Translations under genes and position numbers: made by a program | Source of the DNA: Dryocola sp. LX212 | GTDB lineage: Bacteria; Pseudomonadota; Gammaproteobacteria; Enterobacterales; Enterobacteriaceae | Direction of reading: 5' to 3' | Assembly: GCA_041504365.1 (NCBI GenBank) | Contig: CP167917.1 | Location: forward strand, 3,658,001 to 3,722,000 | Length of the DNA stretch: 64,000 nt | Part shown: positions 1-64,000 of the stretch, piece after piece | Numbering within the stretch: the stretch's first letter is position 1 | Layout: each line of letters starts with the position of its first letter | Notes under the pieces: generated by a model | Databases searched by the model: none | Told to the model about the DNA's origin: nothing | Seen by the model: only the letters and a program-made list of their open reading frames with translations

Positions 1-1358
1 ATCATCGCTGGAGACGAACGCCAGTTGGTATCCAGCGTATAGTGATCGCTCACTTCATGCCGCGCTTTCATGTAGGTGAAGATGTCCGCCCCGCGGAAGG
101 CGTAGATGGCCTGCTTGGGGTCACCGATCAATAACAGCGCGGTCCCGGGCTGGTTGATATACAGACGGCGGAAGATCCGGTACTGCTGCGGGTCGGTATC
201 CTGAAATTCATCTATCATTGCTGCCGGAAAACGACCGCGTATCGCTTCGGCCAGGGCATCGCCGCCCGGCTGGTGTAGCGCGTCGTCGAGACGGCTTAGC
301 ATATCGTCGAAGCCCAGCTCACCGCGGCGCCGTTTCTCCTGCTGCACAATAAAGCGAATCTCCGCCATCGCGCGGGCAATCACCAGGTCCCGGAGTGTGA
401 GCGGCTCTGCCAGCAGCGCGGCAATTTCGCTGAAAAGCGGGTGGCGTGGCACCTCACCTTTTTTGGTTTTATCTTCCAGCACCGTCTGGGAGAAACGGCT
501 TAGCGCGTCCGGCAGCTGGTAGCTTGTGGTTTCGGTTTGCGCCCATGCGCCCACCAGACTGAGCCAGTTAGGCAGGTTTTTACTGCTGTAGCTGCGGCGA
601 TCGACGCCGGACTGCTCAACAATAGCGGCGATCTCTCCTGACGCTGCCTGCCAGCCTGCTTTGACGCTGTCGATAGCCGTGACGATCTTTTCATGGCGGG
701 CAACCAGCGTTTCGTTATCCGGCGGAGCCTGCTTCAGCGAAGGCTGTTCTCCCTGTAGCCAGCTGTAGATATCCCGCAGCAGCTCTTCTGGTCCGGCCCA
801 CTGCTCGCTCATCGCCTGAGCCACGGGCTTCGGCAGCGGGTAGCAATGGCGACGCCAGAAGTCCGCACAGGCATGGCGGCGCAGCAGGGATTCGTCTTCG
901 ATTAACCGCTGCTCAAACAGCATGCCCGATTCAAAAGCGTTAAGGCTAAGCATTCGCTGGCAGAAGCCGTGGATGGTGAAGATAGCGGCTTCATCCATTT
1001 GCTGTTCGGCCAGACGGAGGATCTGTGCGGCCTGGTGAAGATCGGGGATTTGTTTAAGCAGGCTTTTGAAAAGAGGATGGTCGGTTCTGTTGCGCACGCA
1101 GGCGATGCACAGTTCATGAATATTGGCACGAATACGACCACGAAGTTCTTCCGTGGCCGCTTCGGTAAAAGTGACCACCAGCAGCTCTTCTACGCCGAGC
1201 GGGCGGGGAAACGCTGCATTTCCCCCTAATCCCAGCAGCAGCCTCAGGTAGAGCGCGGCGATGGTAAATGTTTTTCCGGTTCCGGCAGAAGCTTCAATTA
1301 GTCGCTCGCCCGTCAGCGGCAGGCTAAGAGGATCAAGGGGCTGTGCGGTTCCGGTCAT
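1..1358 (-). CDS. recB: RecBCD nuclease/helicase beta subunit, N-terminal 452 residues (cut by window edge)
   Basis: RecB is the 3'-5' helicase and nuclease subunit of exonuclease V, which processes double-strand ends for recombination. The reading frame is open from the window edge to an ATG at 1358. The Walker A motif ASAGTGKT places its lysine at residue 29, as in E. coli RecB, and the Walker B/DEAD-like motif DEFQDTDPQQY follows near residue 390, so this is the UvrD-like helicase domain. The nuclease domain lies outside the window. It follows ptrA on the same strand after an 11-nt gap, which implies cotranscription with recC-ptrA-recB. No defect is seen in the visible part. Confidence 0.97.
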   Translation of the reverse strand, partial: MTGTAQPLDPLSLPLTGERLIEASAGTGKTFTIAALYLRLLLGLGGNAAFPRPLGVEELLVVTFTEAATEELRGRIRANIHELCIACVRNRTDHPLFKSLLKQIPDLHQAAQILRLAEQQMDEAAIFTIHGFCQRMLSLNAFESGMLFEQRLIEDESLLRRHACADFWRRHCYPLPKPVAQAMSEQWAGPEELLRDIYSWLQGEQPSLKQAPPDNETLVARHEKIVTAIDSVKAGWQAASGEIAAIVEQSGVDRRSYSSKNLPNWLSLVGAWAQTETTSYQLPDALSRFSQTVLEDKTKKGEVPRHPLFSEIAALLAEPLTLRDLVIARAMAEIRFIVQQEKRRRGELGFDDMLSRLDDALHQPGGDALAEAIRGRFPAAMIDEFQDTDPQQYRIFRRLYINQPGTALLLIGDPKQAIYAFRGADIFTYMKARHEVSDHYTLDTNWRSSPAM

Positions 1359-1369
1359 TGTTTCTCACT

Positions 1370-4255
1370 TTATTTGTCGTCGACGAGCGGCAGCGTTTGC
1401 TGCAGGTTGCTGACGCCTTCCCATGTCTTCCATCCTTCTGGTGCCGCATAGCCCGCCTTGCCGTTCTGGCTGCCGGAGACCTGCGACAGCAGCGCTGCCC
1501 CCTGAGGATCAATCACCGCCTGATGGAAGAAATCGGCCAGCTTCTGTGGCGTCAGCTTCTTGATTTCGGCGACTACTTTAGCACGCGAATCAAACGCCAG
1601 GTTTCCTCTGTCGAAATCTTTGCTCAGCTGCGAGGCTTCCTGCGACAGCGTTTGTGGCGCCTGCATGATTTCACCCACCACACCCTGCTGGATCTGAGCA
1701 AAATCTTCCGGGCTCATCGCGCGCAGCTTTTGTTCCGCCGTAGGATAAAACGCCTTAAAGCGTTCATACAGCTGGCCCGGCTGCTTGTCGCTGCTTTGCA
1801 GCAGGAAGCTGATGCCCCACTGGCGACCAACGGACATCGGGAAGGCAAAGACGGCATAGCCGAGCTGCTCCTGGGTACGCAGCTGGTTGTAGAACCAGGG
1901 CTGAATAATCTGTCCAAGCATGGTGCTGTAGGCTGTACTTACCAGCTCGTCATAGCCTTTTGGGACATAGACCGCAGCCAGGGCGGAATCCGTGCTGCTA
2001 CCGGCTTTCTCGAACATGGCGAGCGTTTGTTTATCCACCAGCACGTCTTTATTGCGGCACCACTCGTTGCCTTTGGTTCCCAGCTGGCTCTGCACCTGAT
2101 GCGCCAGATCCTTCGCCTGCTCCGGGGGCATATTCCCCAGCACCAGGAACTCTGGTTTGGCATTGGTTTTCAGTGCATCACGGTAATCAACGACGTCTTT
2201 CAGCGTCAGCGTAGGCAGCAGGGCCCGCCGCTCATCGCGCTGGAAATAAGGCACCTGGGAGACCATCTGAATCGGCATTATCGCCTGATCGTAGGCCTTG
2301 CCTTTCTCCGCCGAATCCATCATCTGCGCGTACCAGGACTTCGCCTGCTCGAGCTGCTCTTGGGTCGGGGTATAGGAGAAGTAGCCCGCCAGCAGCGCTT
2401 CGAACAGCTGCGGCAGACGCTGGGTGTAGCCGTTGGCATTGACCATCAGGCCGCTGTTAGCGTTAGTCGAGAAGCTAATCCCACCTATTGCCGCCTGATT
2501 GCTCAGCTCGTCCAGCGCGATCCCCGCCAGGTAGTCATTGATGGCAAAGAGAACCTGATTTTTTGCACTGTCCATCGCCTGCGGGTTACGCAGCACCATG
2601 GTCACGTCCGCTTTCGGTTCGCTGGCAAAATATTTGCTCGGCATGTAGAGGACGCGCAGGCCGGGCTCTTTGACAAGCAGTTCAGGATGGGCGTAACGCT
2701 TATCCTGTTTGATCAGGGTGAAATCATCCGGGATGTACGGATTCAGCTCCGGCAGCGTCAGATGAATTGCCTCAGCCTTCTGCTGCCAGCTGTCAAAGGT
2801 TGGCTTACCTATTTTGTCTACCTGATAGGGGGCGTTCACGAAATAAGCCATTTTGTTGTGCGGCTCTTTCGGGCTGATGTACCAGACGCGGGCATTCTGC
2901 GGGGTCATCATGTCCAGACGGGCTTTAATGGCCGCCGGATCGTACTGGTCAGCAATATTGACGGCATCCAGCGTGTGCTCCACGGGCACGCGAAGCATGG
3001 TGTCCGCCAGCCACTCAACGTAGTCCATATCCCTGGTGATAGAAGGATAGCGGAAATCCAGATCCAGCACGTGGGCCAGCTCGTCAAAATAACGTTTATC
3101 GACGCCGTTCTGGCGCAGAGTATTCAGATAGCTAAAGACGGCGGCAACGACCTCATCGCGATTAGCGAGGCCTTTGTCGGTCAGGGAAACGGAGATGGCG
3201 AACACCCCGCTGTTACCGTTGACCAGCGGATCGGAATCGGCACGAATGCTGTCCGCCAGCCCCTGCTTCTGCAGCCAGTCGGAGAGGGTGTTATCGCTAC
3301 GGTTGCCAATCAGATAGCCGATAAGCTCATCGGTTTTGCTGCGGAATTTATCGCTGTTGTTATCGATGCGGAACTCAACGCGCAGCACTTTACGAGGCAG
3401 AGCCGGAACGTAATGAATGATGATGCCTTTTTGCGCATCCGTGACCACGGGAGTGGTGATGGCCGGTTTCTCAATGTTTTTGTTTGGCACGCGCCCGTAA
3501 GTGTCCACAGCAATCTTCGCCAGATCGGGCAACGGTTTGTTGCTGTAGATAACGGCTTTCATCAGGTTCGCCGAATAGTATTTGTCACGGAAGGCGATCA
3601 GCGAATCCAGCAGCTTGCTGCCGGGTTTATCGCGCAAGGTTTCCAGATTACCGCCGGAAAAACGCGAGCCCGGGTGCGCCGGGTTCAACGTTTCCGCGCC
3701 GACCTGGGCCATACGCATACCGTCACGAGAGCGCGCTAACGTCAGCTCTGCATTGACGGCATTGCGCTCGCGATCGGCATATTCTGGGGATAGATTCGGT
3801 TCGGCAATGGCATCAGCAAGGCGGTCAACGGCCCCCATCAGGGCATCGTTCTCGACCTCCATATAATAGGCGGTGCGGTAAGTCGCAGTGCTGGCGTTGT
3901 GGCTACCACCGTGCTTTTTAAGGAATTCGGATAGGCTGTCCGGCTCCGGGTATTTCTTAGAGCCCATCAGCGACATGTGCTCGAGATAGTGGGCCAACCC
4001 AAGATGCGCGTCCGGATCTTCCAGCGACCCCACAGGAACCACCAGCGCGGACAACGACTTCACCGCCTGCGGATCGGAGACCAGCAGTACGGTCATATCG
4101 TTATCAAGACGGATAGCCTGATACTGGCGGCTGTCTTTATCGCTTTTGCGAATGGTTTCCTGAATAGGGTGCCAACCCGTGTCTGCCTGACTTAATGGTG
4201 CCCAAAGAGCAACGAACAAGAAAAGCGGTGTAAACCAGGTGCTGCATTTAGGCAT
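1370..4255 (-). CDS. ptrA: Protease III (pitrilysin), periplasmic zinc metalloprotease
   Basis: Pitrilysin is an M16-family periplasmic peptidase that degrades small polypeptides such as insulin-like substrates. The 961-residue protein begins with a signal peptide (hydrophobic core about residues 8-22, cleavage after SQA). The inverted zinc motif HxxEH is at residues 89-93 (HYLEH), with the third zinc ligand Glu near residue 170 (NAVNAE). Length and motif positions match E. coli PtrA within one residue. As in E. coli it lies between recC and recB on the same strand, although its function is unrelated to recombination. Full length, no anomaly. Confidence 0.97.
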   Translation of the reverse strand: MPKCSTWFTPLFLFVALWAPLSQADTGWHPIQETIRKSDKDSRQYQAIRLDNDMTVLLVSDPQAVKSLSALVVPVGSLEDPDAHLGLAHYLEHMSLMGSKKYPEPDSLSEFLKKHGGSHNASTATYRTAYYMEVENDALMGAVDRLADAIAEPNLSPEYADRERNAVNAELTLARSRDGMRMAQVGAETLNPAHPGSRFSGGNLETLRDKPGSKLLDSLIAFRDKYYSANLMKAVIYSNKPLPDLAKIAVDTYGRVPNKNIEKPAITTPVVTDAQKGIIIHYVPALPRKVLRVEFRIDNNSDKFRSKTDELIGYLIGNRSDNTLSDWLQKQGLADSIRADSDPLVNGNSGVFAISVSLTDKGLANRDEVVAAVFSYLNTLRQNGVDKRYFDELAHVLDLDFRYPSITRDMDYVEWLADTMLRVPVEHTLDAVNIADQYDPAAIKARLDMMTPQNARVWYISPKEPHNKMAYFVNAPYQVDKIGKPTFDSWQQKAEAIHLTLPELNPYIPDDFTLIKQDKRYAHPELLVKEPGLRVLYMPSKYFASEPKADVTMVLRNPQAMDSAKNQVLFAINDYLAGIALDELSNQAAIGGISFSTNANSGLMVNANGYTQRLPQLFEALLAGYFSYTPTQEQLEQAKSWYAQMMDSAEKGKAYDQAIMPIQMVSQVPYFQRDERRALLPTLTLKDVVDYRDALKTNAKPEFLVLGNMPPEQAKDLAHQVQSQLGTKGNEWCRNKDVLVDKQTLAMFEKAGSSTDSALAAVYVPKGYDELVSTAYSTMLGQIIQPWFYNQLRTQEQLGYAVFAFPMSVGRQWGISFLLQSSDKQPGQLYERFKAFYPTAEQKLRAMSPEDFAQIQQGVVGEIMQAPQTLSQEASQLSKDFDRGNLAFDSRAKVVAEIKKLTPQKLADFFHQAVIDPQGAALLSQVSGSQNGKAGYAAPEGWKTWEGVSNLQQTLPLVDDK

Positions 4256-4409
4256 TCACGAACCTCTTTATCACGAAACTTCCTAACTCACTCATCATTA
4301 ACAACTTTTCAATTAATTCGCTACCGTAGTTGTTACTTTTTTCGCCAGCCCTGAGCAAGATGCGCATCATAGAGGAACTTGCCAGGCTGTGCAATTTTTA
4401 TACAGTACT

Positions 4410-7400
4410 TTATGGCTGATTAAAGCGGAACAGCGGCAGCAGGTATCGCTCGGCTTCATGAATAACCGCCTCGTAATAGTCGTTATCCAGCGTGCGATAC
4501 AGGCGCTGGAGCCAGACATCTGCACCTTCACCTTCGACCATCTGATTACCTTCCCAGGCCGCCAACAGCTTAGCTCTGGCTTTCTGCTGCGTCTGCTCAT
4601 CCCATAAAATGGCATCATTTGCCTGGTCATAACAGGCTTTTATCCACGCCCCCCCACTATTTGGGAGTAACAGAAGCGGCTGGCTTAAACCTTCCTGATA
4701 ACCTTCAATAAGCTGCTGTAAATATGTCCGCGCCTGTTCACGGTCCATCGGCGGGAAAATCCATGCCGAATTTTTACGACCATAAACCCGACTGCTTCCC
4801 TGGCCGCCTGACGCGCAGCAGACAATGTGCTCGGCCCAGAGCTGCATACCGTGGGCCACGTTCAATACGGAAGGCCGCCAGCGCAGCAGGCCATCGGGCT
4901 GAACATCCGACAGCCACCCTATCAGCCTGGTTCCCGCGATCGTTATATCAACCTCAACGCTTGCGCTATTTTGTCGCTCAGCGCTCACTTTTGTGGCCAG
5001 CTCTTCCATTTCCGCTAACTGTTTTTCCCAGACTATTTCACCAAACGCGCCGTAGGGCAGCGCGCCTGCGGCACGATAGCGGCGGAACAGGAGCTGCGGA
5101 TCGCCTCCCTGAACGAGGGTATTGAGCAGCTGCTGGTTCATCTGAAAACGCTCGAGGCTGTCGAGCGTAAAAGGCTCGGCGTCCGGCAGCTCGCTGTCCT
5201 CAAGCCAGAAGTTAATCCCCAGCCGTATCTGGAAGAAGGCCCGCACAGGATGACGCCAGAAGCGCAGGAGCTGCTCCAGCGTAATTTCTTCGGGCACCTT
5301 GTGCTGTAGCACCTGGATAAAGGGCGCATGGGCTTCGCCCTGCTCGCCAGCAGCTGGCAGCCACTCGCTGGCATAGCTTTGCTCAAGGCTTGTCGGCAGA
5401 AAGTTATTGGCGTCAAAAGGCGTACGGCTATGCTGATAGATGAGGTGGGCTTTTACCGCCTCTCCGCTTTCGTCGCAGGTTAGCGCGCAGTCGTCCGGCA
5501 GGCAGTGACTTTGCGCGATGTAATCAAGAAGCTCTTCCACCAGAACGGACGGATAACGGCGGCTGTTATCCTGAATAGATCGGCCAATATAGCTGATATA
5601 CAAGCACTGCTGCGCCGAGTTCAGCGCTTCCAGGAACAGATAGCGGTCATCGTCGCGGCGGCTTCGGTCACCGCGCTGCGGTTTCTGGCTCATCAGATCG
5701 AAGCCCAGCGGTGCAAGGGTCCTTGGATAGACGCCGTCGTTCATGCCCAGCAGGCAAACCACTTTAAAGGGAATAGAGCGCATGGGCATCAGGGTACAGA
5801 AGTTAACCGGGCCTGCGAGGAACCGCTGGCTGATGCGCTCCTGATCAAGGCGCTGCGCCAGCTCGTCATGTAATAAGGTAAGCGGTACCGCCTGCTGGTA
5901 ATGGGCGTCCAGGCCGTGTTTGATCATCTCCTGCCACTGCTTCTCGATAAGCGCCAGTGCTGCTTCGGTATCCCGATCCGGTAGGAAGAAGCCGTCGAGC
6001 ATTTCGCGACAGACCGGCACCCACTCCGCCAGCGTTCTGGGGGAAGAAAGAGCCTGACGCCAGCGGCTTAGCTGCATCAAGAGTTCAGCAAGCTGGCCGA
6101 CAAGTTCGGCTATCAGGCCGCTGGACTCGTCGTAGGGAAGCACCGACTGCCACTCCCCCGCCTTGCTGTCCATGGCGTAGCCCAGCAGCATCCTCGTTAA
6201 GCCAAAGCGCCAGGTGTGCTGCCCGGTGGCAGGAAGATCGAATTCCCGCACGTTGTCGTCATCAATCCCCCAGCGCACCCCGGATTCGTTTACCCACAGG
6301 CGCAGATAGCGCAGGCCCTCTTCACTGATGGCAAATCGCGCCGCAAGGGCAGGCACCTCAAGCAAAGCCAGAACGTCTTCTGCCATAAACCGGCTGTCCG
6401 GTAGTGAAAGCAGATCGATAAAAGCCTGTAATGCCGGATGAGCCTGACTTGCCCGCCGATCGGATATCGCAAAGGGCAGCCAGCGGTCCGGGGAGGCATT
6501 ACCGAAAACAGCCTGAATAAACGGGCTATAGTTGTCAATGTCTGCCACCATCACGATGATGTCTCGCGGAGTGAGATCGGGATCGGCATCCAGCATCGCC
6601 AGCAGCTGGTCATGCAGCACTTCCACTTCCCGTTGCGGGCTGTGGCACTCGTGGAAGGTCATGGAGCGATCGCCGGGATCCAGCCTTCGTTTGCTGTGGC
6701 TCTGCAGATAATCTTCTTCCGTCAGCCCTGCTACCGCGTTGTTTTGCAGTTCCAGAAGATCGTACTGCAGGCTGTGCAGCAGGTTATCCGGCTCGATGTC
6801 GACGAACACATCAATCTCTTCGAACTGCTCAAGCTCCGCCAGCAGGAAGGTGTAATCGCGTCCCAGTTTGCCCCAGGAGGCCAGCATCGGGTTGCCAATG
6901 TCCTGCTCGCCGTCATCGTTAAATAGCGTGGTTGCAGACTGGTTATCCTTAAATAACGGTAGAGATTCCCCCGCCTGGTAGTGGCTGCGACGGCGGCGGC
7001 TAATCAGCCTGGCCAGATAAGCGGGATCTTTGATATCTCCCCAGTAGTAGCGGCAGGGGTTGGTAAACAACAGATGCACGTCGATATGCTTGCCCAGCGC
7101 CTGCAACGCCTGCAAATAGACGGGCGGAAGGGCTGAGATGCCGCAGATAAAAACCCGTGGCGGCAGGCCCGCCGGACATTCATCGCTGTTTTCAAGCTGA
7201 TGGATAAAACGCTGGTAGAGGTTTGCGCGGTGCCATTCAGGCTGCTCAAGCTCACGGGTGTGCTGTACCAGAGCCGCCCACAGCGGCGCCTGCCAGAGCT
7301 GAGCCTCTCCGGCGTTATCCACCCGTTCCCCCTTCTCCCATGTGCTTAACCAGCCCGGGCGATAAACCAGGTACTGGTCATAGAGATCGGCAATACGCGA

Positions 7401-7784
7401 AGCCAGCTGGAACAGCTTTCTGCCGTTGTCGTCTTCGCTGAGGTAATTCTGTAGCAAGGCGAATTCGGGCCTGTCCAGCATACCGGGAATGAGCTTCATC
7501 AGCTTCCAGCTCATGCTTTGTTTATTGAATGCGCTCTCTTCTGGAATAGCAGGCAGCACGCGAACAAACATGTCCCAGATGAAGCTAGCCGGCAGCGGAA
7601 ATTCTATGTTGGCGGCAATACCAAACTTTTGCGCCAGCGTCATTTGCAGCCATTGCGCCATACCGGTGCTCTGTACCAGAACCACTTCCGGCTGGAACGG
7701 ATCGGGTAAAGGCTGCCCTTCCACGATGTATTCCATCAGCGTTTCCAGTACATCGAGGCGGTTGGAATGGTAAACACGCAACAT
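4410..7784 (-). CDS. recC: RecBCD gamma subunit, Chi-recognition protein
   Basis: RecC splits the DNA duplex in the RecBCD complex and recognises Chi through its inactive nuclease-like domain. The 1124-residue product starts MLRVYHSNRLDVLETL and has the length expected for RecC (about 1120). It is a helicase-like fold without a functional Walker A motif, as known for the family. It is first of the recC-ptrA-recB group on this strand. Upstream genes ppdA-ppdC end only 23 nt before its start, so read-through transcription from them is plausible. Confidence 0.97.
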   Translation of the reverse strand: MLRVYHSNRLDVLETLMEYIVEGQPLPDPFQPEVVLVQSTGMAQWLQMTLAQKFGIAANIEFPLPASFIWDMFVRVLPAIPEESAFNKQSMSWKLMKLIPGMLDRPEFALLQNYLSEDDNGRKLFQLASRIADLYDQYLVYRPGWLSTWEKGERVDNAGEAQLWQAPLWAALVQHTRELEQPEWHRANLYQRFIHQLENSDECPAGLPPRVFICGISALPPVYLQALQALGKHIDVHLLFTNPCRYYWGDIKDPAYLARLISRRRRSHYQAGESLPLFKDNQSATTLFNDDGEQDIGNPMLASWGKLGRDYTFLLAELEQFEEIDVFVDIEPDNLLHSLQYDLLELQNNAVAGLTEEDYLQSHSKRRLDPGDRSMTFHECHSPQREVEVLHDQLLAMLDADPDLTPRDIIVMVADIDNYSPFIQAVFGNASPDRWLPFAISDRRASQAHPALQAFIDLLSLPDSRFMAEDVLALLEVPALAARFAISEEGLRYLRLWVNESGVRWGIDDDNVREFDLPATGQHTWRFGLTRMLLGYAMDSKAGEWQSVLPYDESSGLIAELVGQLAELLMQLSRWRQALSSPRTLAEWVPVCREMLDGFFLPDRDTEAALALIEKQWQEMIKHGLDAHYQQAVPLTLLHDELAQRLDQERISQRFLAGPVNFCTLMPMRSIPFKVVCLLGMNDGVYPRTLAPLGFDLMSQKPQRGDRSRRDDDRYLFLEALNSAQQCLYISYIGRSIQDNSRRYPSVLVEELLDYIAQSHCLPDDCALTCDESGEAVKAHLIYQHSRTPFDANNFLPTSLEQSYASEWLPAAGEQGEAHAPFIQVLQHKVPEEITLEQLLRFWRHPVRAFFQIRLGINFWLEDSELPDAEPFTLDSLERFQMNQQLLNTLVQGGDPQLLFRRYRAAGALPYGAFGEIVWEKQLAEMEELATKVSAERQNSASVEVDITIAGTRLIGWLSDVQPDGLLRWRPSVLNVAHGMQLWAEHIVCCASGGQGSSRVYGRKNSAWIFPPMDREQARTYLQQLIEGYQEGLSQPLLLLPNSGGAWIKACYDQANDAILWDEQTQQKARAKLLAAWEGNQMVEGEGADVWLQRLYRTLDNDYYEAVIHEAERYLLPLFRFNQP

Positions 7785-7807
7785 AATATCGCTACTCCTG
7801 ACTTTTC

Positions 7808-8128
7808 CTACGGGCAGTGCAGGCGGGAAAGCTGCCCGCTGCGGCCCGACGGACTGGTAATGTTAACGGCGATGCTGACACATCCTGCTGCCGTTGTCTG
7901 CTGTCGGATGACTTTCCACTCTACTGGCGCTGCCGGGCTTTGGGGCTCGGTCAGCTCCACCGCGAGTCGCCAGAGCTGACGAAGCTGCCACTGCGCCTGA
8001 AATCCTTGCAGCAGGACCCGGTGGTAGCCGAGCAGTACAGTCATCACCACGGCGAAGAGCACGAGCGAACACAGAACTTCCGGCAGGCTAAAGCCTTTTT
8101 GTTTCCTCCCTACTTTGGCAACAGACAT
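7808..8128 (-). CDS. ppdC: Prepilin peptidase-dependent protein C (type IV pilin-like)
   Basis: A 106-residue type IV prepilin-like protein. I chose the ATG at 8128 because it gives a short basic leader followed by GFSLPEV, the prepilin peptidase cleavage motif with Glu at +5, then a hydrophobic helix. A longer open frame to 8326 would place that motif some 75 residues inside and is unlikely. The start overlaps the end of ygdB by 19 nt, so the two are translationally coupled. The role in the cell is not settled; in the family these are minor pseudopilins. Confidence 0.88.
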   Translation of the reverse strand: MSVAKVGRKQKGFSLPEVLCSLVLFAVVMTVLLGYHRVLLQGFQAQWQLRQLWRLAVELTEPQSPAAPVEWKVIRQQTTAAGCVSIAVNITSPSGRSGQLSRLHCP

Positions 8129-8541
8129 GCATCCACCTCCGGCAAAGGACAAAAATCGGCCCAGCCGTGCGGGGCCGCTTCCCAACGTCCGTTCTTCAGG
8201 GTTCCCCAGCGCCAGAGCGTAACCGGGGGGCTCTCTTTCGGGTAAACGCCCTGCGCAGCCATAATCACTTTTCCATTTTTTAGTATCCGCACGCAGGCGC
8301 GCCAGCTTGTTATCTGCTGCTGACACTGCCAGTGATTTTTACCCTGCCAGCTCTGCTGGCCTCCCCAGGCCAGGGCAGACGTCGCGGTGGCATACTCTTT
8401 CAAATATCTCACCTCCCCCGCTACAGCCGTGCGCTGCCCCTGAAGCTGTTGCTGCAGCCCACTTAGCATCAGCATGCCTAAGGAAAAAAGCAGCAGCACG
8501 AATGCCAGCGAACTGCTGCCCTGCTGATGATGACGATTCAT
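8110..8541 (-). CDS. ygdB: YgdB-like prepilin-associated protein
   Basis: A 143-residue protein with a short polar N terminus followed by one hydrophobic segment (about residues 10-28), the architecture of a PilX-type minor pilin lacking the classical Glu+5. The C-terminal WADFCPLPEVDACLLP resembles the end of E. coli YgdB (GWSDFCPL). It sits between ppdB and ppdC with overlaps on both sides (4 nt with ppdB), as in E. coli. Assignment rests on order and these residues; function is unknown. Confidence 0.85.
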   Translation of the reverse strand: MNRHHQQGSSSLAFVLLLFSLGMLMLSGLQQQLQGQRTAVAGEVRYLKEYATATSALAWGGQQSWQGKNHWQCQQQITSWRACVRILKNGKVIMAAQGVYPKESPPVTLWRWGTLKNGRWEAAPHGWADFCPLPEVDACLLPK

Positions 8542-9098
8542 TGGTTGTATCCCACCACGCGGTGTCGCACAGTGACAATCCGGCGGCTCTGCTTATGAAA
8601 AGCACTCAGATTGATTTCCAGTAACGGCGGAATGTCACGTCGGTTCAGGCGGGTAACGGTAAAGTTTCGGATAGCCATCAGAGTCGGATCGGAAATTTTT
8701 TGCCAGTCGCCGCCTTCGCACTGCGTCGCTCCTTTTAAGGTTTCCAGGCTACCGTCCCGCAGCCGGAACCCCGTTGCCTCAGCGTCCTGGTGCCCCGTAG
8801 GCTCCCACAGGCCATTGCTGTTGGTATCCCAGCGGATGATGACGCATTGCCCACCGTTGGTTATCGCAAGCCCTGCCCCTGCGCATTGCCCGTTGCAGTA
8901 GCCAGCGCGGCGAAGATGCTTGCCGATACCGAAGGCCAGCTGCCAGAGTGACTCATGCAACGCTTCCTGCTGATACTGCCCCAGCACACCACGCTGTAAA
9001 GCGGGGAACAGCCTTCCCGCGCCGACCAGGACCGCACTGCTTAGCGCGAGGGCGATTAGCGTTTCCAGCAGCGTGAAACCATGCTGTTTTACAGGCAT
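8538..9098 (-). CDS. ppdB: Prepilin peptidase-dependent protein B
   Basis: A 186-residue prepilin-like protein. The leader MPVKQHG is followed by FTLLETLIALAL, a class III prepilin cleavage site with Glu at +5 and a hydrophobic helix, and a soluble C-terminal domain with several cysteines. The start overlaps ppdA by 10 nt and the end overlaps ygdB by 4 nt. With ppdA, ygdB and ppdC it forms a compact minor-pseudopilin operon. Substrate and machine are not encoded here. Confidence 0.9.
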   Translation of the reverse strand: MPVKQHGFTLLETLIALALSSAVLVGAGRLFPALQRGVLGQYQQEALHESLWQLAFGIGKHLRRAGYCNGQCAGAGLAITNGGQCVIIRWDTNSNGLWEPTGHQDAEATGFRLRDGSLETLKGATQCEGGDWQKISDPTLMAIRNFTVTRLNRRDIPPLLEINLSAFHKQSRRIVTVRHRVVGYNQ

Positions 9099-9559
9099 CT
9101 TGTGGCCTCATCTGTAGCGCAGATTCGAATACGTCCCCATGCCGAGACGATGACCTGCCACGTACCGGCAGGGCTGCTAAGGGTGATATGTCCAGGCCAG
9201 GCCGTATTACGAAGCCCGTAAAAACCCAGCCCGGCGGTCATTTCAGCGATACGGACATCGGCAAATGGCTGCCTGAGCTGCCATTGTCCGGCGCTCCCGC
9301 ATCCAGATTGCGGCCCGGCGAGACCCAGACACCATTCCGCCCCCGTCTGGCTCAACGCCAGTAGCCGATCCTGGTTATGCCAGCTGGCGTCACTGCGCAG
9401 CCGCTCAAGCAGGTTTCGTACCTGTTGAACTGTTATCCATAGCCGCTGCTGCTGCTGCCATTGCTGCCAGCCGTACAGCCCACCCGCGCTTAATGCCACA
9501 ATGATGGTCATCACGATCAGCACTTCTACCAGGCTAAAACCACTTTGCTTTCTGTTCAT
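9089..9559 (-). CDS. ppdA: Prepilin peptidase-dependent protein A
   Basis: A 156-residue GspH-like prepilin: leader MNRKQSG, cleavage site then FSLVEVLIVMTIIVALSAGG, the canonical N-methylated helix with Glu at +5. It is first in the ppdA-ppdB-ygdB-ppdC group, which is separated from thyA by a strong terminator at 9696-9725, so the group needs its own promoter in the roughly 130 nt upstream of 9559. Confidence 0.9.
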   Translation of the reverse strand: MNRKQSGFSLVEVLIVMTIIVALSAGGLYGWQQWQQQQRLWITVQQVRNLLERLRSDASWHNQDRLLALSQTGAEWCLGLAGPQSGCGSAGQWQLRQPFADVRIAEMTAGLGFYGLRNTAWPGHITLSSPAGTWQVIVSAWGRIRICATDEATRCL

Positions 9560-9695
9560 GCAGGGAGTGTGCTGTCGCCCAAAAAAGCTCGCCAGCGTTA
9601 AGGAGGATTTCGTCGAGGGATGCCGAAAGAAATATGCGGTCTTGCAGGGTGTCGCAGAAGGTCTGGAAGGAGCCTCGAAGAATTAAACTCAGAGC

Positions 9696-9725
9696 AAAAA
9701 AAAAACCGGCGCACTAAGGCGCCGG
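9696..9725 (-). terminator. Rho-independent terminator of lgt-thyA
   Basis: On the minus strand a 7-bp GC stem CCGGCGC/GCGCCGG with a 6-nt loop is followed by ten T residues, just downstream of the thyA stop codon. Confidence 0.92.
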
Positions 9726-9735
9726 CTGCCGTCAC

Positions 9736-10530
9736 CTAAATGGCGACAGGGGCTTTTATCGCCGGATGCGGATCGTAGCCTTCAATGTCGAAGTCTTCGA
9801 AGCGGTAGTCAAACAGGGATTCAGGCTTACGCTTGATAACCAGCTTCGGCAACGGACGCGGTTCGCGGGTCAGCTGCAGAGCAGTCTGCTCCAGGTGGTT
9901 GCTGTACAGGTGGGTATCGCCGCCCGTCCAGACAAAATCCCCCACTTCCAGGTCACACTGCTGCGCCATCATGTGCACCAGCAGCGCATAGCTGGCGATG
10001 TTAAACGGCAGGCCAAGGAAGATATCGCAGGAGCGCTGGTAGAGCTGGCAGGAGAGCTTGCCGTCCGCCACGTAGAACTGGAAGAAGGCATGGCAAGGCG
10101 CCAGCGCCATTTTATCCAGTTCGCCAACGTTCCAGGCTGAAACGATGATACGGCGTGAGTCCGGGTCGTTTTTCAGCTGGTTCAGCACGGTGGTGAGCTG
10201 ATCGACGTGACGGCCATCAGGCGTTGCCCATGAGCGCCACTGTTTACCATAAACCGGCCCGAGATCGCCGTTCTCATCTGCCCATTCGTCCCAGATAGAG
10301 ACGTTATTTTCATGCAGATAAGCAACGTTGGTGTCACCTTTTAAGAACCACAGCAGTTCATGGATGATGGAGCGCAAATGACAACGTTTAGTGGTGACCA
10401 GCGGAAAACCTTCCTGCAGGTTAAAACGCATCTGATGCCCGAAAATCGACAGCGTGCCGGTGCCGGTGCGGTCATTTTTAGGGGTGCCTTCTTCAAGCAC
10501 TTTTTTCATCAAATCAAGATACTGTTGCAT
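9736..10530 (-). CDS. thyA: Thymidylate synthase
   Basis: ThyA converts dUMP to dTMP with methylenetetrahydrofolate. The 264 residues equal the E. coli length; the catalytic cysteine is C146 in [11 protein letters not shown], and the dUMP-binding motif [13 protein letters not shown] follows. It lies 6 nt downstream of lgt, as in E. coli, where the two are cotranscribed. It ends 10 nt before a strong terminator. Full length and intact. Confidence 0.98.
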
Positions 10531-10536
10531 GTTTCC

Positions 10537-11412
10537 TCACGAAAGCTGCTGCTGTGGGCGACGACGGTAGGCCCAGACCATCATGATAACACCGGCCACG
10601 ATCATCGGAATCGAGAGGATCTGCCCCATGCTGATGTACTGCACCCACTCCCCGGTAAACTGGGCATCCGGCTGGCGGAAGAACTCTACGATGATACGGA
10701 ACGCGCCGTAGCCGATGAGGAACAGGCCAGAAACCGCGCCCATTGGCCGTGGCTTACGGATGTACAGATTCAGGATGATAAACAGAACGATACCTTCCAG
10801 CGCCAGTTCATATAGCTGGGAAGGATGGCGCGGCAGGACACCGTAGGTATTGAACAGCGACTGCCATTCCGGGTGCGTTACCAGCAGGCCGATATCTTCG
10901 CCGCGGGAGCCTGGGAAAAGCATTGCCCAGCGGAAGTTCGGGTCGACCCGGCCCCACAGTTCGCCGTTGATAAAGTTACCAAGGCGCCCTGCACCCAGGC
11001 CAAATGGTATCAGCGGCGCAATAAAATCAGAGACCTGGAAGAAGCTGCGCTTCGTGCGGCGCGCAAACCAGATCATCACGCAGATCACCCCAACCAGACC
11101 GCCGTGGAACGACATACCGCCATCCCAGACTTTAAACAGGTAAAGCGGATCGGCCATAAAGAGTGGCAGGTTGTAGAAGAAGACATAGCCCAGACGACCA
11201 CCGAGGAACACGCCCAGGAAGCCCGCATAGAGCAGGTTTTCAACTTCGTTTTTGGTCCAGCCGCTGCCTGGTTTATTGGCGCGACGTCCGGCAAGCCACA
11301 TGGCAAACACGAACCCAACCAGGTACATCATCCCGTACCAGTGCAGGGAAACCGGCCCGACGGAGAAAATCACCGGGTCAAATTCAGGGAAATGCAGATA
11401 GCCACTATTCAT
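10537..11412 (-). CDS. lgt: Phosphatidylglycerol-prolipoprotein diacylglyceryl transferase
   Basis: Lgt is an inner-membrane enzyme that transfers diacylglycerol from phosphatidylglycerol to the lipobox cysteine of prolipoproteins. The 291-residue product has about seven hydrophobic segments, the HGG motif (SFHGGLVGV) and the Lgt signature [14 protein letters not shown]. It precedes thyA by 6 nt. The upstream interval 11413-11583 separates it from ptsP and presumably carries its promoter. Confidence 0.97.
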
Positions 11413-11583
11413 CTGTCACCACAAACCTTTGTTACCCCACCGAAAAACACGGCAGGTTGCAAATACGCACCCGGGCGGGCGCGCTCCGAAAGCCGCGAAT
11501 CATAGCACAAAGGGAGGTCTGATTAAGTTCGCGAAGTTGTAAAAGATATGTAATGCCGCAGGGAATACGGTGCTGCAGGCGCT

Positions 11584-13830
11584 CTAGCGCCCGCCGCGAA
11601 TTAAACCGCCCATGCCGCGCCGCTCCATAAACGAGGCGACCTGGTGGCGAACTTCCGTTGCCAGCTGCGCTTCAAGGCTGCGCTCTGCCAGCATTTGCGC
11701 TTCTTCAAGAGTGATATGGCGAAGAAGGTATTTAACACGCGCAACCGAGCGTCCGTTCATGGAGAGATGCCGATACCCCATGCCCACCAGCAGCACCACG
11801 CACATAGGGTCACCGGCCATTTCACCGCACAGGCACAGATCGATGCCGTATCTTTTTGCTTCGCTGGCGATCATCCTTAGCGCTCTTAACATAGCTGGGT
11901 GCAGGCTGTCGTACAGGCTGGCGACACGGGTGTTGTTACGGTCGACGGCGAGGAGATACTGCGTCAGGTCATTGGTGCCGACGGAGATAAAATCGACCCG
12001 GCTGGCAAGCTGGCCGAGCATAAAGACCATGGACGGGACTTCGACCATGACGCCGATACGAGGTTTTGGCAGCGGATAGCCCAGCACCTCTTCCACCTCG
12101 CGCCCGGCACGGTCGATCAGGCGTCTTGCTTCATCGACCTCATCCAGGCTGGTGATCATCGGCAGCAGGATACTTAAGTTACCGGTCGCGGCGTTAGCGC
12201 GCAGCATGGCGCGAACCTGCACCAGGAAGATCTCCGGCTGGTCGAGCGTTATGCGAATACCACGCCAGCCCAGACACGGGTTCTCTTCGCTGATCGGCAT
12301 GTACGGCAGCTGTTTGTCCGCCCCCACGTCCAGCGTACGCAGCGTGACGGGCTTTTCGTTGAACATCTGCAGCATGCCCTGATACTGAGCAACCTGCTCC
12401 TCTTCTGACGGGAAGCCACTTTGCAGCATGAAAGGAATTTCAGTGCGATAAAGCCCAATACCGTCAATGCGGCTGCCGAGTTTTTCTTCGTGTTCCGGGC
12501 TCAGTCCGGCGTTGAGCATGACCTGCACCCGTTCGCCGCTTTTCAGCGCAGCAGGAAGATCCACATCGTCTTCTGCAATGCGGCTCAGCTCATTTTCTTC
12601 GCTGATAAGCCGCTGGTATTCCTGCAGCAGGATCGGCTCAGGATCGACCAGAATTTCGCCGCGATAGCCGTCCACCACCAACGTGCGGCGGTGCAGCACC
12701 GAGGGCTGAATATCCGCCCCCATGACAGTAGGAATACCCAGCGCACGGACCATAATGGCGGCGTGGGAGTTTGCGGCACCGTCTCGCACCACAACGCCGA
12801 CCAGACGGTTTTGCGGCAGTTCGGCAAGCGTGGCGGCGGAAAGTTCGTCGGCCACCAGGATAAAGCGTTCCGGCCAGGTATTTGGCCCCTGGATGGTGTC
12901 ATCAAGGTGGAACAGCAGCCGCTGGCCGAGCGTGCGTAAATCCCCTGCCCGCTCTTTAAGGTAGGTGTCGCTCAGGCTGGCAAACTGTTCAGCAAATTTC
13001 TCAACGACCTTTTTAACCGCCCATTCTGCCACGGAGCCTTTATCGACCTCGCCGTATAACTCACGGCGCAGCCGGGCATCGGTCAACAGGTGAGAGTAAA
13101 GGTCAAAGATGGCGGCGGTTTCTTTCTGCGCGCCTGCCGCAAAGCGTTTACTGTAGCGGCGGAATTCGTTCGAAGCCTCTTCAAGTGCGGCGGTCAGACG
13201 CTCGCGCTCAAGGGAGGTATCGAGGGTAGAGGCTTCGGATACTTGCTCCATCAGGGGCAGCGTAGAGTCCATCCAGCCTTCGGCTATTGCAACGCCGGGT
13301 GATGCGGGTAAGGCACGAATACGCGTCTGGCGGTATTGCCCGAAGAGAGCGGCAAGCTGTGACTGGGAGAGAATGGCTGCCATTTGTGTGGCTAGCGTAA
13401 CGAGGAAGGACTCCTCGCTTTCATCGTACTGACGGTGTTCACGCTGCTGAACAACAAGCACGCCGAGCAGCTGGCGGCGCTGAATGATCGGCACCCCAAG
13501 AAAAGCTCGAAAACGCTCTTCTTTCACCGCGGGCACGTATTTAAAGCTCGGGTGTTTTTGGGCATCCGCAAGGTTGATAGGTTCGGCAAGACGCCCAACA
13601 AGGCCAACGATGCCTTCATCAAATGCGAGGGTAATGGTGCGCCCACGAGGCTTTTTCAGCCCCTTCGTTGCCATCAGATAGAAGCAGCGACGGTCATGAT
13701 CTGCGAGATAAACCGAGCATACCTCGGTATCCATCGCAAGGCAGATATCTGTCACCAGGATATCCAGCGCCTCATTGAGGCGCGGGGCGCTGGCAACCTT
13801 TTCGACTATTTCTCGCAAACGGGTGAGCAT
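11584..13830 (-). CDS. ptsP: Phosphoenolpyruvate-protein phosphotransferase EI-Ntr
   Basis: EI-Ntr is the first phosphotransfer enzyme of the nitrogen-related PTS and passes phosphate from PEP to NPr. The 748-residue protein has an N-terminal GAF domain (about residues 1-150), the phospho-histidine domain with GAANSHAAIMVRAL (histidine near residue 356) and a C-terminal PEP-binding TIM barrel with DFISVGTNDLTQY and LCLCGEMAGDP. It follows rppH by 12 nt on the same strand. Length equals that of the E. coli protein. Confidence 0.97.
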   Translation of the reverse strand: MLTRLREIVEKVASAPRLNEALDILVTDICLAMDTEVCSVYLADHDRRCFYLMATKGLKKPRGRTITLAFDEGIVGLVGRLAEPINLADAQKHPSFKYVPAVKEERFRAFLGVPIIQRRQLLGVLVVQQREHRQYDESEESFLVTLATQMAAILSQSQLAALFGQYRQTRIRALPASPGVAIAEGWMDSTLPLMEQVSEASTLDTSLERERLTAALEEASNEFRRYSKRFAAGAQKETAAIFDLYSHLLTDARLRRELYGEVDKGSVAEWAVKKVVEKFAEQFASLSDTYLKERAGDLRTLGQRLLFHLDDTIQGPNTWPERFILVADELSAATLAELPQNRLVGVVVRDGAANSHAAIMVRALGIPTVMGADIQPSVLHRRTLVVDGYRGEILVDPEPILLQEYQRLISEENELSRIAEDDVDLPAALKSGERVQVMLNAGLSPEHEEKLGSRIDGIGLYRTEIPFMLQSGFPSEEEQVAQYQGMLQMFNEKPVTLRTLDVGADKQLPYMPISEENPCLGWRGIRITLDQPEIFLVQVRAMLRANAATGNLSILLPMITSLDEVDEARRLIDRAGREVEEVLGYPLPKPRIGVMVEVPSMVFMLGQLASRVDFISVGTNDLTQYLLAVDRNNTRVASLYDSLHPAMLRALRMIASEAKRYGIDLCLCGEMAGDPMCVVLLVGMGYRHLSMNGRSVARVKYLLRHITLEEAQMLAERSLEAQLATEVRHQVASFMERRGMGGLIRGGR

Positions 13831-13842
13831 TTTCTGCGTGAC

Positions 13843-14373
13843 TTAACCTCTTTTACGTCGCCATGCGGGCGCGTTATTGCGGGGTGGCGTAACTTCCTGC
13901 AGCGGCATAACAACACTGGCAAACTCTTTCATCACCCGCCGATAAACATCACGCTTAAAGGAGACAACCTGACGCACGGGATACCAGTAACTGACCCAAC
14001 GCCAGCCGTCAAACTCCGGGGTGCTGCTGGTTTGCATATTGATGTCGTTATCAGAGCTTATCAACTGCAAAAGGAACCATTTTTGTTTCTGGCCGATACA
14101 TACCGGCTTTGTGTCCCAACGCACCAAACGTTTCGGTAACTTGTAACGCAGCCAGTTGCGGGTCGAGGCGAGAATGCGCACATCTTTGCGCTGCAGCCCC
14201 ACTTCCTCAAAGAGCTCGCGGTACATTGCCTGCTCAGGAGATTCGCCAGGATTGATGCCACCCTGCGGAAACTGCCAGGAGTGCTGGCCGAAACGCCTGG
14301 CCCACATCACCTGCCCTTGCCGATTACAAATTACGATACCAACATTCGGGCGGTAGCCATCATCATCGATCAC
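13843..14373 (-). CDS. rppH: RNA pyrophosphohydrolase (Nudix)
   Basis: RppH removes pyrophosphate from 5'-triphosphorylated mRNA and so triggers RNase E-dependent decay. The 176-residue protein has the Nudix box at residues 38-60 (GGINPGES...RELFEEVGL). The start codon is GTG at 14373, followed by [11 protein letters not shown], the same start as in E. coli. Cotranscribed with ptsP. Upstream lies a 686-nt interval shared with mutH. Confidence 0.96.
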
Positions 14374-14738
14374 CGGACTACCTCAATTAAAACCTGGATT
14401 GCAGCGATTGTTTCATACAAGCCTCAGGCGGTAAACCACTCTTAACAGGCAACCTTGACGAATAACATTTGAATAACTCACAAATTTAACCCGAGTTATA
14501 AACAGATGAGGAAATTTCATCGCGCTTTTATTCACTTTTTCTGTGGATATCACTGTGAAAAACTGTCGGATACTCTCGGGACAACTTTAGATAACTCAAA
14601 ATAAGAGCATTCCACAAATATTAAATAACATTTGCATTTCATATGATTACCGATTGGAATGCTGTTCATAACTTTCATAATGTGATCGAAGTCTCATGAG
14701 AAGATCGCACATTGTCGAAAGATCGAGCAACGCCGTTT

Positions 14739-14747
14739 TTATCCACA
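14739..14747 (+). promoter_or_regulatory. DnaA box (TTATCCACA)
   Basis: An exact match to the strong DnaA consensus TTATCCACA, 313 nt upstream of mutH, in the AT-rich divergent region. Confidence 0.6.
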
Positions 14748-14857
14748 GATTGTGCAAACAACTTGGTCACATATCGCTGAAAAAATGTGTTTTACCCCTC
14801 CGTCAAGGCTGTAAATAGAACCAGTATTGACGGTTTTTACCAGTTATCCCATTTTTC

Positions 14858-14866
14858 TGTGGATAA
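14858..14866 (-). promoter_or_regulatory. DnaA box (inverted copy)
   Basis: TGTGGATAA is the exact reverse complement of TTATCCACA and lies 110 nt from the first copy in opposite orientation. An imperfect third copy, TGTGGATAT, is at 14542-14550. Confidence 0.6.
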
Positions 14867-15059
14867 CCCGGTGTAAGATCCTGTTCATTGTCAGTGACCA
14901 GAATTGGAAAAGATTTTTTCTTCGGATTTAATATGCGAGGAAACGCACAAAAAGTCATTACAAATCATGAAATTGATATTCCCCCTCTCGGCACGCTAAA
15001 CTATTTCCTCATTGTGGGTAAACCACGGCTATTTTTTAACCACATGGCAATCATCCGTT

Positions 15060-15746
15060 ATGCATTCGATCAGACCCCTCCTTCAGCCACCGCCTGACGA
15101 ACAGATTTTGCTTGCTCAGGCTCAGAATCTGGCGGGCTATTCCCTTGGGGAACTGGCCGCCATCGCGGGCCTTCCTGTGCCACCCGATCTAAAACGAGAT
15201 AAAGGCTGGATTGGAATTTTGCTGGAGCTGTGGCTGGGCGCCAGCGCAGGCAGCAAGCCGGAACAGGATTTTTCCGCCCTGGGAATAGAGCTGAAAACGA
15301 TCCCGATCGATCGTCTGGGTCGTCCGCTGGAAACAACCTTCGTCTGCGTTGCGCCGCTTACGGGGAACACGGGCGTAGTCTGGGAAACCAGCCACGTGCG
15401 CCACAAGCTCAGGCGCGTGCTGTGGGTCCCCGTTGAAGGCGAGCGGCAAATTCCCCTGGCGGATCGCCGGGTCGGCTCACCGCTGCTGTGGGAGCCGTCG
15501 CCTGAAGAGGAGCTGCAGCTGAGGCTCGACTGGGAAGAGCTGATGGATTTGATCGTGCTGGGTCAGGTTGAGCGAATCACCGCTCGCCACGGTGAAGTGT
15601 TGCAACTGCGCCCGAAAGCGGCTAACAGCAAAGCGCTCACCGAAGCTATTGGCGCTGACGGCAGCCGCATACTCACGCTGCCACGTGGGTTTTATCTAAA
15701 AAAGAACTTCACCGCAGCCCTGCTGGCGCGCCATTTCCACATCTGA
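15060..15746 (+). CDS. mutH: DNA mismatch repair endonuclease MutH
   Basis: MutH nicks the unmethylated strand at hemimethylated GATC sites after activation by MutS-MutL. I chose the ATG at 15060 (228 residues, [15 protein letters not shown]) because it places the catalytic triad at D70, E77 and K79 ([13 protein letters not shown]), the E. coli numbering. An upstream ATG at 15012 adds 16 residues without family support. It reads toward ygdQ, 73 nt away. Confidence 0.95.
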
Positions 15747-15819
15747 GCGCAATTTTCTTGTACTCCCTTTCCGGCTGGCGTTTATAATTGCGTTTTCTTT
15801 TTTTGGCAGGACCTTTTAG

Positions 15820-16530
15820 ATGTTTGCATGGATATCCGACCCCAATGCGTGGATGGCGTTAGGTACGCTAACGATTCTGGAAATCGTTTTGGGCATCGAC
15901 AACATAATTTTCCTCTCTCTGGTTGTTGCAAAGCTCCCGAAAGCTCAGCAGCAGAAAGCCCGTCGCCTTGGCCTGGGCGCCGCCATGATTATGCGTCTGG
16001 CGCTGCTGGCTTCCATCGCGTGGGTGATTCGCTTAACCGCACCGCTGTTCACCGTGATGGGCAACGAGATTTCTGCCAGGGATCTGATTTTGCTGTTAGG
16101 AGGGCTGTTCCTAATCTGGAAGGCGAGCAAAGAGATCCACGAATCCATAGAAGGTGAAGAAGAAGGGATAAAAACTAACGTTCACTCCTTCTTCGGCGCC
16201 ATCGTGCAGATTATGCTGCTGGATATCATTTTCAGCCTCGACTCAGTGATTACCGCCGTCGGCCTTTCAGATCATCTGTTTATCATGATGGCGGCGGTGA
16301 TTATTGCCGTTGGGGTGATGATGTTCGCCGCCGGCGCGATCGGCGACTTTGTGGACAGACATCCGTCTGTGAAAATGCTGGCGCTGGCCTTCCTGCTGCT
16401 GGTGGGCTTCACGTTGATCCTCGAAAGCTTCGACGTTCACGTGCCGAAAGGCTATATCTATTTCGCTATGTTCTTCTCCATTGCGGTAGAAAGCCTGAAT
16501 CTTATCCGCAACAAAAAGAATCCTCTCTGA
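15820..16530 (+). CDS. ygdQ: TerC-family inner membrane protein YgdQ
   Basis: A 236-residue integral membrane protein of the TerC family, with about seven hydrophobic helices and the family motifs LEIVLGIDNIIFLS near residue 20 and DIIFSLDSVITAVG near residue 135, whose acidic residues lie inside membrane helices. Family members are linked to metal-ion export or metallation of exported proteins; the substrate is not inferable here. It is followed by a hairpin terminator at 16534-16574. Confidence 0.93.
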   Translation: MFAWISDPNAWMALGTLTILEIVLGIDNIIFLSLVVAKLPKAQQQKARRLGLGAAMIMRLALLASIAWVIRLTAPLFTVMGNEISARDLILLLGGLFLIWKASKEIHESIEGEEEGIKTNVHSFFGAIVQIMLLDIIFSLDSVITAVGLSDHLFIMMAAVIIAVGVMMFAAGAIGDFVDRHPSVKMLALAFLLLVGFTLILESFDVHVPKGYIYFAMFFSIAVESLNLIRNKKNPL

Positions 16531-16533
16531 CCC

Positions 16534-16574
16534 AATCAGGGGAGGGCTTACACGCTTTCCTCTGATTTATTTTA
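16534..16574 (+). terminator. Terminator of ygdQ
   Basis: AATCAGGGGA pairs with TCCTCTGATT (10 bp including one G-U) across a 14-nt loop, followed by the T-rich TATTTT; it starts 4 nt after the ygdQ stop. Confidence 0.7.
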
Positions 16575-16657
16575 AGAATTTCCTGCTTACCCTCTCGCCT
16601 TTTTCAGAGTATTACTAAACTATATATGTCATTCCATTCCTGACGAGGCAGATAACG

Positions 16658-16876
16658 ATGAAAAAATGGGCCGTTGTAATTTCCGCTGTGGGACTGGCCT
16701 TTGCCGTTTCCGGCTGCAGCAGCGACTATGTGATGGCGACCAAAGATGGCCGCATGATCCTGACCGACGGCAAACCGAAGGTTGATGACGAAACGGGTCT
16801 GGTGAGCTATCGCGACAACCAGGGCAACGAGATGCAAATCAACCGCGACGACGTGTCACAGATCATTGAACGCTAG
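16658..16876 (+). CDS. ygdR: DUF903-type small lipoprotein YgdR
   Basis: A 72-residue lipoprotein. The signal peptide ends in the lipobox AVSGC (cysteine at residue 19), followed by the short SH3-like domain [17 protein letters not shown] typical of YgdR/YgdI proteins. It would be diacylated by Lgt, encoded 5 kb away. Serine at +2 after the cysteine predicts outer-membrane sorting. A good Shine-Dalgarno (ACGAGG) precedes the ATG. Function unknown. Confidence 0.93.
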
Positions 16877-17020
16877 CCCCTGAGGGTCAGCGCCCTGCTG
16901 GCCTGAATACTTTTCTTAACGTCCCCCTTTCGCTTTTGCTTCCCCTCTGCCATGTTAATAGTCCGTTTTTTATCGGGCTCCTGCCTGATGTGGTCTGTTA
17001 TAAGAATAAGGAAGCCGGCA

Positions 17021-18061
17021 ATGCACTATCATCGTATCCCCCATAGCTCGCTCGAAATCAGCACCCTCGGGCTGGGAACCATGACATTTGGTGAACAAAA
17101 CAGTGAAGCCGATGCCCACGCCCAGCTCGATTACGCCATTAGCCAGGGCGTTAACCTGATTGACGTCGCAGAGATGTATCCCGTCCCTCCACGCCCGGAA
17201 ACCCAGGGTTTGACAGAAACCTACGTGGGAAACTGGCTTAAGCAAAGCGGCAATCGGGACAAACTTATTGTCGCCTCCAAAGTTAGCGGCCCGACTCGTA
17301 ATAACGACGCCGGCATCCGCCCGAATCAAAATCTCGACCGCAAAAATATCCGCGACGCGCTGGATGCCAGCCTTAAGCGTCTGCAAACCGATTACCTCGA
17401 TCTGTATCAGGTGCACTGGCCGCAGCGCGCTACCAACTGCTTCGGCAAGCTGGGGTATACCTGGACCGATAACGCGGTGCCGGTGACGCTTCTGGAAACG
17501 CTGGAGGCGCTGTCAGAACATCAGCGCGCCGGGAAAATCCGCTATATCGGCGTGTCGAACGAAACGCCGTGGGGCGTGATGCGCTATCTTCAGCTGGCAG
17601 AAAAGCATGACCTGCCACGCATCGTGACAATCCAGAATCCATACAGCCTGGTTAACCGCAGCTTTGAAGTGGGACTGGCAGAGATAACCCAGCGCGAAGG
17701 CGTTGAGCTGCTCGCCTATTCCTGCCTGGCGTTCGGGACGTTAACGGGGAAATATCTGAACGGCGCTAAACCAGCCGGCGCGCGTAATACCCTGTTCAGT
17801 CGCTTTACGCGCTACAGCGGCGAGCAAACCAACCTGGCAGTGGCCGCCTATGTGGATATCGCGAAACGCCACAATCTTGATCCGGCCCAGATGGCGCTGG
17901 CGTTCGTTCGCCGCCAGCCGTTCGTTGCCAGCACTCTGCTGGGCGCAACCACCATGGAACAGCTGAAAACCAACCTGGAGAGCCTGCATCTGGATCTGAG
18001 CGAAGATGTGCTTGAGGAGATTGAAGCGGTGAACCGGGTTTATACCTACCCGGCGCCTTAA
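17021..18061 (+). CDS. tas: NADP-dependent aldo/keto reductase Tas
   Basis: Tas is an aldo-keto reductase; the E. coli protein was found as a multicopy suppressor of tyrosine auxotrophy and its physiological substrate is unclear. The ATG at 17021 (346 residues, MHYHRIPHSSLEISTLGLGT) is preceded by AAGGAAG and matches the family start; an upstream ATG at 16952 would add 23 residues without support. The catalytic set Asp-Tyr-Lys-His is visible in IDVAEMYP, IVASKVSGP and YQVHWPQ. Full length. Confidence 0.95.
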   Translation: MHYHRIPHSSLEISTLGLGTMTFGEQNSEADAHAQLDYAISQGVNLIDVAEMYPVPPRPETQGLTETYVGNWLKQSGNRDKLIVASKVSGPTRNNDAGIRPNQNLDRKNIRDALDASLKRLQTDYLDLYQVHWPQRATNCFGKLGYTWTDNAVPVTLLETLEALSEHQRAGKIRYIGVSNETPWGVMRYLQLAEKHDLPRIVTIQNPYSLVNRSFEVGLAEITQREGVELLAYSCLAFGTLTGKYLNGAKPAGARNTLFSRFTRYSGEQTNLAVAAYVDIAKRHNLDPAQMALAFVRRQPFVASTLLGATTMEQLKTNLESLHLDLSEDVLEEIEAVNRVYTYPAP

Positions 18062-18080
18062 AATTCAGATGAGGTAAAAA

Positions 18081-18134
18081 TGGCGAATGACGCTGCGCTG
18101 ATCCGCGCTACGCGGCCAGCGGCGTCATCCGCCA
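18081..18134. repeat. REP-like extragenic inverted repeat between tas and lplT
   Basis: TGGCGAATGACGC (18081-18093) pairs with GCGTCATCCGCCA (18122-18134) with one mismatch over 13 bp and a 28-nt loop. It occupies the 84-nt space between two convergent genes, the usual place for REP/BIME elements, and may protect or terminate both transcripts. Confidence 0.65.
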
Positions 18135-18145
18135 GTGAGTTAAGA

Positions 18146-19354
18146 CTAACGCGCTGCCGCCCTGCCCCGAATCTGCCAGATCCACAGTGCGCTAATCGCC
18201 AGCGCGAACACCACGCCAAAACCGATGCCGATGCCGATAATCGACGCGCCGGTTTTAACCGCCAGCGAATACAGTCCGAGCATCAGCAGCATTGCGGTGT
18301 TCTCGCCCAGGTTTTGTACCGCAATCGCGTTACCCGCTCCGACGCTGCGCTTGCCGCGATCCTGGAGCAGCGCGTTGAGCGGCACCACGAAGAAGCCGCC
18401 GAGAACGCCAATCAGCAGAAGTAACCCGTAAGCCGGCAGCAGCGCGTGCTGCATTGCAAAGAACAGAACGCCCACGCCGATAAGTATGCCTGCGGGCATG
18501 CAGCGCGCCACCGTTTCCAGCGTCACCAGCTTCGCAGCTGCGCCTGCGCCAACGACAATCCCTACGGCTACCATTGCGTTAAGATAGGTTGGCGTCGCAT
18601 TATCCACAATCCCCAAAGCAACCGGCACCCACAGCACCAGCAGAAAACGCAGGGTCACCCCAGCGCCCCAGAATAGGCTGGTGCCAACCAGCGAGAAGCG
18701 CGTTTCGCCGTTATTCCACAGCGTGCGGCAGGCCGAGAAGAAGCTGCGGGTCATTGGCGTAATGCGCCAGGACTGGCCGGGGCGTGCCGGAGCAAGCTTA
18801 GGAATGTAGAAGTTAGCGACAACGGCCCCCGCATAAACCAGTACGCAGACAGCAAGCGCGGCTATGACGCGCCAGTCAGCAAGCACGCCCCCCGCCATCG
18901 ACCCCAGCAAAATCGCCGCAATGGTCGAAGACTCCATGATGCCGTTGGCCTTCACCAGACGATCGCCGGTTGTCAGCTCGCCCAGAATGCCGTATTTAGC
19001 TGGCGAGTAGGCCGCTGCGCCCACGCCTACCAGCGTGTAGCCCACAAAAGGATTCAGGCCGAAGCAGATGACCGCCGCCCCCACCAGCTTCAGGCTGTTG
19101 GCGAACATCATCACGCGTCCCTTCGCGAAGCTGTCCGCAATTTGGCCCACGAACGGGGCAAAGAGGATATATGCGCCAACGAACACCATCTGCAGCACCG
19201 GCTGGCTCCAGTCGGGATAAAACTGCTGTTTAAGTACGGCAAGGGTGGCGAACAGCAAAGCGTTATCGCCGAAGGCGGACAAAAACTGCGCCGCCGTCAC
19301 CGCCTTCATCCCCTTTGACCACAGGGAGGTATCGTTTAGCGCGTTATCATGCAT
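18146..19354 (-). CDS. lplT: Lysophospholipid transporter LplT
   Basis: LplT is an MFS flippase that brings lysophosphatidylethanolamine across the inner membrane for reacylation by Aas. The 402-residue protein has about twelve hydrophobic helices and family segments such as [18 protein letters not shown] and [18 protein letters not shown]. Its start overlaps the end of aas by 8 nt, so transporter and acyltransferase are translationally coupled, as in E. coli. Confidence 0.96.
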
Positions 19355-21497
19355 TCTCGCTCTCCATCTGTGCTTTAAGGGTGATGAAATCAGGTTTGCC
19401 GCTGCCCAGCAGCGGCAGCTGCTTCATAAAACGGATGTCCCGTGGGACCGCTAGCTCCGGCACGCCGTGCTCGCGGGCGTAGCGCAGCAGCTTCTCGCGG
19501 TTCAGTTCGCTGTCGGTGGTGTACAGCACCAGCGCTTCACCTTTCGACGCATCGCTCTTAATAACGGTGGCGTGCATTTTGTCCGGCGACACGCTCAGCG
19601 CCAGCTGCTCGACCATTTCCAGCGACACCATTTCGCCCGCGATTTTGGCAAAGCGTTTTGCGCGGCCCTGGATAATGCAGTAGCCCTGCTCATCAAACCT
19701 GACGATATCGCCCGTGTCATACCAGCCATTTTCCATTTCGCCCTGGGCATTTTCCGCCGTCGGCACTTCCAGAACGCCAGGGTTTTCAACGCGCAGATAG
19801 CCGTTCATGATGTTTGGCCCTTTCAGTTGCAAACGCCCGCCCTCTTCAATGCCCGGCACCGCCATCAGGCGCGCATCCATTGCCGGGAGAATGCGGCCTA
19901 CGGTGCCTGGCTTCGCCGCCATGGGCACGTTAATCGACACCACCGGCGCGCACTCCGTTACCCCGTAGCCCTCAAGGATGCGTAGGCCGAACTTGTCCTG
20001 CCAGATCTGTTTCGTGCTCTCCTGGAGTTTTTCTGCCCCGGCCACCACGTAGCGCAGGCGGAAGAAGTCGTAAGGATTGGCGAAGCGCGCATAGTTGCCG
20101 AGGAAGGTCGAAGTCCCGAACAGCACTGTACAGTTGCGGTCATAGACCAGCTCCGGCACCACGCGGTAATGCAGCGGGCTTGGGTAGAGGAACACTTCCG
20201 CCCCGGTCAGCAGCGGCGTGAACAGGCCCACCGTCAGGCCAAAGGAGTGGAACAGCGGCAGCGCCGACATAAAGCGATCGTTAGCGGTAAAGTCGGCGAT
20301 GGTGCGGATCTGCTCGACGTTTGCCAGCAGGCTTTTGTGGCTGTGCACTACGCCTTTCGGGTTTCCTTCCGAACCGGAGGTAAACAGCACCATCGCGGCA
20401 TCTTCCGGCTTCTGTTTAACCTGCGCCAGGTGAGGTGCTAACAGGTGGGCGAAGATCCACAGCTTATCTTTGAGGGTGACATCGCCTTTAAGATCTTCAA
20501 GGAAAACCCAGCGAACCTGGGTGAGCTGCTCGGGCAGGTGCCAAAGCTTGCCCTTATCGAGGAACTGCCGGGAGGTGAATACCGTTTTGATCTGCGCGGC
20601 GGTAATCGCGCTCGTCAGCCCTTTGACGCCCGCCGTATAGTTCATCATCGCCGGGATCCGTCCACGGGACGAGGCACCAAAGATCACCGCCGCGCTGATG
20701 CCCGCATTCGGTAACATCAGGCCGATTGTCTCCCCGGCAGCGCTGTACTTATCGAGAATACGGCCAACGAACAGCGTTTTGGTCAGCAAAGAGCGGTAGG
20801 TATCAGGCTTGAAGTTAATATCTTCGATGCAGTTTTTACGCTCGCCGTAGCGATACTGTGCCGAGAGCAAAGCTTCGTACAAAGTCTCACGCGGGCGTAC
20901 CGCCATACGGGCTTCCATCATAATCTGATGAAGCATTTCGCCGGTTATTTTACGGCGGTCACGGGCGCGTGGCGCATCCGGCATTGCAATAGACGTTGGC
21001 GGAAGAAGATGCAGTGTGATGCGCGGAAAGAGCCGCTGTTTAACCAGCCCTTTGAGGCGGCTAAAGAAAGTCAGCTCCGCACCTTCAATGCGCACCGGCA
21101 CGACGGTGGCATTGGCTTTTGCGGCCACAAACGCCGCCCCTTCGTAGATTTTCATCAGCGAACCGGAAACGGAAATGCGCCCTTCCGGGAAGATAACCAC
21201 CGGACGCCCCTGCTCCACCAGCCGCACCAGATTTTTTATCGACATGGGTTTGGTCGGGTCGAGCGGCACAAAATCAATGATCGGCTTAAGCCAACGCATA
21301 TACCAGCGCTGGCTAATGGATGAATAGACAGCGAACACCGGGCGAATAGGTAGAAACAGCGCCAGCAGAATACCATCAATAAACGAGACATGGTTGGGGA
21401 CAATCAGCACACGTGGCAGGTTAAGCGCATTCGTGTCGCCATACAGGCGCACCCGGAACAACACGCGAAACAGCCAGCGGAAGAAACTTAAAACCAT
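19347..21497 (-). CDS. aas: Bifunctional 2-acylglycerophosphoethanolamine acyltransferase / acyl-ACP synthetase
   Basis: Aas reacylates lysophospholipids and activates fatty acids on bound ACP. An N-terminal PlsC-like domain (about residues 1-200) carries the HxxxxD motif NHVSFID and FPEGR; an AMP-binding domain follows with [17 protein letters not shown] prefer the ATG at 21497 (716 residues, [10 protein letters not shown]), which has GGGAG 7 nt upstream; an ATG 18 nt earlier is possible but has no ribosome site. It is paired with lplT by an 8-nt overlap. Confidence 0.95.
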
Positions 21498-21611
21498 ATC
21501 AACTCCCTTTGTCATTAATCAGCTCAGACACTTAAGTGTAGTGGCTGCAGATTACACGACTAGCTTTCAGGGAGCGAGAGGACGGAGAGAGGATAAGCCT
21601 GAAAAAAAGGC

Positions 21612-21698
21612 AAAAAAAACCTGCGCATCTGCGCAGGTCGGTGCAAGAAGATTTGTACGCAAGCGCACGAAGAATTCTCACCAATCAATACCTCTGGG
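21612..21698 (-). ncRNA. omrA: OmrA/OmrB-type small RNA
   Basis: In the aas-galR gap, where E. coli encodes OmrA and OmrB, the minus strand reads CCCAGAGGTATTGATTGGTG from 21698. This conserved 5' seed base-pairs with outer-membrane protein mRNAs. It ends in a terminator, CCTGCGCA/TGCGCAGG followed by eight T residues (21612-21619). The length is 87 nt. In E. coli these Hfq-dependent RNAs are induced by OmpR and repress ompT, cirA, csgD and others. Only one copy is present; A or B cannot be distinguished safely. Confidence 0.9.
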
Positions 21699-21951
21699 AC
21701 TTAAAATGTAGCAGTCGTCAGGCCAGGTACGCCATGGCGAAATCGCAACAGCGCACTGCAAACTGTAAGCAAAGATTTAGCCTGAAATCATTAAAAATCC
21801 TCAACATGCCGCTTCCTGCCGCTGCGTCTCATTTTCAAGTAAACGCCTGTGTAACTTACGGGCTATAGCGCCGCATATTTTCATTCGCTTTGCGAGCGCG
21901 ACGACAGTTGCGCCCTTGAAGTGGCGCGGTTTTTCCGTAACACTTAAGCCT

Positions 21952-21967
21952 GTGTAAACGTTTACCC
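21952..21967 (+). promoter_or_regulatory. GalR/GalS operator upstream of galR
   Basis: GTGTAAACGTTTACCC fits the GalR operator consensus (GTGTAANCGNTTACAC) and ends 17 nt before the galR ATG, suggesting autoregulation. Confidence 0.75.
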
Positions 21968-21984
21968 TCACAGGAATATTCTCT

Positions 21985-22992
21985 ATGGCGACGATTAAGG
22001 ATGTAGCACGACTGGCGGGGGTCTCTGTCGCCACGGTGTCCCGTGTCATTAATAGTTCTCCAAAAGCCAGCGACGCCTCAAGACTTGCGGTCAACAGCGC
22101 CATGGAAGAGCTGAACTACCATCCTAACGCCAATGCCCGCGCGCTTGCCCAGCAAACGACGGAAACAATTGGCCTTGTCGTCGGCGACGTCTCGGACCCC
22201 TTTTTTGGCGCGATGGCAAAAGCCGTCGAGCAGGTCGCCTATCACACCGGCAACTTTTTACTTATCGGCAACGGCTATCATAACGAGCAAAAAGAGCGTC
22301 AGGCCATTGAGCAGCTTATCCGCCACCGCTGCGCCGCGCTGGTAGTCCATGCAAAGAAGATCCCGGATGCCGATTTAATCTCGTTGATGCAGCAAATGCC
22401 GGGCATGGTGCTGATTAACCGCACGCTGCCGGGCTTTGAAAAGCGCTGCGTGGCGCTGGACGACCGCTACGGCGCGTGGCTTGCCACCCGTCACCTTATC
22501 CAGCAGGGCCACACCAAAATCGGCTATCTGTGCTCCAACCACACGATTTCCGATGCTGAAGATCGCCTGCAGGGCTATTACGACGCGCTGAAAGAGCATG
22601 GTTTGCCGGTGAATGACCGACTGGTAACCTTTGGCGAACCGGATGAAAGCGGCGGCGAGCAGGCGATGACCGAGCTGCTGGGCCGGGGCAAAAATTTTAC
22701 CGCCGTCGCCTGCTATAACGACTCGATGGCTGCAGGCGCTATGGGCGTGCTGAATGATAACGGCATCGACGTGCCGAAAGAGATTTCACTGATAGGCTTT
22801 GATGACGTGCTGATTTCACGCTACGTGCGCCCGCGGCTGACCACCGTCCGCTACCCGATTGTCACTATGGCAACTCAGGCGGCGGAACTGGCTATGGCGC
22901 TGGCAGACAATCAGCCCATCCCAGAAACCACGCATATGTTCAGCCCGACGCTCGTGCGCCGCCATTCGGTGATTGCCCCCGCCGGGGAGTAA
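21985..22992 (+). CDS. galR: Galactose operon repressor GalR
   Basis: A 335-residue LacI-family repressor of the galactose regulon. The N-terminal helix-turn-helix (residues 2-25, TIKDVARLAGVSVATVSRVI) and hinge are nearly identical to E. coli GalR, and the periplasmic-binding-protein-like core contains CYNDSMAAGAMGVLN. It is slightly shorter at the C terminus than the 343-residue E. coli protein. It is convergent with the GntR-type gene that follows. Confidence 0.95.
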   Translation: MATIKDVARLAGVSVATVSRVINSSPKASDASRLAVNSAMEELNYHPNANARALAQQTTETIGLVVGDVSDPFFGAMAKAVEQVAYHTGNFLLIGNGYHNEQKERQAIEQLIRHRCAALVVHAKKIPDADLISLMQQMPGMVLINRTLPGFEKRCVALDDRYGAWLATRHLIQQGHTKIGYLCSNHTISDAEDRLQGYYDALKEHGLPVNDRLVTFGEPDESGGEQAMTELLGRGKNFTAVACYNDSMAAGAMGVLNDNGIDVPKEISLIGFDDVLISRYVRPRLTTVRYPIVTMATQAAELAMALADNQPIPETTHMFSPTLVRRHSVIAPAGE

Positions 22993-23012
22993 TCAGGCGA
23001 CGCGGCCAGGCA

Positions 23013-23786
23013 TTACACCAGCTTTCCCTGGAAAATAGGCACGGACTCAAAAAGATAGCCGTCAAAATCGGGGGCGTCGGCATCTGAAAGCTCCAGCAGG
23101 CTGTTTTTGACGTTCTCCAGATGCTGCCACATCGCCTGCCAGGATCCCATGACGTCACGGCGGCGCAGGGCAGCCAGAATAGTCTGGTGATCCCCCTGCC
23201 ATTTCAGGCGATAGGGGCGCGTTTCGATATTCGCCCGCAGCTGCTGCCAGAGCGGGCTGCTGTCATGATGCTGCCAGATACTCTCCACCGTCGACAGCAG
23301 CATCTGATTCTGGGACGCACCGGCCAGCACCAGGTGGAACAGTTTATTGTTGTCCTGGCTCAGATCGTTGGCCGCAATGGCACGCTGTTCCTGCTCAAGA
23401 ATGCGCTTAAGATTGTCGATATCCGCCTTGGTAGCCATTTTAGCCGCAAAAGCCGCGATATTACTTTCCAGCAGCTGGCGCGCCTGGAGCATTTCAAACG
23501 GGCCAATGTCGCTGTTAAAAAAAGCTTCTTCTTCCGCTTCGTTTTCCGCAGGAACACGCATAACGTATACTCCCGACCCCTGACGGATATCTACGGTGCC
23601 CTGAAGTTCCAGCATCAGCAGGGCTTCACGAACGATGGTGCGACTCACGCCATATTTTTCGGCGATGTTGCGCTCCGGTGGCAGGCGCGATCCCACCGGG
23701 TACATGCCCTGAATTATTTGCGACCGCAGATCCTCACCGATTTCCTGGTACTGCTTCTTTTCTGGCGAAAGTACTACCTTGTCCAC
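23013..23786 (-). CDS. FadR-subfamily GntR regulator (UxuR/ExuR-like)
   Basis: A 257-residue regulator: GntR winged helix (about residues 13-80, with SRLPPERNIAEKYGVSRTIVREAL) and an all-helical FCD ligand domain. The start is GTG at 23786, preceded by AGGTGA. It is the last gene of the EIIC-glycosidase group, 102 nt after the glycosidase. The TTGGTATACCAA palindromes upstream of the EIIC gene fit the UxuR/ExuR-type operator, so it is the likely repressor of this operon and probably of itself. The ligand is unknown; a phosphorylated sugar or sugar acid is plausible. Confidence 0.85.
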   Translation of the reverse strand: MDKVVLSPEKKQYQEIGEDLRSQIIQGMYPVGSRLPPERNIAEKYGVSRTIVREALLMLELQGTVDIRQGSGVYVMRVPAENEAEEEAFFNSDIGPFEMLQARQLLESNIAAFAAKMATKADIDNLKRILEQEQRAIAANDLSQDNNKLFHLVLAGASQNQMLLSTVESIWQHHDSSPLWQQLRANIETRPYRLKWQGDHQTILAALRRRDVMGSWQAMWQHLENVKNSLLELSDADAPDFDGYLFESVPIFQGKLV

Positions 23787-23888
23787 AATATCACCTGCGT
23801 CTTTTAAACAGCTTTAAGGCAACGGCGGCACGGGTTTTCTCGCCGCCGGTCAGAAGGGTTAGCTTACCAAATTAAGCCACGGAAATGG

Positions 23889-25316
23889 CTATTTCCATTC
23901 ATCGTCCAGGGTTAACGTCAGCGTGCGGCCATCGCTTAACTCCCGATACCACCAGGCAGATTTTTTCATCCGCCTGGCCCGGTTGTTCTCCAGATCGATT
24001 TCAATCAGCCCGTAGCGGTTTTTGAAAGCATTCATCGGCGAGACATTATCGGTGAAAGCCCACAGCATGTAGCCCTGACAATTTGCGCCATCTTCCCGCG
24101 CGCGCAGCGTCTGGTGAAGATGTTCACTGATAAAAGCGATGCGGTAATCATCCTCGATAATCCCTTCGGCGCTGCGAAACTGTCCTTCGTTTTCTATGCC
24201 CATGCCGCTCTCCGCAACGAACCATGGAATATTTTTGTATTCCCGTTTGATGCGCATCGCCATGTCATAGACGATCTGTGGATAGATTTCCCAGCCCCGG
24301 GATTTATTCATGCGGCGGCCCGGTAGCTCGAACGGCTCGTAATAATAGGCGGGATGAAACGGCGTATCAGGGTGCCAGGCGCGGCTCGGCGCTTTGACAC
24401 GATGCGGGTAGTAGAGGTTGATACCCAGCTCATCAACGGTATTTTCCCTGATGATTTTCAGCTCTTCGGGCGTGTAGTCCCAGCGCACATCATGCTTCAC
24501 GAGCAGATCCACCAGCTGCTGCGGATACTCCCCTTTGACCAGAGGATCGAGGAACACGCGGTTGTAGAAAAGATCGTATATCTGCGCTGCTTTGCAATCG
24601 TGCTCGGCGCTCGAACGGGGATAAGTGACCTCTGGGTTGAGGATGCACCCCACCGTCCCCTGATAGCCCTTCTCCCGGAAAAGCCTGACGACCATTGCTG
24701 TGGCGAGATTTTTATGGTGATTCCACTGCATCCATTTGCCGGTATTCTGCTCGTAGGGCCAACGCAAAGCATCCAGATACACACGCGTCTGCACGACAAT
24801 CGGCTCGTTAAAAGTAAACCAGCGATCCACTTTATGGGCGTAGCGCTCAAAGACTTTTTGCGCGTACATCACGAACAGTTCAACCACATGCTTTGACCCC
24901 CAGCCACCGTACTTTTCCAGCAGGATGATGGGAAGCTCGTAATGCTCAAGGCAGAGCATCGGCGTAATGTTCGCACGGCGCATTTCATCAATCAGATTGT
25001 CGTAATACGCCGCATAGTCCTCATCCACCGCGCCCGTTTCATAGTCCGTGAAGAAACGCGACCAGTTGATGGAGGTGCGATAGTGCGTCAGCCCTGCCTG
25101 CTTCATCAGCGCGACATCTTCGCGGTAGCGGTGATAAAAATCTGTCGCCACCGCCGGGCCATAGCCGTTATGCCAGACGTGGCGATCGGCCTTGTACCAT
25201 GCGTCAGGCCAGGAGTCCTGCCCCTCTTTTTTTCCGCTCCAGCCTTCGGTCTGCCAGGCCGAAGCCGCCGCACCGAGAATAAAATCCGCTGGAATCGCCA
25301 TCTTAATTTTACTCAT
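23889..25316 (-). CDS. 6-phospho-beta-glucosidase (GH1)
   Basis: A 475-residue glycoside hydrolase family 1 enzyme. The acid/base glutamate lies in FTFNEPIVV and the nucleophile glutamate in FVAESGMG, a variant of the usual TENG motif. The ATG at 25316 (MSKIKMAIPADFILGAA) has GAGG 8 nt upstream; a longer frame to 25376 would overlap the EIIC gene. Partnered with a PTS permease, it should cleave an imported 6-phospho-beta-glycoside to glucose-6-phosphate plus aglycone. It is 7 nt downstream of the EIIC gene. Aryl-glucoside or cellobiose specificity cannot be decided. Confidence 0.88.
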   Translation of the reverse strand: MSKIKMAIPADFILGAAASAWQTEGWSGKKEGQDSWPDAWYKADRHVWHNGYGPAVATDFYHRYREDVALMKQAGLTHYRTSINWSRFFTDYETGAVDEDYAAYYDNLIDEMRRANITPMLCLEHYELPIILLEKYGGWGSKHVVELFVMYAQKVFERYAHKVDRWFTFNEPIVVQTRVYLDALRWPYEQNTGKWMQWNHHKNLATAMVVRLFREKGYQGTVGCILNPEVTYPRSSAEHDCKAAQIYDLFYNRVFLDPLVKGEYPQQLVDLLVKHDVRWDYTPEELKIIRENTVDELGINLYYPHRVKAPSRAWHPDTPFHPAYYYEPFELPGRRMNKSRGWEIYPQIVYDMAMRIKREYKNIPWFVAESGMGIENEGQFRSAEGIIEDDYRIAFISEHLHQTLRAREDGANCQGYMLWAFTDNVSPMNAFKNRYGLIEIDLENNRARRMKKSAWWYRELSDGRTLTLTLDDEWK

Positions 25317-25323
25317 TTTTACC

Positions 25324-26658
25324 TCAGGCGTTGTCGGTAAGCTGCTGCTGTGCGGCCAGCTGCGCCTGTTCGGCACGACGCGAGGCGACTTTTACAAACG
25401 GCAGATAAATCAGCACGGCAACCACGATGCAGCCGAGCTGAGTGATCACCGCCCCCATGGAACCCGCCGTGGATAGCCAGGCGTTAATCAGCGGAGGAGT
25501 GGTCCAGGGCACCATCACCACGGCTTTGCCGGCAAAACCGGTTAGCGTTGCGAAGTAGCCAATAGTGCCGGTAACCAGCGGCGTGATGATGAACGGGATA
25601 GCCAGAATCGGGTTGAGCATGATCGGCATACCAAAGATCACCGGCTCGTTGATATTAAAGATGCCCGGACCGATGGAGAGCTTGGCGATCTCTTTCATCT
25701 CCTTGCGTTTAGTGGCGATCATCACTGCTATCAGCAGGCCAATGGTCAACCCGGAACCGCCGATGCTCATATAGACATCCCAGAACGGCATGGTGATGAT
25801 ATTCGGCACCTCTTTCCCCTGCTCAAACGCGCTCATGTTGACGGTAATCGCCCCCAGCAGCAGTGGCTCACGTATCGGTTTAATCATCTGGTTACCGTGA
25901 ATGCCGATGACCCAGAACAACTGGGCGACAAACATCAGCAGCAGTATGCCCGGCAAACTCTGCACCACTTTTTCGAGAGGCTGCTGCACGACCTGGTATA
26001 CCGCGTCGTACAGATACATCCCGGTGACCTGATGGAAGATGAAGCCAAAGGTTGCAATCAGCGTGACGGTGATAATTGAGGGGATGAGCGCCGAGAACGA
26101 CGCCGAAACGTTCGGCGGCACAGTGTCCGGCATCTTTATTTTCAGCGCTTCCCGTTTCTCCAGCCAGCAGTAAACCTCAACGGATAAGATAGCGATAAAC
26201 ATCCCGAGGAACAGACTACGGGTATCGGAGAACTGGCGCGCGAGAACGTCTTTCACCATACGCATCTCCCCATCCACCATCATGGTGATAGTGGTTGGCG
26301 TGACGCAAATAAAACAGATCACCGCAAGCAGGCCGGGGAAGAGAGATTTGATGCCGTTAATTCGTCCAAGCTCAATACCGATAAGGAACACCGCGCCAAT
26401 GTTGAGGAAGTTCAGCGTGGCGTAGTTAATTGCGCTGGTAATCGGCTTCAGGTCCGCGAGGAATGCCAGCGCGGAGAAGCTAGCCAGACCGTTTTTCGGG
26501 TCGAGTACCATATTGGATATCAATACCGAAAACGCGCCGACGATGATCACCGGCATCAGGGTGATAAAAGAGGCCTTGATCGCCATGATGTAACGATAGC
26601 TATTGAATTTAGTCGCGAAACTACCCAGAGAATCGATTAACTTTTCCTGCACTGCCAT
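25324..26658 (-). CDS. PTS EIIC permease, lactose/cellobiose/diacetylchitobiose family
   Basis: A 444-residue membrane component of a Lac-family PTS, resembling CelB/ChbC: about eight to ten hydrophobic helices, with family segments FFWVIGIHG-like (LFWVIGIHGNQMI) and GPGIFNINEPVIFG. It contains only the IIC domain; no IIA or IIB gene occurs in this operon or elsewhere in the window. The start has GAGG 10 nt upstream. Transcription should start in the 26659-26983 interval under the two TTGGTATACCAA palindromes. Confidence 0.88.
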   Translation of the reverse strand: MAVQEKLIDSLGSFATKFNSYRYIMAIKASFITLMPVIIVGAFSVLISNMVLDPKNGLASFSALAFLADLKPITSAINYATLNFLNIGAVFLIGIELGRINGIKSLFPGLLAVICFICVTPTTITMMVDGEMRMVKDVLARQFSDTRSLFLGMFIAILSVEVYCWLEKREALKIKMPDTVPPNVSASFSALIPSIITVTLIATFGFIFHQVTGMYLYDAVYQVVQQPLEKVVQSLPGILLLMFVAQLFWVIGIHGNQMIKPIREPLLLGAITVNMSAFEQGKEVPNIITMPFWDVYMSIGGSGLTIGLLIAVMIATKRKEMKEIAKLSIGPGIFNINEPVIFGMPIMLNPILAIPFIITPLVTGTIGYFATLTGFAGKAVVMVPWTTPPLINAWLSTAGSMGAVITQLGCIVVAVLIYLPFVKVASRRAEQAQLAAQQQLTDNA

Positions 26659-26696
26659 AGGGTGTACCTCGGTAAGGTAATTGTTATGACTTCGTT

Positions 26697-26716
26697 ATTT
26701 TTGGTATACCAAAAAT
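26697..26716. promoter_or_regulatory. UxuR/ExuR-type operator, copy 1
   Basis: A perfect 20-bp palindrome with core TTGGTATACCAA flanked by A/T, 39 nt upstream of the EIIC start. The core matches the operator type bound by FadR-subfamily UxuR/ExuR regulators, not the CG-centred operators of LacI proteins. Confidence 0.75.
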
Positions 26717-26794
26717 AGGGGTGGTTGCGACAAATTTCCGTGACAGTACTCGCATAACCTCCATCTGGAATTCCAATAATTCAAAATTAATATT

Positions 26795-26808
26795 TTTGGT
26801 ATACCAAA
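26795..26808. promoter_or_regulatory. UxuR/ExuR-type operator, copy 2
   Basis: A second perfect palindrome, TTTGGTATACCAAA, with its centre 95 bp from copy 1. The spacing (about nine helical turns) would allow looping between the two. It lies between the EIIC gene and the divergent LacI-type gene. Confidence 0.75.
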
Positions 26809-26983
26809 CAGTTTTACTCTTTCGGGCCTGCGTCGGGATCCCGCCGTAAATGCAAAAGCGTGATCCCGGTAGGACATTTTAAGCACCTCTGATGCCCTGC
26901 CGGATCTGTACCGTCTGACTCATGTGGTAGACTGCGCTCAGAACTGCGGCATCGCGACGGAAGTCTTAATCAGGAAAGAACAG

Positions 26984-28015
26984 ATGGTAACAATGCTGGA
27001 TGTCTCGCTACGCGCAGGCGTTTCAAAAGCAACGGTATCGCGGGTGTTGAACGGCACCGGACAGGTCAAGGAGAGCACCCGCAAACAGGTGTTTAAGGCC
27101 ATGGAAGAGCTGGGCTATCGCCCAAATTTTCTTGCGCGCTCGCTGGCTAACCGCAGCAGCAACAGCGTTGGCCTGGTGGTCTCAACTTTTGACGGCTTTT
27201 ACTTCGGTCGTCTGCTGCAGCAGGCTTCCCGCCAGACGGAGCTCCATGGTAAACAGCTGATTGTCACCGACGGACACGACACGCCGCAAAAAGAGTTGGA
27301 TGCGGTGCAAATGCTGGTGGACCGTCACTGCGACGCCATCGTGCTCTATACCCGATTTATGTCCGAGCGCGCGCTGATGTCGCTGATGAGCACTATTCGA
27401 GTACCGCTGGTGGTGGTAAACCGTGATGTTACCCAGGCCCGCGAACGCTGCGTGTTCTTCGAACAGCAGGACGCGGCGTTCCAGGCAACCGAATATCTGA
27501 TTCAGCAGGGCCATCGCGATATCGCCTGCATCACCGTGCCAATCTCCACCCCAACCGGCCAGGCCCGTCTGATGGGCTATCGCAAGGCGCTTCAAAAGCA
27601 CGGGATCCGCTTCAGTGAAGAACGGGTGAAAAACGGCGACTCCACGATGACGGTCGGGCACCAGCTTTGTCAGGCGCTGCTGGAAAGCGGTGTCACCTTC
27701 ACGGCGCTGTTTGCCTGTAACGATGATATGGCCCTGGGGGCATCGAAAGCGCTGCACCAGGCGGGCATTCGCATTCCCGAAGAGATGTCGCTGTTTGGCT
27801 TTGACGATGCGCCAAGCGCGCAGTGGCTGCAGCCCGCCCTCTCCACCGTTTATCTGCCTATAGACAATATGATTACCACCGCTATCGACCAGGCGATAAA
27901 ACTGGCAAACGGCGAAGATCTTGAGCCGATCCCACCGTTTGTGGGTACGCTGGTGCTGCGTGAATCTGTGGCGCCCGGCCCTTTCTTTCAGCGCGGGCGC
28001 AAAACCTCAAAGTAG
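26984..28015 (+). CDS. LacI-family regulator, AscG-like
   Basis: A 343-residue LacI-family regulator. The start at 26984 (MVTMLDVSLRAGVSKATVSRV) aligns with AscG, which begins MTTMLEVAKRAGVSKATVSRV, and is preceded by AGGAAAG; an ATG at 26924 would add 20 residues. HTH at about residues 4-24, then a sugar-binding core with ALFACNDDMALGASKAL. Divergent from the EIIC-glycosidase operon, so it probably senses a beta-glucoside. Its 3' end overlaps the convergent lysA by 9 nt. Confidence 0.85.
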   Translation: MVTMLDVSLRAGVSKATVSRVLNGTGQVKESTRKQVFKAMEELGYRPNFLARSLANRSSNSVGLVVSTFDGFYFGRLLQQASRQTELHGKQLIVTDGHDTPQKELDAVQMLVDRHCDAIVLYTRFMSERALMSLMSTIRVPLVVVNRDVTQARERCVFFEQQDAAFQATEYLIQQGHRDIACITVPISTPTGQARLMGYRKALQKHGIRFSEERVKNGDSTMTVGHQLCQALLESGVTFTALFACNDDMALGASKALHQAGIRIPEEMSLFGFDDAPSAQWLQPALSTVYLPIDNMITTAIDQAIKLANGEDLEPIPPFVGTLVLRESVAPGPFFQRGRKTSK

Positions 28016-29269
28016 TTCCAGATCGATAAGCTCCTGCACGGTCTGGCGGCGGCGAATCAAACGTGCGCTACCGTTATCAAACAGCACTTCCGGCAGTAGC
28101 GGGCGGCTATTGTAGTTTGAAGACATAGAAGCCCCGTACGCGCCGGTATCATGCAGCACCAGATAGTCGCCCACTTTTACCGGAGGCAGGCTGCGGGTTT
28201 CCACCTTGCCGCCCTCCTGCTGGGTAAAGACATCCCCGGATTCACACAGCGGCCCGGCGACCACAGTTTCAACCGCAGGCTGAGCCGTTAAATCACGTCC
28301 GTCCCCCGCCATGGCCGAGATATGGTGGTAGCTGCCGTACATGGAAGGCCGCATCAGATCGTTAAAGCCCGCGTCGATTAGCACGAAGTGGCGCGATCCC
28401 ATATCTTTTACGGAACGCACCTGCGCCACCAGCACGCCGGATTCGGCGACCAGGAAGCGCCCCGGTTCGATTTCCAGCTTTACCGGGTGGCCCAAACGCT
28501 GGGCTATGTTGTCGCGAGCGGCGCTCCACAGGCCAAAATAATGGCTGGTATCGATCTTCTCTTCGCCTTCGCGGTATGGGATAGACAGCCCGCCGCCCGC
28601 GGAGATCGCTTCCAGATCCTGACCGAAGTCGACAACCTGCTGCACCATCGCCCCGCAAACGCGCTCCAGATGGGCGTAATCTACTCCTGAGCCAATGTGC
28701 ATATGAATACCGACGAGATGCAGGTTATAGCGCTTAACTATTTCCAGCGCCTGGGGCATGTCGGCGTGCCAGATGCCGTGCTTGCTGTTCTCCCCGCCGG
28801 TGTTGGTTTTCTGGCTGTGCCCGTGGCCGAAACCAGGATTCACGCGCAGCCAGACGCGATGGCCCGGGGAAACCTCACCAAGCTGGCCAAGCATATCCAC
28901 CGAACCAGCGTTCACCGGGATTTTGTGCTCCGCAACCAGCGCAAGCGTGGCTTCGTCGATCATATCGGCGGTAAAGACGATATCGTCCGGGTTCTCTGAC
29001 GGGTTATAGCCCGCCGCCAGCGCGCGCAGGATTTCACCCTGTGACACCGAGTCTACCTTCACGCCCTGCTCGCGCATCAGACGCAGAATATGGATGTTAG
29101 AACATGCCTTCTGCGCGAAGCGGATCACGTCAAACTGGCGCAGACGTGCCACCTGCTGGCGGATAATTTCCGCATCGTAAACCCACACGGGACAGCCAAA
29201 CTCCGCGGGCAGGGTCAGCAAGTTCTGCGCGTTAAGCGCGGTATCGGTATTGTCGAGAGGGCGTGGCAT
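28007..29269 (-). CDS. lysA: Diaminopimelate decarboxylase
   Basis: LysA decarboxylates meso-diaminopimelate to lysine. The 420-residue fold-III PLP enzyme has the Schiff-base lysine at K54 (FAQKACSNIH), the PLP-phosphate glycine motif SAGGGLSIPY and the cysteine motif GPLCESGDVF. It is divergent from its activator gene lysR, as in E. coli. Complete. Confidence 0.97.
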   Translation of the reverse strand: MPRPLDNTDTALNAQNLLTLPAEFGCPVWVYDAEIIRQQVARLRQFDVIRFAQKACSNIHILRLMREQGVKVDSVSQGEILRALAAGYNPSENPDDIVFTADMIDEATLALVAEHKIPVNAGSVDMLGQLGEVSPGHRVWLRVNPGFGHGHSQKTNTGGENSKHGIWHADMPQALEIVKRYNLHLVGIHMHIGSGVDYAHLERVCGAMVQQVVDFGQDLEAISAGGGLSIPYREGEEKIDTSHYFGLWSAARDNIAQRLGHPVKLEIEPGRFLVAESGVLVAQVRSVKDMGSRHFVLIDAGFNDLMRPSMYGSYHHISAMAGDGRDLTAQPAVETVVAGPLCESGDVFTQQEGGKVETRSLPPVKVGDYLVLHDTGAYGASMSSNYNSRPLLPEVLFDNGSARLIRRRQTVQELIDLELL

Positions 29270-29377
29270 GGTCAGCTCCGGTCATGATTCATTTTGTTTA
29301 TTACGCCACAGCGCGAAGTGAAGAAAAAATATCGATTTCTCACTAGTCTATTCATATATGATATGGTTTTTTCTTTC

Positions 29378-29403
29378 GGTGGATGACGCTACGCTTATCC
29401 ACC
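29378..29403. repeat. REP-like palindrome in the lysR leader
   Basis: GGTGGAT...ATCCACC arms flank a GACGCTACGCTT core, the same repeat type as at 32982-33008. It ends 23 nt before the lysR ATG, so it lies in the lysR 5' leader. Confidence 0.7.
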
Positions 29404-29426
29404 CTACGCACGGGCCGAATAAACAG

Positions 29427-30350
29427 ATGCCAGCAGTCACGCTTCGCCATATCGAAATCTTCCACGCGGTGATGACCGCCGGGAACCTCACGGAGGCTGC
29501 GGGACTGCTGCACACCTCGCAGCCAACGGTCAGCCGCGAGCTGGCGCGTTTTGAGAAGCTGACAGGGCTACAGCTGTTCGAGCGCAGCCGCGGCCGCCTG
29601 CATCCCACCGTTCAGGGGCTGCGTCTGTTTGAAGAGGTTCAGCGTTCGTGGTACGGCCTGGATCGCATCGTCAGCGCGGCAGAAAGCCTGCGCGAGTTTC
29701 GCCAGGGCGAACTGTCAATCGCCTGCCTGCCGGTTTTCTCACAGTCTTTTCTGCCGCAGCTGGTGCAGCCTTTCCTGGCGCGCTATCCGGAACTGAGCCT
29801 GAATATTGTTCCGCAGGAATCACCGCTGCTGGAAGAGTGGCTGTCGGCCCAGCGCCACGATCTGGGGCTGACGGAGAATATTTCCACGCCTGCCGGAACG
29901 GAGCGCCAGACGCTGCTGACCTTGAACGAGGTATGCGTCCTGCCCGCCGGGCACCGGCTGGTACGCAAAGCGGAACTCACGCCGCAGGATTTTGCCGGGG
30001 AAAACTACATCAGCCTGTCGCGAACGGACAGCTACCGGCAGCTGCTGGATTCGTTATTTCAGGAGCACGAGGTAAAACGCAGAATGGTGGTGGAGACGCA
30101 CAGCGCCGCTTCGGTTTGTGCGATGGTGCGGGCTGGAGCGGGCATCTCCGTCGTTAACCCGCTTACCGCTCTGGACTATGCCTCAGGCGGCGTGGTCGCC
30201 CGGCGCTTCAGCGTGGCGGTGCCTTTTACCGTGAGCCTGATCCGCCCACTACACCGCCCTGCCTCGGCGCTGGTCAGCGCTTTCAGCGAGCATATGCATG
30301 ATTTCATGCATATCTTCAATGACCCGCTAAAAGCGCTGCTCGACGCCTGA
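29427..30350 (+). CDS. lysR: LysR, activator of lysA
   Basis: The prototype LysR-type regulator, activating lysA when lysine is scarce. Start at 29427 (MPAVTLRHIEIFHAVMTAG) matches the E. coli N terminus; 307 residues. HTH at about residues 19-40 (LTEAAGLLHTSQPTVSREL), then the effector domain with ETHSAASVCAMVRAG. Its ribosome site is weak, and a REP-like hairpin lies immediately upstream. Convergent with the MFS gene, with 1 nt between stop codons. Confidence 0.94.
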   Translation: MPAVTLRHIEIFHAVMTAGNLTEAAGLLHTSQPTVSRELARFEKLTGLQLFERSRGRLHPTVQGLRLFEEVQRSWYGLDRIVSAAESLREFRQGELSIACLPVFSQSFLPQLVQPFLARYPELSLNIVPQESPLLEEWLSAQRHDLGLTENISTPAGTERQTLLTLNEVCVLPAGHRLVRKAELTPQDFAGENYISLSRTDSYRQLLDSLFQEHEVKRRMVVETHSAASVCAMVRAGAGISVVNPLTALDYASGGVVARRFSVAVPFTVSLIRPLHRPASALVSAFSEHMHDFMHIFNDPLKALLDA

Positions 30351-30351
30351 C

Positions 30352-31518
30352 TTATTGCTCGGTAGCCGGATGATGATGGCCGGTGCCGCTGCTGAAGTTG
30401 ATCAGACAGATAATCAGCCCGATAACCGCCAGCCCCGCAGCGGCAACCGGTACGGCGGTTAGCCCATAACCGCGATCGATAACCGTACCGCCAACCCATG
30501 CCCCCAGCGCATTGCCGACGTTAAACGCGGCGATATTCAGCGTAGAGACCAGGTTTGGCGCATCTTTGCCATGCAGCACCACGTTGATTTGCAAAGCGGG
30601 AACGGTAGCAAACGCCGCCATCGCCCACAGGAAGAGCGTGATTTCAGCAAGCCACGCGCCGTGGCTCGTCCAGCGGAACAGCAGCGAGAAAATGGCGATA
30701 AACGTAAAGCTCAGGATCAGGCTTACGGAGACGCGCCAGTCCGCCAGACGCCCGCCCAGAATATTGCCCACCGTCAGGCCCGCCCCTATCAGGAACAGCG
30801 TCCAGCTCACGCCTTTATGGGTGATGCCGGTGACCTGGAGCAGCATCGGGGCGATATAGCTGAACAGCGCGAACATCGCCGCCGCAAAGAAAATTGTCAT
30901 CGACAGGGAGAGCCACAGCTTACCGTTAGCCAGCGCGCTGACCTCACGCTTTAAGTCTGCGGGCGCCTCATCCTTCTGCGAAGGCAGGCTGACGATAAGC
31001 GCGATAAACGCCACGACGCCAATCACCGCTACGCCCCAGAACGTTGACCGCCAGCCGTACATCTGCCCAAACCAGGTGCCAATCGGCACGCCCAGCACGT
31101 TGGCAAGCGTCAGGCCGGTAAACATCAGCGCCACGGCGGAAGCCTTGCGGTTTGGCGCAACGAGGCCTGCGGCCACGACGGCACCAATCCCGAAGAAGGC
31201 CCCGTGGCAAAGCGCGGTAACGATGCGGGCGAGCATCAGGAAGTTATAAGAGATCGCCACGGCGCACAGCAGGTTGCCAATAATAAAAATCACCATCAGC
31301 AGGACAAGAGAGAGTTTTCGCGGCAGACGAGCCGTCAGCAGGGCCATAATCGGCGCCCCGATTGCCACGCCCAGGGCGTAGCCGCTGATCAGCCAGCCCG
31401 CAGTGGGGATCGAAATATGAAGATCCCCGGCCACGTCGGGCAGGAGGCCCATAATAACAAACTCCGTCGTGCCGATGGCAAACGCACTCATCGCCAGCGC
31501 GAGTAAGGAAACAGGCAT
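30352..31518 (-). CDS. MFS transporter, DHA1 family (AraJ/YdhP-like)
   Basis: A 388-residue major-facilitator protein with twelve predicted helices. The N-terminal signature AFAIGTTEFVIMGLLPDVA and the motif A-like ALLTARLPRKLSL are typical of the AraJ/YdhP exporter group (sugar efflux or purine-type exporters). It occupies the position where E. coli has unrelated genes between lysR and ygeA. The histidine-rich tail GTGHHHPATEQ is unusual. The substrate cannot be inferred. Confidence 0.82.
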   Translation of the reverse strand: MPVSLLALAMSAFAIGTTEFVIMGLLPDVAGDLHISIPTAGWLISGYALGVAIGAPIMALLTARLPRKLSLVLLMVIFIIGNLLCAVAISYNFLMLARIVTALCHGAFFGIGAVVAAGLVAPNRKASAVALMFTGLTLANVLGVPIGTWFGQMYGWRSTFWGVAVIGVVAFIALIVSLPSQKDEAPADLKREVSALANGKLWLSLSMTIFFAAAMFALFSYIAPMLLQVTGITHKGVSWTLFLIGAGLTVGNILGGRLADWRVSVSLILSFTFIAIFSLLFRWTSHGAWLAEITLFLWAMAAFATVPALQINVVLHGKDAPNLVSTLNIAAFNVGNALGAWVGGTVIDRGYGLTAVPVAAAGLAVIGLIICLINFSSGTGHHHPATEQ

Positions 31519-31720
31519 GGAATAACTCCCGGTTGCAGAAAGGACAAAAGGCGGGCGAGTGAGAACTCTGACCGCCGGGTAGCGAGGATGTAGAGGTGCA
31601 GCTTATTGAAATTTTGTGCGCTGCTTAACAAATAAATAACACAAAAAACGCCGGGGATGACCCGACGTGACGTGAGGATACCGTAATTTACCGCTTAACA
31701 TTATGAAATATTGAGAAAAA

Positions 31721-32416
31721 TTATTCTGCAAGCATAAATTTAACCGCGTCCTCCGCATGAATGGCGGCGGTATCAAATACCGGCAGCGGGCAATCATTCT
31801 GTTGCAACAGCAGGCCAATCTCCGTGCAGCCAAAGATTACGCCCTGGGCGCCCTGATCCTGAAGGTCGGCAATAGCCTGCTGGTAGTAGCGTTTCGATTC
31901 CGCCGTGATTTTGCCCAGGCATAGTTCGTCGAAAATAATCTGGTTAATGCGCAGGCGCTGCGGCTCGTCAGGGATGAGCGAGGTGATGCCAAATTCAGCT
32001 TCCAGGCGACCGCGATAAAAATCCTGCTCCATGGTGTAGCGCGTACCGAACAGCGCCACCTGGCTCATGCCCTGCGCGGCTATCGCACGCCCCGTAGCAT
32101 CGGCAATGTGCAAAAAAGGCAGGCCGCAGCGGGATTCGATATGCCCGGCAACTTTATGCATAGTGTTAGTACACAGCACGATGCCTTCGGCCCCGGCCTT
32201 CTGTAAACCCAGAGCCGCATCCGCCAGCATCTCGCCGGCTTTATCCCATTCCCCGCTTGACTGGCAGGCCTCAATTTCGTGGAAATCGACGCTGTGCAGG
32301 ACGATCTTCGCCGAATGCAGTCCGCCAAGGCGGGTCTTTATCCCTTCGTTAATCAGGCGGTAATAGGGAATGGTGGACTCCCAGCTCATGCCGCCTAACA
32401 GGCCTATCGTTTTCAT
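31721..32416 (-). CDS. ygeA: Amino-acid racemase YgeA (aspartate/glutamate racemase family)
   Basis: A 231-residue PLP-independent racemase; E. coli YgeA is reported as a broad-specificity amino-acid racemase. The two catalytic cysteines lie in LCTNTMHK and [10 protein letters not shown]. Start at 32416 ([20 protein letters not shown]) corresponds to the E. coli start; an ATG 24 nt upstream would add MNKKRGRG and is less likely. Divergent from the kdgF-like gene. Confidence 0.93.
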
Positions 32417-32547
32417 TCCTCGCCCCCTCTTCTTATTCATGTCTCTGGTTATATCAGAGGAAGCTCCCGACGGGAAAGCGTGATATCCGTGGCAGTTCCA
32501 GGCAATCGGCTATCTCAAAGTGCGATCTCATGTCATGATTATAAAAA

Positions 32548-32562
32548 TGAAATGCCATTTCA
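32548..32562. promoter_or_regulatory. KdgR-box-like operator upstream of the kdgF-like gene
   Basis: TGAAATGCCATTTCA is a 15-bp palindrome with TGAAA/TTTCA arms, the KdgR box architecture, 18 nt upstream of the ATG at 32581. Related boxes precede kduD. Confidence 0.65.
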
Positions 32563-32580
32563 CATTATTCAGGAGCGACG

Positions 32581-32904
32581 ATGTTTACCTTCATTAACGA
32601 CACAAAGCTGGAAGACCTGGGGGCTGGCGTTACCCGCCGCGTACTCGCGAACGGCGGAAAAATGATGGCGGTGCAGGTGAATTTCGAAACCGGAGCCGTG
32701 GGGCCAATGCATAACCACCCTCACGAACAGCTAACATACGTGCTTTCCGGCGAGTTCGAATTCACCATTGGTGAAGAGGTGCATAAGGTTAAAGCCGGGG
32801 ATACGCTTTATAAAGAGCCGCACGTGATGCACGGCTGCGTGTGTCTGGCCGCCGGTACGCTGCTGGATACCTTTACGCCGATTCGGGAAGATTTCTTTAG
32901 CTGA
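32581..32904 (+). CDS. kdgF: Cupin, KdgF-like uronate linearisation enzyme
   Basis: A 107-residue single-domain cupin. Metal ligands are visible in MHNHPHEQ (residues about 43-50) and MHG near residue 82. The layout resembles KdgF: LEDLGAGV-xR near the N terminus and DTFTPIREDFFS at the end. KdgF converts unsaturated uronates to the open-chain 4-deoxy-5-ketouronate, upstream of KduI/KduD. A KdgR-like box at 32548-32562 and kduD 1.7 kb away support the role. AGGAG lies 6 nt before the ATG. Confidence 0.78.
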   Translation: MFTFINDTKLEDLGAGVTRRVLANGGKMMAVQVNFETGAVGPMHNHPHEQLTYVLSGEFEFTIGEEVHKVKAGDTLYKEPHVMHGCVCLAAGTLLDTFTPIREDFFS

Positions 32905-32941
32905 ATAATCCGGAAAGGCTGATAACCAACCTTTCTCGCAG

Positions 32942-33008
32942 GTCGGATAAACGTAAGCGCCATCCGACACAAAAACTTAGCGGTGGATAGCGCTTACGCT
33001 TATCCACC
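32942..33008. repeat. Two REP-like palindromes (BIME-like pair)
   Basis: GTCGGAT...ATCCGAC at 32942-32968 and GGTGGAT...ATCCACC at 32982-33008, both with GTAAGCGC/GCGCTTAC-type cores, in the gap between the convergent kdgF-like and fepE-like genes. Confidence 0.78.
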
Positions 33009-33022
33009 CTGCAAAATCGGGA

Positions 33023-34144
33023 TTAAATAATAGAATTCATATCCATTCGACGGCTGTTTAAAGCATGACGGGTCAGCACCATGCCAGCCGCCACAATCAG
33101 GCCAACCAGCGTGGCCAGCACCACCACTAAAGATTTACCCGGGCCGTCTTTCTTCACCGGCAGCGAAGGCTGCATCTGGTATTTAAACGGCTTAAAGTCC
33201 ACCTCACCGACGTTTATTGCTTCCAGCTGGCTGACCAGATGCTCGCGATTCTGCACGGCAACGTTAAGCTGAGAAACGTCCTTAATCGACTCTTCAATTT
33301 TAAGCTTCTCTGCCAGCCCGTCAGAGCCCAGGGCGACCGAATAGTCCGGATCGTCTTTGATGGCCTGGCCGTTGCTGTAGACCGGTTTTTTAAGCCCGGC
33401 GGCGTTGGCGACCTGGAGCGAATAGCCCAGACGCTGCAGGTTAACGCTATGCTCATTTTCCAGCATGGAGCGGTCCAGCTTAAGCTTGTCTTTCTCAAAA
33501 ACAATTTTGAGCTCCACCGCATCCTTTACTTCCTGGAGAATGCTTTTGTTCACTTCACCCACAATGAATTCAATGTAGTTTCTCAGCACCCTCTGAGCAT
33601 TTTCAGCGTCCGGCGCGTTAAAACTTAGCGTCCAAGAAGAGTAAGGGGTTTCAGCCGTCTGTTTTGGATCCGCATTGTTCTGGGATTTGAATTTTTCAGA
33701 GACGTTAATAATGGCCTTGTGCAGCTCCGACGTATCCACTTCTTTATTTCTTAGCAGCACCTGCACGTATGGCGACGTTGAAAGAAAGCGTTCGCGCAGC
33801 GCCTGAGAATCGAATTTTTTCAGGAACATGTTAAATACGCTGGCGCTGTTAACTTTAGTCTCTACGCCCAGTACGCTCATGTTCACCATCGCCCGGCGCA
33901 GTTCGACCATCTGCTCATTCTCAGGTGCAGTGATGACGGCCTGGCTAGTCCACTTCTGGGGCAGAAGGAAACTAGCGATGACGCCACAAAGTGCAAAAAT
34001 GAGCGTAATTCCAACGATCTGTTTGCGGGCTGCAAACAGCGTAGACAGCAGCGCCAGGAGGTCGATCTCCTCGTGGCTGGCGGGCTGGACTGGATAAATG
34101 AGAGCGCTCTCTAATTGTTGTGATTTCACTTCTATAGATGACAT
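33023..34144 (-). CDS. fepE: Wzz/FepE-type O-antigen chain-length regulator
   Basis: A 373-residue polysaccharide co-polymerase. Transmembrane helices at about residues 42-60 and 338-358 flank a long periplasmic coiled-coil region; the proline-rich SLPVKKDGPGK just before the second helix is the Wzz signature. Segments such as GLKKPVYSNGQAIKDDPD are characteristic of FepE, which sets very long O-antigen. It stands alone between kdgF-like and kduD, away from any O-antigen cluster. Confidence 0.87.
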   Translation of the reverse strand: MSSIEVKSQQLESALIYPVQPASHEEIDLLALLSTLFAARKQIVGITLIFALCGVIASFLLPQKWTSQAVITAPENEQMVELRRAMVNMSVLGVETKVNSASVFNMFLKKFDSQALRERFLSTSPYVQVLLRNKEVDTSELHKAIINVSEKFKSQNNADPKQTAETPYSSWTLSFNAPDAENAQRVLRNYIEFIVGEVNKSILQEVKDAVELKIVFEKDKLKLDRSMLENEHSVNLQRLGYSLQVANAAGLKKPVYSNGQAIKDDPDYSVALGSDGLAEKLKIEESIKDVSQLNVAVQNREHLVSQLEAINVGEVDFKPFKYQMQPSLPVKKDGPGKSLVVVLATLVGLIVAAGMVLTRHALNSRRMDMNSII

Positions 34145-34608
34145 AACAAGCCGCTTAATGGTGTGGTGTGGTGAGAACAGGCCTATTTCGCCAGACGCGG
34201 AAAACCCTTACGCGTATGGCTGACGTAACAGGCAAAGTATCAGATGTTTTATAATGGAGAAATGCCGCATGTCTGTTCCTTGTGACGATCACTTTGACTG
34301 CTGAACAATGGTCGAAAAATACGCGTCTGAGCACCACCTCAACTACCTGCCGGGTGATGAAAGATCAGTAAAACTAAAAGTATTTTTTCGGGGAAATCCA
34401 TTATTCCCAAGATAATTCTCAAACACAACTACCAGTTCTCGCACTATTAAATTTTTAAGAATCCAATGGATGACTTTTTCTTTTTTTCATGACGGCGGCA
34501 GGAAGAGGCTGAAATCACATCGGGAGTTAGGGGGAGTGAATGTTTAAAGGGGAGAACGTTGCGTAAAAAAGCCTCCCGATGAAGGGAGGCATAGAGCCTT
34601 CAAGGTCT
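34145..34608. other. fepE-kduD intergenic region
   Basis: No gene is supported. It is AT-rich, must contain the fepE promoter, and ends with the kduD terminator at 34565-34590. The short open frame at 34155-34337 has no ribosome site or recognisable product. Confidence 0.6.
34565..34590 (-). terminator. Terminator of kduD
   Basis: GCCTCCC/GGGAGGC 7-bp stem with a 6-nt loop, followed on the minus strand by six T residues, 18 nt after the kduD stop. Confidence 0.92.
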
Positions 34609-35370
34609 TTATCGAGCCAGCCAGCCGCCGTCCACCGCGATGGTGTAGCCGTTGACGTAATCAGAAGCAGGTGAAGCCAGGAAGACAATTGGCCCCATCA
34701 GGTCGCTCGGCAACCCCCAACGGCCCGCCGGGATGCGGTCGAGGATTTCGCTGCTGCGCTGTTCATCGGCACGCAGCTGCTGGGTGTTATTAGTGGCCAT
34801 GTAGCCCGGTGCAATAGCATTAACATTTATGCCGTGCTTCGCCCACTCGTTTGCCAGCAGACGGGTGACGCCCATGACCGCACTCTTAGAAGCGGTGTAG
34901 GAGGGCACCCGGATACCACCCTGGAAGGAGAGCATCGACGCAATATTGATGATTTTTCCGCCGTTGCCCTGGGCAATAAAGTGCTTCGCCGCCGCCTGAG
35001 CCATAAAGAAGACGCTTTTGATGTTCAGGTTCATGACGTCGTCCCAGTTTTGCTCGCTGAACTCAATGGCGTCTTCACGGCGAATCAGACCCGCATTGTT
35101 GACCAGGATGTCGATATGGCCAAACTCGGCAACGGCACGGTCCAGCAGCCCCGGAATACCGTCAATTTTACGCAGGTCAGTGGTCAGGCTGAGAAAACGG
35201 CGGCCCAGCGCCGTCACCTGCTCGATGGTGTCGGTCGGTTCAACAATATTAATACCCACAATATCGCAACCCGCCTGCGCAAGACCCAGCGCCATGCCCT
35301 GACCCAGACCCGTATCACAACCTGTGACAACAGCAACTTTACCCTCAAGGGAGAATGTATCCAGAATCAT
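34609..35370 (-). CDS. kduD: 2-dehydro-3-deoxy-D-gluconate 5-dehydrogenase
   Basis: KduD is an NAD(H)-dependent short-chain dehydrogenase that reduces 2,5-diketo-3-deoxygluconate in unsaturated uronate (pectin, hyaluronan) breakdown. The 253 residues equal E. coli length; the nucleotide motif TGCDTGLGQGMA is at residues 16-27, NNAG is near residue 90, and the catalytic YTASK is present. Two KdgR-like boxes lie 71-108 nt upstream. The usual partner kduI is not next to it. Confidence 0.95.
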   Translation of the reverse strand: MILDTFSLEGKVAVVTGCDTGLGQGMALGLAQAGCDIVGINIVEPTDTIEQVTALGRRFLSLTTDLRKIDGIPGLLDRAVAEFGHIDILVNNAGLIRREDAIEFSEQNWDDVMNLNIKSVFFMAQAAAKHFIAQGNGGKIINIASMLSFQGGIRVPSYTASKSAVMGVTRLLANEWAKHGINVNAIAPGYMATNNTQQLRADEQRSSEILDRIPAGRWGLPSDLMGPIVFLASPASDYVNGYTIAVDGGWLAR

Positions 35371-35440
35371 GTCGATTTCCTTTTTATTCGCGCCCGCATC
35401 AGGCAGGCACAGATGTTCAGTGCCGCCATACTAATCCTCT

Positions 35441-35478
35441 TGAAACGCCATTTCAATTATAAATAAAACGTTGTTTCA
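35441..35478. promoter_or_regulatory. Two KdgR-box-like operators upstream of kduD
   Basis: TGAAACGCCATTTCA (35441-35455) and TAAAACGTTGTTTCA (35464-35478). Both have the TGAAA-N5-TTTCA layout of the KdgR consensus, the second with one changed position but longer flanking A/T agreement. Confidence 0.72.
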
Positions 35479-35541
35479 TTTTTATTGGCAGAAGAGATCA
35501 AATTTGATACCGGGATCACGTCAGACCGGATTTAAGCCAGC

Positions 35542-35577
35542 AAAAAGCCCACCCCGGCAAACCGAAGGTGGGCTTTT
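35542..35577 (-). terminator. Terminator of yqeF
   Basis: AAGCCCACC pairs with GGTGGGCTT across a 13-nt loop and is flanked by A-run and T-run, so it can work in both directions; it lies 23 nt after the yqeF stop. Confidence 0.8.
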
Positions 35578-35599
35578 CTGAGCGTATTAGTTTCTTCAG

Positions 35600-36781
35600 C
35601 TAATCGCGCTCGATGGCGAGAGCAACCCCCTGCCCGCCGCCGATACACAGCGTTGCCAGCCCTTTTTTCGCATCCCGTTTGACCATTTCATGCACCAACG
35701 AGACGAGGATCCGACAGCCGGACGCGCCGATCGGGTGGCCAAGCGCAATGGCTCCGCCGTTCACATTGACCTTGCGCTCATCCCACTCCAGCATCTTCCC
35801 TACCGAAAGCGCCTGCGCGGCAAACGCTTCATTCGCTTCGATTAAATCCAGCTCTTCCAGCGCCCAGCCTGCCCTTTCCAGGCAGCGGCGCGTGGCCGTG
35901 ACGGGGGCGATCCCCATCAGCGCCGGATCGACGCCGACGCTGGCAAAGGCCCGGATGCGCGCCAGAACGGGCAGTCCCAGCTCTTCGGCTTTTGCGGCGC
36001 TCATCATTAAGACGGCCGCTGCGCCATCGTTTATAGAAGAGGCGTTGCCTGCCGTAACGCTGCCGGCACTATCAAACGCCGGGCTCAGCCGGGCCAGGGC
36101 CTCCGCACTGGCGTCCGTCCGGGGCTGCTCATCGGTATCCACCAGCACCGTCGCTCCCGGGCGCAGCTCTACAGGCACCGGTACGATTTCGTCTTTGAAG
36201 CGGCCCGCATCAATGGCAGCGCGAGCCTTCTGCTGCGAGGCCAGCGCGAACGCATCCTGCCGTTCACGGCTGATATCGTATTCGCGGGCGAGATTTTCTG
36301 CGGTGACGCCCATGTGGTAATCGTTAAACGCATCCCACAGTCCGTCGTGCACCAGGCTGTCGATAAGCTGGCTGTTGCCCAGCCCCGCGCCGGTACGGCT
36401 GTTGGCAAGAACATGCGGAGCGCGGCTCATGTTTTCCTGACCGCCCGCTATCACCACGTCCGCTTCGCCACACTGGATCGCCTGGGTAGCAAGATGCAGC
36501 GCTTTCAGGCCGGATCCGCAGACGTCATTAATGGTAATCGCCGACACGGACCACGGCAGGCCGCTATTAAGAGCTGTTTGTCGTGCAGGGTTTTGTCCGG
36601 CGCCGGCGGTTAATACCTGTCCCAGAATCACCTCGTCAACTTCCTGCTCGCTTACGCCGCTACGTTCAAGCAGGGCCTTTACTACAGCGCTCCCCAACTC
36701 TGCGGCGCTACGCGGAGAAAGCGCCCCCTGGAAGCAGCCAATGGGGGTGCGCGCCGCCCCAACAATCACCACATCTTTCAT
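35600..36781 (-). CDS. yqeF: Acetyl-CoA acetyltransferase
   Basis: A 393-residue thiolase (acetoacetyl-CoA thiolase, AtoB-like). The acyl-accepting cysteine is C88 ([11 protein letters not shown]); GHPIGASG and CIGGGQGVA carry the catalytic histidine and second cysteine near the C terminus. No beta-oxidation neighbours. Its position beside kduD matches E. coli yqeF. Confidence 0.93.
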
Positions 36782-37005
36782 TGTCCGCTCCGCAAAATGC
36801 TAATAGGGTTTCAAGAGCGCATATCATGCGGCAACATTAATAGATTGTTAATGCCGGTTTTTGGGAATGGTTAGATGCAAAGCCGGGTGTAAGATGCAAA
36901 TAGTCATTATATTCAACTTATTAAATTATTTATCTGCCGTTTCGCTGGGGAATATTTCTTCACAACCAGTGAAGGGCATCACAAATAAATAACAAGGAAA
37001 GCCGG

Positions 37006-37371
37006 ATGAACCAGTACGTTCAGGAAACGATCGACGCCCATATTGCCATTGAAAACTGGCTGGGCGCGGGTAAAGGGGATTTAAAAGCGCTGCTTAACCG
37101 CTTCTCTCCAGCATTTTCTATGGTGACGCCGGGCGGGGCAAGGCTGGATTATTCAGCGCTTTGTGCCTTCTTTGAAGGGCAGCAAGGAGCCAGGCCCGGG
37201 CTAAAAATCGAGCTGGAAGAGATAAAAGTCGTGGCGGAGTGGTCTACCGGTGCGATCATAAGCTACAGCGAACAGCAAAGCCTGCCGGGATCTGAGCCTA
37301 CGCTGCGTCATTCAACGGCAGTCTTTACCTCAGGGCTACTCTGGCTCCGGCTGCACGAGACGGCGGCTTAA
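37006..37371 (+). CDS. NTF2-like (DUF4440-type) protein
   Basis: A 121-residue protein with the size and pattern of an NTF2/SnoaL-like cone fold: helix-rich N terminus (IDAHIAIENWL), LLNRFSPAFSMVTPGGARLDY in the middle and LWLRLHETA at the end. AAGGAAAG precedes the ATG. No catalytic assignment is possible. It is convergent with the diguanylate cyclase gene. Confidence 0.72.
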   Translation: MNQYVQETIDAHIAIENWLGAGKGDLKALLNRFSPAFSMVTPGGARLDYSALCAFFEGQQGARPGLKIELEEIKVVAEWSTGAIISYSEQQSLPGSEPTLRHSTAVFTSGLLWLRLHETAA

Positions 37372-37406
37372 CCGGGTTCGATCCCCTCCTCGCGAAGGGA
37401 GCTTCT

Positions 37407-38414
37407 CTACTTCCGGCGAGTTTTCTTCTCCTGATACATCGCCTCGTCGGCGGCGCGCAGCGCCATATCCGGACTAACGTCGCCGGGATTTATCGCCACT
37501 GCGCCGATACTCGGGCCGCCGTATTTGATCGTCAATGAGTGCAGGCTATAGTCGCCGGTCAGCAGGGCGGCCAGCCGCGTTTTAAAAGCTCTGGCCGCAT
37601 CCTGGGCGTCAGCGTAGTTTGTCGGCCCGGCTCCGGCAACGATAAACTCGTCCCCGCCAACCCGCCCCAGTATTTCATCGTAGCGCACGCCTGCTTTTAG
37701 CCGCTCGCCAACCGCGCACAGGAACTCATCCCCCGCGTCGTGACCGTAAACATCATTGATTTGCTTAAAATCATCCAGGTCGGCAAAGGCTACCAGCACA
37801 TAGCGGGCGTCGAGTTTCGCTCGGGTAAAGAGCTGCGGAAGCTGGTCAAACACCGCGCGACGATTCGGCAGGCCCGTCAGATCGTCGGTATAGCTGGAAG
37901 TGGTCAGCGCAGCGTTGGCCTGCTGTAGTTTTTTCATCAGCTGCTCATTCTGGATCTGCTGGGCGATAAGCTGGGCAAATAGCTGGAGCACCTGCTCGCT
38001 GCGCTCGGACAGCTCGCGCTGCTCGGAGCTGGCGGCACAAAGCGTACCGTAAAGCGAGCCATCGGCCAGCCTCACGGGTGTGCTGACATAGGTGGTTATC
38101 CCCAGCACCTTCGCCGCCTCGGAATCGCCCCAGATACCCGCCACGTCGCAGGTATATCGCCGCCCTTCATCCAGCGCACGCTTGCACAACGTGTCGCCCC
38201 AAGGTACGGACAGCCCCTCCGGGATCTGCATGTGCCTGCTGTTACGGGAAAAAAGGATATGCTGCTGGCTGCCGTCCGGCTCCACGCGGGTCAGGTAGGT
38301 GGACTCCATGTTGGTCACCAGCTCAAGCATTTCCAGCAGCTGGCGGACAAGCCCCTCAAGCGTGTATTCAGATTCTAACGCGCTTGAAATGCGCTCAATA
38401 AGATTGTCAGACAT
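37407..38414 (-). CDS. GAF-domain diguanylate cyclase
   Basis: A 335-residue cytoplasmic protein: GAF sensor domain (about residues 20-150), a short helix, then a GGDEF domain whose active site GRVGGDEFIV is intact, with DLTGLPNRR at its start. The inhibitory-site position reads RYDE rather than RxxD, so product feedback may be weak. It should make c-di-GMP in response to a small ligand or redox signal. It has no partner phosphodiesterase nearby. Confidence 0.9.
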   Translation of the reverse strand: MSDNLIERISSALESEYTLEGLVRQLLEMLELVTNMESTYLTRVEPDGSQQHILFSRNSRHMQIPEGLSVPWGDTLCKRALDEGRRYTCDVAGIWGDSEAAKVLGITTYVSTPVRLADGSLYGTLCAASSEQRELSERSEQVLQLFAQLIAQQIQNEQLMKKLQQANAALTTSSYTDDLTGLPNRRAVFDQLPQLFTRAKLDARYVLVAFADLDDFKQINDVYGHDAGDEFLCAVGERLKAGVRYDEILGRVGGDEFIVAGAGPTNYADAQDAARAFKTRLAALLTGDYSLHSLTIKYGGPSIGAVAINPGDVSPDMALRAADEAMYQEKKTRRK

Positions 38415-38644
38415 TAAACGGGAACACCTTCATCCGGTAGCACAGGCAGGCAACAAGCCTCAGAGCTACGCTTTTAACATATATTTAGCCTGAATTCTGC
38501 CCCCCAGCTATGGCGTTAATCCGGAACATGGATGGGGTGGAGCATGACGCCCTTCCTCCTTTGGCGCTTCTGAACGTTGTTCTACGTTGAAACACTGCGC
38601 TGGAGGATATTTGCACTAATGCCCAATTTAGGGGGCAGATAAAT

Positions 38645-38670
38645 AAAAAGGCCGATCTGACGATCGGCCT
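38645..38670 (-). terminator. Terminator of the POT transporter gene
   Basis: AGGCCGAT/ATCGGCCT 8-bp stem with a 6-nt loop followed on the minus strand by TTTTATTT, 24 nt after the stop. Confidence 0.9.
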
Positions 38671-38694
38671 CTTAGCAGGTTAGCTATCAAAAAA

Positions 38695-40248
38695 TTAAGC
38701 GCTGGCCACCGGCTTTTGCTCCGTCTTCACCTGCGCGTTTTCCAGCATACGACGCACCGGCACAATCAGAACTAACAGCACCGCCGCGCAGATCAGCAGC
38801 GCAACGGAACAGCGGGCGAAGAGATCCGGCAGCATGTCCAGCTGGTCGGCCTTAACGTGCCCGCCAATCAGGCCCGCCGCCAGGTTACCCAGCGCGCTGG
38901 CGCAGAACCACAGCCCCATCATCTGGCCGCGCATTCTTTCCGGGGCCAGCAGCGTCATGGTCGCAAGCCCAATCGGGCTCAGGCAAAGTTCGCCGAGCGT
39001 CAGCATCAGGATGCTTCCCACCAGCCAGAACGGCGATACGCCTGCCCCGCCGCTGTTCAGCACGTTCTGCGCGGCCAGCATCATGATCCCAAAGCCTGCG
39101 GCGGCACACAAAATGCCGATCACGAACTTGGTGATGCTGCTCAGACGCACGTTTTTCCGCGCCATTGCCGGCCATGCCCAGCTAAACACCGGCGCCAGCA
39201 GGATAATAAACAGGGCGTTAATCGACTGGAACCACACGGCTGGAATTTCAAAGTCGCCAATCATACGGTTGGTGTAGTCGTTGGCGAACAGGTTAAACGA
39301 GGTTGGCTTCTGTTCAAATGCTGACCAGAAGAATGCGGCTGAGACCAGCAGGATAAAGCACACCAGCAGCCTGGCGCGCTCTTTGCGGTTCAGCCCGGCA
39401 AACACAAACAGATAGATAAAATACAGGGCCACCGAGGCGGCAATCACATAGACCAGCACGCTGGCAACCGCCACGGGGTTAACCACAATCACGCCCTGTG
39501 CAATAAGCGTCACGATTACCGCCACGCCAACCGCCAGCGCCAGCAGCCAGGCCCCGACCCCGTTCTTCTTCGCCACCGGGTTGTTCCAGGTTGAATCCAG
39601 GCCGACCTCAGCGTCGTAGCGTTTCATCGCCGGGACGGCAAAGAGGCGGAAGATGACCAGCGCCACCAGCATCCCAATACCGCCGATGCCAAAGCCCCAG
39701 TGCCAGCCGTGAGTTTTTATCAGCCAGCCGGAAATCAGCGGCGCGATAAACGAACCCATGTTAATGCCCATATAAAACAGTGAGAAACCACCGTCGCGGC
39801 GCGCATCGCCTTTTTTGTACAGCGTCCCTACCATCACCGAAATACAGGTTTTGAAGAGGCCGGAGCCGAGAACGATAAACATCAGGCCGATGAAGAACAG
39901 GCTGTCGCCCAGCATGGCGGACAGCGCTATCGACAGATGGCCGAGGGCGATCAGTATCGAACCGTACCACACCGCACGCTGCTGGCCGAGCCAGTTATCC
40001 GCCAGCCAGCCGCCGGGAAGCGCTGCCAGATACATGCTGCCAGCGAAGATCCCGACGATGGCCGAGGCGTTTTCGCGCGCCAGCCCCATACCGCCGTCGT
40101 AAACGGTCGCCGCCATAAACAGGATCAGCAGCGGGCGAATGCCGTAGAACGAGAAACGCTCCCACATTTCGGTAAAGAACAGCGAGCCCAGAGGATAAGG
40201 ATGGCCGAAGAAAGTTCGACCTTCGTTTTTATTAACAGAGGAATGCAT
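38695..40248 (-). CDS. Proton-dependent oligopeptide transporter (POT/PTR2 family)
   Basis: A 517-residue MFS peptide symporter. The start at 40248 (MHSSVNKNEGRTFFGHP) is preceded by GGAG at ideal spacing; an upstream ATG at 40287 adds 13 residues without a ribosome site. The family proton-coupling motif ExxERFxxY is seen as EMWERFSFYG, followed by about 14 hydrophobic helices. It is of the Dtp group, but which of DtpA-D it corresponds to cannot be decided here. Confidence 0.88.
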   Translation of the reverse strand: MHSSVNKNEGRTFFGHPYPLGSLFFTEMWERFSFYGIRPLLILFMAATVYDGGMGLARENASAIVGIFAGSMYLAALPGGWLADNWLGQQRAVWYGSILIALGHLSIALSAMLGDSLFFIGLMFIVLGSGLFKTCISVMVGTLYKKGDARRDGGFSLFYMGINMGSFIAPLISGWLIKTHGWHWGFGIGGIGMLVALVIFRLFAVPAMKRYDAEVGLDSTWNNPVAKKNGVGAWLLALAVGVAVIVTLIAQGVIVVNPVAVASVLVYVIAASVALYFIYLFVFAGLNRKERARLLVCFILLVSAAFFWSAFEQKPTSFNLFANDYTNRMIGDFEIPAVWFQSINALFIILLAPVFSWAWPAMARKNVRLSSITKFVIGILCAAAGFGIMMLAAQNVLNSGGAGVSPFWLVGSILMLTLGELCLSPIGLATMTLLAPERMRGQMMGLWFCASALGNLAAGLIGGHVKADQLDMLPDLFARCSVALLICAAVLLVLIVPVRRMLENAQVKTEQKPVASA

Positions 40249-40990
40249 AAAATCTCCAGCGAGGTAGGTCGTTGTGTCTGTAAGCAATGAAATATCCGGC
40301 GGCTGGGGGAAGATGCCGCTCTCTAACAGTCGCTCACGTATTATTTAACCATTTGATAACTGAACGGTGGTTTTGTCTAGTGCCAACCCGAACACTTTAA
40401 GTTGAAAAGTCGACAATCGTCTCTTTTTATAGATTTTCTGTCGGCTGCGCGGGGATAGACTTTGACATTATGCAGGAGGATCGCATCATGTCCCAAAAGA
40501 TCCTGCGTCGGCGGTGGCAGGCCTCTCCTTATAAAACCGTAAACCCTCCAAAGTTAAGCGGTACAGTAAAGTTTAATCTCACCCCGATTTCTAAGTGATT
40601 GCTCGATCTTCGCTACCCATTTTTCAGGACAAGGGTAAACCCGGCTTTCGGTACTGATCCGGTTCGGAGATACGCGGCGGATTAACCGATGCAATGATTT
40701 AACATGCGCTATTCAACATGACCTGACTGTTTTTCCCGTTCGGAATTCAACATCATCGGCAATTTGTCGATAAGTCGCCTTATACATCCTTGGATCCTCT
40801 GGTTGATAACATTCACGCACGATGCCGTAGCTCAGTCGGTTGCGGAGGTAATTCCCCATCTTTAGCTGAGTGGAGTCAGTCCATCATCCGCATTCATGAG
40901 TCTGCCAAATAAGGGCAATCAGGGGTGCTAAATAATTAACGCTGACAACTCAGATATGATTGAACGGCAAACGTAACAGAGGGTGTAATC
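40249..40990. other. Backbone-to-island transition, no assured gene
   Basis: A 742-nt stretch between the POT transporter and the hydrolase remnant. It holds the transporter promoter, a small open frame with a good ribosome site (40488-40598) and a weak 48-codon leftward frame (40713-40859) with HTH-like residues YRQIADDVE but no good ribosome site. Base composition becomes more AT-rich across it. I find no copy of the tRNA-Gly end that marks the other end of the accessory region. Confidence 0.5.
40488..40598 (+). CDS. Possible 36-residue small protein
   Basis: ATG at 40488 is preceded by AGGAGG at 9-nt spacing, unusually good for a chance frame, and the frame runs to TGA at 40598. The product is basic at the N terminus (MSQKILRRRWQASPYK) and ends LTPISK. 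Not recognised; it may be a leader peptide or a remnant. Confidence 0.35.
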   Translation: MSQKILRRRWQASPYKTVNPPKLSGTVKFNLTPISK

Positions 40991-42060
40991 TTGAAGACAA
41001 TCTTAAAAACGCTGGCCATCTGCGTAATGGCGGGTGGTTTGGTGGCTCAGTCGGTATACGCCGAGCCGCTGGTCATTCAGGAACAGGGAAGTTTTTCTGC
41101 TGGTGGCACCGTCATCACCGCACCAGGAACATTTGACGCGAAAAAGCCGCTGGATTCAGCTGGCCAAACCTATCATGGCGATCATGCCTCAGTGTTCTAC
41201 CAAATTCCGGAAAATCCGCATAAATACCCTATCGTCATGCTGCACGGCGCAGGTCAGTTCTCCCGTACCTGGGAAAGTACTCCGGATGGTCGTGAAGGTT
41301 TCCAGAACATATTCCTGCGTCGTGGATTCTCAACCTATCTTGTCGATCAGCCACGCCGGGGCAGCGCCGGGCGCACGACGGTAGAAGGTACGGTTACGCC
41401 AAAACCAGATGAGCAGATGTGGTTCAACCAGTTCCGCGTTGGCGTGTGGCCAGAGTATTTTAAGGGCGTTCAATTCTCTCACGACAAAAAAGCACTGAAT
41501 CAGTATTTCCGTCAGATGACCCCAAATACCGGGCCGTTTGATATCAATGGTATCTCTGATGCGATGTCCGCAGTAGTGGATAAATCCGGCCCGGCGATCC
41601 TCTTCACCCACTCTCAGGGGGGCGGACCAGGCTGGTATACGGCGATGAAAAACGACAAGGTCAAAGCCATTGTCGCCTTTGAGCCTGGAAGCAGCTTTGT
41701 CTTCCCGGAAAAAGAACTCCCTGCCCCTATGCGAAGTGCATTCGACACGCTGAAAGGTGAGCCTGTGCCAATGGAGCAGTTTATGGCACTGACCAAAATC
41801 CAGATTCTGATTATTTATGGCGATAACATACCGGATAAGCCTGTCGCCATGCCCGCGCAGGACAGCTGGCGCGTACGTCTGGCGATGGCTCGCGAGTGGC
41901 GTGACGTGACGTGGTGAATAAGCATGGCGGGGATGTGACGGTAACGCATCTGCCAGAAGTGGGAATCAAAGGGAATACCCACTTCCCGTTTTCTGACCTC
42001 AATAATGTGCAGATTGCTGATTTAGTGAGTAAATTCCTGAAAGAGAAAGATCTGCAATAG
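40991..42060 (+). pseudogene. Exported alpha/beta hydrolase, frameshifted by a pentamer duplication
   Basis: The frame from 40991 encodes a signal peptide (cleavage after VYA, about residue 24) and an alpha/beta hydrolase with the nucleophile elbow THSQGG (S208) and acidic residue in AFEPGS (E231). It stops at 41917 after 308 residues. Removing one of the tandem GTGAC units at 41901-41910 restores a frame that continues through VVNKHGGDVTVTHLPEVG and GNTHFPFSDLNN to TAG at 42060, supplying the missing catalytic histidine and last helix. So the gene is inactivated, or conceivably phase-variable. Start codon by annotation is TTG/ATG-like at 40991 with GAGGG upstream. Confidence 0.85.
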
Positions 42061-42472
42061 GAAGAGCCAGTATTGAGCCTTCACTAGTGAAGGCTCAATA
42101 TAAACATCAGTTTTATCAAAAAATAAAATGAGAACGTGACGGTCTACTTTGAGCGAAAAGCGGAAGTTTGCTTTCAGGTAACCTAACCCGCATACCAGAG
42201 GATCGCTAAAAGAGAATGGTTCGTTTAAGGGGTATATTTACACCGACGTCGTCGGTGAGAATGAAAAGACATCCATAAAGACTAAAATCGTCATCAGATG
42301 CCTGGCATATGGAAATGTGTCACCTATCCGAATTTCTCTCTATGTCACTGAAGATCAAAAAAAGTCAAAGCAAGATTGAAAAACCGCGTATGCGGCTTTT
42401 CTTTAATGCAGAAGGGTAGAGAGATTTACGCCTTTCGGATCAACAGCAAAGAGGAGAGTTATGAGCAATAGG
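42061..42472. other. Intergenic region downstream of the hydrolase remnant
   Basis: No gene is supported. It contains the 30-bp palindrome at 42071-42100 and a weak CCGC/GCGG hairpin followed by TTTT near 42400, which could end transcripts from either side. Confidence 0.55.
42071..42100. terminator. Perfect 30-bp palindrome, likely bidirectional terminator
   Basis: The sequence reads identically on both strands (arms TATTGAGCCTTCACT), begins 10 nt after the last codon of the hydrolase remnant and would form a 13-15-bp hairpin; only a moderate T stretch follows. Confidence 0.6.
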
Positions 42473-42784
42473 TCATTTGTTGGTATGTTGAATGAGGGTG
42501 ATAAGCCCCGGAAGCTCTCTTTCTATGTCCTCCCTGCGCAGTACAGCTACTGCCATATTCCCCTTATCAACTACACTAATCAATCCTGTTTCACGTAGTA
42601 CCTTAAAGTGATGTGAGCGTGTGGCACGCGTTACCGTCAACCCAAAAGTGGAACAATGGCGCTCAGCTCCCGGCTGGTCGGCCAGCAATTCACGCACGAT
42701 CAACAGTCTCACCGGGTCAGCCAGCGCTTTGAAAACCTTAATAATATCAAGAGTATTTTGCTCCATAGTGCTCTCTTTTTTCAT
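42473..42784 (-). CDS. ArsR-family transcriptional regulator
   Basis: A winged-helix regulator of 103 residues (97 if the ATG at 42766, MEQNTLDIIKVFKALADP, is used). The core KALADPVRLLIVRELL and RATRSHHFKVLRETGLI is the ArsR helix-turn-helix. It has no CxC metal site; the only cysteine, ERHCS, is not in a metal motif, so it may sense an organic ligand or redox state. Divergent from the afsA-like operon with a shared 194-bp control region containing two palindromes. Confidence 0.85.
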   Translation of the reverse strand: MKKESTMEQNTLDIIKVFKALADPVRLLIVRELLADQPGAERHCSTFGLTVTRATRSHHFKVLRETGLISVVDKGNMAVAVLRREDIERELPGLITLIQHTNK

Positions 42785-42978
42785 GGCAAATCCTAATTTG
42801 TAAGTTCATTACAACATTTTATTGACAAAACTCCTACATATCATCAATCTTAACGAACGTTAGATGGACATCTAACGTATCACGATGCCCATCATCAGTC
42901 GGCGAGTTTAGCCATATCTGACTGCGTCTGGTGGAGCTGTATTCATCCAAGAAAATTGATTGAGGTTACGGGATTTCC
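42785..42978. promoter_or_regulatory. Divergent control region of the arsR-like and afsA-like genes
   Basis: Two inverted repeats: TTGTAA-N5-TTACAA at 42798-42814, next to the regulator start, and a 22-bp site at 42857-42878 with 10-bp perfect arms ACGTTAGATG/CATCTAACGT. A TTGACA at 42822-42827 with a TATCAT about 17 nt on is a plausible rightward promoter, placing the 22-bp palindrome just downstream of the start site, where a repressor would act. Confidence 0.6.
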
Positions 42979-43971
42979 ATGTCTTTTACTGAAAGTGCAG
43001 TCGATGAGTTGATCATCGAGACCGGTTCGTATAACTATCAAAGTACGATACCTAAGTCGTGTGTTCATCGTGCAGCGATAGGGGAGGTTTTTTTAACGGA
43101 CATCAGGAAGATTAACGATAATAAATATATTACTGCTGGATACCTTCCCAAATCTCATATTTACTTTAATGACCTGAACTCTAACGTCACTGGCAAAAAA
43201 GTTTATGATGCAATTCTCCTCCTGGAGATATGTCGCCAGTCCTCTATTTACGTCACACACAATTTCTTTGATGTACCTTATAGTGCTAAGTTTGTATTTG
43301 ATGATGCCGATTTCACATTACTGGAAAGCGAAATAGAGTATAAAGAAAGCTGTTCAAATGTCATCATCGAAGTCAACGTCATTGAACGTAAACACAGAAA
43401 AATGACATTGACCGGCCTTATATTCCAAATGGACATTTATGTGGACGGCAATCTTTGTGCACGGAAAGAGATGAATATTTCATGGATGGAAGTCCTTAAA
43501 TGGAATCGCCTGCGTAGTAATAGGCCCCAAGAATGTTACAATACTATGATTCACCAACGGGCATCAGCTCTCTCTGTGGGCCGCCAGTTGCCGCTGAACG
43601 TCGTGATAAGCAATATCCAGTTGAACAAAGATACAGGTACTACGACGCTGGTCATTGATCAGAATCATCCCTCCATATTCGATCACCATCTGGATCATGT
43701 GCCTGGAATGTTATTAATAGAAGCCTTCAGGCAGACAGCAATAGTCACCATGCAGCACTATTTTGATACATTGAATGACCATCTGGTTATTAGTCGCTAC
43801 AGAATTAACTTTCAACGCTTTTGTGAATTCAACCTCCCTGTGTACTGTCATATTGATGTTGGTAATATATTAAATACAAAAAATGAAGAGCACATCATTA
43901 TTCCAATGATCATTTCTCAGGGCGATAATGTCATCTCGCAGGCTGAGCTAACTGTTACAAACAAAAAATAA
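42979..43971 (+). CDS. AfsA/ScbA-type gamma-butyrolactone (butenolide) biosynthesis protein
   Basis: A 330-residue protein with two AfsA hot-dog repeats. Repeat 1 begins VHRAAIGEVFLTD (residues 29-41) and carries LLLEICRQ (E83, R86, Q87); repeat 2 carries the family signature DHVPGMLLIEAFRQ (D239-Q252). In Streptomyces AfsA condenses a beta-ketoacyl-ACP with dihydroxyacetone phosphate, the committed step to A-factor-type hormones. The Glu/Arg pairs needed in ScbA appear kept. First gene of a four-gene operon (16 nt to the HAD gene). AT-richer than the backbone, so probably acquired. Confidence 0.85.
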   Translation: MSFTESAVDELIIETGSYNYQSTIPKSCVHRAAIGEVFLTDIRKINDNKYITAGYLPKSHIYFNDLNSNVTGKKVYDAILLLEICRQSSIYVTHNFFDVPYSAKFVFDDADFTLLESEIEYKESCSNVIIEVNVIERKHRKMTLTGLIFQMDIYVDGNLCARKEMNISWMEVLKWNRLRSNRPQECYNTMIHQRASALSVGRQLPLNVVISNIQLNKDTGTTTLVIDQNHPSIFDHHLDHVPGMLLIEAFRQTAIVTMQHYFDTLNDHLVISRYRINFQRFCEFNLPVYCHIDVGNILNTKNEEHIIIPMIISQGDNVISQAELTVTNKK

Positions 43972-43987
43972 GACGTAAGCATATCAT

Positions 43988-44644
43988 ATGAAAATAATCT
44001 GGTTTGATTTTGGCGGTGTGCTATCTCCGTCTATCCCTGAACTGTTCGATTCTTATTATGAAAAAACCGGCATCCCTGCGCAGTTGTTACATAAGGCAAT
44101 GAAATCAGTTGCAGATGAAATGAATATGGATGTTCTGGCCCCTATCGAAATAGCAGCGATTACTGAGCAGGAATGGGGAACAAAACTTCGAAAACATCTG
44201 CAGACAATTGCACCAGAGATTGATTTATCAAAAGCCAGACTCGAGCACTTTGGTGAACAATGGTTTGATGGTATTAAGCCTAATCCTCACATGATCGCGT
44301 TATTCCATCAGGTCAGATCTTCCGGCCTGAAAGCCGGTATTCTCACCAATAATGTGGTGGAATGGGAAAGTCACTGGAAGCGCGTTGTGGGTATCACCGA
44401 TCAGGCAGATATTATCATTGATTCCTGCAAGATTGGTTTCCGTAAGCCTCAGTCTGAAATTTTCGTTATTGCAGCCCGTGAGGCCGGCGTCCGGCCTGAA
44501 GAGTGCCTGCTGATTGATGATGTTGAGGATAACTGTTCAGCTGCAAATCAGATGGGCTGGAAGAGTGTCCACTTCCGCGAAAGCGCCAGTGTAGTGGCGC
44601 AAGTCAGTGACTTATTGCTGACAAGGGAGGGCGCGATGATATGA
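43988..44644 (+). CDS. HAD-superfamily hydrolase, candidate butenolide-phosphate phosphatase
   Basis: A 218-residue HAD hydrolase: nucleophile D7 in WFDFGGVL, motif II ILTNN, motif III lysine in GFRKPQSEIF, motif IV LLIDDVEDN, with a helical cap between. The second acidic residue of DxD is Gly, as in YihX-like enzymes. The AfsA product is phosphorylated, so a phosphatase is needed; position 16 nt after the afsA-like gene and 4-nt overlap with the P450 gene suggest this role. That is inference. Confidence 0.8.
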   Translation: MKIIWFDFGGVLSPSIPELFDSYYEKTGIPAQLLHKAMKSVADEMNMDVLAPIEIAAITEQEWGTKLRKHLQTIAPEIDLSKARLEHFGEQWFDGIKPNPHMIALFHQVRSSGLKAGILTNNVVEWESHWKRVVGITDQADIIIDSCKIGFRKPQSEIFVIAAREAGVRPEECLLIDDVEDNCSAANQMGWKSVHFRESASVVAQVSDLLLTREGAMI

Positions 44645-45870
44645 CTCTCTTGACAATATGGCCATCAGTGACGGATATCCCGCATTACGACTGTACCCCA
44701 GGGTACGAAGTGCTGGTTCCGGCAACTTATCAACAGCCGGGTAAAATACGACTTCTCAGCGGACATGAAGCCTGGCATGTCATCAATTATCATGAGGTCA
44801 AAAAAATACTGACCAGCAATGCCTGCCTCCGGGCACCCTCCAACCTGCCTGATGCCCCCAGTATTTTACCGACCCTGACCCCAAAAGATTTACTGCTGAA
44901 TCTTGATTTTCCCCATCATTCACGCATGAAGCGTTTTGTGGCAAAGGATTACAGTGCCAGTAGTCTGGCATGGCTTATTCCTCATACAAAAGATGCGATA
45001 GAAACACTTTGGCATCATGTCAAAGACTACCGGGAATTCGATTTATATCAGGAGGTGCTTGATCCACTGGCAGTGCAAATCAACTGTCTGTTACTGGGGA
45101 TCCCTGTTGAAGAAAAAGATTATTTCCGTGTGTTGAGCGTAACGGTCCAAAAAGCCAGTGCACATAAGGTGGATGAACTTATCACCCGGTTTACGGAATT
45201 GTACGAATATCTTTTCGAACATGTCAGAGGTCTTCGCCCGCACAGTGAAGAGGGGATGATCGCACGATTTATGTCTATGCGGGACAGTTCATCGCCCCCA
45301 TTGAGTGACGAAGAACTTACTGCACTTCTGCTCGGATCATTATTGGGTGGTGACCAGAATACGCTCACGGTAATGACCAAAATATTCTATGCCATGCTGT
45401 TCACTGGCAGCTTATGGAAACAGGTTGTTGCGTATCCAGATACGACAGAGCAGGTGGTGAATGAACTGATCCGCCTGACCAACCTCGGAACTGCATCAGC
45501 CTTCCCGCGTATTTGCTCAGAGCCGGTAGAACTGGCCAGCGTCTGCATCCCGGCCGGCGCGACAATTTATCCGGACGTCTATCTTGCTAACCGTGATCCT
45601 TCAGTTTATGCCGAACCACGGGTTATCGATCCTTTCCGCGATGGACCACGACATTTGCAGTTTGGGTATGGCATGCACCATTGCATGGGCCAGGAACTGG
45701 CAAAACTGGAAATTTGTGCTGCCATCCGGACGATTGCACAGCTTGCCCCTGATTTAAAATTGTCAGCTGAAATCCCGCCAGAAAATTATCAGTGGGATGA
45801 GGGGATCATCCTCCGGAGACCAGCCCAACTTCCGGTGTGTCTTACCGGTATTACAGAAAAGGTTAACTAA
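44641..45870 (+). CDS. Cytochrome P450
   Basis: A 409-residue soluble bacterial-class P450. The haem-binding loop FGYGMHHCMGQELAKLE gives the thiolate ligand C348; the ExxR of helix K is in NELIRL. The helix-I motif reads LGGDQNT, so the usual acid-alcohol pair is replaced by Gln-Asn, followed by Thr. P450 genes are rare in enterobacteria. ATGA overlap with the HAD gene and 1-nt overlap with the exporter gene imply coupled translation. Likely role: hydroxylation or oxidation of the butyrolactone/butenolide acyl chain. No ferredoxin or reductase gene is adjacent. Confidence 0.88.
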   Translation: MTLLTIWPSVTDIPHYDCTPGYEVLVPATYQQPGKIRLLSGHEAWHVINYHEVKKILTSNACLRAPSNLPDAPSILPTLTPKDLLLNLDFPHHSRMKRFVAKDYSASSLAWLIPHTKDAIETLWHHVKDYREFDLYQEVLDPLAVQINCLLLGIPVEEKDYFRVLSVTVQKASAHKVDELITRFTELYEYLFEHVRGLRPHSEEGMIARFMSMRDSSSPPLSDEELTALLLGSLLGGDQNTLTVMTKIFYAMLFTGSLWKQVVAYPDTTEQVVNELIRLTNLGTASAFPRICSEPVELASVCIPAGATIYPDVYLANRDPSVYAEPRVIDPFRDGPRHLQFGYGMHHCMGQELAKLEICAAIRTIAQLAPDLKLSAEIPPENYQWDEGIILRRPAQLPVCLTGITEKVN

Positions 45871-47369
45871 TGCAAACCCAAGCTCTTGAAGCAAAATCTT
45901 CTTCAACCCTCACCCTGCTTTGCATTCTGATCGCGGTGTTTGTGGTTCCGACATCCATTTCAGGCACTGCCATAGCACTGCCCGCCATCAGCGCCAGTCT
46001 GCATCCACAAACGGCATCCCTGCAATGGGTCGTTAATGCATTTAACCTGACTTTTGCCAGTTTTACTCTGGCCTGGGGAGGACTGGCAGATGTCTTTGGC
46101 AGTAAGCGCACATTTGTTACCGGATGCATACTCTATTTCCTCGCCTCCGTGTTATCGTGGTGTGCCGGAAATATCTATGTTCTTGATGCGGCCCGTGCTC
46201 TGGCAGGTATTGGCGGCGCTGCAATATTTTCCTGTGGCAGCGCTATCCTGATCCAGACCTTCAGTGGTGTAAAACGCACACGCGCCTTTGCACTGTTCGG
46301 TACGACGGCCGGGCTGGGAATTACTTTTGGTCCGACGCTCTCTGGCTGGTTGCTGGGTATCGCTGGCTGGCGGGAAATTTTCCTCATCCATGCTCTTTCC
46401 CTGTTTGTCGTGCTGATCCTGAGTACTTCAGTTTCTGGTGCATCAAAGAAAATAGATAAGCTCACTTTCGATTTCTACGGTATCGTACTGTTTATTATTG
46501 CTTTATTCCTGATAATGAGTGGTATTACCCAAGGAGCTGAACTCGGCTGGACCAGCAACACCACAATTATCCAGTTGGGTCTGGGATGTAGTGTTTTCCT
46601 TGCATTCGTGGTCGCAGAGAAAAAAGCCGCCAGCCCGGTTATCAATTTTGCTCTGTTGGGAAATCAATTTTTCCTGTCTTTAATTCTGATCCCGGTAGTG
46701 GCAAGTTTCTGTTTTGTTACGCTGTTGACCTGGTTCCCGACCTGGCTGATTGCGGTTAAAAACCTCTCACCTGTGGAGTCGGGGCTGGTTATGTTAGCCC
46801 TGACTGCGCCGGTGCTTGTTTTACCAATAATCGCCGGCAAACTCGTAACCCGCGGCATTCCAGCCAGTTTCCTGCTGATCGTCAGCCTGTTCCTGTTTGT
46901 CGGCGGGCTGGGTCTCCTTTGGATCTTCAGTCATGATGTGATGCCACTGCCACGGATCCTGCTCTGTCTGTTGCTGGTCGGAGCCGGAATGGGGCTTTCT
47001 GCTGGCCTTGTTGACGGGATTGCCCTTAGCGCCGTTGAGCCTCAGGAAGTCGGACGAGCGGCAGGGATCCTTAATACGTTCAGACTGGGCAGTGAGGCTA
47101 TCGCCGTAGCAGTCTACGGCTCGCTGATGTCAGGCAGTATTTCCCGCTTCCTTTCATCGCAACCGACACCAGAGGGTATGAACGCTAAGCAGTATCTTGC
47201 CGATGTGGTATCAGGCAGTACGCCTGCGGCAGTACGGGGGGACTGGTTTGAAAGCATCTATACCCTGGCTTTCACTCATACCCTGCAGGTAATGCTGATC
47301 ATTGCTCTGATTATTTCACTCTCAGTGATATTCATGTTACAAAATCGTTCCGTTGGAGCAGACCATTAA
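45870..47369 (+). CDS. MFS exporter, DHA2 family (14 helices)
   Basis: A 499-residue drug:H+ antiporter-2 type transporter. The pattern of about fourteen helices, WVVNAFNLTFASFTLAWGGLAD and the motif C-like GLGITFGPTLSGWL fit EmrB/QacA-like exporters. The start overlaps the P450 stop (TAATG). As last gene of the operon it is the likely exporter of the product or gives self-protection. A stem-loop follows at 47423-47453. Confidence 0.87.
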   Translation: MQTQALEAKSSSTLTLLCILIAVFVVPTSISGTAIALPAISASLHPQTASLQWVVNAFNLTFASFTLAWGGLADVFGSKRTFVTGCILYFLASVLSWCAGNIYVLDAARALAGIGGAAIFSCGSAILIQTFSGVKRTRAFALFGTTAGLGITFGPTLSGWLLGIAGWREIFLIHALSLFVVLILSTSVSGASKKIDKLTFDFYGIVLFIIALFLIMSGITQGAELGWTSNTTIIQLGLGCSVFLAFVVAEKKAASPVINFALLGNQFFLSLILIPVVASFCFVTLLTWFPTWLIAVKNLSPVESGLVMLALTAPVLVLPIIAGKLVTRGIPASFLLIVSLFLFVGGLGLLWIFSHDVMPLPRILLCLLLVGAGMGLSAGLVDGIALSAVEPQEVGRAAGILNTFRLGSEAIAVAVYGSLMSGSISRFLSSQPTPEGMNAKQYLADVVSGSTPAAVRGDWFESIYTLAFTHTLQVMLIIALIISLSVIFMLQNRSVGADH

Positions 47370-47422
47370 ATCAGTCCGATACGCTCCGCTCCAATGAGTC
47401 CTGAGAACATATGCTGCTTTCT

Positions 47423-47453
47423 GAGTAAGCCCGTCTGAATGACGGACTTACTC
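47423..47453 (+). terminator. Stem-loop downstream of the afsA-like operon
   Basis: GAGTAAG-C-CCGTC pairs with GACGG-A-CTTACTC (12 of 13 bp) around a 5-nt loop, 54 nt after the exporter stop. No T-run follows, so it is a weak intrinsic terminator or a 3' stabiliser. Confidence 0.5.
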
Positions 47454-47455
47454 AT

Positions 47456-47563
47456 CTACTTCACCTTGTCTCCCCGTTTCAGCCTCGCTCCCCACTCAAA
47501 TTCCCGAACGTTATTCGTCACCCGGACTGCACCGACAGTAATGGCATGCACGGCGAGACCAGT
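47456..47563 (-). pseudogene. Remnant of a VapC/PIN-domain toxin gene (3' end)
   Basis: On the minus strand the frame ending at TAG 47456-47458 reads HAITVGAVRVTNNVREFEW, matching the conserved C-terminal block of PIN toxins (HAxxxGAxLVTNNxREF). The upstream part quickly degenerates and has a stop near 47557. No antitoxin is seen. Confidence 0.45.
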
Positions 47564-48038
47564 TCCCCCAAATTAATGTAGTGCTCGCCTAGCAACGGCC
47601 GCTTTTGGCACGAAGCAGCTTGCCTTAATAAGTCAGGGCAACCTTTAGCCAAGAGTAAAAGTTAATCTAACTTTTCGTCGGAACCTCAGCATCAACCAAT
47701 GTAAGCTCAGGGAAACTGATACACTCATGAAAATTCAGATCGGTTGATCGGAGTGAGTCCATATGGCTCGTAAATGTTTTTGAACTCTCACCGATTCATA
47801 CAGCGCTTCAAGGCAAACCGGACTGACCGGCCTGTCAGAAATGCGATGTCAGCATCAGCGGATGTAATCTCCAGGCTTTACAGTCCCACCACAAAAGGTA
47901 AAGATGAGCTGATATGCGCAACGCAGCAGCGTCGAGAGCTGAAATCAGTAAAGCGTTGAAAGCAGTGCGTATTAAGATTGATCCTGTGTTCAGGCCCCTC
48001 ATCCTGATGTCAGAAGAACAACATAGAGTGGTTGTGCG

Positions 48039-49043
48039 TTGACAAATAAGAAGAAAATTACCATCAGAGACGTCGCAGGGCTGGCCGGAGTATCCATCGG
48101 TGTAGTGTCACGGGTATTGAATCCCGGTACTGGTTCAGTATCTGAACGCACACGCCTTCGCGTTTGCGAAGCAATGCAAACGCTTAATTACACCCCTCAG
48201 AGTTCCGCCAGAGAATTAAAAACAAATCTGAATAATACTATTGGCTTAGTAGTGGCAGACATTGCCAATGACTTTTTTTCTGAGATATCAGATCTTATCG
48301 TACGGCGGGCCAGAGAACTGGATATGAATGTCATTCTTGTGACGACTCAGGAAGATCCGCTGCTTGAGCGTGAGAGTCTGCGGATGCTGATGCAAAAGCG
48401 GGTCAAAGCCATCATAGCCACGCCAACCAGTGCGAACAGTGATATCTGGCAATCCATCGGTGACATGGGTATTTCTGTTGTCTTTATTGACCGCTTTCTT
48501 GAAGACGTTAAGCATGCCAGCGTCATTGGTTTTAATAACCACGACTCTGCATGTGAAGCCACCCTTTATCTTGCCCGGCAGGGACACAAGCGTATAGCCT
48601 GGATCAGCGGCCCACTCAATACCTCAACATCTCTACAGCGGCTGAATGGCTATCAACAAGGTCTTAAAGAGAGCGGTTTAGCGTGGGATAAGCAATATAC
48701 GGTGGTGAAGAATTTTCGCGACCCCCTCGCCAGCCAGGCACTGGATGAGCTGCTTGAGCTTGAGGTCCCCCCCACGGCAATCATTATTGGTAATACCTCA
48801 ATTGCACCGGTCATCATGTCACGGATCCGCGAACTGAAGATTTCTGTTCCTGACGATTTATCGCTGATTGTTTATCATGACAGCCACTGGACCCGCCTAC
48901 TGTCGCCTTCCATCAGCGTCATCAAGCACCCTCTCGAAACGCTGGCAGAAAAAGCAATTCAGAGCTTGTCTGGCGAACAACAGAACGTATTCGAATTAAC
49001 AAGCGTACTAATAAAACGCGAGAGCGTCTCAACGATTAAATAG
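48039..49043 (+). CDS. LacI-family transcriptional regulator
   Basis: A 334-residue LacI-type regulator. HTH in residues 7-30 (ITIRDVAGLAGVSIGVVSRVLNPG) with a sugar-binding core. The start is TTG at 48039; a stop codon lies in frame 15 nt upstream and no ATG fits before the HTH. The ribosome site is weak. It is convergent with, and overlaps by 8 nt, the dehydrogenase/transporter operon on the other strand, which it probably controls through the palindrome at 52800-52825. Confidence 0.85.
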   Translation: MTNKKKITIRDVAGLAGVSIGVVSRVLNPGTGSVSERTRLRVCEAMQTLNYTPQSSARELKTNLNNTIGLVVADIANDFFSEISDLIVRRARELDMNVILVTTQEDPLLERESLRMLMQKRVKAIIATPTSANSDIWQSIGDMGISVVFIDRFLEDVKHASVIGFNNHDSACEATLYLARQGHKRIAWISGPLNTSTSLQRLNGYQQGLKESGLAWDKQYTVVKNFRDPLASQALDELLELEVPPTAIIIGNTSIAPVIMSRIRELKISVPDDLSLIVYHDSHWTRLLSPSISVIKHPLETLAEKAIQSLSGEQQNVFELTSVLIKRESVSTIK

Positions 49044-49920
49044 AGAGTCCATTCAGGCGCTGTATTTGCCGGATAATACCGCAATGATCTAAATCGCCAT
49101 CACCCGCGGCAACCATCTGGCTGAACAAAATATTGACCTTATCAGTTAACGGCAATATCAAATCAAGCTGTTCCGCCAACGCCATGATATTTTTTGTATC
49201 TTTGAGCTGCCATGCCGCTGAACCGCGCGTAGAAAAGTCACTTTCTACCATGCGTTCACCGTGTTGTTGTAGCAAGGTGGAATCAGCAAACCCGCCCAAC
49301 AGCGCCTCCCGGACCTTAATCGGATCGGCCCCGCCCCGCTGGGCAAATGTAAAGGCCTCTGACAATAAACATAACGTCCCGGCGACAATAATCTGGTTTG
49401 CAAGTTTGGTGAGCTGTCCTGAACCAACCTCCCCCACCCGGGTAACCTTACCAAGGTGAGCAAGCAGAGGACGAAGCCGATCGATACTTTGCTTCGCCCC
49501 TCCTGCCATCAATGACAACGTACCCTTCTCCGCGCCTTTCGTACCGCCAGACACGGGCATGTCCACATAATCAAGTTTTGCGCGTCGAGCCTGAAGTTGC
49601 TGTTCAACCACCTTCTCCGGGGTGAGCGTGCTCATCATGATAATGATCGAATGGTGAGCAATGAGTGACAATCTTGTCTCGGTGAAAATCACCTCGTCGC
49701 AGGCATCGGCATCACTCAGAAGACAAATGATAACGTTGTTCCCGGACAATAACTTTTCGACTGAATCGACACATTTGACACCAAAGGCTTCCAGACCGAG
49801 CGCTTTATCCTTTGTCCGGTTCCACGCCTCAACCCGACAACCAACTGCAGCCAGACGACGCGCTACCGCTTGCCCCAGTAACCCCGTCCCGATCAAACCT
49901 ACTCGTGTAGTGGTATCCAT
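49036..49920 (-). CDS. NAD(P)-binding 3-hydroxyisobutyrate dehydrogenase-family enzyme
   Basis: A 294-residue beta-hydroxyacid dehydrogenase. Start at 49920 (MDTTTRVGLIGTGLLGQAVA) has AGGAAA upstream; a longer frame to 49965 is less likely. Rossmann motif GxGxxG at residues 10-15, substrate motif DMPVSGGTKGAEKGTL, and the catalytic lysine in GQLTKLANQ. Relatives act on tartronate semialdehyde, hydroxyisobutyrate or four-carbon acid sugars. Last gene of the MFS-SAF oxidoreductase-dehydrogenase operon. Confidence 0.85.
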   Translation of the reverse strand: MDTTTRVGLIGTGLLGQAVARRLAAVGCRVEAWNRTKDKALGLEAFGVKCVDSVEKLLSGNNVIICLLSDADACDEVIFTETRLSLIAHHSIIIMMSTLTPEKVVEQQLQARRAKLDYVDMPVSGGTKGAEKGTLSLMAGGAKQSIDRLRPLLAHLGKVTRVGEVGSGQLTKLANQIIVAGTLCLLSEAFTFAQRGGADPIKVREALLGGFADSTLLQQHGERMVESDFSTRGSAAWQLKDTKNIMALAEQLDLILPLTDKVNILFSQMVAAGDGDLDHCGIIRQIQRLNGLSI

Positions 49921-49974
49921 AAATATTTCCTGAATAACCCGCGACGACGCTTGCCGCCGCGGCAAAGTTAACGT

Positions 49975-51330
49975 CTATAAACCCGAGAGGCTTACCATTT
50001 GTTTACGCAATTCGACGATATCCAGATTATTTTCAAATTTGACATCGGAGAAGCGTATCGCTTTGTCTTTGGCGACATCTTTGACCAGCTTGACGTGATG
50101 CGCCAGCCCCATTGGCAACAGGTCCTGATCCACGCTGATAGTGGCTGGTAGCGCATTCGCCCAGACGGTAAAGCCACCTTCACCATCCAGCATTTCCCCT
50201 GCCTTGAGATCGCGTTTTGCCGTTGCCACCGCATCTCCCCTGAAGCTCAATGCTGAACCTGTGGCTTCATTACGCAGCACGGCAGAGAGAATGCTGATGC
50301 TGGTTTCCAGTCCAATCAAATGGAAAGGACGCCACATTGAGGCGTACCAGCCGCTGGGATCGGTGAGCAGCCCATATTGCTTGAAGCAGGCTCGGCTATA
50401 CTCATCGCGGGCCTTAAAGGTGACAAAAACACCGTAACGAATATTATTGAGCACTTCACGGCCATCTGGCTCTTGGCTTGCTGCAATATCCACCAGGCCA
50501 CTCCGGCTCAGTCGCCCGCCATCCGCCTCGGGGGAGAATACGCGGGCCAGGTCATGCACCCCTGCGGGAGGAAAAGCCAGCCCATTATCAGGACAATCCA
50601 GCCCTGTTGCGTTGGCCACAGCGGCCATTTCAATCGCCGCTTTGGTACCATCGGTGAAAGAGTTGTACATTTTAGGATTAAAGTCGCCTGCAGCGACCTC
50701 TTCTTCTGACCAGCCAAAAAATCCCCAAACGGTATCTGGCGTCGAGTAACGGTAACGAGGCTCAAAATTCATCCCTTTACCAGCGGCAACAATTTCAAAC
50801 CCGCAGGCACGAGCCCAGTCCACCAGTTCACAAATAATTGCGGGCTGATCGCCGTATGCCATACTGTAGATCACACCTTGTTGCCGTGCCCGTTCAGCGA
50901 TTAGCGGCCCGCACAAAACATCAGCCTCTACATTCACCATGATCACATGTTTGCCATGTTCAACAGCGTGCAGCGCATGGCGAGTTCCAGCCAGTGGATG
51001 CCCCGTTGCCTCAACTATGCAATCAATCTGCTCACAGCGGAATAACAGCTCCGCATCCTCCACCACACAGGTCGATCCATCCCGTAAGGCAATGTCGATA
51101 TTTTCAGCGCGGTATTGCGTTTCATGCCAGCCGACGCGAGCCAACGCGTGGCGGGCTTTATTCACATCGAGATCGGCAACGGCCACCACCTGCAATCCTT
51201 CCAGATGACGCAACTGGGCAAGTACCATAGATCCAAATTTTCCGGCGCCGATGATGCCGACCCGAATCGGCTGCGCAGAACCTGATTTCACGGCACAAGC
51301 GCGCTCATTTAACAATGCTGCTAAATTCAT
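49975..51330 (-). CDS. Homoserine-dehydrogenase-like oxidoreductase with C-terminal SAF domain
   Basis: A 451-residue protein. An N-terminal Rossmann fold (IGAGKFGSMVLAQL, about residues 27-40) resembles homoserine/MocA-type oxidoreductases, with VEATGHPLAGTRHAL and a central catalytic region. The C-terminal part (about 365-445) resembles SAF/antifreeze-type domains (KAGEMLDGEGGFTVWANALP). Such proteins occur in acid-sugar catabolic operons. The reaction is not known to me. 54 nt upstream of the dehydrogenase gene. Confidence 0.72.
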   Translation of the reverse strand: MNLAALLNERACAVKSGSAQPIRVGIIGAGKFGSMVLAQLRHLEGLQVVAVADLDVNKARHALARVGWHETQYRAENIDIALRDGSTCVVEDAELLFRCEQIDCIVEATGHPLAGTRHALHAVEHGKHVIMVNVEADVLCGPLIAERARQQGVIYSMAYGDQPAIICELVDWARACGFEIVAAGKGMNFEPRYRYSTPDTVWGFFGWSEEEVAAGDFNPKMYNSFTDGTKAAIEMAAVANATGLDCPDNGLAFPPAGVHDLARVFSPEADGGRLSRSGLVDIAASQEPDGREVLNNIRYGVFVTFKARDEYSRACFKQYGLLTDPSGWYASMWRPFHLIGLETSISILSAVLRNEATGSALSFRGDAVATAKRDLKAGEMLDGEGGFTVWANALPATISVDQDLLPMGLAHHVKLVKDVAKDKAIRFSDVKFENNLDIVELRKQMVSLSGL

Positions 51331-51366
51331 TTTTTACTCCTTGATAGGATGTTTAAGGTGTCGACA

Positions 51367-52731
51367 TTAACGCCAGCCAGCAACCTGACGGCGACTTTTA
51401 CTCAGGAGATAAATCAGTAACGGTGAAAAAAGCACAAGTATCGATAACAGGTAGAGACCGTTCTGTGATTTACCGGTAAGGGAAATGGTGAGTCCGACCA
51501 GGAAGGGGCCAAAAAAGCCGCCAATATTGCCGATAGAGTTGATTAGTGCCAGGCCACCGGCTGACCCCTGGTTCGTGAGGAAAGAGGCGGGTAAGGTATA
51601 GAATGTCGGCACACAGGCAAGCATGCCGACGGTAGAAAGCGTCAGCCCCAGCATAGATATTACTGGCGAGTCGCTGATGGCCGCGACCACAAACCCGACG
51701 GAAAACAGTATTGAAGGGAGGATAAAGTGCCAGGTCCGTTCATTCATTTTATCGGAATGGTTTGACCACCAGCACATAGCGACAGCGCCAACGATGTAGG
51801 GAATGGTACCCAGCAGACCAACCACAGTATCTGAATAGTCAAAGCGTTTAATAAACTGCGGCATCCAGAAGCCAAGGCCGGTCAGTCCAATGACCGTGAA
51901 GAAGTAAGCAAGCCCCAGGGTCCAGACGCGGCGATCTTTAAACATCGCTTTCAGGCCTGAGTGACCCACCGTCAGCGTATCCCGCTGTTCTTTTTCCATC
52001 AGTTTCTGATAAGCATCGCGCTCCTCAGGACTCAGCCATGAGGCACTGGCTGGTGTATCAGTGAGGTAAAGAAATACCGCGACCGACAGGATAATCGGCG
52101 GAAAGCCTTCAATCAAAAAGAGCCATTGCCAGCTTTCCAGGCCGCCCACCTGATGAAAATTATCAAGAATGTAGCCTGAAATCGGATTGGCGATGATGGC
52201 CGCCAGAGGAACACCTAAATAGTAAATGGAGAAAACCCGAGCCAGTTCTTTCCTGGGGAACCAAGTGGTCAGATAGAAAACGATGCCCGGAGCAAGACCC
52301 GCTTCCGCCACGCCTAATAAAAACCGCAAGATACTGAGACTAACAGCCCCCTGTGCGAACGCCATGGCCATGGAAATCACGCCCCAGGTAATCATTATGC
52401 GGGCTAACCAAAACCGTGCGCCATAACGAGCCAGTAAGACGTTGCTGGGCACCTCAAACAAAATATAACCAAATGAGAAGATGCCGACGGCAAACCCGAA
52501 TTGTTGCGGCGTTAAACCCAGGAACTGGTTCATGGTTAACGCCGCCATGCCGATATTCGAACGATCAATGAACGCCAGCAGATACATCATCAATATCAAA
52601 GGCATTAAACGCCAGCGCGCTTTAGATATTGCCCTGCTTTCCAGAGGCGAGATATCAGCATGCTGAGGTATCGGCATTACGCCAGCATCAGTGCCGGCAA
52701 GTGTATGGTTGTACTCTTCTACATGTTTCAT
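51367..52731 (-). CDS. MFS transporter, anion:cation symporter (ACS) family
   Basis: A 454-residue importer of the GudP/ExuT/tartrate-permease type, about twelve helices, with family segments PLILMMYLLAFIDRSNIGMAA and PSNVLLARYGARFWLARIMI. Start chosen at 52731 (MKHVEEYNHTL). It is first in a three-gene operon with two oxidoreductases and should import an organic acid or sugar acid. A strong LacI-type operator lies 69 nt upstream. Confidence 0.85.
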   Translation of the reverse strand: MKHVEEYNHTLAGTDAGVMPIPQHADISPLESRAISKARWRLMPLILMMYLLAFIDRSNIGMAALTMNQFLGLTPQQFGFAVGIFSFGYILFEVPSNVLLARYGARFWLARIMITWGVISMAMAFAQGAVSLSILRFLLGVAEAGLAPGIVFYLTTWFPRKELARVFSIYYLGVPLAAIIANPISGYILDNFHQVGGLESWQWLFLIEGFPPIILSVAVFLYLTDTPASASWLSPEERDAYQKLMEKEQRDTLTVGHSGLKAMFKDRRVWTLGLAYFFTVIGLTGLGFWMPQFIKRFDYSDTVVGLLGTIPYIVGAVAMCWWSNHSDKMNERTWHFILPSILFSVGFVVAAISDSPVISMLGLTLSTVGMLACVPTFYTLPASFLTNQGSAGGLALINSIGNIGGFFGPFLVGLTISLTGKSQNGLYLLSILVLFSPLLIYLLSKSRRQVAGWR

Positions 52732-52799
52732 GATGAATCCCAGCCGTGTTGTAACTACCGGAAATATCACGGAAAATACATTAATACCGCGATGTGCCT

Positions 52800-52825
52800 T
52801 AAAAAGTAAAACGTTTTACTTTTTA
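52800..52825. promoter_or_regulatory. LacI-family operator of the MFS-oxidoreductase operon
   Basis: A perfect 26-bp palindrome with central CG; each half is GTTTTACTTTTTA reading outward. CG-centred perfect palindromes are typical LacI-family operators. The matching regulator is most likely the gene at 48039-49043. Confidence 0.8.
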
Positions 52826-53025
52826 TCGAGTCTTGCGACAAACAACCCGACCGTCAAGTTTTTTGTAAGCGGCAAGTTAATGAAATGTGATGAATGCAAC
52901 AAGTAACAGGAGTGTGACTTAAATGTCAGTTTTGAGTACGGCGTGGACTGAAAGCATGATCATAAGGTCCGCTGCGAGCTAGAAGCGGACATTGCTAACA
53001 GCCTTCTGTGTGAATTATCAGGGAG

Positions 53026-53211
53026 CAGGTCACAAGCTATGAGCGTTAGTCGTTCCTGAAATCACACGGTCTGGAGGATAGTATGAGTGGTCGCGGTAAC
53101 TGTCACGATAATGCGGTTGCAGAAAGGTTATTCTAGTTGCTGAAACGTGAGCGGATAAAGAAAAAGATCTACGGAACATGGGAAGAAGCCCGTAGCGATA
53201 TTTTTGATTGG
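53026..53211 (+). pseudogene. Remnant of an IS3-family transposase (orfB 3' part)
   Basis: The frame contains FLKSHGLEDSMSGRGNCHDN, followed by AVAERLF, a stop, then LLKRERIKKKIYGTWEEARSD, the C-terminal catalytic region of IS3-family DDE transposases (with the active-site Glu). At least two in-frame stops (53047, 53134) and loss of both ends show it is dead. It abuts an integrase remnant at about 53207. Confidence 0.85.
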
Positions 53212-53625
53212 CCGGTGACCGATATATGGAAACATATCCGTCTCAAAGGTTCTCATCATCTCTTCACGATAGGAGACAGGCCAACGATCATAGCGATCGT
53301 TGATACCACTCCCGAGTGATAGCCTCAAACGAATTTTCAGCGTCCTGTAGACAACTAAGTTTCTCAATTTTCTGCTCAAGATAAGGATCGTTGCCAGCCG
53401 CGAATGTACTTTTTGTATCCTCACACTACTTCTGGCTTCAACTAAAGAAACATCGGGGTAAATGCCAATAGCGAGCAGTTTCTTTTAACCTGGCGAACGG
53501 TATTTGAGACGCCAGTATCTTTTACCGTTGGGATTAACCAGCAGATAAAGGCCACCACCATCGGCTAGTTTTTAGGGCTTCTCTTTAGGTTTAGCAGTTT
53601 CAACCTGACGAGCAGTCAGCTTCAT
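53207..53625 (-). pseudogene. Remnant of a P4-type tyrosine integrase (N-terminal third)
   Basis: On the minus strand from the ATG at 53625: MKLTARQVETAKPKEKP, stop, KLADGGGLYLLVNPNGKRYW, RLKYRSPG, stop, KKLLAIGIYPDVSLVEAR, then in shifted frames AAGNDPYLEQKIEKL, NSFEAITREWYQRS and YREEMMRTFETDMFPYIGHR. This is the N-terminal DUF4102 and core-binding region of P4/CP4-type integrases, broken by stops and frameshifts and cut by the IS3 remnant. A GTACCTCTC/GAGAGGTAC inverted repeat (53631-53649) precedes its start. Confidence 0.88.
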
Positions 53626-53786
53626 TGGGAGTACCTCTCTGAGAGGTACAATTATACCCCCATCCATACTCCCACATTAAGCTTGACCCTGAGGCAATAC
53701 AATTGAGTTCAATTGACTAATAGAATGCTATAACTGCTGATTTATCAAGGGAAATTGAGTTTGGTAGACTTCAGAGGAGTTGAGTT

Positions 53787-53810
53787 TGGAGCGGGTGAAG
53801 GGAATCGAAC
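53787..53810 (-). other. Attachment site: 3' end of tRNA-Gly (glyU-type)
   Basis: The minus strand reads GTTCGATTCCCTTCACCC followed by GCTCCA, the T-loop, acceptor strand and CCA of a tRNA, one base from the 3' end of E. coli tRNA-Gly(CCC). The 5' part of the tRNA is missing on this side, as expected at the integrase-proximal junction of an island inserted into the gene; the intact tRNA should lie beyond position 64000. Confidence 0.82.
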
Positions 53811-53902
53811 AAATCGAACCCAAAAGCGCGGGACAGCAGATCAGATACCGATATCGTACTTAACATAGGTAATTGATAGCGTGATTGTAATAGGTAAAAA
53901 AG

Positions 53903-55117
53903 ATGGCGATCAAGGGCCAGGAGTATCTTTATTTAAGAAAAGATGGGATCTGGATGTTTCAGATCTTCGTTCCAAGGTATATGCGGCATCTGTTCAACGA
54001 TAAACGCCTCTACAACCGTAGTACGGGAACACGCGATATCACCACCGCACGACATTTCAGGAATCACCTTCTGGTAGAGTTCAACAACCTGAAAGACCAG
54101 TACAAGCCGGATACGGAAGACAGACGCATACAAAATGCGATCAACTCGCTGCACTCTGAAATCAAGAAGAACAAAAACCGCCCGAAACTAGATGAACAAT
54201 CCCGTTCTATTCCCCATTTGTGCCTATTACGGGATGAGTACGCCACGGCATACAAGGATCGGCGTTCACTCTCCACCCTCAGTAAATCAGCCAGGGCTGT
54301 AGAAGTGTTCTTGAAGAGTATCGGGAAGGTAGACATTACGATTGATAAGATCGGGAAACGGCTTGCTGCTGATTTCATTGAAGACCAACAGAAACGCAAC
54401 GTAGCAGGGCAAACCTTGCAAAATTGGCTCACCTGCTTGGGGAGTTTGTACGAGTTTGCAAAGCGTCGTTATGACGGTATAGCGTCAGATAACCCGTTTC
54501 ACGGTCATCAGCTCGAAGCACGGCGCACTATTCAAAATTATCAGCCGTTTGAATGGGATCAGCTAACCGCTTTGCTCAAAGCAGCAGACGACGAATTACG
54601 CGATGTGATCTTGATAGGGTTGTTTTCTGGTGCAAGGCTCGACGAAATCGCCAGCTTGAAGAAAGAAGAGATCGTAATGGTCGAAGGTATCCGCTGTTTT
54701 TATATCAGCAAAAGTAAAACTAAGGCAGGGGTGCGTTATGTGCCGATCCACAGCCTGTTAATGGGGATTGTTGATAAGCATCTAAGCCACAGTTACGGCG
54801 AATACCTATTCCCACACGCTAACAAGATTAACCGTAAAGACGGCAAGAAAGGGCCGTTCTACTCTCAAGCGTTCACGAGACTACGTAATCAAGCGCTGCC
54901 AGCCGCTACAGACCGTCAATGCTTCCACAGCTTACGAGGCCACTTTATAACGTGCCTGGATCGCGCTGGCGTACGTGAGCAAAGAATTGCAGAAATTGTG
55001 GGCCACTCAGCCCAGGCGAAGACAGAAAGCCTTAAAACGTACTCGCAAGGTGCAGGGATGAAAGAACTGTCTGGATATGTAGAAATGGTGGACTATCCAG
55101 AAATCATCTTGCCTTAA
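53903..55117 (+). CDS. Tyrosine recombinase / site-specific integrase
   Basis: A 404-residue phage-type integrase. N-terminal arm-type domain YLYLRKDGIWMFQIFVPRYM (DUF6538-like), core-binding region about residues 105-190, catalytic domain with R245 (FSGARLDEIA), lysine in SKTKAGVRYV, H342xxR345 (HSLRGHF), H368 (VGHSA) and Y380 (TYSQG). All catalytic residues are kept. It starts 92 nt inside the attachment site and reads into the element, so it should catalyse integration at the tRNA-Gly gene. Confidence 0.93.
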   Translation: MAIKGQEYLYLRKDGIWMFQIFVPRYMRHLFNDKRLYNRSTGTRDITTARHFRNHLLVEFNNLKDQYKPDTEDRRIQNAINSLHSEIKKNKNRPKLDEQSRSIPHLCLLRDEYATAYKDRRSLSTLSKSARAVEVFLKSIGKVDITIDKIGKRLAADFIEDQQKRNVAGQTLQNWLTCLGSLYEFAKRRYDGIASDNPFHGHQLEARRTIQNYQPFEWDQLTALLKAADDELRDVILIGLFSGARLDEIASLKKEEIVMVEGIRCFYISKSKTKAGVRYVPIHSLLMGIVDKHLSHSYGEYLFPHANKINRKDGKKGPFYSQAFTRLRNQALPAATDRQCFHSLRGHFITCLDRAGVREQRIAEIVGHSAQAKTESLKTYSQGAGMKELSGYVEMVDYPEIILP

Positions 55118-55193
55118 ACGAGAAAGTAGCCTCCTGGCGAAGTTACAAAATATGTCTAAGATAGAATTGGACAATCAAAACAGGCGAATAATA

Positions 55194-55439
55194 ATGAAAA
55201 TATTATATACTGCAATGCTCTTAGGTTTTTGCATCTCGACTGCTAATGCGCAAGTTACGTGCAGAACCGATAACTACGGCACAGAACGTTGTTCGGGAAC
55301 TGATTCAGGTGGTCAACGTGTAAACACGACCAGTCAAACAGATTCTTATGGAACAACTCGCACGACTGGCTCCGCTGGCGGTAGAGATGTGCGTGAAACT
55401 TGCCGCACAGACGCATATGGAACTACCCGCTGTAACTGA
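55194..55439 (+). CDS. Small secreted repeat protein of the element
   Basis: An 81-residue exported protein. Start at 55194 gives a clean signal peptide (MKILYTAMLLGFCISTANA) then QVTC. The mature part is three repeats of the form xxTDxYGTxR: CRTDNYGTERC, SQTDSYGTTR and CRTDAYGTTRC, with cysteine pairs in repeats one and three. It follows the integrase on the same strand and is the only other rightward gene of the element, so it is likely cargo. Function unknown. Confidence 0.7.
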   Translation: MKILYTAMLLGFCISTANAQVTCRTDNYGTERCSGTDSGGQRVNTTSQTDSYGTTRTTGSAGGRDVRETCRTDAYGTTRCN

Positions 55440-55450
55440 CCCCCAAAACG

Positions 55451-55471
55451 AAAAAGGGGCGTTAAGCCCCT
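55451..55471 (-). terminator. Terminator of the leftward structural operon
   Basis: AGGGGC/GCCCCT stem with 5-nt loop followed on the minus strand by TTTTTCG, directly at the stop codon of the Dit-like gene. Confidence 0.85.
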
Positions 55472-56103
55472 CATTTATCAAACGCTGTAGTTACAGTGTC
55501 GGCTTGCGGCCTATTCGACGTTTCTACTTTAGTTTTCACCGTGCCGCCTGTGCTTTTGTTAGACTGCGTTTTAGTAGCGATAACGTTCACCGTGCCACTT
55601 TTAACAAGCCGTATTTGTTCGAAATCTAGATCGAATTGCATTGCAAATTCTGTTTTATAGTCGTAGCTGATACCTGTTAAAATAACATTCTCAAAAACTC
55701 GATGTTCTGTTATTAACGTTATCGGCTGACGTTTGTCAAATATCTGATCTAAGTACTCAATCGCCTGTGAAATACGAGTGCCATTTACACCTGCACTGAA
55801 TAATAGATCCTTCTTCATTCTAACAGGTGTTTCTGTAATTATGCCTGAGAGTTTGAATGAATTGTTCTTTATTTGAACGTGATCCGATACATCACCGCCG
55901 CTTTCTACAGGGTAGCTTGTTACTTCTGCCTGCCGTCTAACATTCGTATCTGTAACAGCATCAAATACGATTGCTTGATAGTTTTGAATATACGAATCAC
56001 TCGAACTATTATAAACAGATGCAAGGATAGTAAATCCATTTTCTGATTTAGTTTTTGATGTGGTTGTATTCGTGTTTGTAGTGGTATTTATATTTTCCAA
56101 CAT
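55471..56103 (-). CDS. Dit-like phage tail protein
   Basis: A 210-residue protein. After a Thr/Asn-rich leader, the segment RRQAEVTSYPVESGGDVSDH and following SFKLSGIITETP is the hallmark of Dit-like phage tail/baseplate hub proteins, which connect the tail tube to the tip. The C-terminal 40 residues are Thr/Lys-rich and look flexible. Last gene of the leftward operon, 23 nt after the tape-measure-like gene. Confidence 0.75.
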   Translation of the reverse strand: MLENINTTTNTNTTTSKTKSENGFTILASVYNSSSDSYIQNYQAIVFDAVTDTNVRRQAEVTSYPVESGGDVSDHVQIKNNSFKLSGIITETPVRMKKDLLFSAGVNGTRISQAIEYLDQIFDKRQPITLITEHRVFENVILTGISYDYKTEFAMQFDLDFEQIRLVKSGTVNVIATKTQSNKSTGGTVKTKVETSNRPQADTVTTAFDK

Positions 56104-56126
56104 AGCTCCTTATAAATAAGGCGGGA

Positions 56127-57983
56127 TTAACCGCCTGTTGAACTCTGACCAGAGGTGACAGCTAATACAACACGCTGATTATTTTCACTGATACGCTGAT
56201 CTACAGTGGCGTTTAACATATTGCCAAAGGACGGATCGGGCTGAATATTCAGAGTGATCATTCCTTCCGGTAGATTGTTCTGCAAAATAACAGGCTGTAG
56301 CGGCGCTGCTGGCTGTTGTGGGGCGTACGATTGCTTGAGCATACTCACAGGGCTGTACGTGTCGCCTAGCGGCTGGGAGAAGCTGCTTACGTCTTTAGCA
56401 TCGCCTGTGCCGTTCCACCATTCACGGATATCATCAAACATATTATGCTCGTGTGTGCCATCCTGGCGCGGTTGGCTGGCCCCGTAGCTATTCGCTGTAG
56501 CATTATCGCCAAGTTGTGCAGGTGCGGAGGTCGTGCCGTAGTGCTGGCTAACAGCCTCTTTAGTGGTGTTGTCACCATTCAAGAAGTTCAGCTTTTTAGT
56601 GATCCAATTGGTCAGTTTCATCAGCCCTTCAACCACATCACCAGCGGCTTTCCCCATTCCCTCGAAGAAGGGTAACGCCTCCTGCATCGCTTCCTTAAAC
56701 TCTTTAACCGTCGCAGGGTCGAGAGATTCCATAAACCCCTCGAAAAATTTCAACTTCTGGCTGTCTGTGAGAACGTCCATCTCCTGATTGAATTTGCGGT
56801 AGTTGATAAGTTGCTGCTGCTGTTCTTCGTCCAGCCACTGACCGTTACGTTTAAGCACCTCTGCCTGATCTGTGATCGCTTTCCCGCCATTCATAAAGGC
56901 TTTAGCGTAAAGCCCGAGATCGTCCCCGAGGTCTTCAAGATTGTGCAAAATTTCTTGTTCGCTCAATCCTTTAGATTGCATTGTGTTGGTATATGAAGAG
57001 ACAAAACCAAACGGATTTTTAGCCCATTCTTTAAGCTGTTCAGGCGTGTACCCCATATTCAAAGCGGTGTTAATGCCTGTTGGTGCTCCTGTCCATTCAC
57101 CTTGTTTATTACGTTTCGCATTCAACGTACCGTCTGCGAGCTTTTCGGCCACATCTTTTGCTACATCGAGGTTTTTTCTGGCTCCCTGCGTACCGATACC
57201 GGAATCAATACCGTTAGCCTGTGCAAACTGACCTAACGATGACAAAACGTTATAATCCACCCCGCCCAGCTTTGCCCTTGCGACGATTTCCGAGCGTTCT
57301 TCCTGGTCAGAGATAGTCCCTTTTCCCCAATTGTAGGCAGCGCCAGCGGCAAGCCCTACCCCAGCCCCAGCTAATACAGTGCCACCCATCCCAGCGAAGC
57401 CACCCCCGATCAGCCCATTGCCGCCAGAAGCCGCTTTAGGGCTGCTATGTCCAGAAGCCGCTTTACGCTGCGCGTTCATACGTCTGTAGCTTTGCTGTAA
57501 GCGTTTAATCTCGCTGTTTTGACGCTGTAGGCTGATCGTACCTGCTGCATAGGCCTTAGTGATTTTGCTTGCAGCAAGAGCCGCTTGTGTTAGCTCAACA
57601 TTGGTAAGGTGCTGCATACTTTTGAAGCTTGAAGCGACATCCAAAAGTTTTAGCTCTGCCCGTTCACGGCGCACCGCTGCTTTTTGCGCCTCTTTCGCTG
57701 CCTGACGCTCTACACGAAGCGCGGCCTTAGCTGCCCTTTCCTTTTCTCGTTCATCGTTGCTACGAGGCTTAGAAGCCGCTTTGGTGGCTTTCTGCGTTTG
57801 CTGCTGCGCCTGTCGCATTTGATCCTTAAATCGTTTGAAATTTAGCTTTGGCGTTTGAAGAGAAGAGAACGCTTTTTGTAAATTCGTCACACTATCCTTA
57901 GCTTCTTTAACACTATTTTGATCAACGACGAATGTCACCGTATTACGGATTTCAGATGTATTAATAACTAATCCACCGCTCAT
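56127..57983 (-). CDS. Tape-measure-like phage tail protein
   Basis: A 618-residue protein with the tape-measure plan: an N-terminal charged coiled-coil region (about residues 40-190, rich in Gln/Arg/Lys/Ala), a glycine-rich hydrophobic stretch (about 195-225, GGTVLAGAGVGLAAGAAY), then helical domains. It is short for a siphovirus tape measure (often over 800), which would predict a short tail. Overlaps the 63-residue gene by 1 nt. Confidence 0.7.
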   Translation of the reverse strand: MSGGLVINTSEIRNTVTFVVDQNSVKEAKDSVTNLQKAFSSLQTPKLNFKRFKDQMRQAQQQTQKATKAASKPRSNDEREKERAAKAALRVERQAAKEAQKAAVRRERAELKLLDVASSFKSMQHLTNVELTQAALAASKITKAYAAGTISLQRQNSEIKRLQQSYRRMNAQRKAASGHSSPKAASGGNGLIGGGFAGMGGTVLAGAGVGLAAGAAYNWGKGTISDQEERSEIVARAKLGGVDYNVLSSLGQFAQANGIDSGIGTQGARKNLDVAKDVAEKLADGTLNAKRNKQGEWTGAPTGINTALNMGYTPEQLKEWAKNPFGFVSSYTNTMQSKGLSEQEILHNLEDLGDDLGLYAKAFMNGGKAITDQAEVLKRNGQWLDEEQQQQLINYRKFNQEMDVLTDSQKLKFFEGFMESLDPATVKEFKEAMQEALPFFEGMGKAAGDVVEGLMKLTNWITKKLNFLNGDNTTKEAVSQHYGTTSAPAQLGDNATANSYGASQPRQDGTHEHNMFDDIREWWNGTGDAKDVSSFSQPLGDTYSPVSMLKQSYAPQQPAAPLQPVILQNNLPEGMITLNIQPDPSFGNMLNATVDQRISENNQRVVLAVTSGQSSTGG

Positions 57984-58174
57984 TACGCCCCCTTCTTAAT
58001 AAAATGAAATAGCGCTTTTTCGACACTCTCGCCTCTCTGAATACGTTTACTCACACCTTGATAGCTAATTTCAAGCATTCTGCAACATTGTTTAAGGTTG
58101 ATTATATCTGTTGCACTATCGCCTGTTAGATTAAAATGAAAGTCTCTGTCGTTACTTTGCAGTATAATTTGCAT
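57983..58174 (-). CDS. Small phage protein with GISYxxVxxRIxRG-type motif
   Basis: A 63-residue protein. LEISYQGVSKRIQRGESVEKAL resembles the short helix-turn-helix repeat found in many phage and homing-endonuclease proteins. Its place before the tape-measure gene is that of a tail assembly chaperone, but the sequence argues for DNA binding. Coupled (TAATG) to the tape-measure-like gene. Confidence 0.6.
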   Translation of the reverse strand: MQIILQSNDRDFHFNLTGDSATDIINLKQCCRMLEISYQGVSKRIQRGESVEKALFHFIKKGA

Positions 58175-58297
58175 ACTTACTCCTTTGAAAATAAAAAAAG
58201 GGCAAGGGCTGGCGCATTTGCTTTGCGTGATCCAGTTCCCTACGCCCTGTTTAAACTGTCTGATTATTTTATAGCGGTTCAGAATCCCGCTTGCGCA

Positions 58298-59326
58298 TTA
58301 AGCTGATTTAATGTGCACTGAGAAGCCCAACCCGTGATTCACGCTTAGTGCAGAGTTTTCAGAGATCACATTAACAACATTTCCGCGCGTCTCTTCGTAT
58401 GACCAAGAATAAACCTCTTGCGGAGCAGCGTTTAATAACTCAAACGTTGAAGAAGCAGCCCCGTAAATGTTCTGGTAAATACCTGATCCAGCTTGGAATT
58501 TCGCGATAGCGATAGCATCAGCATCACCCATTTGTGCTAAGAGCAGTGCATCCGTCACTTTCACTACATCGACGTTAGAGCCGGGGATTGAGAACGTGCT
58601 CACGCCTGGCAGGAGGTCACGACGCTGGAACACTACGTTCCCTTCGTCCAGTGGGCTGACATAGCGGAAAGCCGCTTCCATTGCAGGGCTGAAACGCAGA
58701 TCGCTATAGAAGCCACCTTTCGCAAATACAATGATTCTTTCCACTGCCGCCGCCTGGCTTTGTGCCGCTTCGGTGATCTGGCTCACCATATCGTCAATGG
58801 CACGTAGAGCGCTGCTGTCTGTAGCAGACAGATCAAGCGTGGTGTTCATTGGCGCTACGCCGAACAGGTCGCCAAAGTCGATCAGCACATCATCAGTTTT
58901 CGGAGTGTTCACCGTTCCACTGAATAGGCTACGTGCAAGATAACTCTCACGAGTGCGCATAAACGCTACAGCGTGTTTGCTCATATAGTCGCTGTAAATG
59001 TCGGTGAGCGTCTCTTGTACGTCCGATCCTGGTTTACGCTTACCTTGAATATCCGCAGGAGTGATCAGATCTTCACGTAGGAAATACGGAAGCTCGATAA
59101 GCCATTCTTTCCCGTTCTGCCGTGCAGTTACGTTATGTTCACTGCTGAAACGTGCGGTAGGCTGGTTGAATAAGCTGGTGTTGTCTTCAATCAGGCGGCT
59201 AACGCTCACCTTATGAGAAGTAACTCCGTCCTCATCGAACAAACCCAGGGAGGCAAGCAGGAAGTTACGTGTAGGAGTGACGTTAAATAGTGGACTCAGA
59301 TCCACATAGTTTTGACCAATAATCAT
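58298..59326 (-). CDS. Major capsid protein, lambda gpE family
   Basis: A 342-residue protein matching the length of lambda gpE (341) and its layout: an N-terminal arm with DLSPLFNVTPTRNFLLASLGL, a region of charged strands, and the segment AAAVERIIVFAKGGFYSDLR corresponding to the conserved IIVFDPKGW block of gpE. It should form the HK97-fold shell. 16 nt downstream of the decoration protein gene. No protease or scaffold gene accompanies it. Confidence 0.75.
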   Translation of the reverse strand: MIIGQNYVDLSPLFNVTPTRNFLLASLGLFDEDGVTSHKVSVSRLIEDNTSLFNQPTARFSSEHNVTARQNGKEWLIELPYFLREDLITPADIQGKRKPGSDVQETLTDIYSDYMSKHAVAFMRTRESYLARSLFSGTVNTPKTDDVLIDFGDLFGVAPMNTTLDLSATDSSALRAIDDMVSQITEAAQSQAAAVERIIVFAKGGFYSDLRFSPAMEAAFRYVSPLDEGNVVFQRRDLLPGVSTFSIPGSNVDVVKVTDALLLAQMGDADAIAIAKFQAGSGIYQNIYGAASSTFELLNAAPQEVYSWSYEETRGNVVNVISENSALSVNHGLGFSVHIKSA

Positions 59327-59342
59327 TATTACTGTCCTTGTA

Positions 59343-59705
59343 TTAAGAAGTGAGGAATTCGCGCATCTGGAAGCCTTGAGCAGCCAGGGCAGCTACAGCG
59401 GCATCGTGATCAGCGGCGTTGAGGTTGTCGGATTTGATGCACACGAGAGAACCACGCGCAGGGCTTCGTAGAACGTTCACAGGCTTGTTTGTTCCTGCTG
59501 TTACGAAGTCACTCACCACTACAAAGGCATCAGCGCCGGAGGCGTAGAGAGCGCCCGTGCTATCAAGCACATCGCCGCATTCAACATCAGCAGGGAGAGA
59601 GGCGAAAACTTTCGCTTCTACAGCGGCAAAAGTGTCAGTGGCGTAGCTCACTACGTCAGTGAAACTCTTACGCACTGGGAATAATTCGGTAATTTCTAAA
59701 ATCAT
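59343..59705 (-). CDS. Head decoration protein, lambda gpD-like
   Basis: A 120-residue protein with the beta-rich core and C-terminal helix AAVAALAAQGFQMREF typical of gpD-type decoration proteins (compare AALAARGIVVR). It lies directly upstream of the capsid gene, the lambda D-E order. Overlaps the preceding gene by 4 nt (ATGA). Confidence 0.7.
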   Translation of the reverse strand: MILEITELFPVRKSFTDVVSYATDTFAAVEAKVFASLPADVECGDVLDSTGALYASGADAFVVVSDFVTAGTNKPVNVLRSPARGSLVCIKSDNLNAADHDAAVAALAAQGFQMREFLTS

Positions 59706-59914
59706 AGGTTTTTTATTTCCTTAGCTTTGTTATTAATTAAATCCTGTACAGTAATTACAGGCTGTTCGTCCTTGAAATATTTCTTTGTAAGCTCTTCGAT
59801 GTGTTCAATACTCACCCCTGCATAATGTGCAACGGCTTTAATAAGTTCTGGTGACGCTTCGATCACATCGGATTTGTATTTCAGGATTTTACTTTTATCA
59901 TTTGTTAAAAACAT
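59702..59914 (-). CDS. Small hypothetical protein upstream of the capsid module
   Basis: A 70-residue acidic/lysine-rich protein, start at 59914 (MFLTNDKSKILKYKSDVIEA); a longer frame to 59965 adds 17 residues without a ribosome site. Helical, ends LINNKAKEIKNL. ATGA coupling to the decoration gene suggests a capsid-assembly or regulatory role; no family is recognised. Confidence 0.6.
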   Translation of the reverse strand: MFLTNDKSKILKYKSDVIEASPELIKAVAHYAGVSIEHIEELTKKYFKDEQPVITVQDLINNKAKEIKNL

Positions 59915-60460
59915 TGTGTGTTCCTGTAGTTTAAAATGGACACGACAGGCAAAAAGAAGCGGCATTGCTGCCGCTCTTCGAGGAACTCAATAATAAAGGA
60001 TTGAGCGAAAACAACATTTATGGAGGAGGAAGTTTTCGATAAATACTCTATAAAAAGAAATAGCCCCACCTGCCCGATGGGGTACTATTATTATGGCGGT
60101 TACTGGAATAACCATCTGTACAATAGGATTTATACATTTATACATACCAGCTATTATCTGGTACTAATGGTTCATTCTAAATTGGCTCATCCCTCGGCGG
60201 GCTGATGAATGTACTGCTAACACTGGTTAGCCACGTATAATAAAAACCCTCTTTCTACAATTCTCTATTTAAATACAAAGGAGAGGGGCAAACGCCAAGC
60301 AATAACGTAAGCCCCACCGCTTTGGAAATACACCAATATGAAAATTAATAACAACACCAGGGAAGAGAGTTGTAGGAAGAAGGTTTCTATACCATATAAT
60401 ATTAGAATAACATTAAAAGCACGATTTGTCAAGCAAAATAGACATTTGTCATTGACTTTT
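59915..60460. other. AT-rich region between early and structural modules
   Basis: No assured gene. It contains the terminator at 60052-60082 and must contain the promoter of the leftward capsid operon. A 61-codon rightward frame (60020-60205), tyrosine-rich, has no ribosome site and is judged spurious. Confidence 0.55.
60052..60082 (-). terminator. Possible terminator of the early leftward operon
   Basis: CCCCA/TGGGG stem with a 9-nt loop, followed on the minus strand by the T-rich CTATTTCTTTTT. Confidence 0.55.
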
Positions 60461-60817
60461 TTATTTTAGTATGATTTCTCCCTTTTCAAATTCTAACAAG
60501 TCTTCAAGAAAGCCTTTCAAATCATCAGATTGAAATTTCAGGTCTAAAGCGTAGTCCTCAAGCCTCGCCAGAATGCGCCGTGCTTCTTCCTCGGATAATG
60601 TACTCAATGGGCTATTCATAACTTTCTCTGTAGCGCTGTAGATGGCTGTTAGCGCGTCGTGGGAGCGTTCAAGCTGCCGCACCACTTCCATTACGGTAGC
60701 GCCGCAACAGTCGCCGATTGCAGCGTTTATTGCCCTTGTCGTTGGTAGAAGATGATACTCTTCGTATGCATCACATAGTTCTAAAATACCGTTATATGTA
60801 TTACTGCCATTCATCAT
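60461..60817 (-). CDS. Hypothetical helical protein of the element
   Basis: A 118-residue acidic, mostly helical protein (LSEEEARRILARLEDYAL; FLEDLLEFEKGE). Not recognised. 3 nt after the 73-residue gene, so cotranscribed. Confidence 0.6.
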   Translation of the reverse strand: MMNGSNTYNGILELCDAYEEYHLLPTTRAINAAIGDCCGATVMEVVRQLERSHDALTAIYSATEKVMNSPLSTLSEEEARRILARLEDYALDLKFQSDDLKGFLEDLLEFEKGEIILK

Positions 60818-60820
60818 TTT

Positions 60821-61042
60821 TTATCCTTGTAATTTAATTAGTGTACGTTTGGCTGCTGCCACGGCTGCGTTATATGGCGCTGCGTTCTCCTCAAGGGTGC
60901 TTAGGATTTCGTTAATACGTTCGATAGCTTTTTCATTATTAATCGCTGCCCCCTGCTCAAGCGCTGCCAGCTCTGCTAATAGGCTGCTTATCCAGGCTAT
61001 ACGGCGTTGCTGGCTCTTATGTTGGTGTTGAAAATTTGTCAT
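60821..61042 (-). CDS. Hypothetical small alanine-rich helical protein
   Basis: A 73-residue protein, basic N terminus (HKSQQRRIAW) and alanine-rich helices (AAPYNAAVAAAKRTLIKL). 6 nt after the 116-residue gene, AAGGA upstream of the ATG. Not recognised. Confidence 0.6.
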   Translation of the reverse strand: MTNFQHQHKSQQRRIAWISSLLAELAALEQGAAINNEKAIERINEILSTLEENAAPYNAAVAAAKRTLIKLQG

Positions 61043-61048
61043 TTATTG

Positions 61049-61399
61049 TTATTCCTTATTATTGTTAAGAAGTTCTTCTATAATAAACGGGGTATCATCA
61101 CCCGTAAGGTTGCTTATTCCGTTCACCTGGAGAATACCCAGATATTGCAAATAACATTCACACCCTAAAGCCTCCCATTTACGAGGCTCTCCGATAAACC
61201 GCGTTTCCCGCTTGCCACGAGGTTTATAGTAAAGCCCTGGAGTGCTTTCTATTATCTCGATCATTTCATCTGTGGGAGATTCAGGAGGGAGGATTATTAT
61301 TTCAGCGTGGTAGCCTGACGGCGTGGATTGCTTTTCTTTCTGCCTAGCTCGTATTTTTCTAAACTCTCTACCACTTTTTAAACTTTTTGCTTTTTTCAT
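61049..61399 (-). CDS. Hypothetical protein of the element
   Basis: A 116-residue protein with a strongly basic N terminus (MKKAKSLKSGREFRKIRARQ) and an acidic tail. AAGGGG lies just before the ATG. Part of the leftward small-gene series. Not recognised. Confidence 0.58.
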   Translation of the reverse strand: MKKAKSLKSGREFRKIRARQKEKQSTPSGYHAEIIILPPESPTDEMIEIIESTPGLYYKPRGKRETRFIGEPRKWEALGCECYLQYLGILQVNGISNLTGDDTPFIIEELLNNNKE

Positions 61400-61490
61400 T
61401 TAGCCCCTTTACATAAAGGGACACATCATTCCAACTCGCCACTGTGATTGCCATTACTGCGTAAAGATTCAATGTTTCGATAAAACTCAT
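61368..61490 (-). CDS. Possible 40-residue protein overlapping the next start
   Basis: ATG at 61490 with GGGA 7 nt upstream; the product has a hydrophobic segment (LYAVMAITVASW) and a lysine-rich tail. It overlaps the first 32 nt of the 116-residue gene in another frame, so its translation could couple to that gene. Confidence 0.35.
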   Translation of the reverse strand: MSFIETLNLYAVMAITVASWNDVSLYVKGLNEKSKKFKKW

Positions 61491-61543
61491 ATGATGTTCC
61501 CTTGATTGTATATTTATAAATTGCTGTAGATTTCTATTTAGAT

Positions 61544-61828
61544 TTAGAAATTAGAATAGAAAAACTCGACATTCTCACGTTCTATGCTTAATAGATTAAA
61601 TGATAAATAGCTGCTTTCATCATCAATCGTGATAATATTAATATTACTCAATGCTCGAAGCCAGAATTTAATTCCGTGAAGAGATACGCCGGATTTATCA
61701 GAAATATCGCCGTAACTAATGTTGGTTTGATTGGAAGTCCAGAACCACTCTAAAGCTCTATATACTGCCTTTCCTGCATCGTTGATTTGTATTCTGTTAG
61801 TGTTGTTCAGTTGAATATATTGGATCAA
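61544..61828 (-). CDS. Winged-helix-like protein of the element
   Basis: A 94-residue protein with a helix-turn-helix-like core: TNISYGDISDKSGVSLHGIKFWLRALSN followed by a beta wing (IITIDDESSYLSF). Likely DNA-binding. 11 nt after the 202-residue gene. Confidence 0.6.
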   Translation of the reverse strand: MIQYIQLNNTNRIQINDAGKAVYRALEWFWTSNQTNISYGDISDKSGVSLHGIKFWLRALSNINIITIDDESSYLSFNLLSIERENVEFFYSNF

Positions 61829-61839
61829 TGTTCCTCCTG

Positions 61840-62448
61840 TTAAAATGGTATTGGGTCGAATACTTTATAGTATTCTGGGTAATGCTCTTCGAAATAACCT
61901 TCAATCCCTGGCGGTAGTTTGAAATTTAACTCTATAGCAACTGTTGAGGCATATTCTATAAAGTTCTCCATACCCTTATTACCGGTAAGATCAAAAGATG
62001 ACGCTATCCAATCAGAAATTTTACGCAACTCACGATTATCATAAATAATCGGCATAGGTGAAGCTGTATAAGGTTCTGTGGCCTTTTCAGGCTCTGGGGC
62101 TTGCTTAGGTATTACTATTTCCTGCACATCGTCAGAAGCTGCTACAGGCTCTTCTGTTGAGATATTTACACCAGGCACATCTAATACAGTATATTCGTTA
62201 GAAGTTGCAAAGCGGTTTATCTTTTCAATCAAACCCATCTCTACCAATTTCTTAATTCTCTCTTCCGCTGCTCTGGGAGTTATACCAAATACACTACCTA
62301 TTTTTGCATAAGAAGGAAAAGCGCGTTCCCATCCCTTTAAATAGCAATATAGATTTTTTAGTCCATCGTTAAACTTATGCCCGTTAACGTGGCTTATTTT
62401 CAGAATCCACATAGGGACTCTGACAAATTGATCATTTTCATTTGTCAT
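61840..62448 (-). CDS. Helix-turn-helix protein, candidate replication initiator or regulator
   Basis: A 202-residue protein. The N-terminal winged helix (about residues 40-95, FPSYAKIGSVFGITPRAAEE then IKKLVEMGLIEKINR) resembles phage replication-protein-O/DnaD-type initiators; a Pro/Glu-rich linker and a helical C-terminal domain follow. It is the largest early gene of the element, near the iteron region. AAGGAAAA upstream of the ATG. Confidence 0.62.
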   Translation of the reverse strand: MTNENDQFVRVPMWILKISHVNGHKFNDGLKNLYCYLKGWERAFPSYAKIGSVFGITPRAAEERIKKLVEMGLIEKINRFATSNEYTVLDVPGVNISTEEPVAASDDVQEIVIPKQAPEPEKATEPYTASPMPIIYDNRELRKISDWIASSFDLTGNKGMENFIEYASTVAIELNFKLPPGIEGYFEEHYPEYYKVFDPIPF

Positions 62449-62512
62449 TAATTTTCCTTATTTATTAAATCACGCTCAAAGCGCTACTAAAGTGATTGGA
62501 AGCTATTCCAGG

Positions 62513-62680
62513 TCACTTACCTTTATTTGATTTGATTGTCTCCGCTCCGGCTGCCAGAATTTCTAACATCAATTCGTTGACGGGTATTTGTCGCTTCTTA
62601 GACTCAACAAAAAGCACCTTGAAAATTGCAGGATCAACGTGTAGGTAAGTTCGTGGAATAGATTGTTTGGTTTCGCTCAT
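62513..62680 (-). CDS. Small ribbon-helix-helix-like protein (55 residues)
   Basis: ATG at 62680 with AAGGAG 9 nt upstream. The product MSETKQSIPRTYLHVDPAIF, then KVLFVESKKRQIPVNELMLE, has the beta-strand plus two helices of RHH DNA-binding proteins. Between the helix-turn-helix gene and the non-AUG frame. Likely an element regulator. Confidence 0.62.
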   Translation of the reverse strand: MSETKQSIPRTYLHVDPAIFKVLFVESKKRQIPVNELMLEILAAGAETIKSNKGK

Positions 62681-62701
62681 ATGGTTTTCTCCTTCTGTGG
62701 T

Positions 62702-62893
62702 TTATTCGTTGGTGCTGGTTTCAGCCTGTTCAGCTTTCCAATTATCGTAAAGCTCGATCCCTTTACGTAATCGTTCAGTGTGTTCTAAATATCCTTGTCG
62801 CTGTGCTGCTGCTCGTTGGCTGTTAATTGCATTGCGTGTCACGCTCCCGGCTTTCAAGGCCTCGAAGACGATCTCTGAATTGAAATACTTAAT
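62702..62893 (-). CDS. 63-codon frame with probable ATT (or other non-AUG) start
   Basis: AAGGAG stands 7 nt before ATT at 62893, which opens a frame reading KYFNSEIVFEALKAGSVTRN then AINSQRAAAQRQGYLEHTER to TAA at 62702. There is no in-frame ATG or GTG at proper spacing. The product looks like a small helical DNA-binding protein. Alternatives: TTG or GTG further in, at codons 13 and 18. Confidence 0.45.
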   Translation of the reverse strand: MKYFNSEIVFEALKAGSVTRNAINSQRAAAQRQGYLEHTERLRKGIELYDNWKAEQAETSTNE

Positions 62894-63043
62894 TTTGGTT
62901 CTCCTTACGTTAGATACACGGAAACACCATCCAGGGAGAACGTTATTAACGTTGCCTGATAGTGCGGTGTAATTTGGATTTTGTGGTTAGGCTGGATGCC
63001 TTATTAGGAGAGATTTAAATGTTTTAATTCTCCTATAAGATTC

Positions 63044-63072
63044 ATCTTACAGGATATCGCCTCAAATGTCAA
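63044..63072 (-). promoter_or_regulatory. Consensus sigma-70 promoter of the early leftward operon
   Basis: TTGACA (63067-63072), 17-nt spacer, TAAGAT (63044-63049) on the minus strand. The leader that follows contains CTTATAGGAGA pairing with TCTCCTAATAAG near 63000, an mRNA hairpin before the first gene. Confidence 0.8.
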
Positions 63073-63621
63073 GTGGTATTTTAAATAATTTATCCCTTAT
63101 CGGAGTTTATCACAACCCAACACTTCAAGTCAACCTCCTGCACTATTAATACAAACGCCTGAGACGCGTTCTAACAGCTTCAAATATATAAGGGATGCAT
63201 CTGCATTCCCTACACTCTTACAACAGCTTACAGCACGTCCAGTGCGCTATAATCTCGCCCTCTGGCATTTACTCCCAACCCCAAGAAAATATTGCACGAG
63301 AATAACTGTAAGTTGTTCGAGAGTAATGTTTGATTGGCTAGGTTGCTGGATGAGCTGGAACCCTTGCACGGTGAACAGTGAAGCCTTAGCCCTGACTTAC
63401 TGAAACTGAATGAATAACCGTAGGTTGATGAATGAAGGTTGAAGTTAGTCAGACTTAGCATATAAACGAATGAACGTTAGTGAGATCGGATAGATGGTTA
63501 GTCATATTGCGCACAGCGCCAAGATAATATACGCCGTAGGCGTAATATTGCTTGTGCCTGACTCACGTCAAGGCCAAAGCCTGGCACAGTAAAGTAAGAG
63601 AGAGAACGCTGTGCTGTGTTA

Positions 63622-63689
63622 TGCGGTACGGGGTCGAACCGTCAGCCCGTCAAGGGTGGCGTAGGTGAGATTTCCCGTAGAGTACCGCA
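63622..63689 (-). ncRNA. tRNA-like structure of unknown function
   Basis: On the minus strand an 8-bp closing stem TGCGGTAC/GTACCGCA encloses a 52-nt interior whose 3' side contains ACGG-TTCGACC-CCGT, a T-arm-like 4-bp stem with a 7-nt TTCGACC loop. No convincing D arm or anticodon arm is seen, so it is not a normal tRNA. Confidence 0.35.
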
Positions 63690-63796
63690 AGGACAACAGC
63701 AAATAATAATATCTTTAAAAGATGATCTAATAAGTAATTTAATAATAGTCTAATAGATGATCTAATAGTTAACAGTTTTCTGTTACCCCCTCCCCC

Positions 63797-63860
63797 AAAA
63801 TTCTGTGGGGGGGGTATAACAAAACTCTGTAGGGGGGGTAACAAAATTCTGTGGGGGGTG
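63797..63860 (+). repeat. Three iteron-like direct repeats with G-tracts
   Basis: Unit AAAA(T/C)TCTGT(G/A)G6-8 at 63797, 63821 and 63843, i.e. 24- and 22-nt spacing, preceded by a C-tract CCCCCTCCCCC and by AT-rich repeats of TGATCTAATA (63720-63770). The arrangement suggests a replication origin or initiator-binding array. Confidence 0.6.
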
Positions 63861-64000
63861 TGTCGTCATAATTCGTTATGTCACTCTGACCTACCCCCCA
63901 TTATTATGAAACGTTACTCCAAATAACGCTCATAACATCATCGATAGATAAAGCACCACTTAATAACCATTTAAACATACATAAATAACGGGTAATTCGT

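Follow-up and report, generated by a model that had tools for sequence, protein, structure and literature searches.

We consider it about an even call that a five-gene cassette in the window (the whole 64,000-nucleotide stretch of Dryocola sp. LX212 DNA analysed here) is a horizontally moved, self-contained unit for producing, sensing and exporting a butenolide derived from fatty acids; on this reading the compound serves mainly as an allelochemical (antimicrobial or directed at competitors) and the exporter gives immunity to it. Four of the genes form an operon on the forward strand, predicted to encode an AfsA-type phosphorylated-butenolide synthase (42979..43971; 330 aa), a HAD phosphatase (43988..44644; 218 aa), a MycG-like cytochrome P450 (44641..45870; 409 aa) and a DHA2/EmrB-like MFS exporter (45870..47369; 499 aa). 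The tight coupling described in the first-pass annotation is borne out by the open reading frame coordinates (a 16-nt gap between AfsA and HAD, a 4-nt overlap between HAD and P450, and a 1-nt overlap between P450 and MFS) and by Pfam matches above cut-off; all four frames are intact by an open reading frame check. Because the AfsA domain match is significant and the same four-gene order recurs at further loci, the annotation survives on both points. It overlooked, however, a divergent, predicted ArsR-like winged-helix repressor gene on the reverse strand (42473..42784), conserved with the operon, and a palindromic operator (42859-42876).

The operon proteins and their predicted pathway

The AfsA identity and two hot-dog repeats ascribed to the synthase are both recovered: Pfam AfsA (PF03756) matches in 2 stretches in a profile search (133.8 bits against a cut-off of 24; 5e-39), and the predicted structure has two helix-in-sheet halves (pLDDT 70). 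E83/R86/Q87 and H236/D239/H240/Q252 are invariant across 10 aligned AfsA rows. The earlier pathway logic of phosphatase, P450 and exporter also stands, with every domain over its Pfam cut-off: Hydrolase (PF00702) at 62.4 bits, p450 (PF00067) at 64.2 bits and MFS_1 (PF07690) at 142.8 bits. The exporter reaches 151 bits with the EmrB-type efflux model TIGR00711, below its cut-off of 230.2. In the HAD protein, D7, T120, K153 and D177-D178 are invariant in 5 rows, the Rhodococcus fascians partner included. Its motif I is DxG instead of DxD; the closest solved relative is the glucose-1-phosphatase YihX (46.7 bits), and YihX-like enzymes also have DxG at this motif. In Cedecea colo, AfsA and HAD are fused in one frame, and the related metagenome-assembled genome likewise lacks the AfsA stop. 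The closest solved relative of the P450 is MycG (221 bits using a family profile), and the heme motif FGYGMHHCMG and I-helix GGDQNT are found in 5/5 aligned sequences. A P450 I-helix usually carries an acid-alcohol pair; here Q-N stands in its place, so the reaction may be unusual.

A characterised AfsA-type domain converts a 3-keto thioester and DHAP to a butenolide phosphate of this type, according to the covered passages of PMC7756379. By analogy, we infer that the AfsA protein of the window would couple DHAP to a beta-ketoacyl thioester supplied by fatty acid synthesis, closing a phosphorylated 2-acyl-3-hydroxymethylbutenolide. The HAD enzyme would then take off the phosphate, the P450 would oxidise either the acyl chain, in the manner of SrrO, or a carbon close by, and the MFS pump would export the product. 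Among the five conserved cassette genes there is no reductase giving a saturated gamma-butyrolactone; of the two products first named, butyrolactone or butenolide, the butenolide therefore fits better.

The ArsR-like gene and its presumed operator

ArsR homologues 51-76% identical adjoin the cassettes read. The ArsR kind is the best-scoring model for the window protein despite scores under the curated cut-offs (HTH_20, 22.8 against 27; metalloregulator ArsR NF033788, 41.7 against 55). Its presumed site is the palindrome ACGTTAGAT-GGAC-ATCTAACGT at 42857..42878, a dyad operator at a divergent promoter, of the ArsR/SmtB type by sequence. The window's arms match at 9/9 positions, equalled by 0/300 shuffles. 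The site is found in 15/15 loci, with at most 1 mispair in the 7-bp core in 13/15: four core pairs are complementary in all 15 and the remaining pairs in 13-14, and at one pair 2 loci carry an A-T for C-G double change. In 2/5 Gilliamella the operator is decayed. The exact operator is a single site in the window's genome, at the cassette; it occurs once per genome, in the cassette only, in 11/14 genomes, the others having one 1-mismatch site and two none. When each locus was scanned by itself for palindromes with 9-bp arms, the score was equalled by 0-8 of 300 shuffles in 4/15 loci and by more than 5% (55-206 of 300) in 11/15, and in several loci the best-scoring palindrome was another one than the shared operator. 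The operator case rests on the site being shared, on its single double change and on the counts per genome. A TTGACA hexamer (42822..42827, forward strand) may be the -35 element of the operon promoter; 15/15 loci have TTGAC[A/T] at a distance of 31-37 bases upstream from their operator. The window shows no clear -10, and a consensus promoter scan called no promoter for the operon.

We propose that ArsR, on this operator between the divergent genes, would repress the operon until the product or an intermediate binds; production and efflux would therefore rise together.

Distribution, loss and the choice between weapon and hormone

The operon was said to be AT-richer than the backbone, and its four genes have a GC content of 0.394-0.511 against 0.558 in window positions 1-38000. 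The integrase noted in the island is likewise present, a tyrosine integrase at 53903-55117 (PF00589). When 40200-42400 was compared with five congeners, only the first 269-281 bases matched, plus one 45-base match in one of them (G004); the window therefore carries an insertion relative to them from about 40.5 kb.

All five genes occur at eight loci: the window, C. colo, Yokenella, four Trabulsiella-group loci and one further genus. The exporter was found in 10/392 Enterobacteriaceae genomes and 5/35 genomes of the Gilliamella genus. These 15 genomes all carry ArsR; 8 are complete and 7 lack both HAD and P450, with an intact AfsA missing as well from 6 of those. Conversely, the pump is present in 9/9 genomes with an AfsA of the cassette clade. 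In G155 and in five Gilliamella, ArsR and the pump are present with no working synthesis genes. Since the Gilliamella loci retain remnants of AfsA (4/5) and of P450 (two clear, two weak), we take this to be loss, not original absence. Because neither G155 nor G741 carries a remnant, loss in these two is presumed rather than observed. The Gilliamella loss may be one or a few events followed by inheritance, so the 7 genomes are not 7 events. In Gilliamella, ArsR and the pump are under constraint while the AfsA remnant drifts: dN/dS is 0.135-0.25 for the pump and 0.04-0.12 for ArsR (one ArsR pair is identical), and for the AfsA remnant 1.2 between G. mensalis and G. bombicola and 0.31-0.50 in the other pairs. 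In the complete cassettes of Yokenella and Trabulsiella, the synthesis genes are constrained (dN/dS 0.056-0.14).

In the pump tree, the window pump clusters with those of other genera (the window/Yokenella/G191 group), the C. colo pump falls outside, and G155 has no firm placement. For that reason, and because the outgroups lie too far away (branch lengths 4.9 and 6.5-8.1), no root is given. The pump of T. odontotermitis 01 entered the tree with a single unknown residue, caused by an N base and not by a stop. Wider searches found no DNA match to 42979-46900 in E. coli genomes, no AfsA in phages, and only three short plasmid matches, in the MFS part. One AfsA match lies on a Klebsiella plasmid and one in Mycetohabitans; in a 369-genome sample across the class, AfsA was found only in the window itself, and G066 gave a weak AfsA match (6.6e-4). 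Other enteric AfsA genes (G032, G039, G002, G047, G227, G250) and those of G473 and G725 in the Gilliamella genus were set aside for their different neighbourhoods.

We favour the view that several relatives which keep ArsR and pump but have no working synthesis genes point to a weapon with its immunity more than to a hormone, although such retention would also follow from a pump exporting other drugs. A diffusible hormone seems to us unlikely; on that reading the butenolide would be a population signal of the SRB/A-factor style, governing other functions, and the exporter would only release it. The enzyme set is that of the Streptomyces rochei SRB locus, in the passages covered of PMC7564063, and a product-sensing ArsR would give autoinduction. 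However, an ScbR/ArpA-type receptor over 150 bits was found in 0/8 genomes (best 76.8), a search without a positive control, as it also found 0/14 in control genomes. The confinement of the exact operator to the cassette argues in the same direction, as does the keeping of ArsR and exporter by 7/15 genomes without HAD and P450, so the term "hormone" in the first-pass annotation is weakly supported. Somewhat less probable still is that ArsR and MFS form a generic, broad-range efflux pair and that AfsA, HAD and P450 were inserted between the two, the product being incidental. The pairs without working synthesis genes agree with this, as do ArsR homologues, up to 56% identical, on other replicons, one of which was inspected and adjoins no MFS gene. 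The Gilliamella remnants, however, indicate loss, and C. colo is complete though its pump lies outside the window's group.

It is doubtful that AfsA uses another acceptor or gives another product, such as a furan acid or acyl ester, with no butenolide made. The synthase scores 187.5 bits with NCBIfam ScbA_BarX (NF041195), just below the equivalog cut-off of 200, shares 23-31% identity with six alignment rows outside the cassette clade, and has relatives that also feed the methylenomycin furans (PMC7756379, passages covered); against this, the catalytic-looking residues are invariant and a phosphatase is fused or adjacent, as one would expect with a phosphorylated product. That the cassette was acquired recently and is silent, serving no function today in the strain of the window, is very improbable: the low-GC island is missing at this place in congeners and the window pump groups away from C. 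colo, but all frames are intact, the operator palindrome is perfect and the synthesis genes are constrained in Yokenella and Trabulsiella.

Returning to the allelochemical reading, we offer a tentative extension, possible but short of even: the ArsR repressor may itself be the direct butenolide receptor, giving one-operon autoinduction separate from the ArpA/ScbR systems, and bee-gut and enteric bacteria that do not produce the compound may keep receptor and pump as eavesdropping immunity against butenolide-producing neighbours in insect guts. If the cassette works as proposed, AfsA butenolide chemistry would pass from actinomycete hormone biology into the ecology of Gram-negative gut bacteria. 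The host would be genetically easy and the pathway compact, with four genes and a repressor predicted to respond to a ligand. The pattern of makers and of non-makers with the pump makes "signal or weapon" directly testable.

Comparison with known systems

Enteric AfsA or "butyrolactone" loci are already in print, listed without characterisation in the passages covered: antiSMASH labels "butyrolactone" in Gilliamella and Snodgrassella (PMC9598484) and in a medfly Klebsiella (PMC9453069), and one gut isolate is labelled NRPS-butyrolactone (PMC11354742). The five-gene circuit was not found in the open-access literature among the matches listed. In Pantoea ananatis, the AfsA of ICEPan is likewise on an enterobacterial mobile element, with antibiosis proposed, but is accompanied by SsfD amidotransferase and SsfC ACP homologues in a cluster different from ours (PMC4458695, passages covered); the G227 AfsA neighbourhood resembles that locus.

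The nearest actinomycete locus found is on R. fascians pFiD188, in the order AfsA-HAD-MFS-monooxygenase. AfsA (32%), HAD (31%) and MFS (30%) are consecutive and followed by an oxygenase; an FAD monooxygenase and an aldo/keto reductase stand where the window has its P450, and TetR and MMPL genes are nearby, and the 22 listed features include no ArsR.

The parallel to S. rochei drawn in the first-pass annotation, an AfsA homologue with a phosphatase and a P450, proves correct: by description rather than sequence, srrX, the phosphatase gene srrP and the P450 gene srrO lie close together, and SrrO oxidises C-6' (PMC7564063, passages covered). The window's operon holds, side by side, the synthase, phosphatase and P450 genes of an SRB/SAB-type set. 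Unlike the SRB locus as listed there (srrX, srrP, srrO, srrG, srrH), it lacks the dehydrogenase srrG and the thioesterase, has ArsR in place of the receptor/repressor srrA, and includes an exporter. In the Streptomyces ansochromogenes SAB system (SabA, SabP, SabD), a synthase plus a phosphatase are similarly required, as the covered part of PMC7756379 describes; the window operon has no counterpart of the ketoreductase SabD and adds a P450 and an exporter. A C-1' ketoreductase or dehydrogenase of the SRB/SAB type is absent from the five conserved cassette genes. According to the passages covered, the AfsA-like domain of Burkholderia gladioli gladiostatin/gladiofungin is a PKS release domain, whereas the window AfsA is free-standing in a cassette without a PKS. 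The two nevertheless share Gram-negative AfsA chemistry, and gladiostatin/gladiofungin, with phosphatase candidates and an unreduced 2-acyl butenolide, is a bioactive product rather than a hormone.

The cassette, its carriers and its movement

Four tightly coupled genes, each with a Pfam match, run on the + strand of the window, which lies in a 4.7-Mb Cedecea-like genome whose genus includes Cedecea colo ZA: AfsA (42979-43971), a HAD phosphatase (43988-44644), a P450 (44641-45870) and an MFS exporter (45870-47369). A 16-nt gap separates AfsA from HAD, and the later junctions overlap. The first-pass annotation had read these four as an actinomycete-style butyrolactone operon; its gene set stands, and the Pfam search bears out the AfsA assignment, but it did not mention the divergent ArsR-like gene (42473-42784), the fifth of the cassette. 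Against the ScbA/BarX equivalog the window AfsA scores 187.5 bits, 12.5 under the cut-off. Between a hydrolase gene and ArsR lies a 30-base self-complementary stretch (42071-42100; its own reverse match), hairpin or terminator-like. Next to the cassette, Pfam matches mark LacI regulator, 3-hydroxyisobutyrate-dehydrogenase-like, DRL oxidoreductase and MFS genes (48039-52770), which look like a sugar-acid use cluster, and at 53903-64000 a tyrosine integrase is followed by low-GC genes, phage-like by eye.

An alignment of three AfsA sequences, scanned against genome contigs, located ten loci. The order ArsR, AfsA, HAD, P450, MFS is conserved, as had been anticipated for the operon genes, in seven rechecked loci besides the window (eight complete loci in all): in Yokenella regensburgei, Trabulsiella guamensis and two T. 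odontotermitis genomes (proteins 66-77% identical to the window's; one MFS only 478 aa), in G191, from another genus (60-73%), in G315, from the Trabulsiella group, and in C. colo (38-56%). AfsA and HAD form a single 584-residue frame in C. colo; in G005, a related MAG, the AfsA frame has no stop of its own and continues into the P450 tail, HAD and most of the P450 being lost.

The exporter tree places the window with Yokenella and G191 (support 96/96) and the other two Cedecea-genus rows as a separate pair (100/99), and the window AfsA is 60-67% identical to those of other genera against 38-39% to its congeners; these relationships indicate that the cassette has moved horizontally. Flanks differ among the six loci inspected, apart from right-hand genes common to two Gilliamella loci and a LysE-like gene, named by eye, that adjoins ArsR in Yokenella (L009, 8620-9252) and T. 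odontotermitis (L011, 8600-9232). Given this common neighbor, the cassettes of the latter two may sit at a single site of insertion.

The cassette is rare. AfsA of its kind occurs in 9 of 392 Enterobacteriaceae genomes, whereas any AfsA match at 1e-10 occurs in 12, three being of other kinds. Across an order-wide sample of 394 genomes, matches came from the window and five Gilliamella-genus genomes (three N-terminal remnants, one one-domain AfsA and one distant full-length AfsA), and in a class-wide sample of 369 from the window alone. The exporter is found in 10/392 Enterobacteriaceae, in 3/275 genomes order-wide (all already among the known carriers) and in 5/35 of the Gilliamella genus.

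The presumed operator and the enzymes

Between the ArsR and AfsA genes lies a palindrome, GTTAGAT-GGAC-ATCTAAC, presumably the ArsR operator, with a site in 15/15 loci compared. Each of the seven pairs in its core is complementary in 13-15 of the 15 loci. One of these pairs is A-T in the window and G191, C-G in 11 loci and broken in G. mensalis and G. bombicola; neither outer pair is conserved (8/15 and 5/15). Exact matches to GTTMGATN4ATCKAAC are confined to the cassette in 11 of 14 genomes; the G005 cassette has one mismatch, and the cassettes of G579 and G615 have no such site even at one mismatch. Outside the cassette, one-mismatch sites number 19, against 18 with a reversed-pattern control. 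A second copy with one mismatch adjoins the first in C. colo, where two ArsR-type palindromes stand in tandem in the ArsR/AfsA interval (L014, ~9850-9915). A TTGAC[A/T] hexamer lies 31-37 bases upstream of the operator in 15/15 loci; a consensus promoter scan of the window found none for the operon. ArsR has an invariant Cys44 within an ERHC motif in 9/9 rows.

The residues H30, H60, D77, E83, R86, Q87, H236, D239, H240, Q252 and E283 are common to ten aligned AfsA sequences of enteric and actinomycete origin. The AfsA profile matched no solved structure at E 0.01; the predicted model (mean pLDDT 70.3, pTM 0.73) has two helix-in-sheet halves, which we read as a putative double hot-dog. HAD retains D7, T120, K153 and D177-178, also in the Rhodococcus fascians partner. 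The P450, whose nearest match is MycG, has GGDQNT in its I-helix, invariant in five relatives, in place of AGYEST in MycG. This helix usually carries an acid-alcohol pair, which is thus replaced in the cassette enzyme.

Presumed sensor and pump without synthesis genes

All 15 exporter-bearing genomes (10 Enterobacteriaceae and 5 Gilliamella) have ArsR. All genes are present in eight; HAD and P450 are absent from the other seven, namely G005 (AfsA retained), the five Gilliamella and G155, in which exporter and ArsR were found but no synthesis gene. G155, outside the 14-genome count, has an exact operator between ArsR and the pump. N-terminal AfsA remnants persist in 4/5 Gilliamella, followed directly in G. 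mensalis and G. bombicola by an out-of-frame C-terminal P450 remnant; two further Gilliamella give weak P450 matches (E 0.03-0.08). By simple Nei-Gojobori counts, interspecies dN/dS in Gilliamella is 0.135-0.25 for the pump and 0.04-0.12 for ArsR (one pair identical), and, over the few sites that the AfsA remnant offers, 0.31-0.50 in five pairs and 1.2 for G. mensalis versus G. bombicola. Between the complete cassettes of Yokenella and Trabulsiella it is 0.056 for AfsA, 0.085 for HAD, 0.14 for P450 and 0.13 for MFS; synonymous sites are saturated in most comparisons with the window.

A pump for its own signal would be useless to a cell that does not make it, while immunity would be useful; we read the retained pump as probable immunity. 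Retention in non-makers would also be expected of a general drug pump. As for the hormone proposed in the first-pass annotation, ScbR-type receptor matches in the eight cassette genomes peak at 76.8 bits, below the cut-off of 150 (13/14 controls likewise give only matches below it, 0/14 passing), the exact operator is single and non-makers keep the pump. Together these features favor, over such a hormone, an allelochemical that is regulated locally, induced by its product and paired with immunity, although ArsR-mediated autoinduction would make even an allelochemical signal-like inside its producer. T. odontotermitis inhabits termite guts and Gilliamella bee guts, and the pattern of makers and non-makers may reflect gut ecology.

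Known systems and the likely product

AfsA in enterics is already known, from Pantoea ananatis ICEPan (PMC4458695) and from antiSMASH "butyrolactone" labels in Gilliamella and Snodgrassella (PMC9598484) and medfly Klebsiella (PMC9453069); the available parts of these papers contain no characterization of the loci. The five-gene circuit is described in none of the matches listed by open-access literature searches. Other AfsA neighborhoods were also seen. In the window's genus, a one-domain AfsA (258 aa, PF03756 50 bits; L021, 7882-13187) lies near a different HAD and a thiolase-like gene; L053 and L023 are similar, making a second type of AfsA-HAD neighborhood in enterics. An unusual arrangement retained in two genera (L022, 8318-10606; L024, 6773-10424) joins an AfsA-like protein to TrpF-like and TrpA-like genes (PF00290 in L022) and, by eye, an FAD-type oxidoreductase. 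AfsA with ACP, asparagine-synthase-like, TPP-enzyme and PEP-mutase-like genes, some named by eye (L050, 6811-11727), resembles the ICEPan locus as described in PMC4458695. On the plant-pathogen plasmid pFiD188 of R. fascians, TetR, MMPL, hydrolase, AfsA, HAD, MFS, FAD monooxygenase and aldo/keto reductase genes are consecutive (L025, 7659-17975), a build parallel to the enteric cassette.

As far as the available text of PMC7756379 describes, an AfsA-like domain joins 3-keto thioesters to DHAP by condensation, and a phosphatase then leads to a 2-acyl-3-hydroxymethylbutenolide. The suggested parallel to Streptomyces rochei SRB agrees with the accessible part of PMC7564063, where synthase, phosphatase and P450 genes occur together and C-6' oxidation is assigned to SrrO. 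The five conserved genes include no C-1' ketoreductase, so an unreduced acyl butenolide would be the likelier product. Gladiofungin, from an insect-associated Burkholderia, is an antifungal butenolide according to the part of PMC7756420 consulted, and gladiostatin is an unreduced acyl butenolide like the product that we propose for the cassette.
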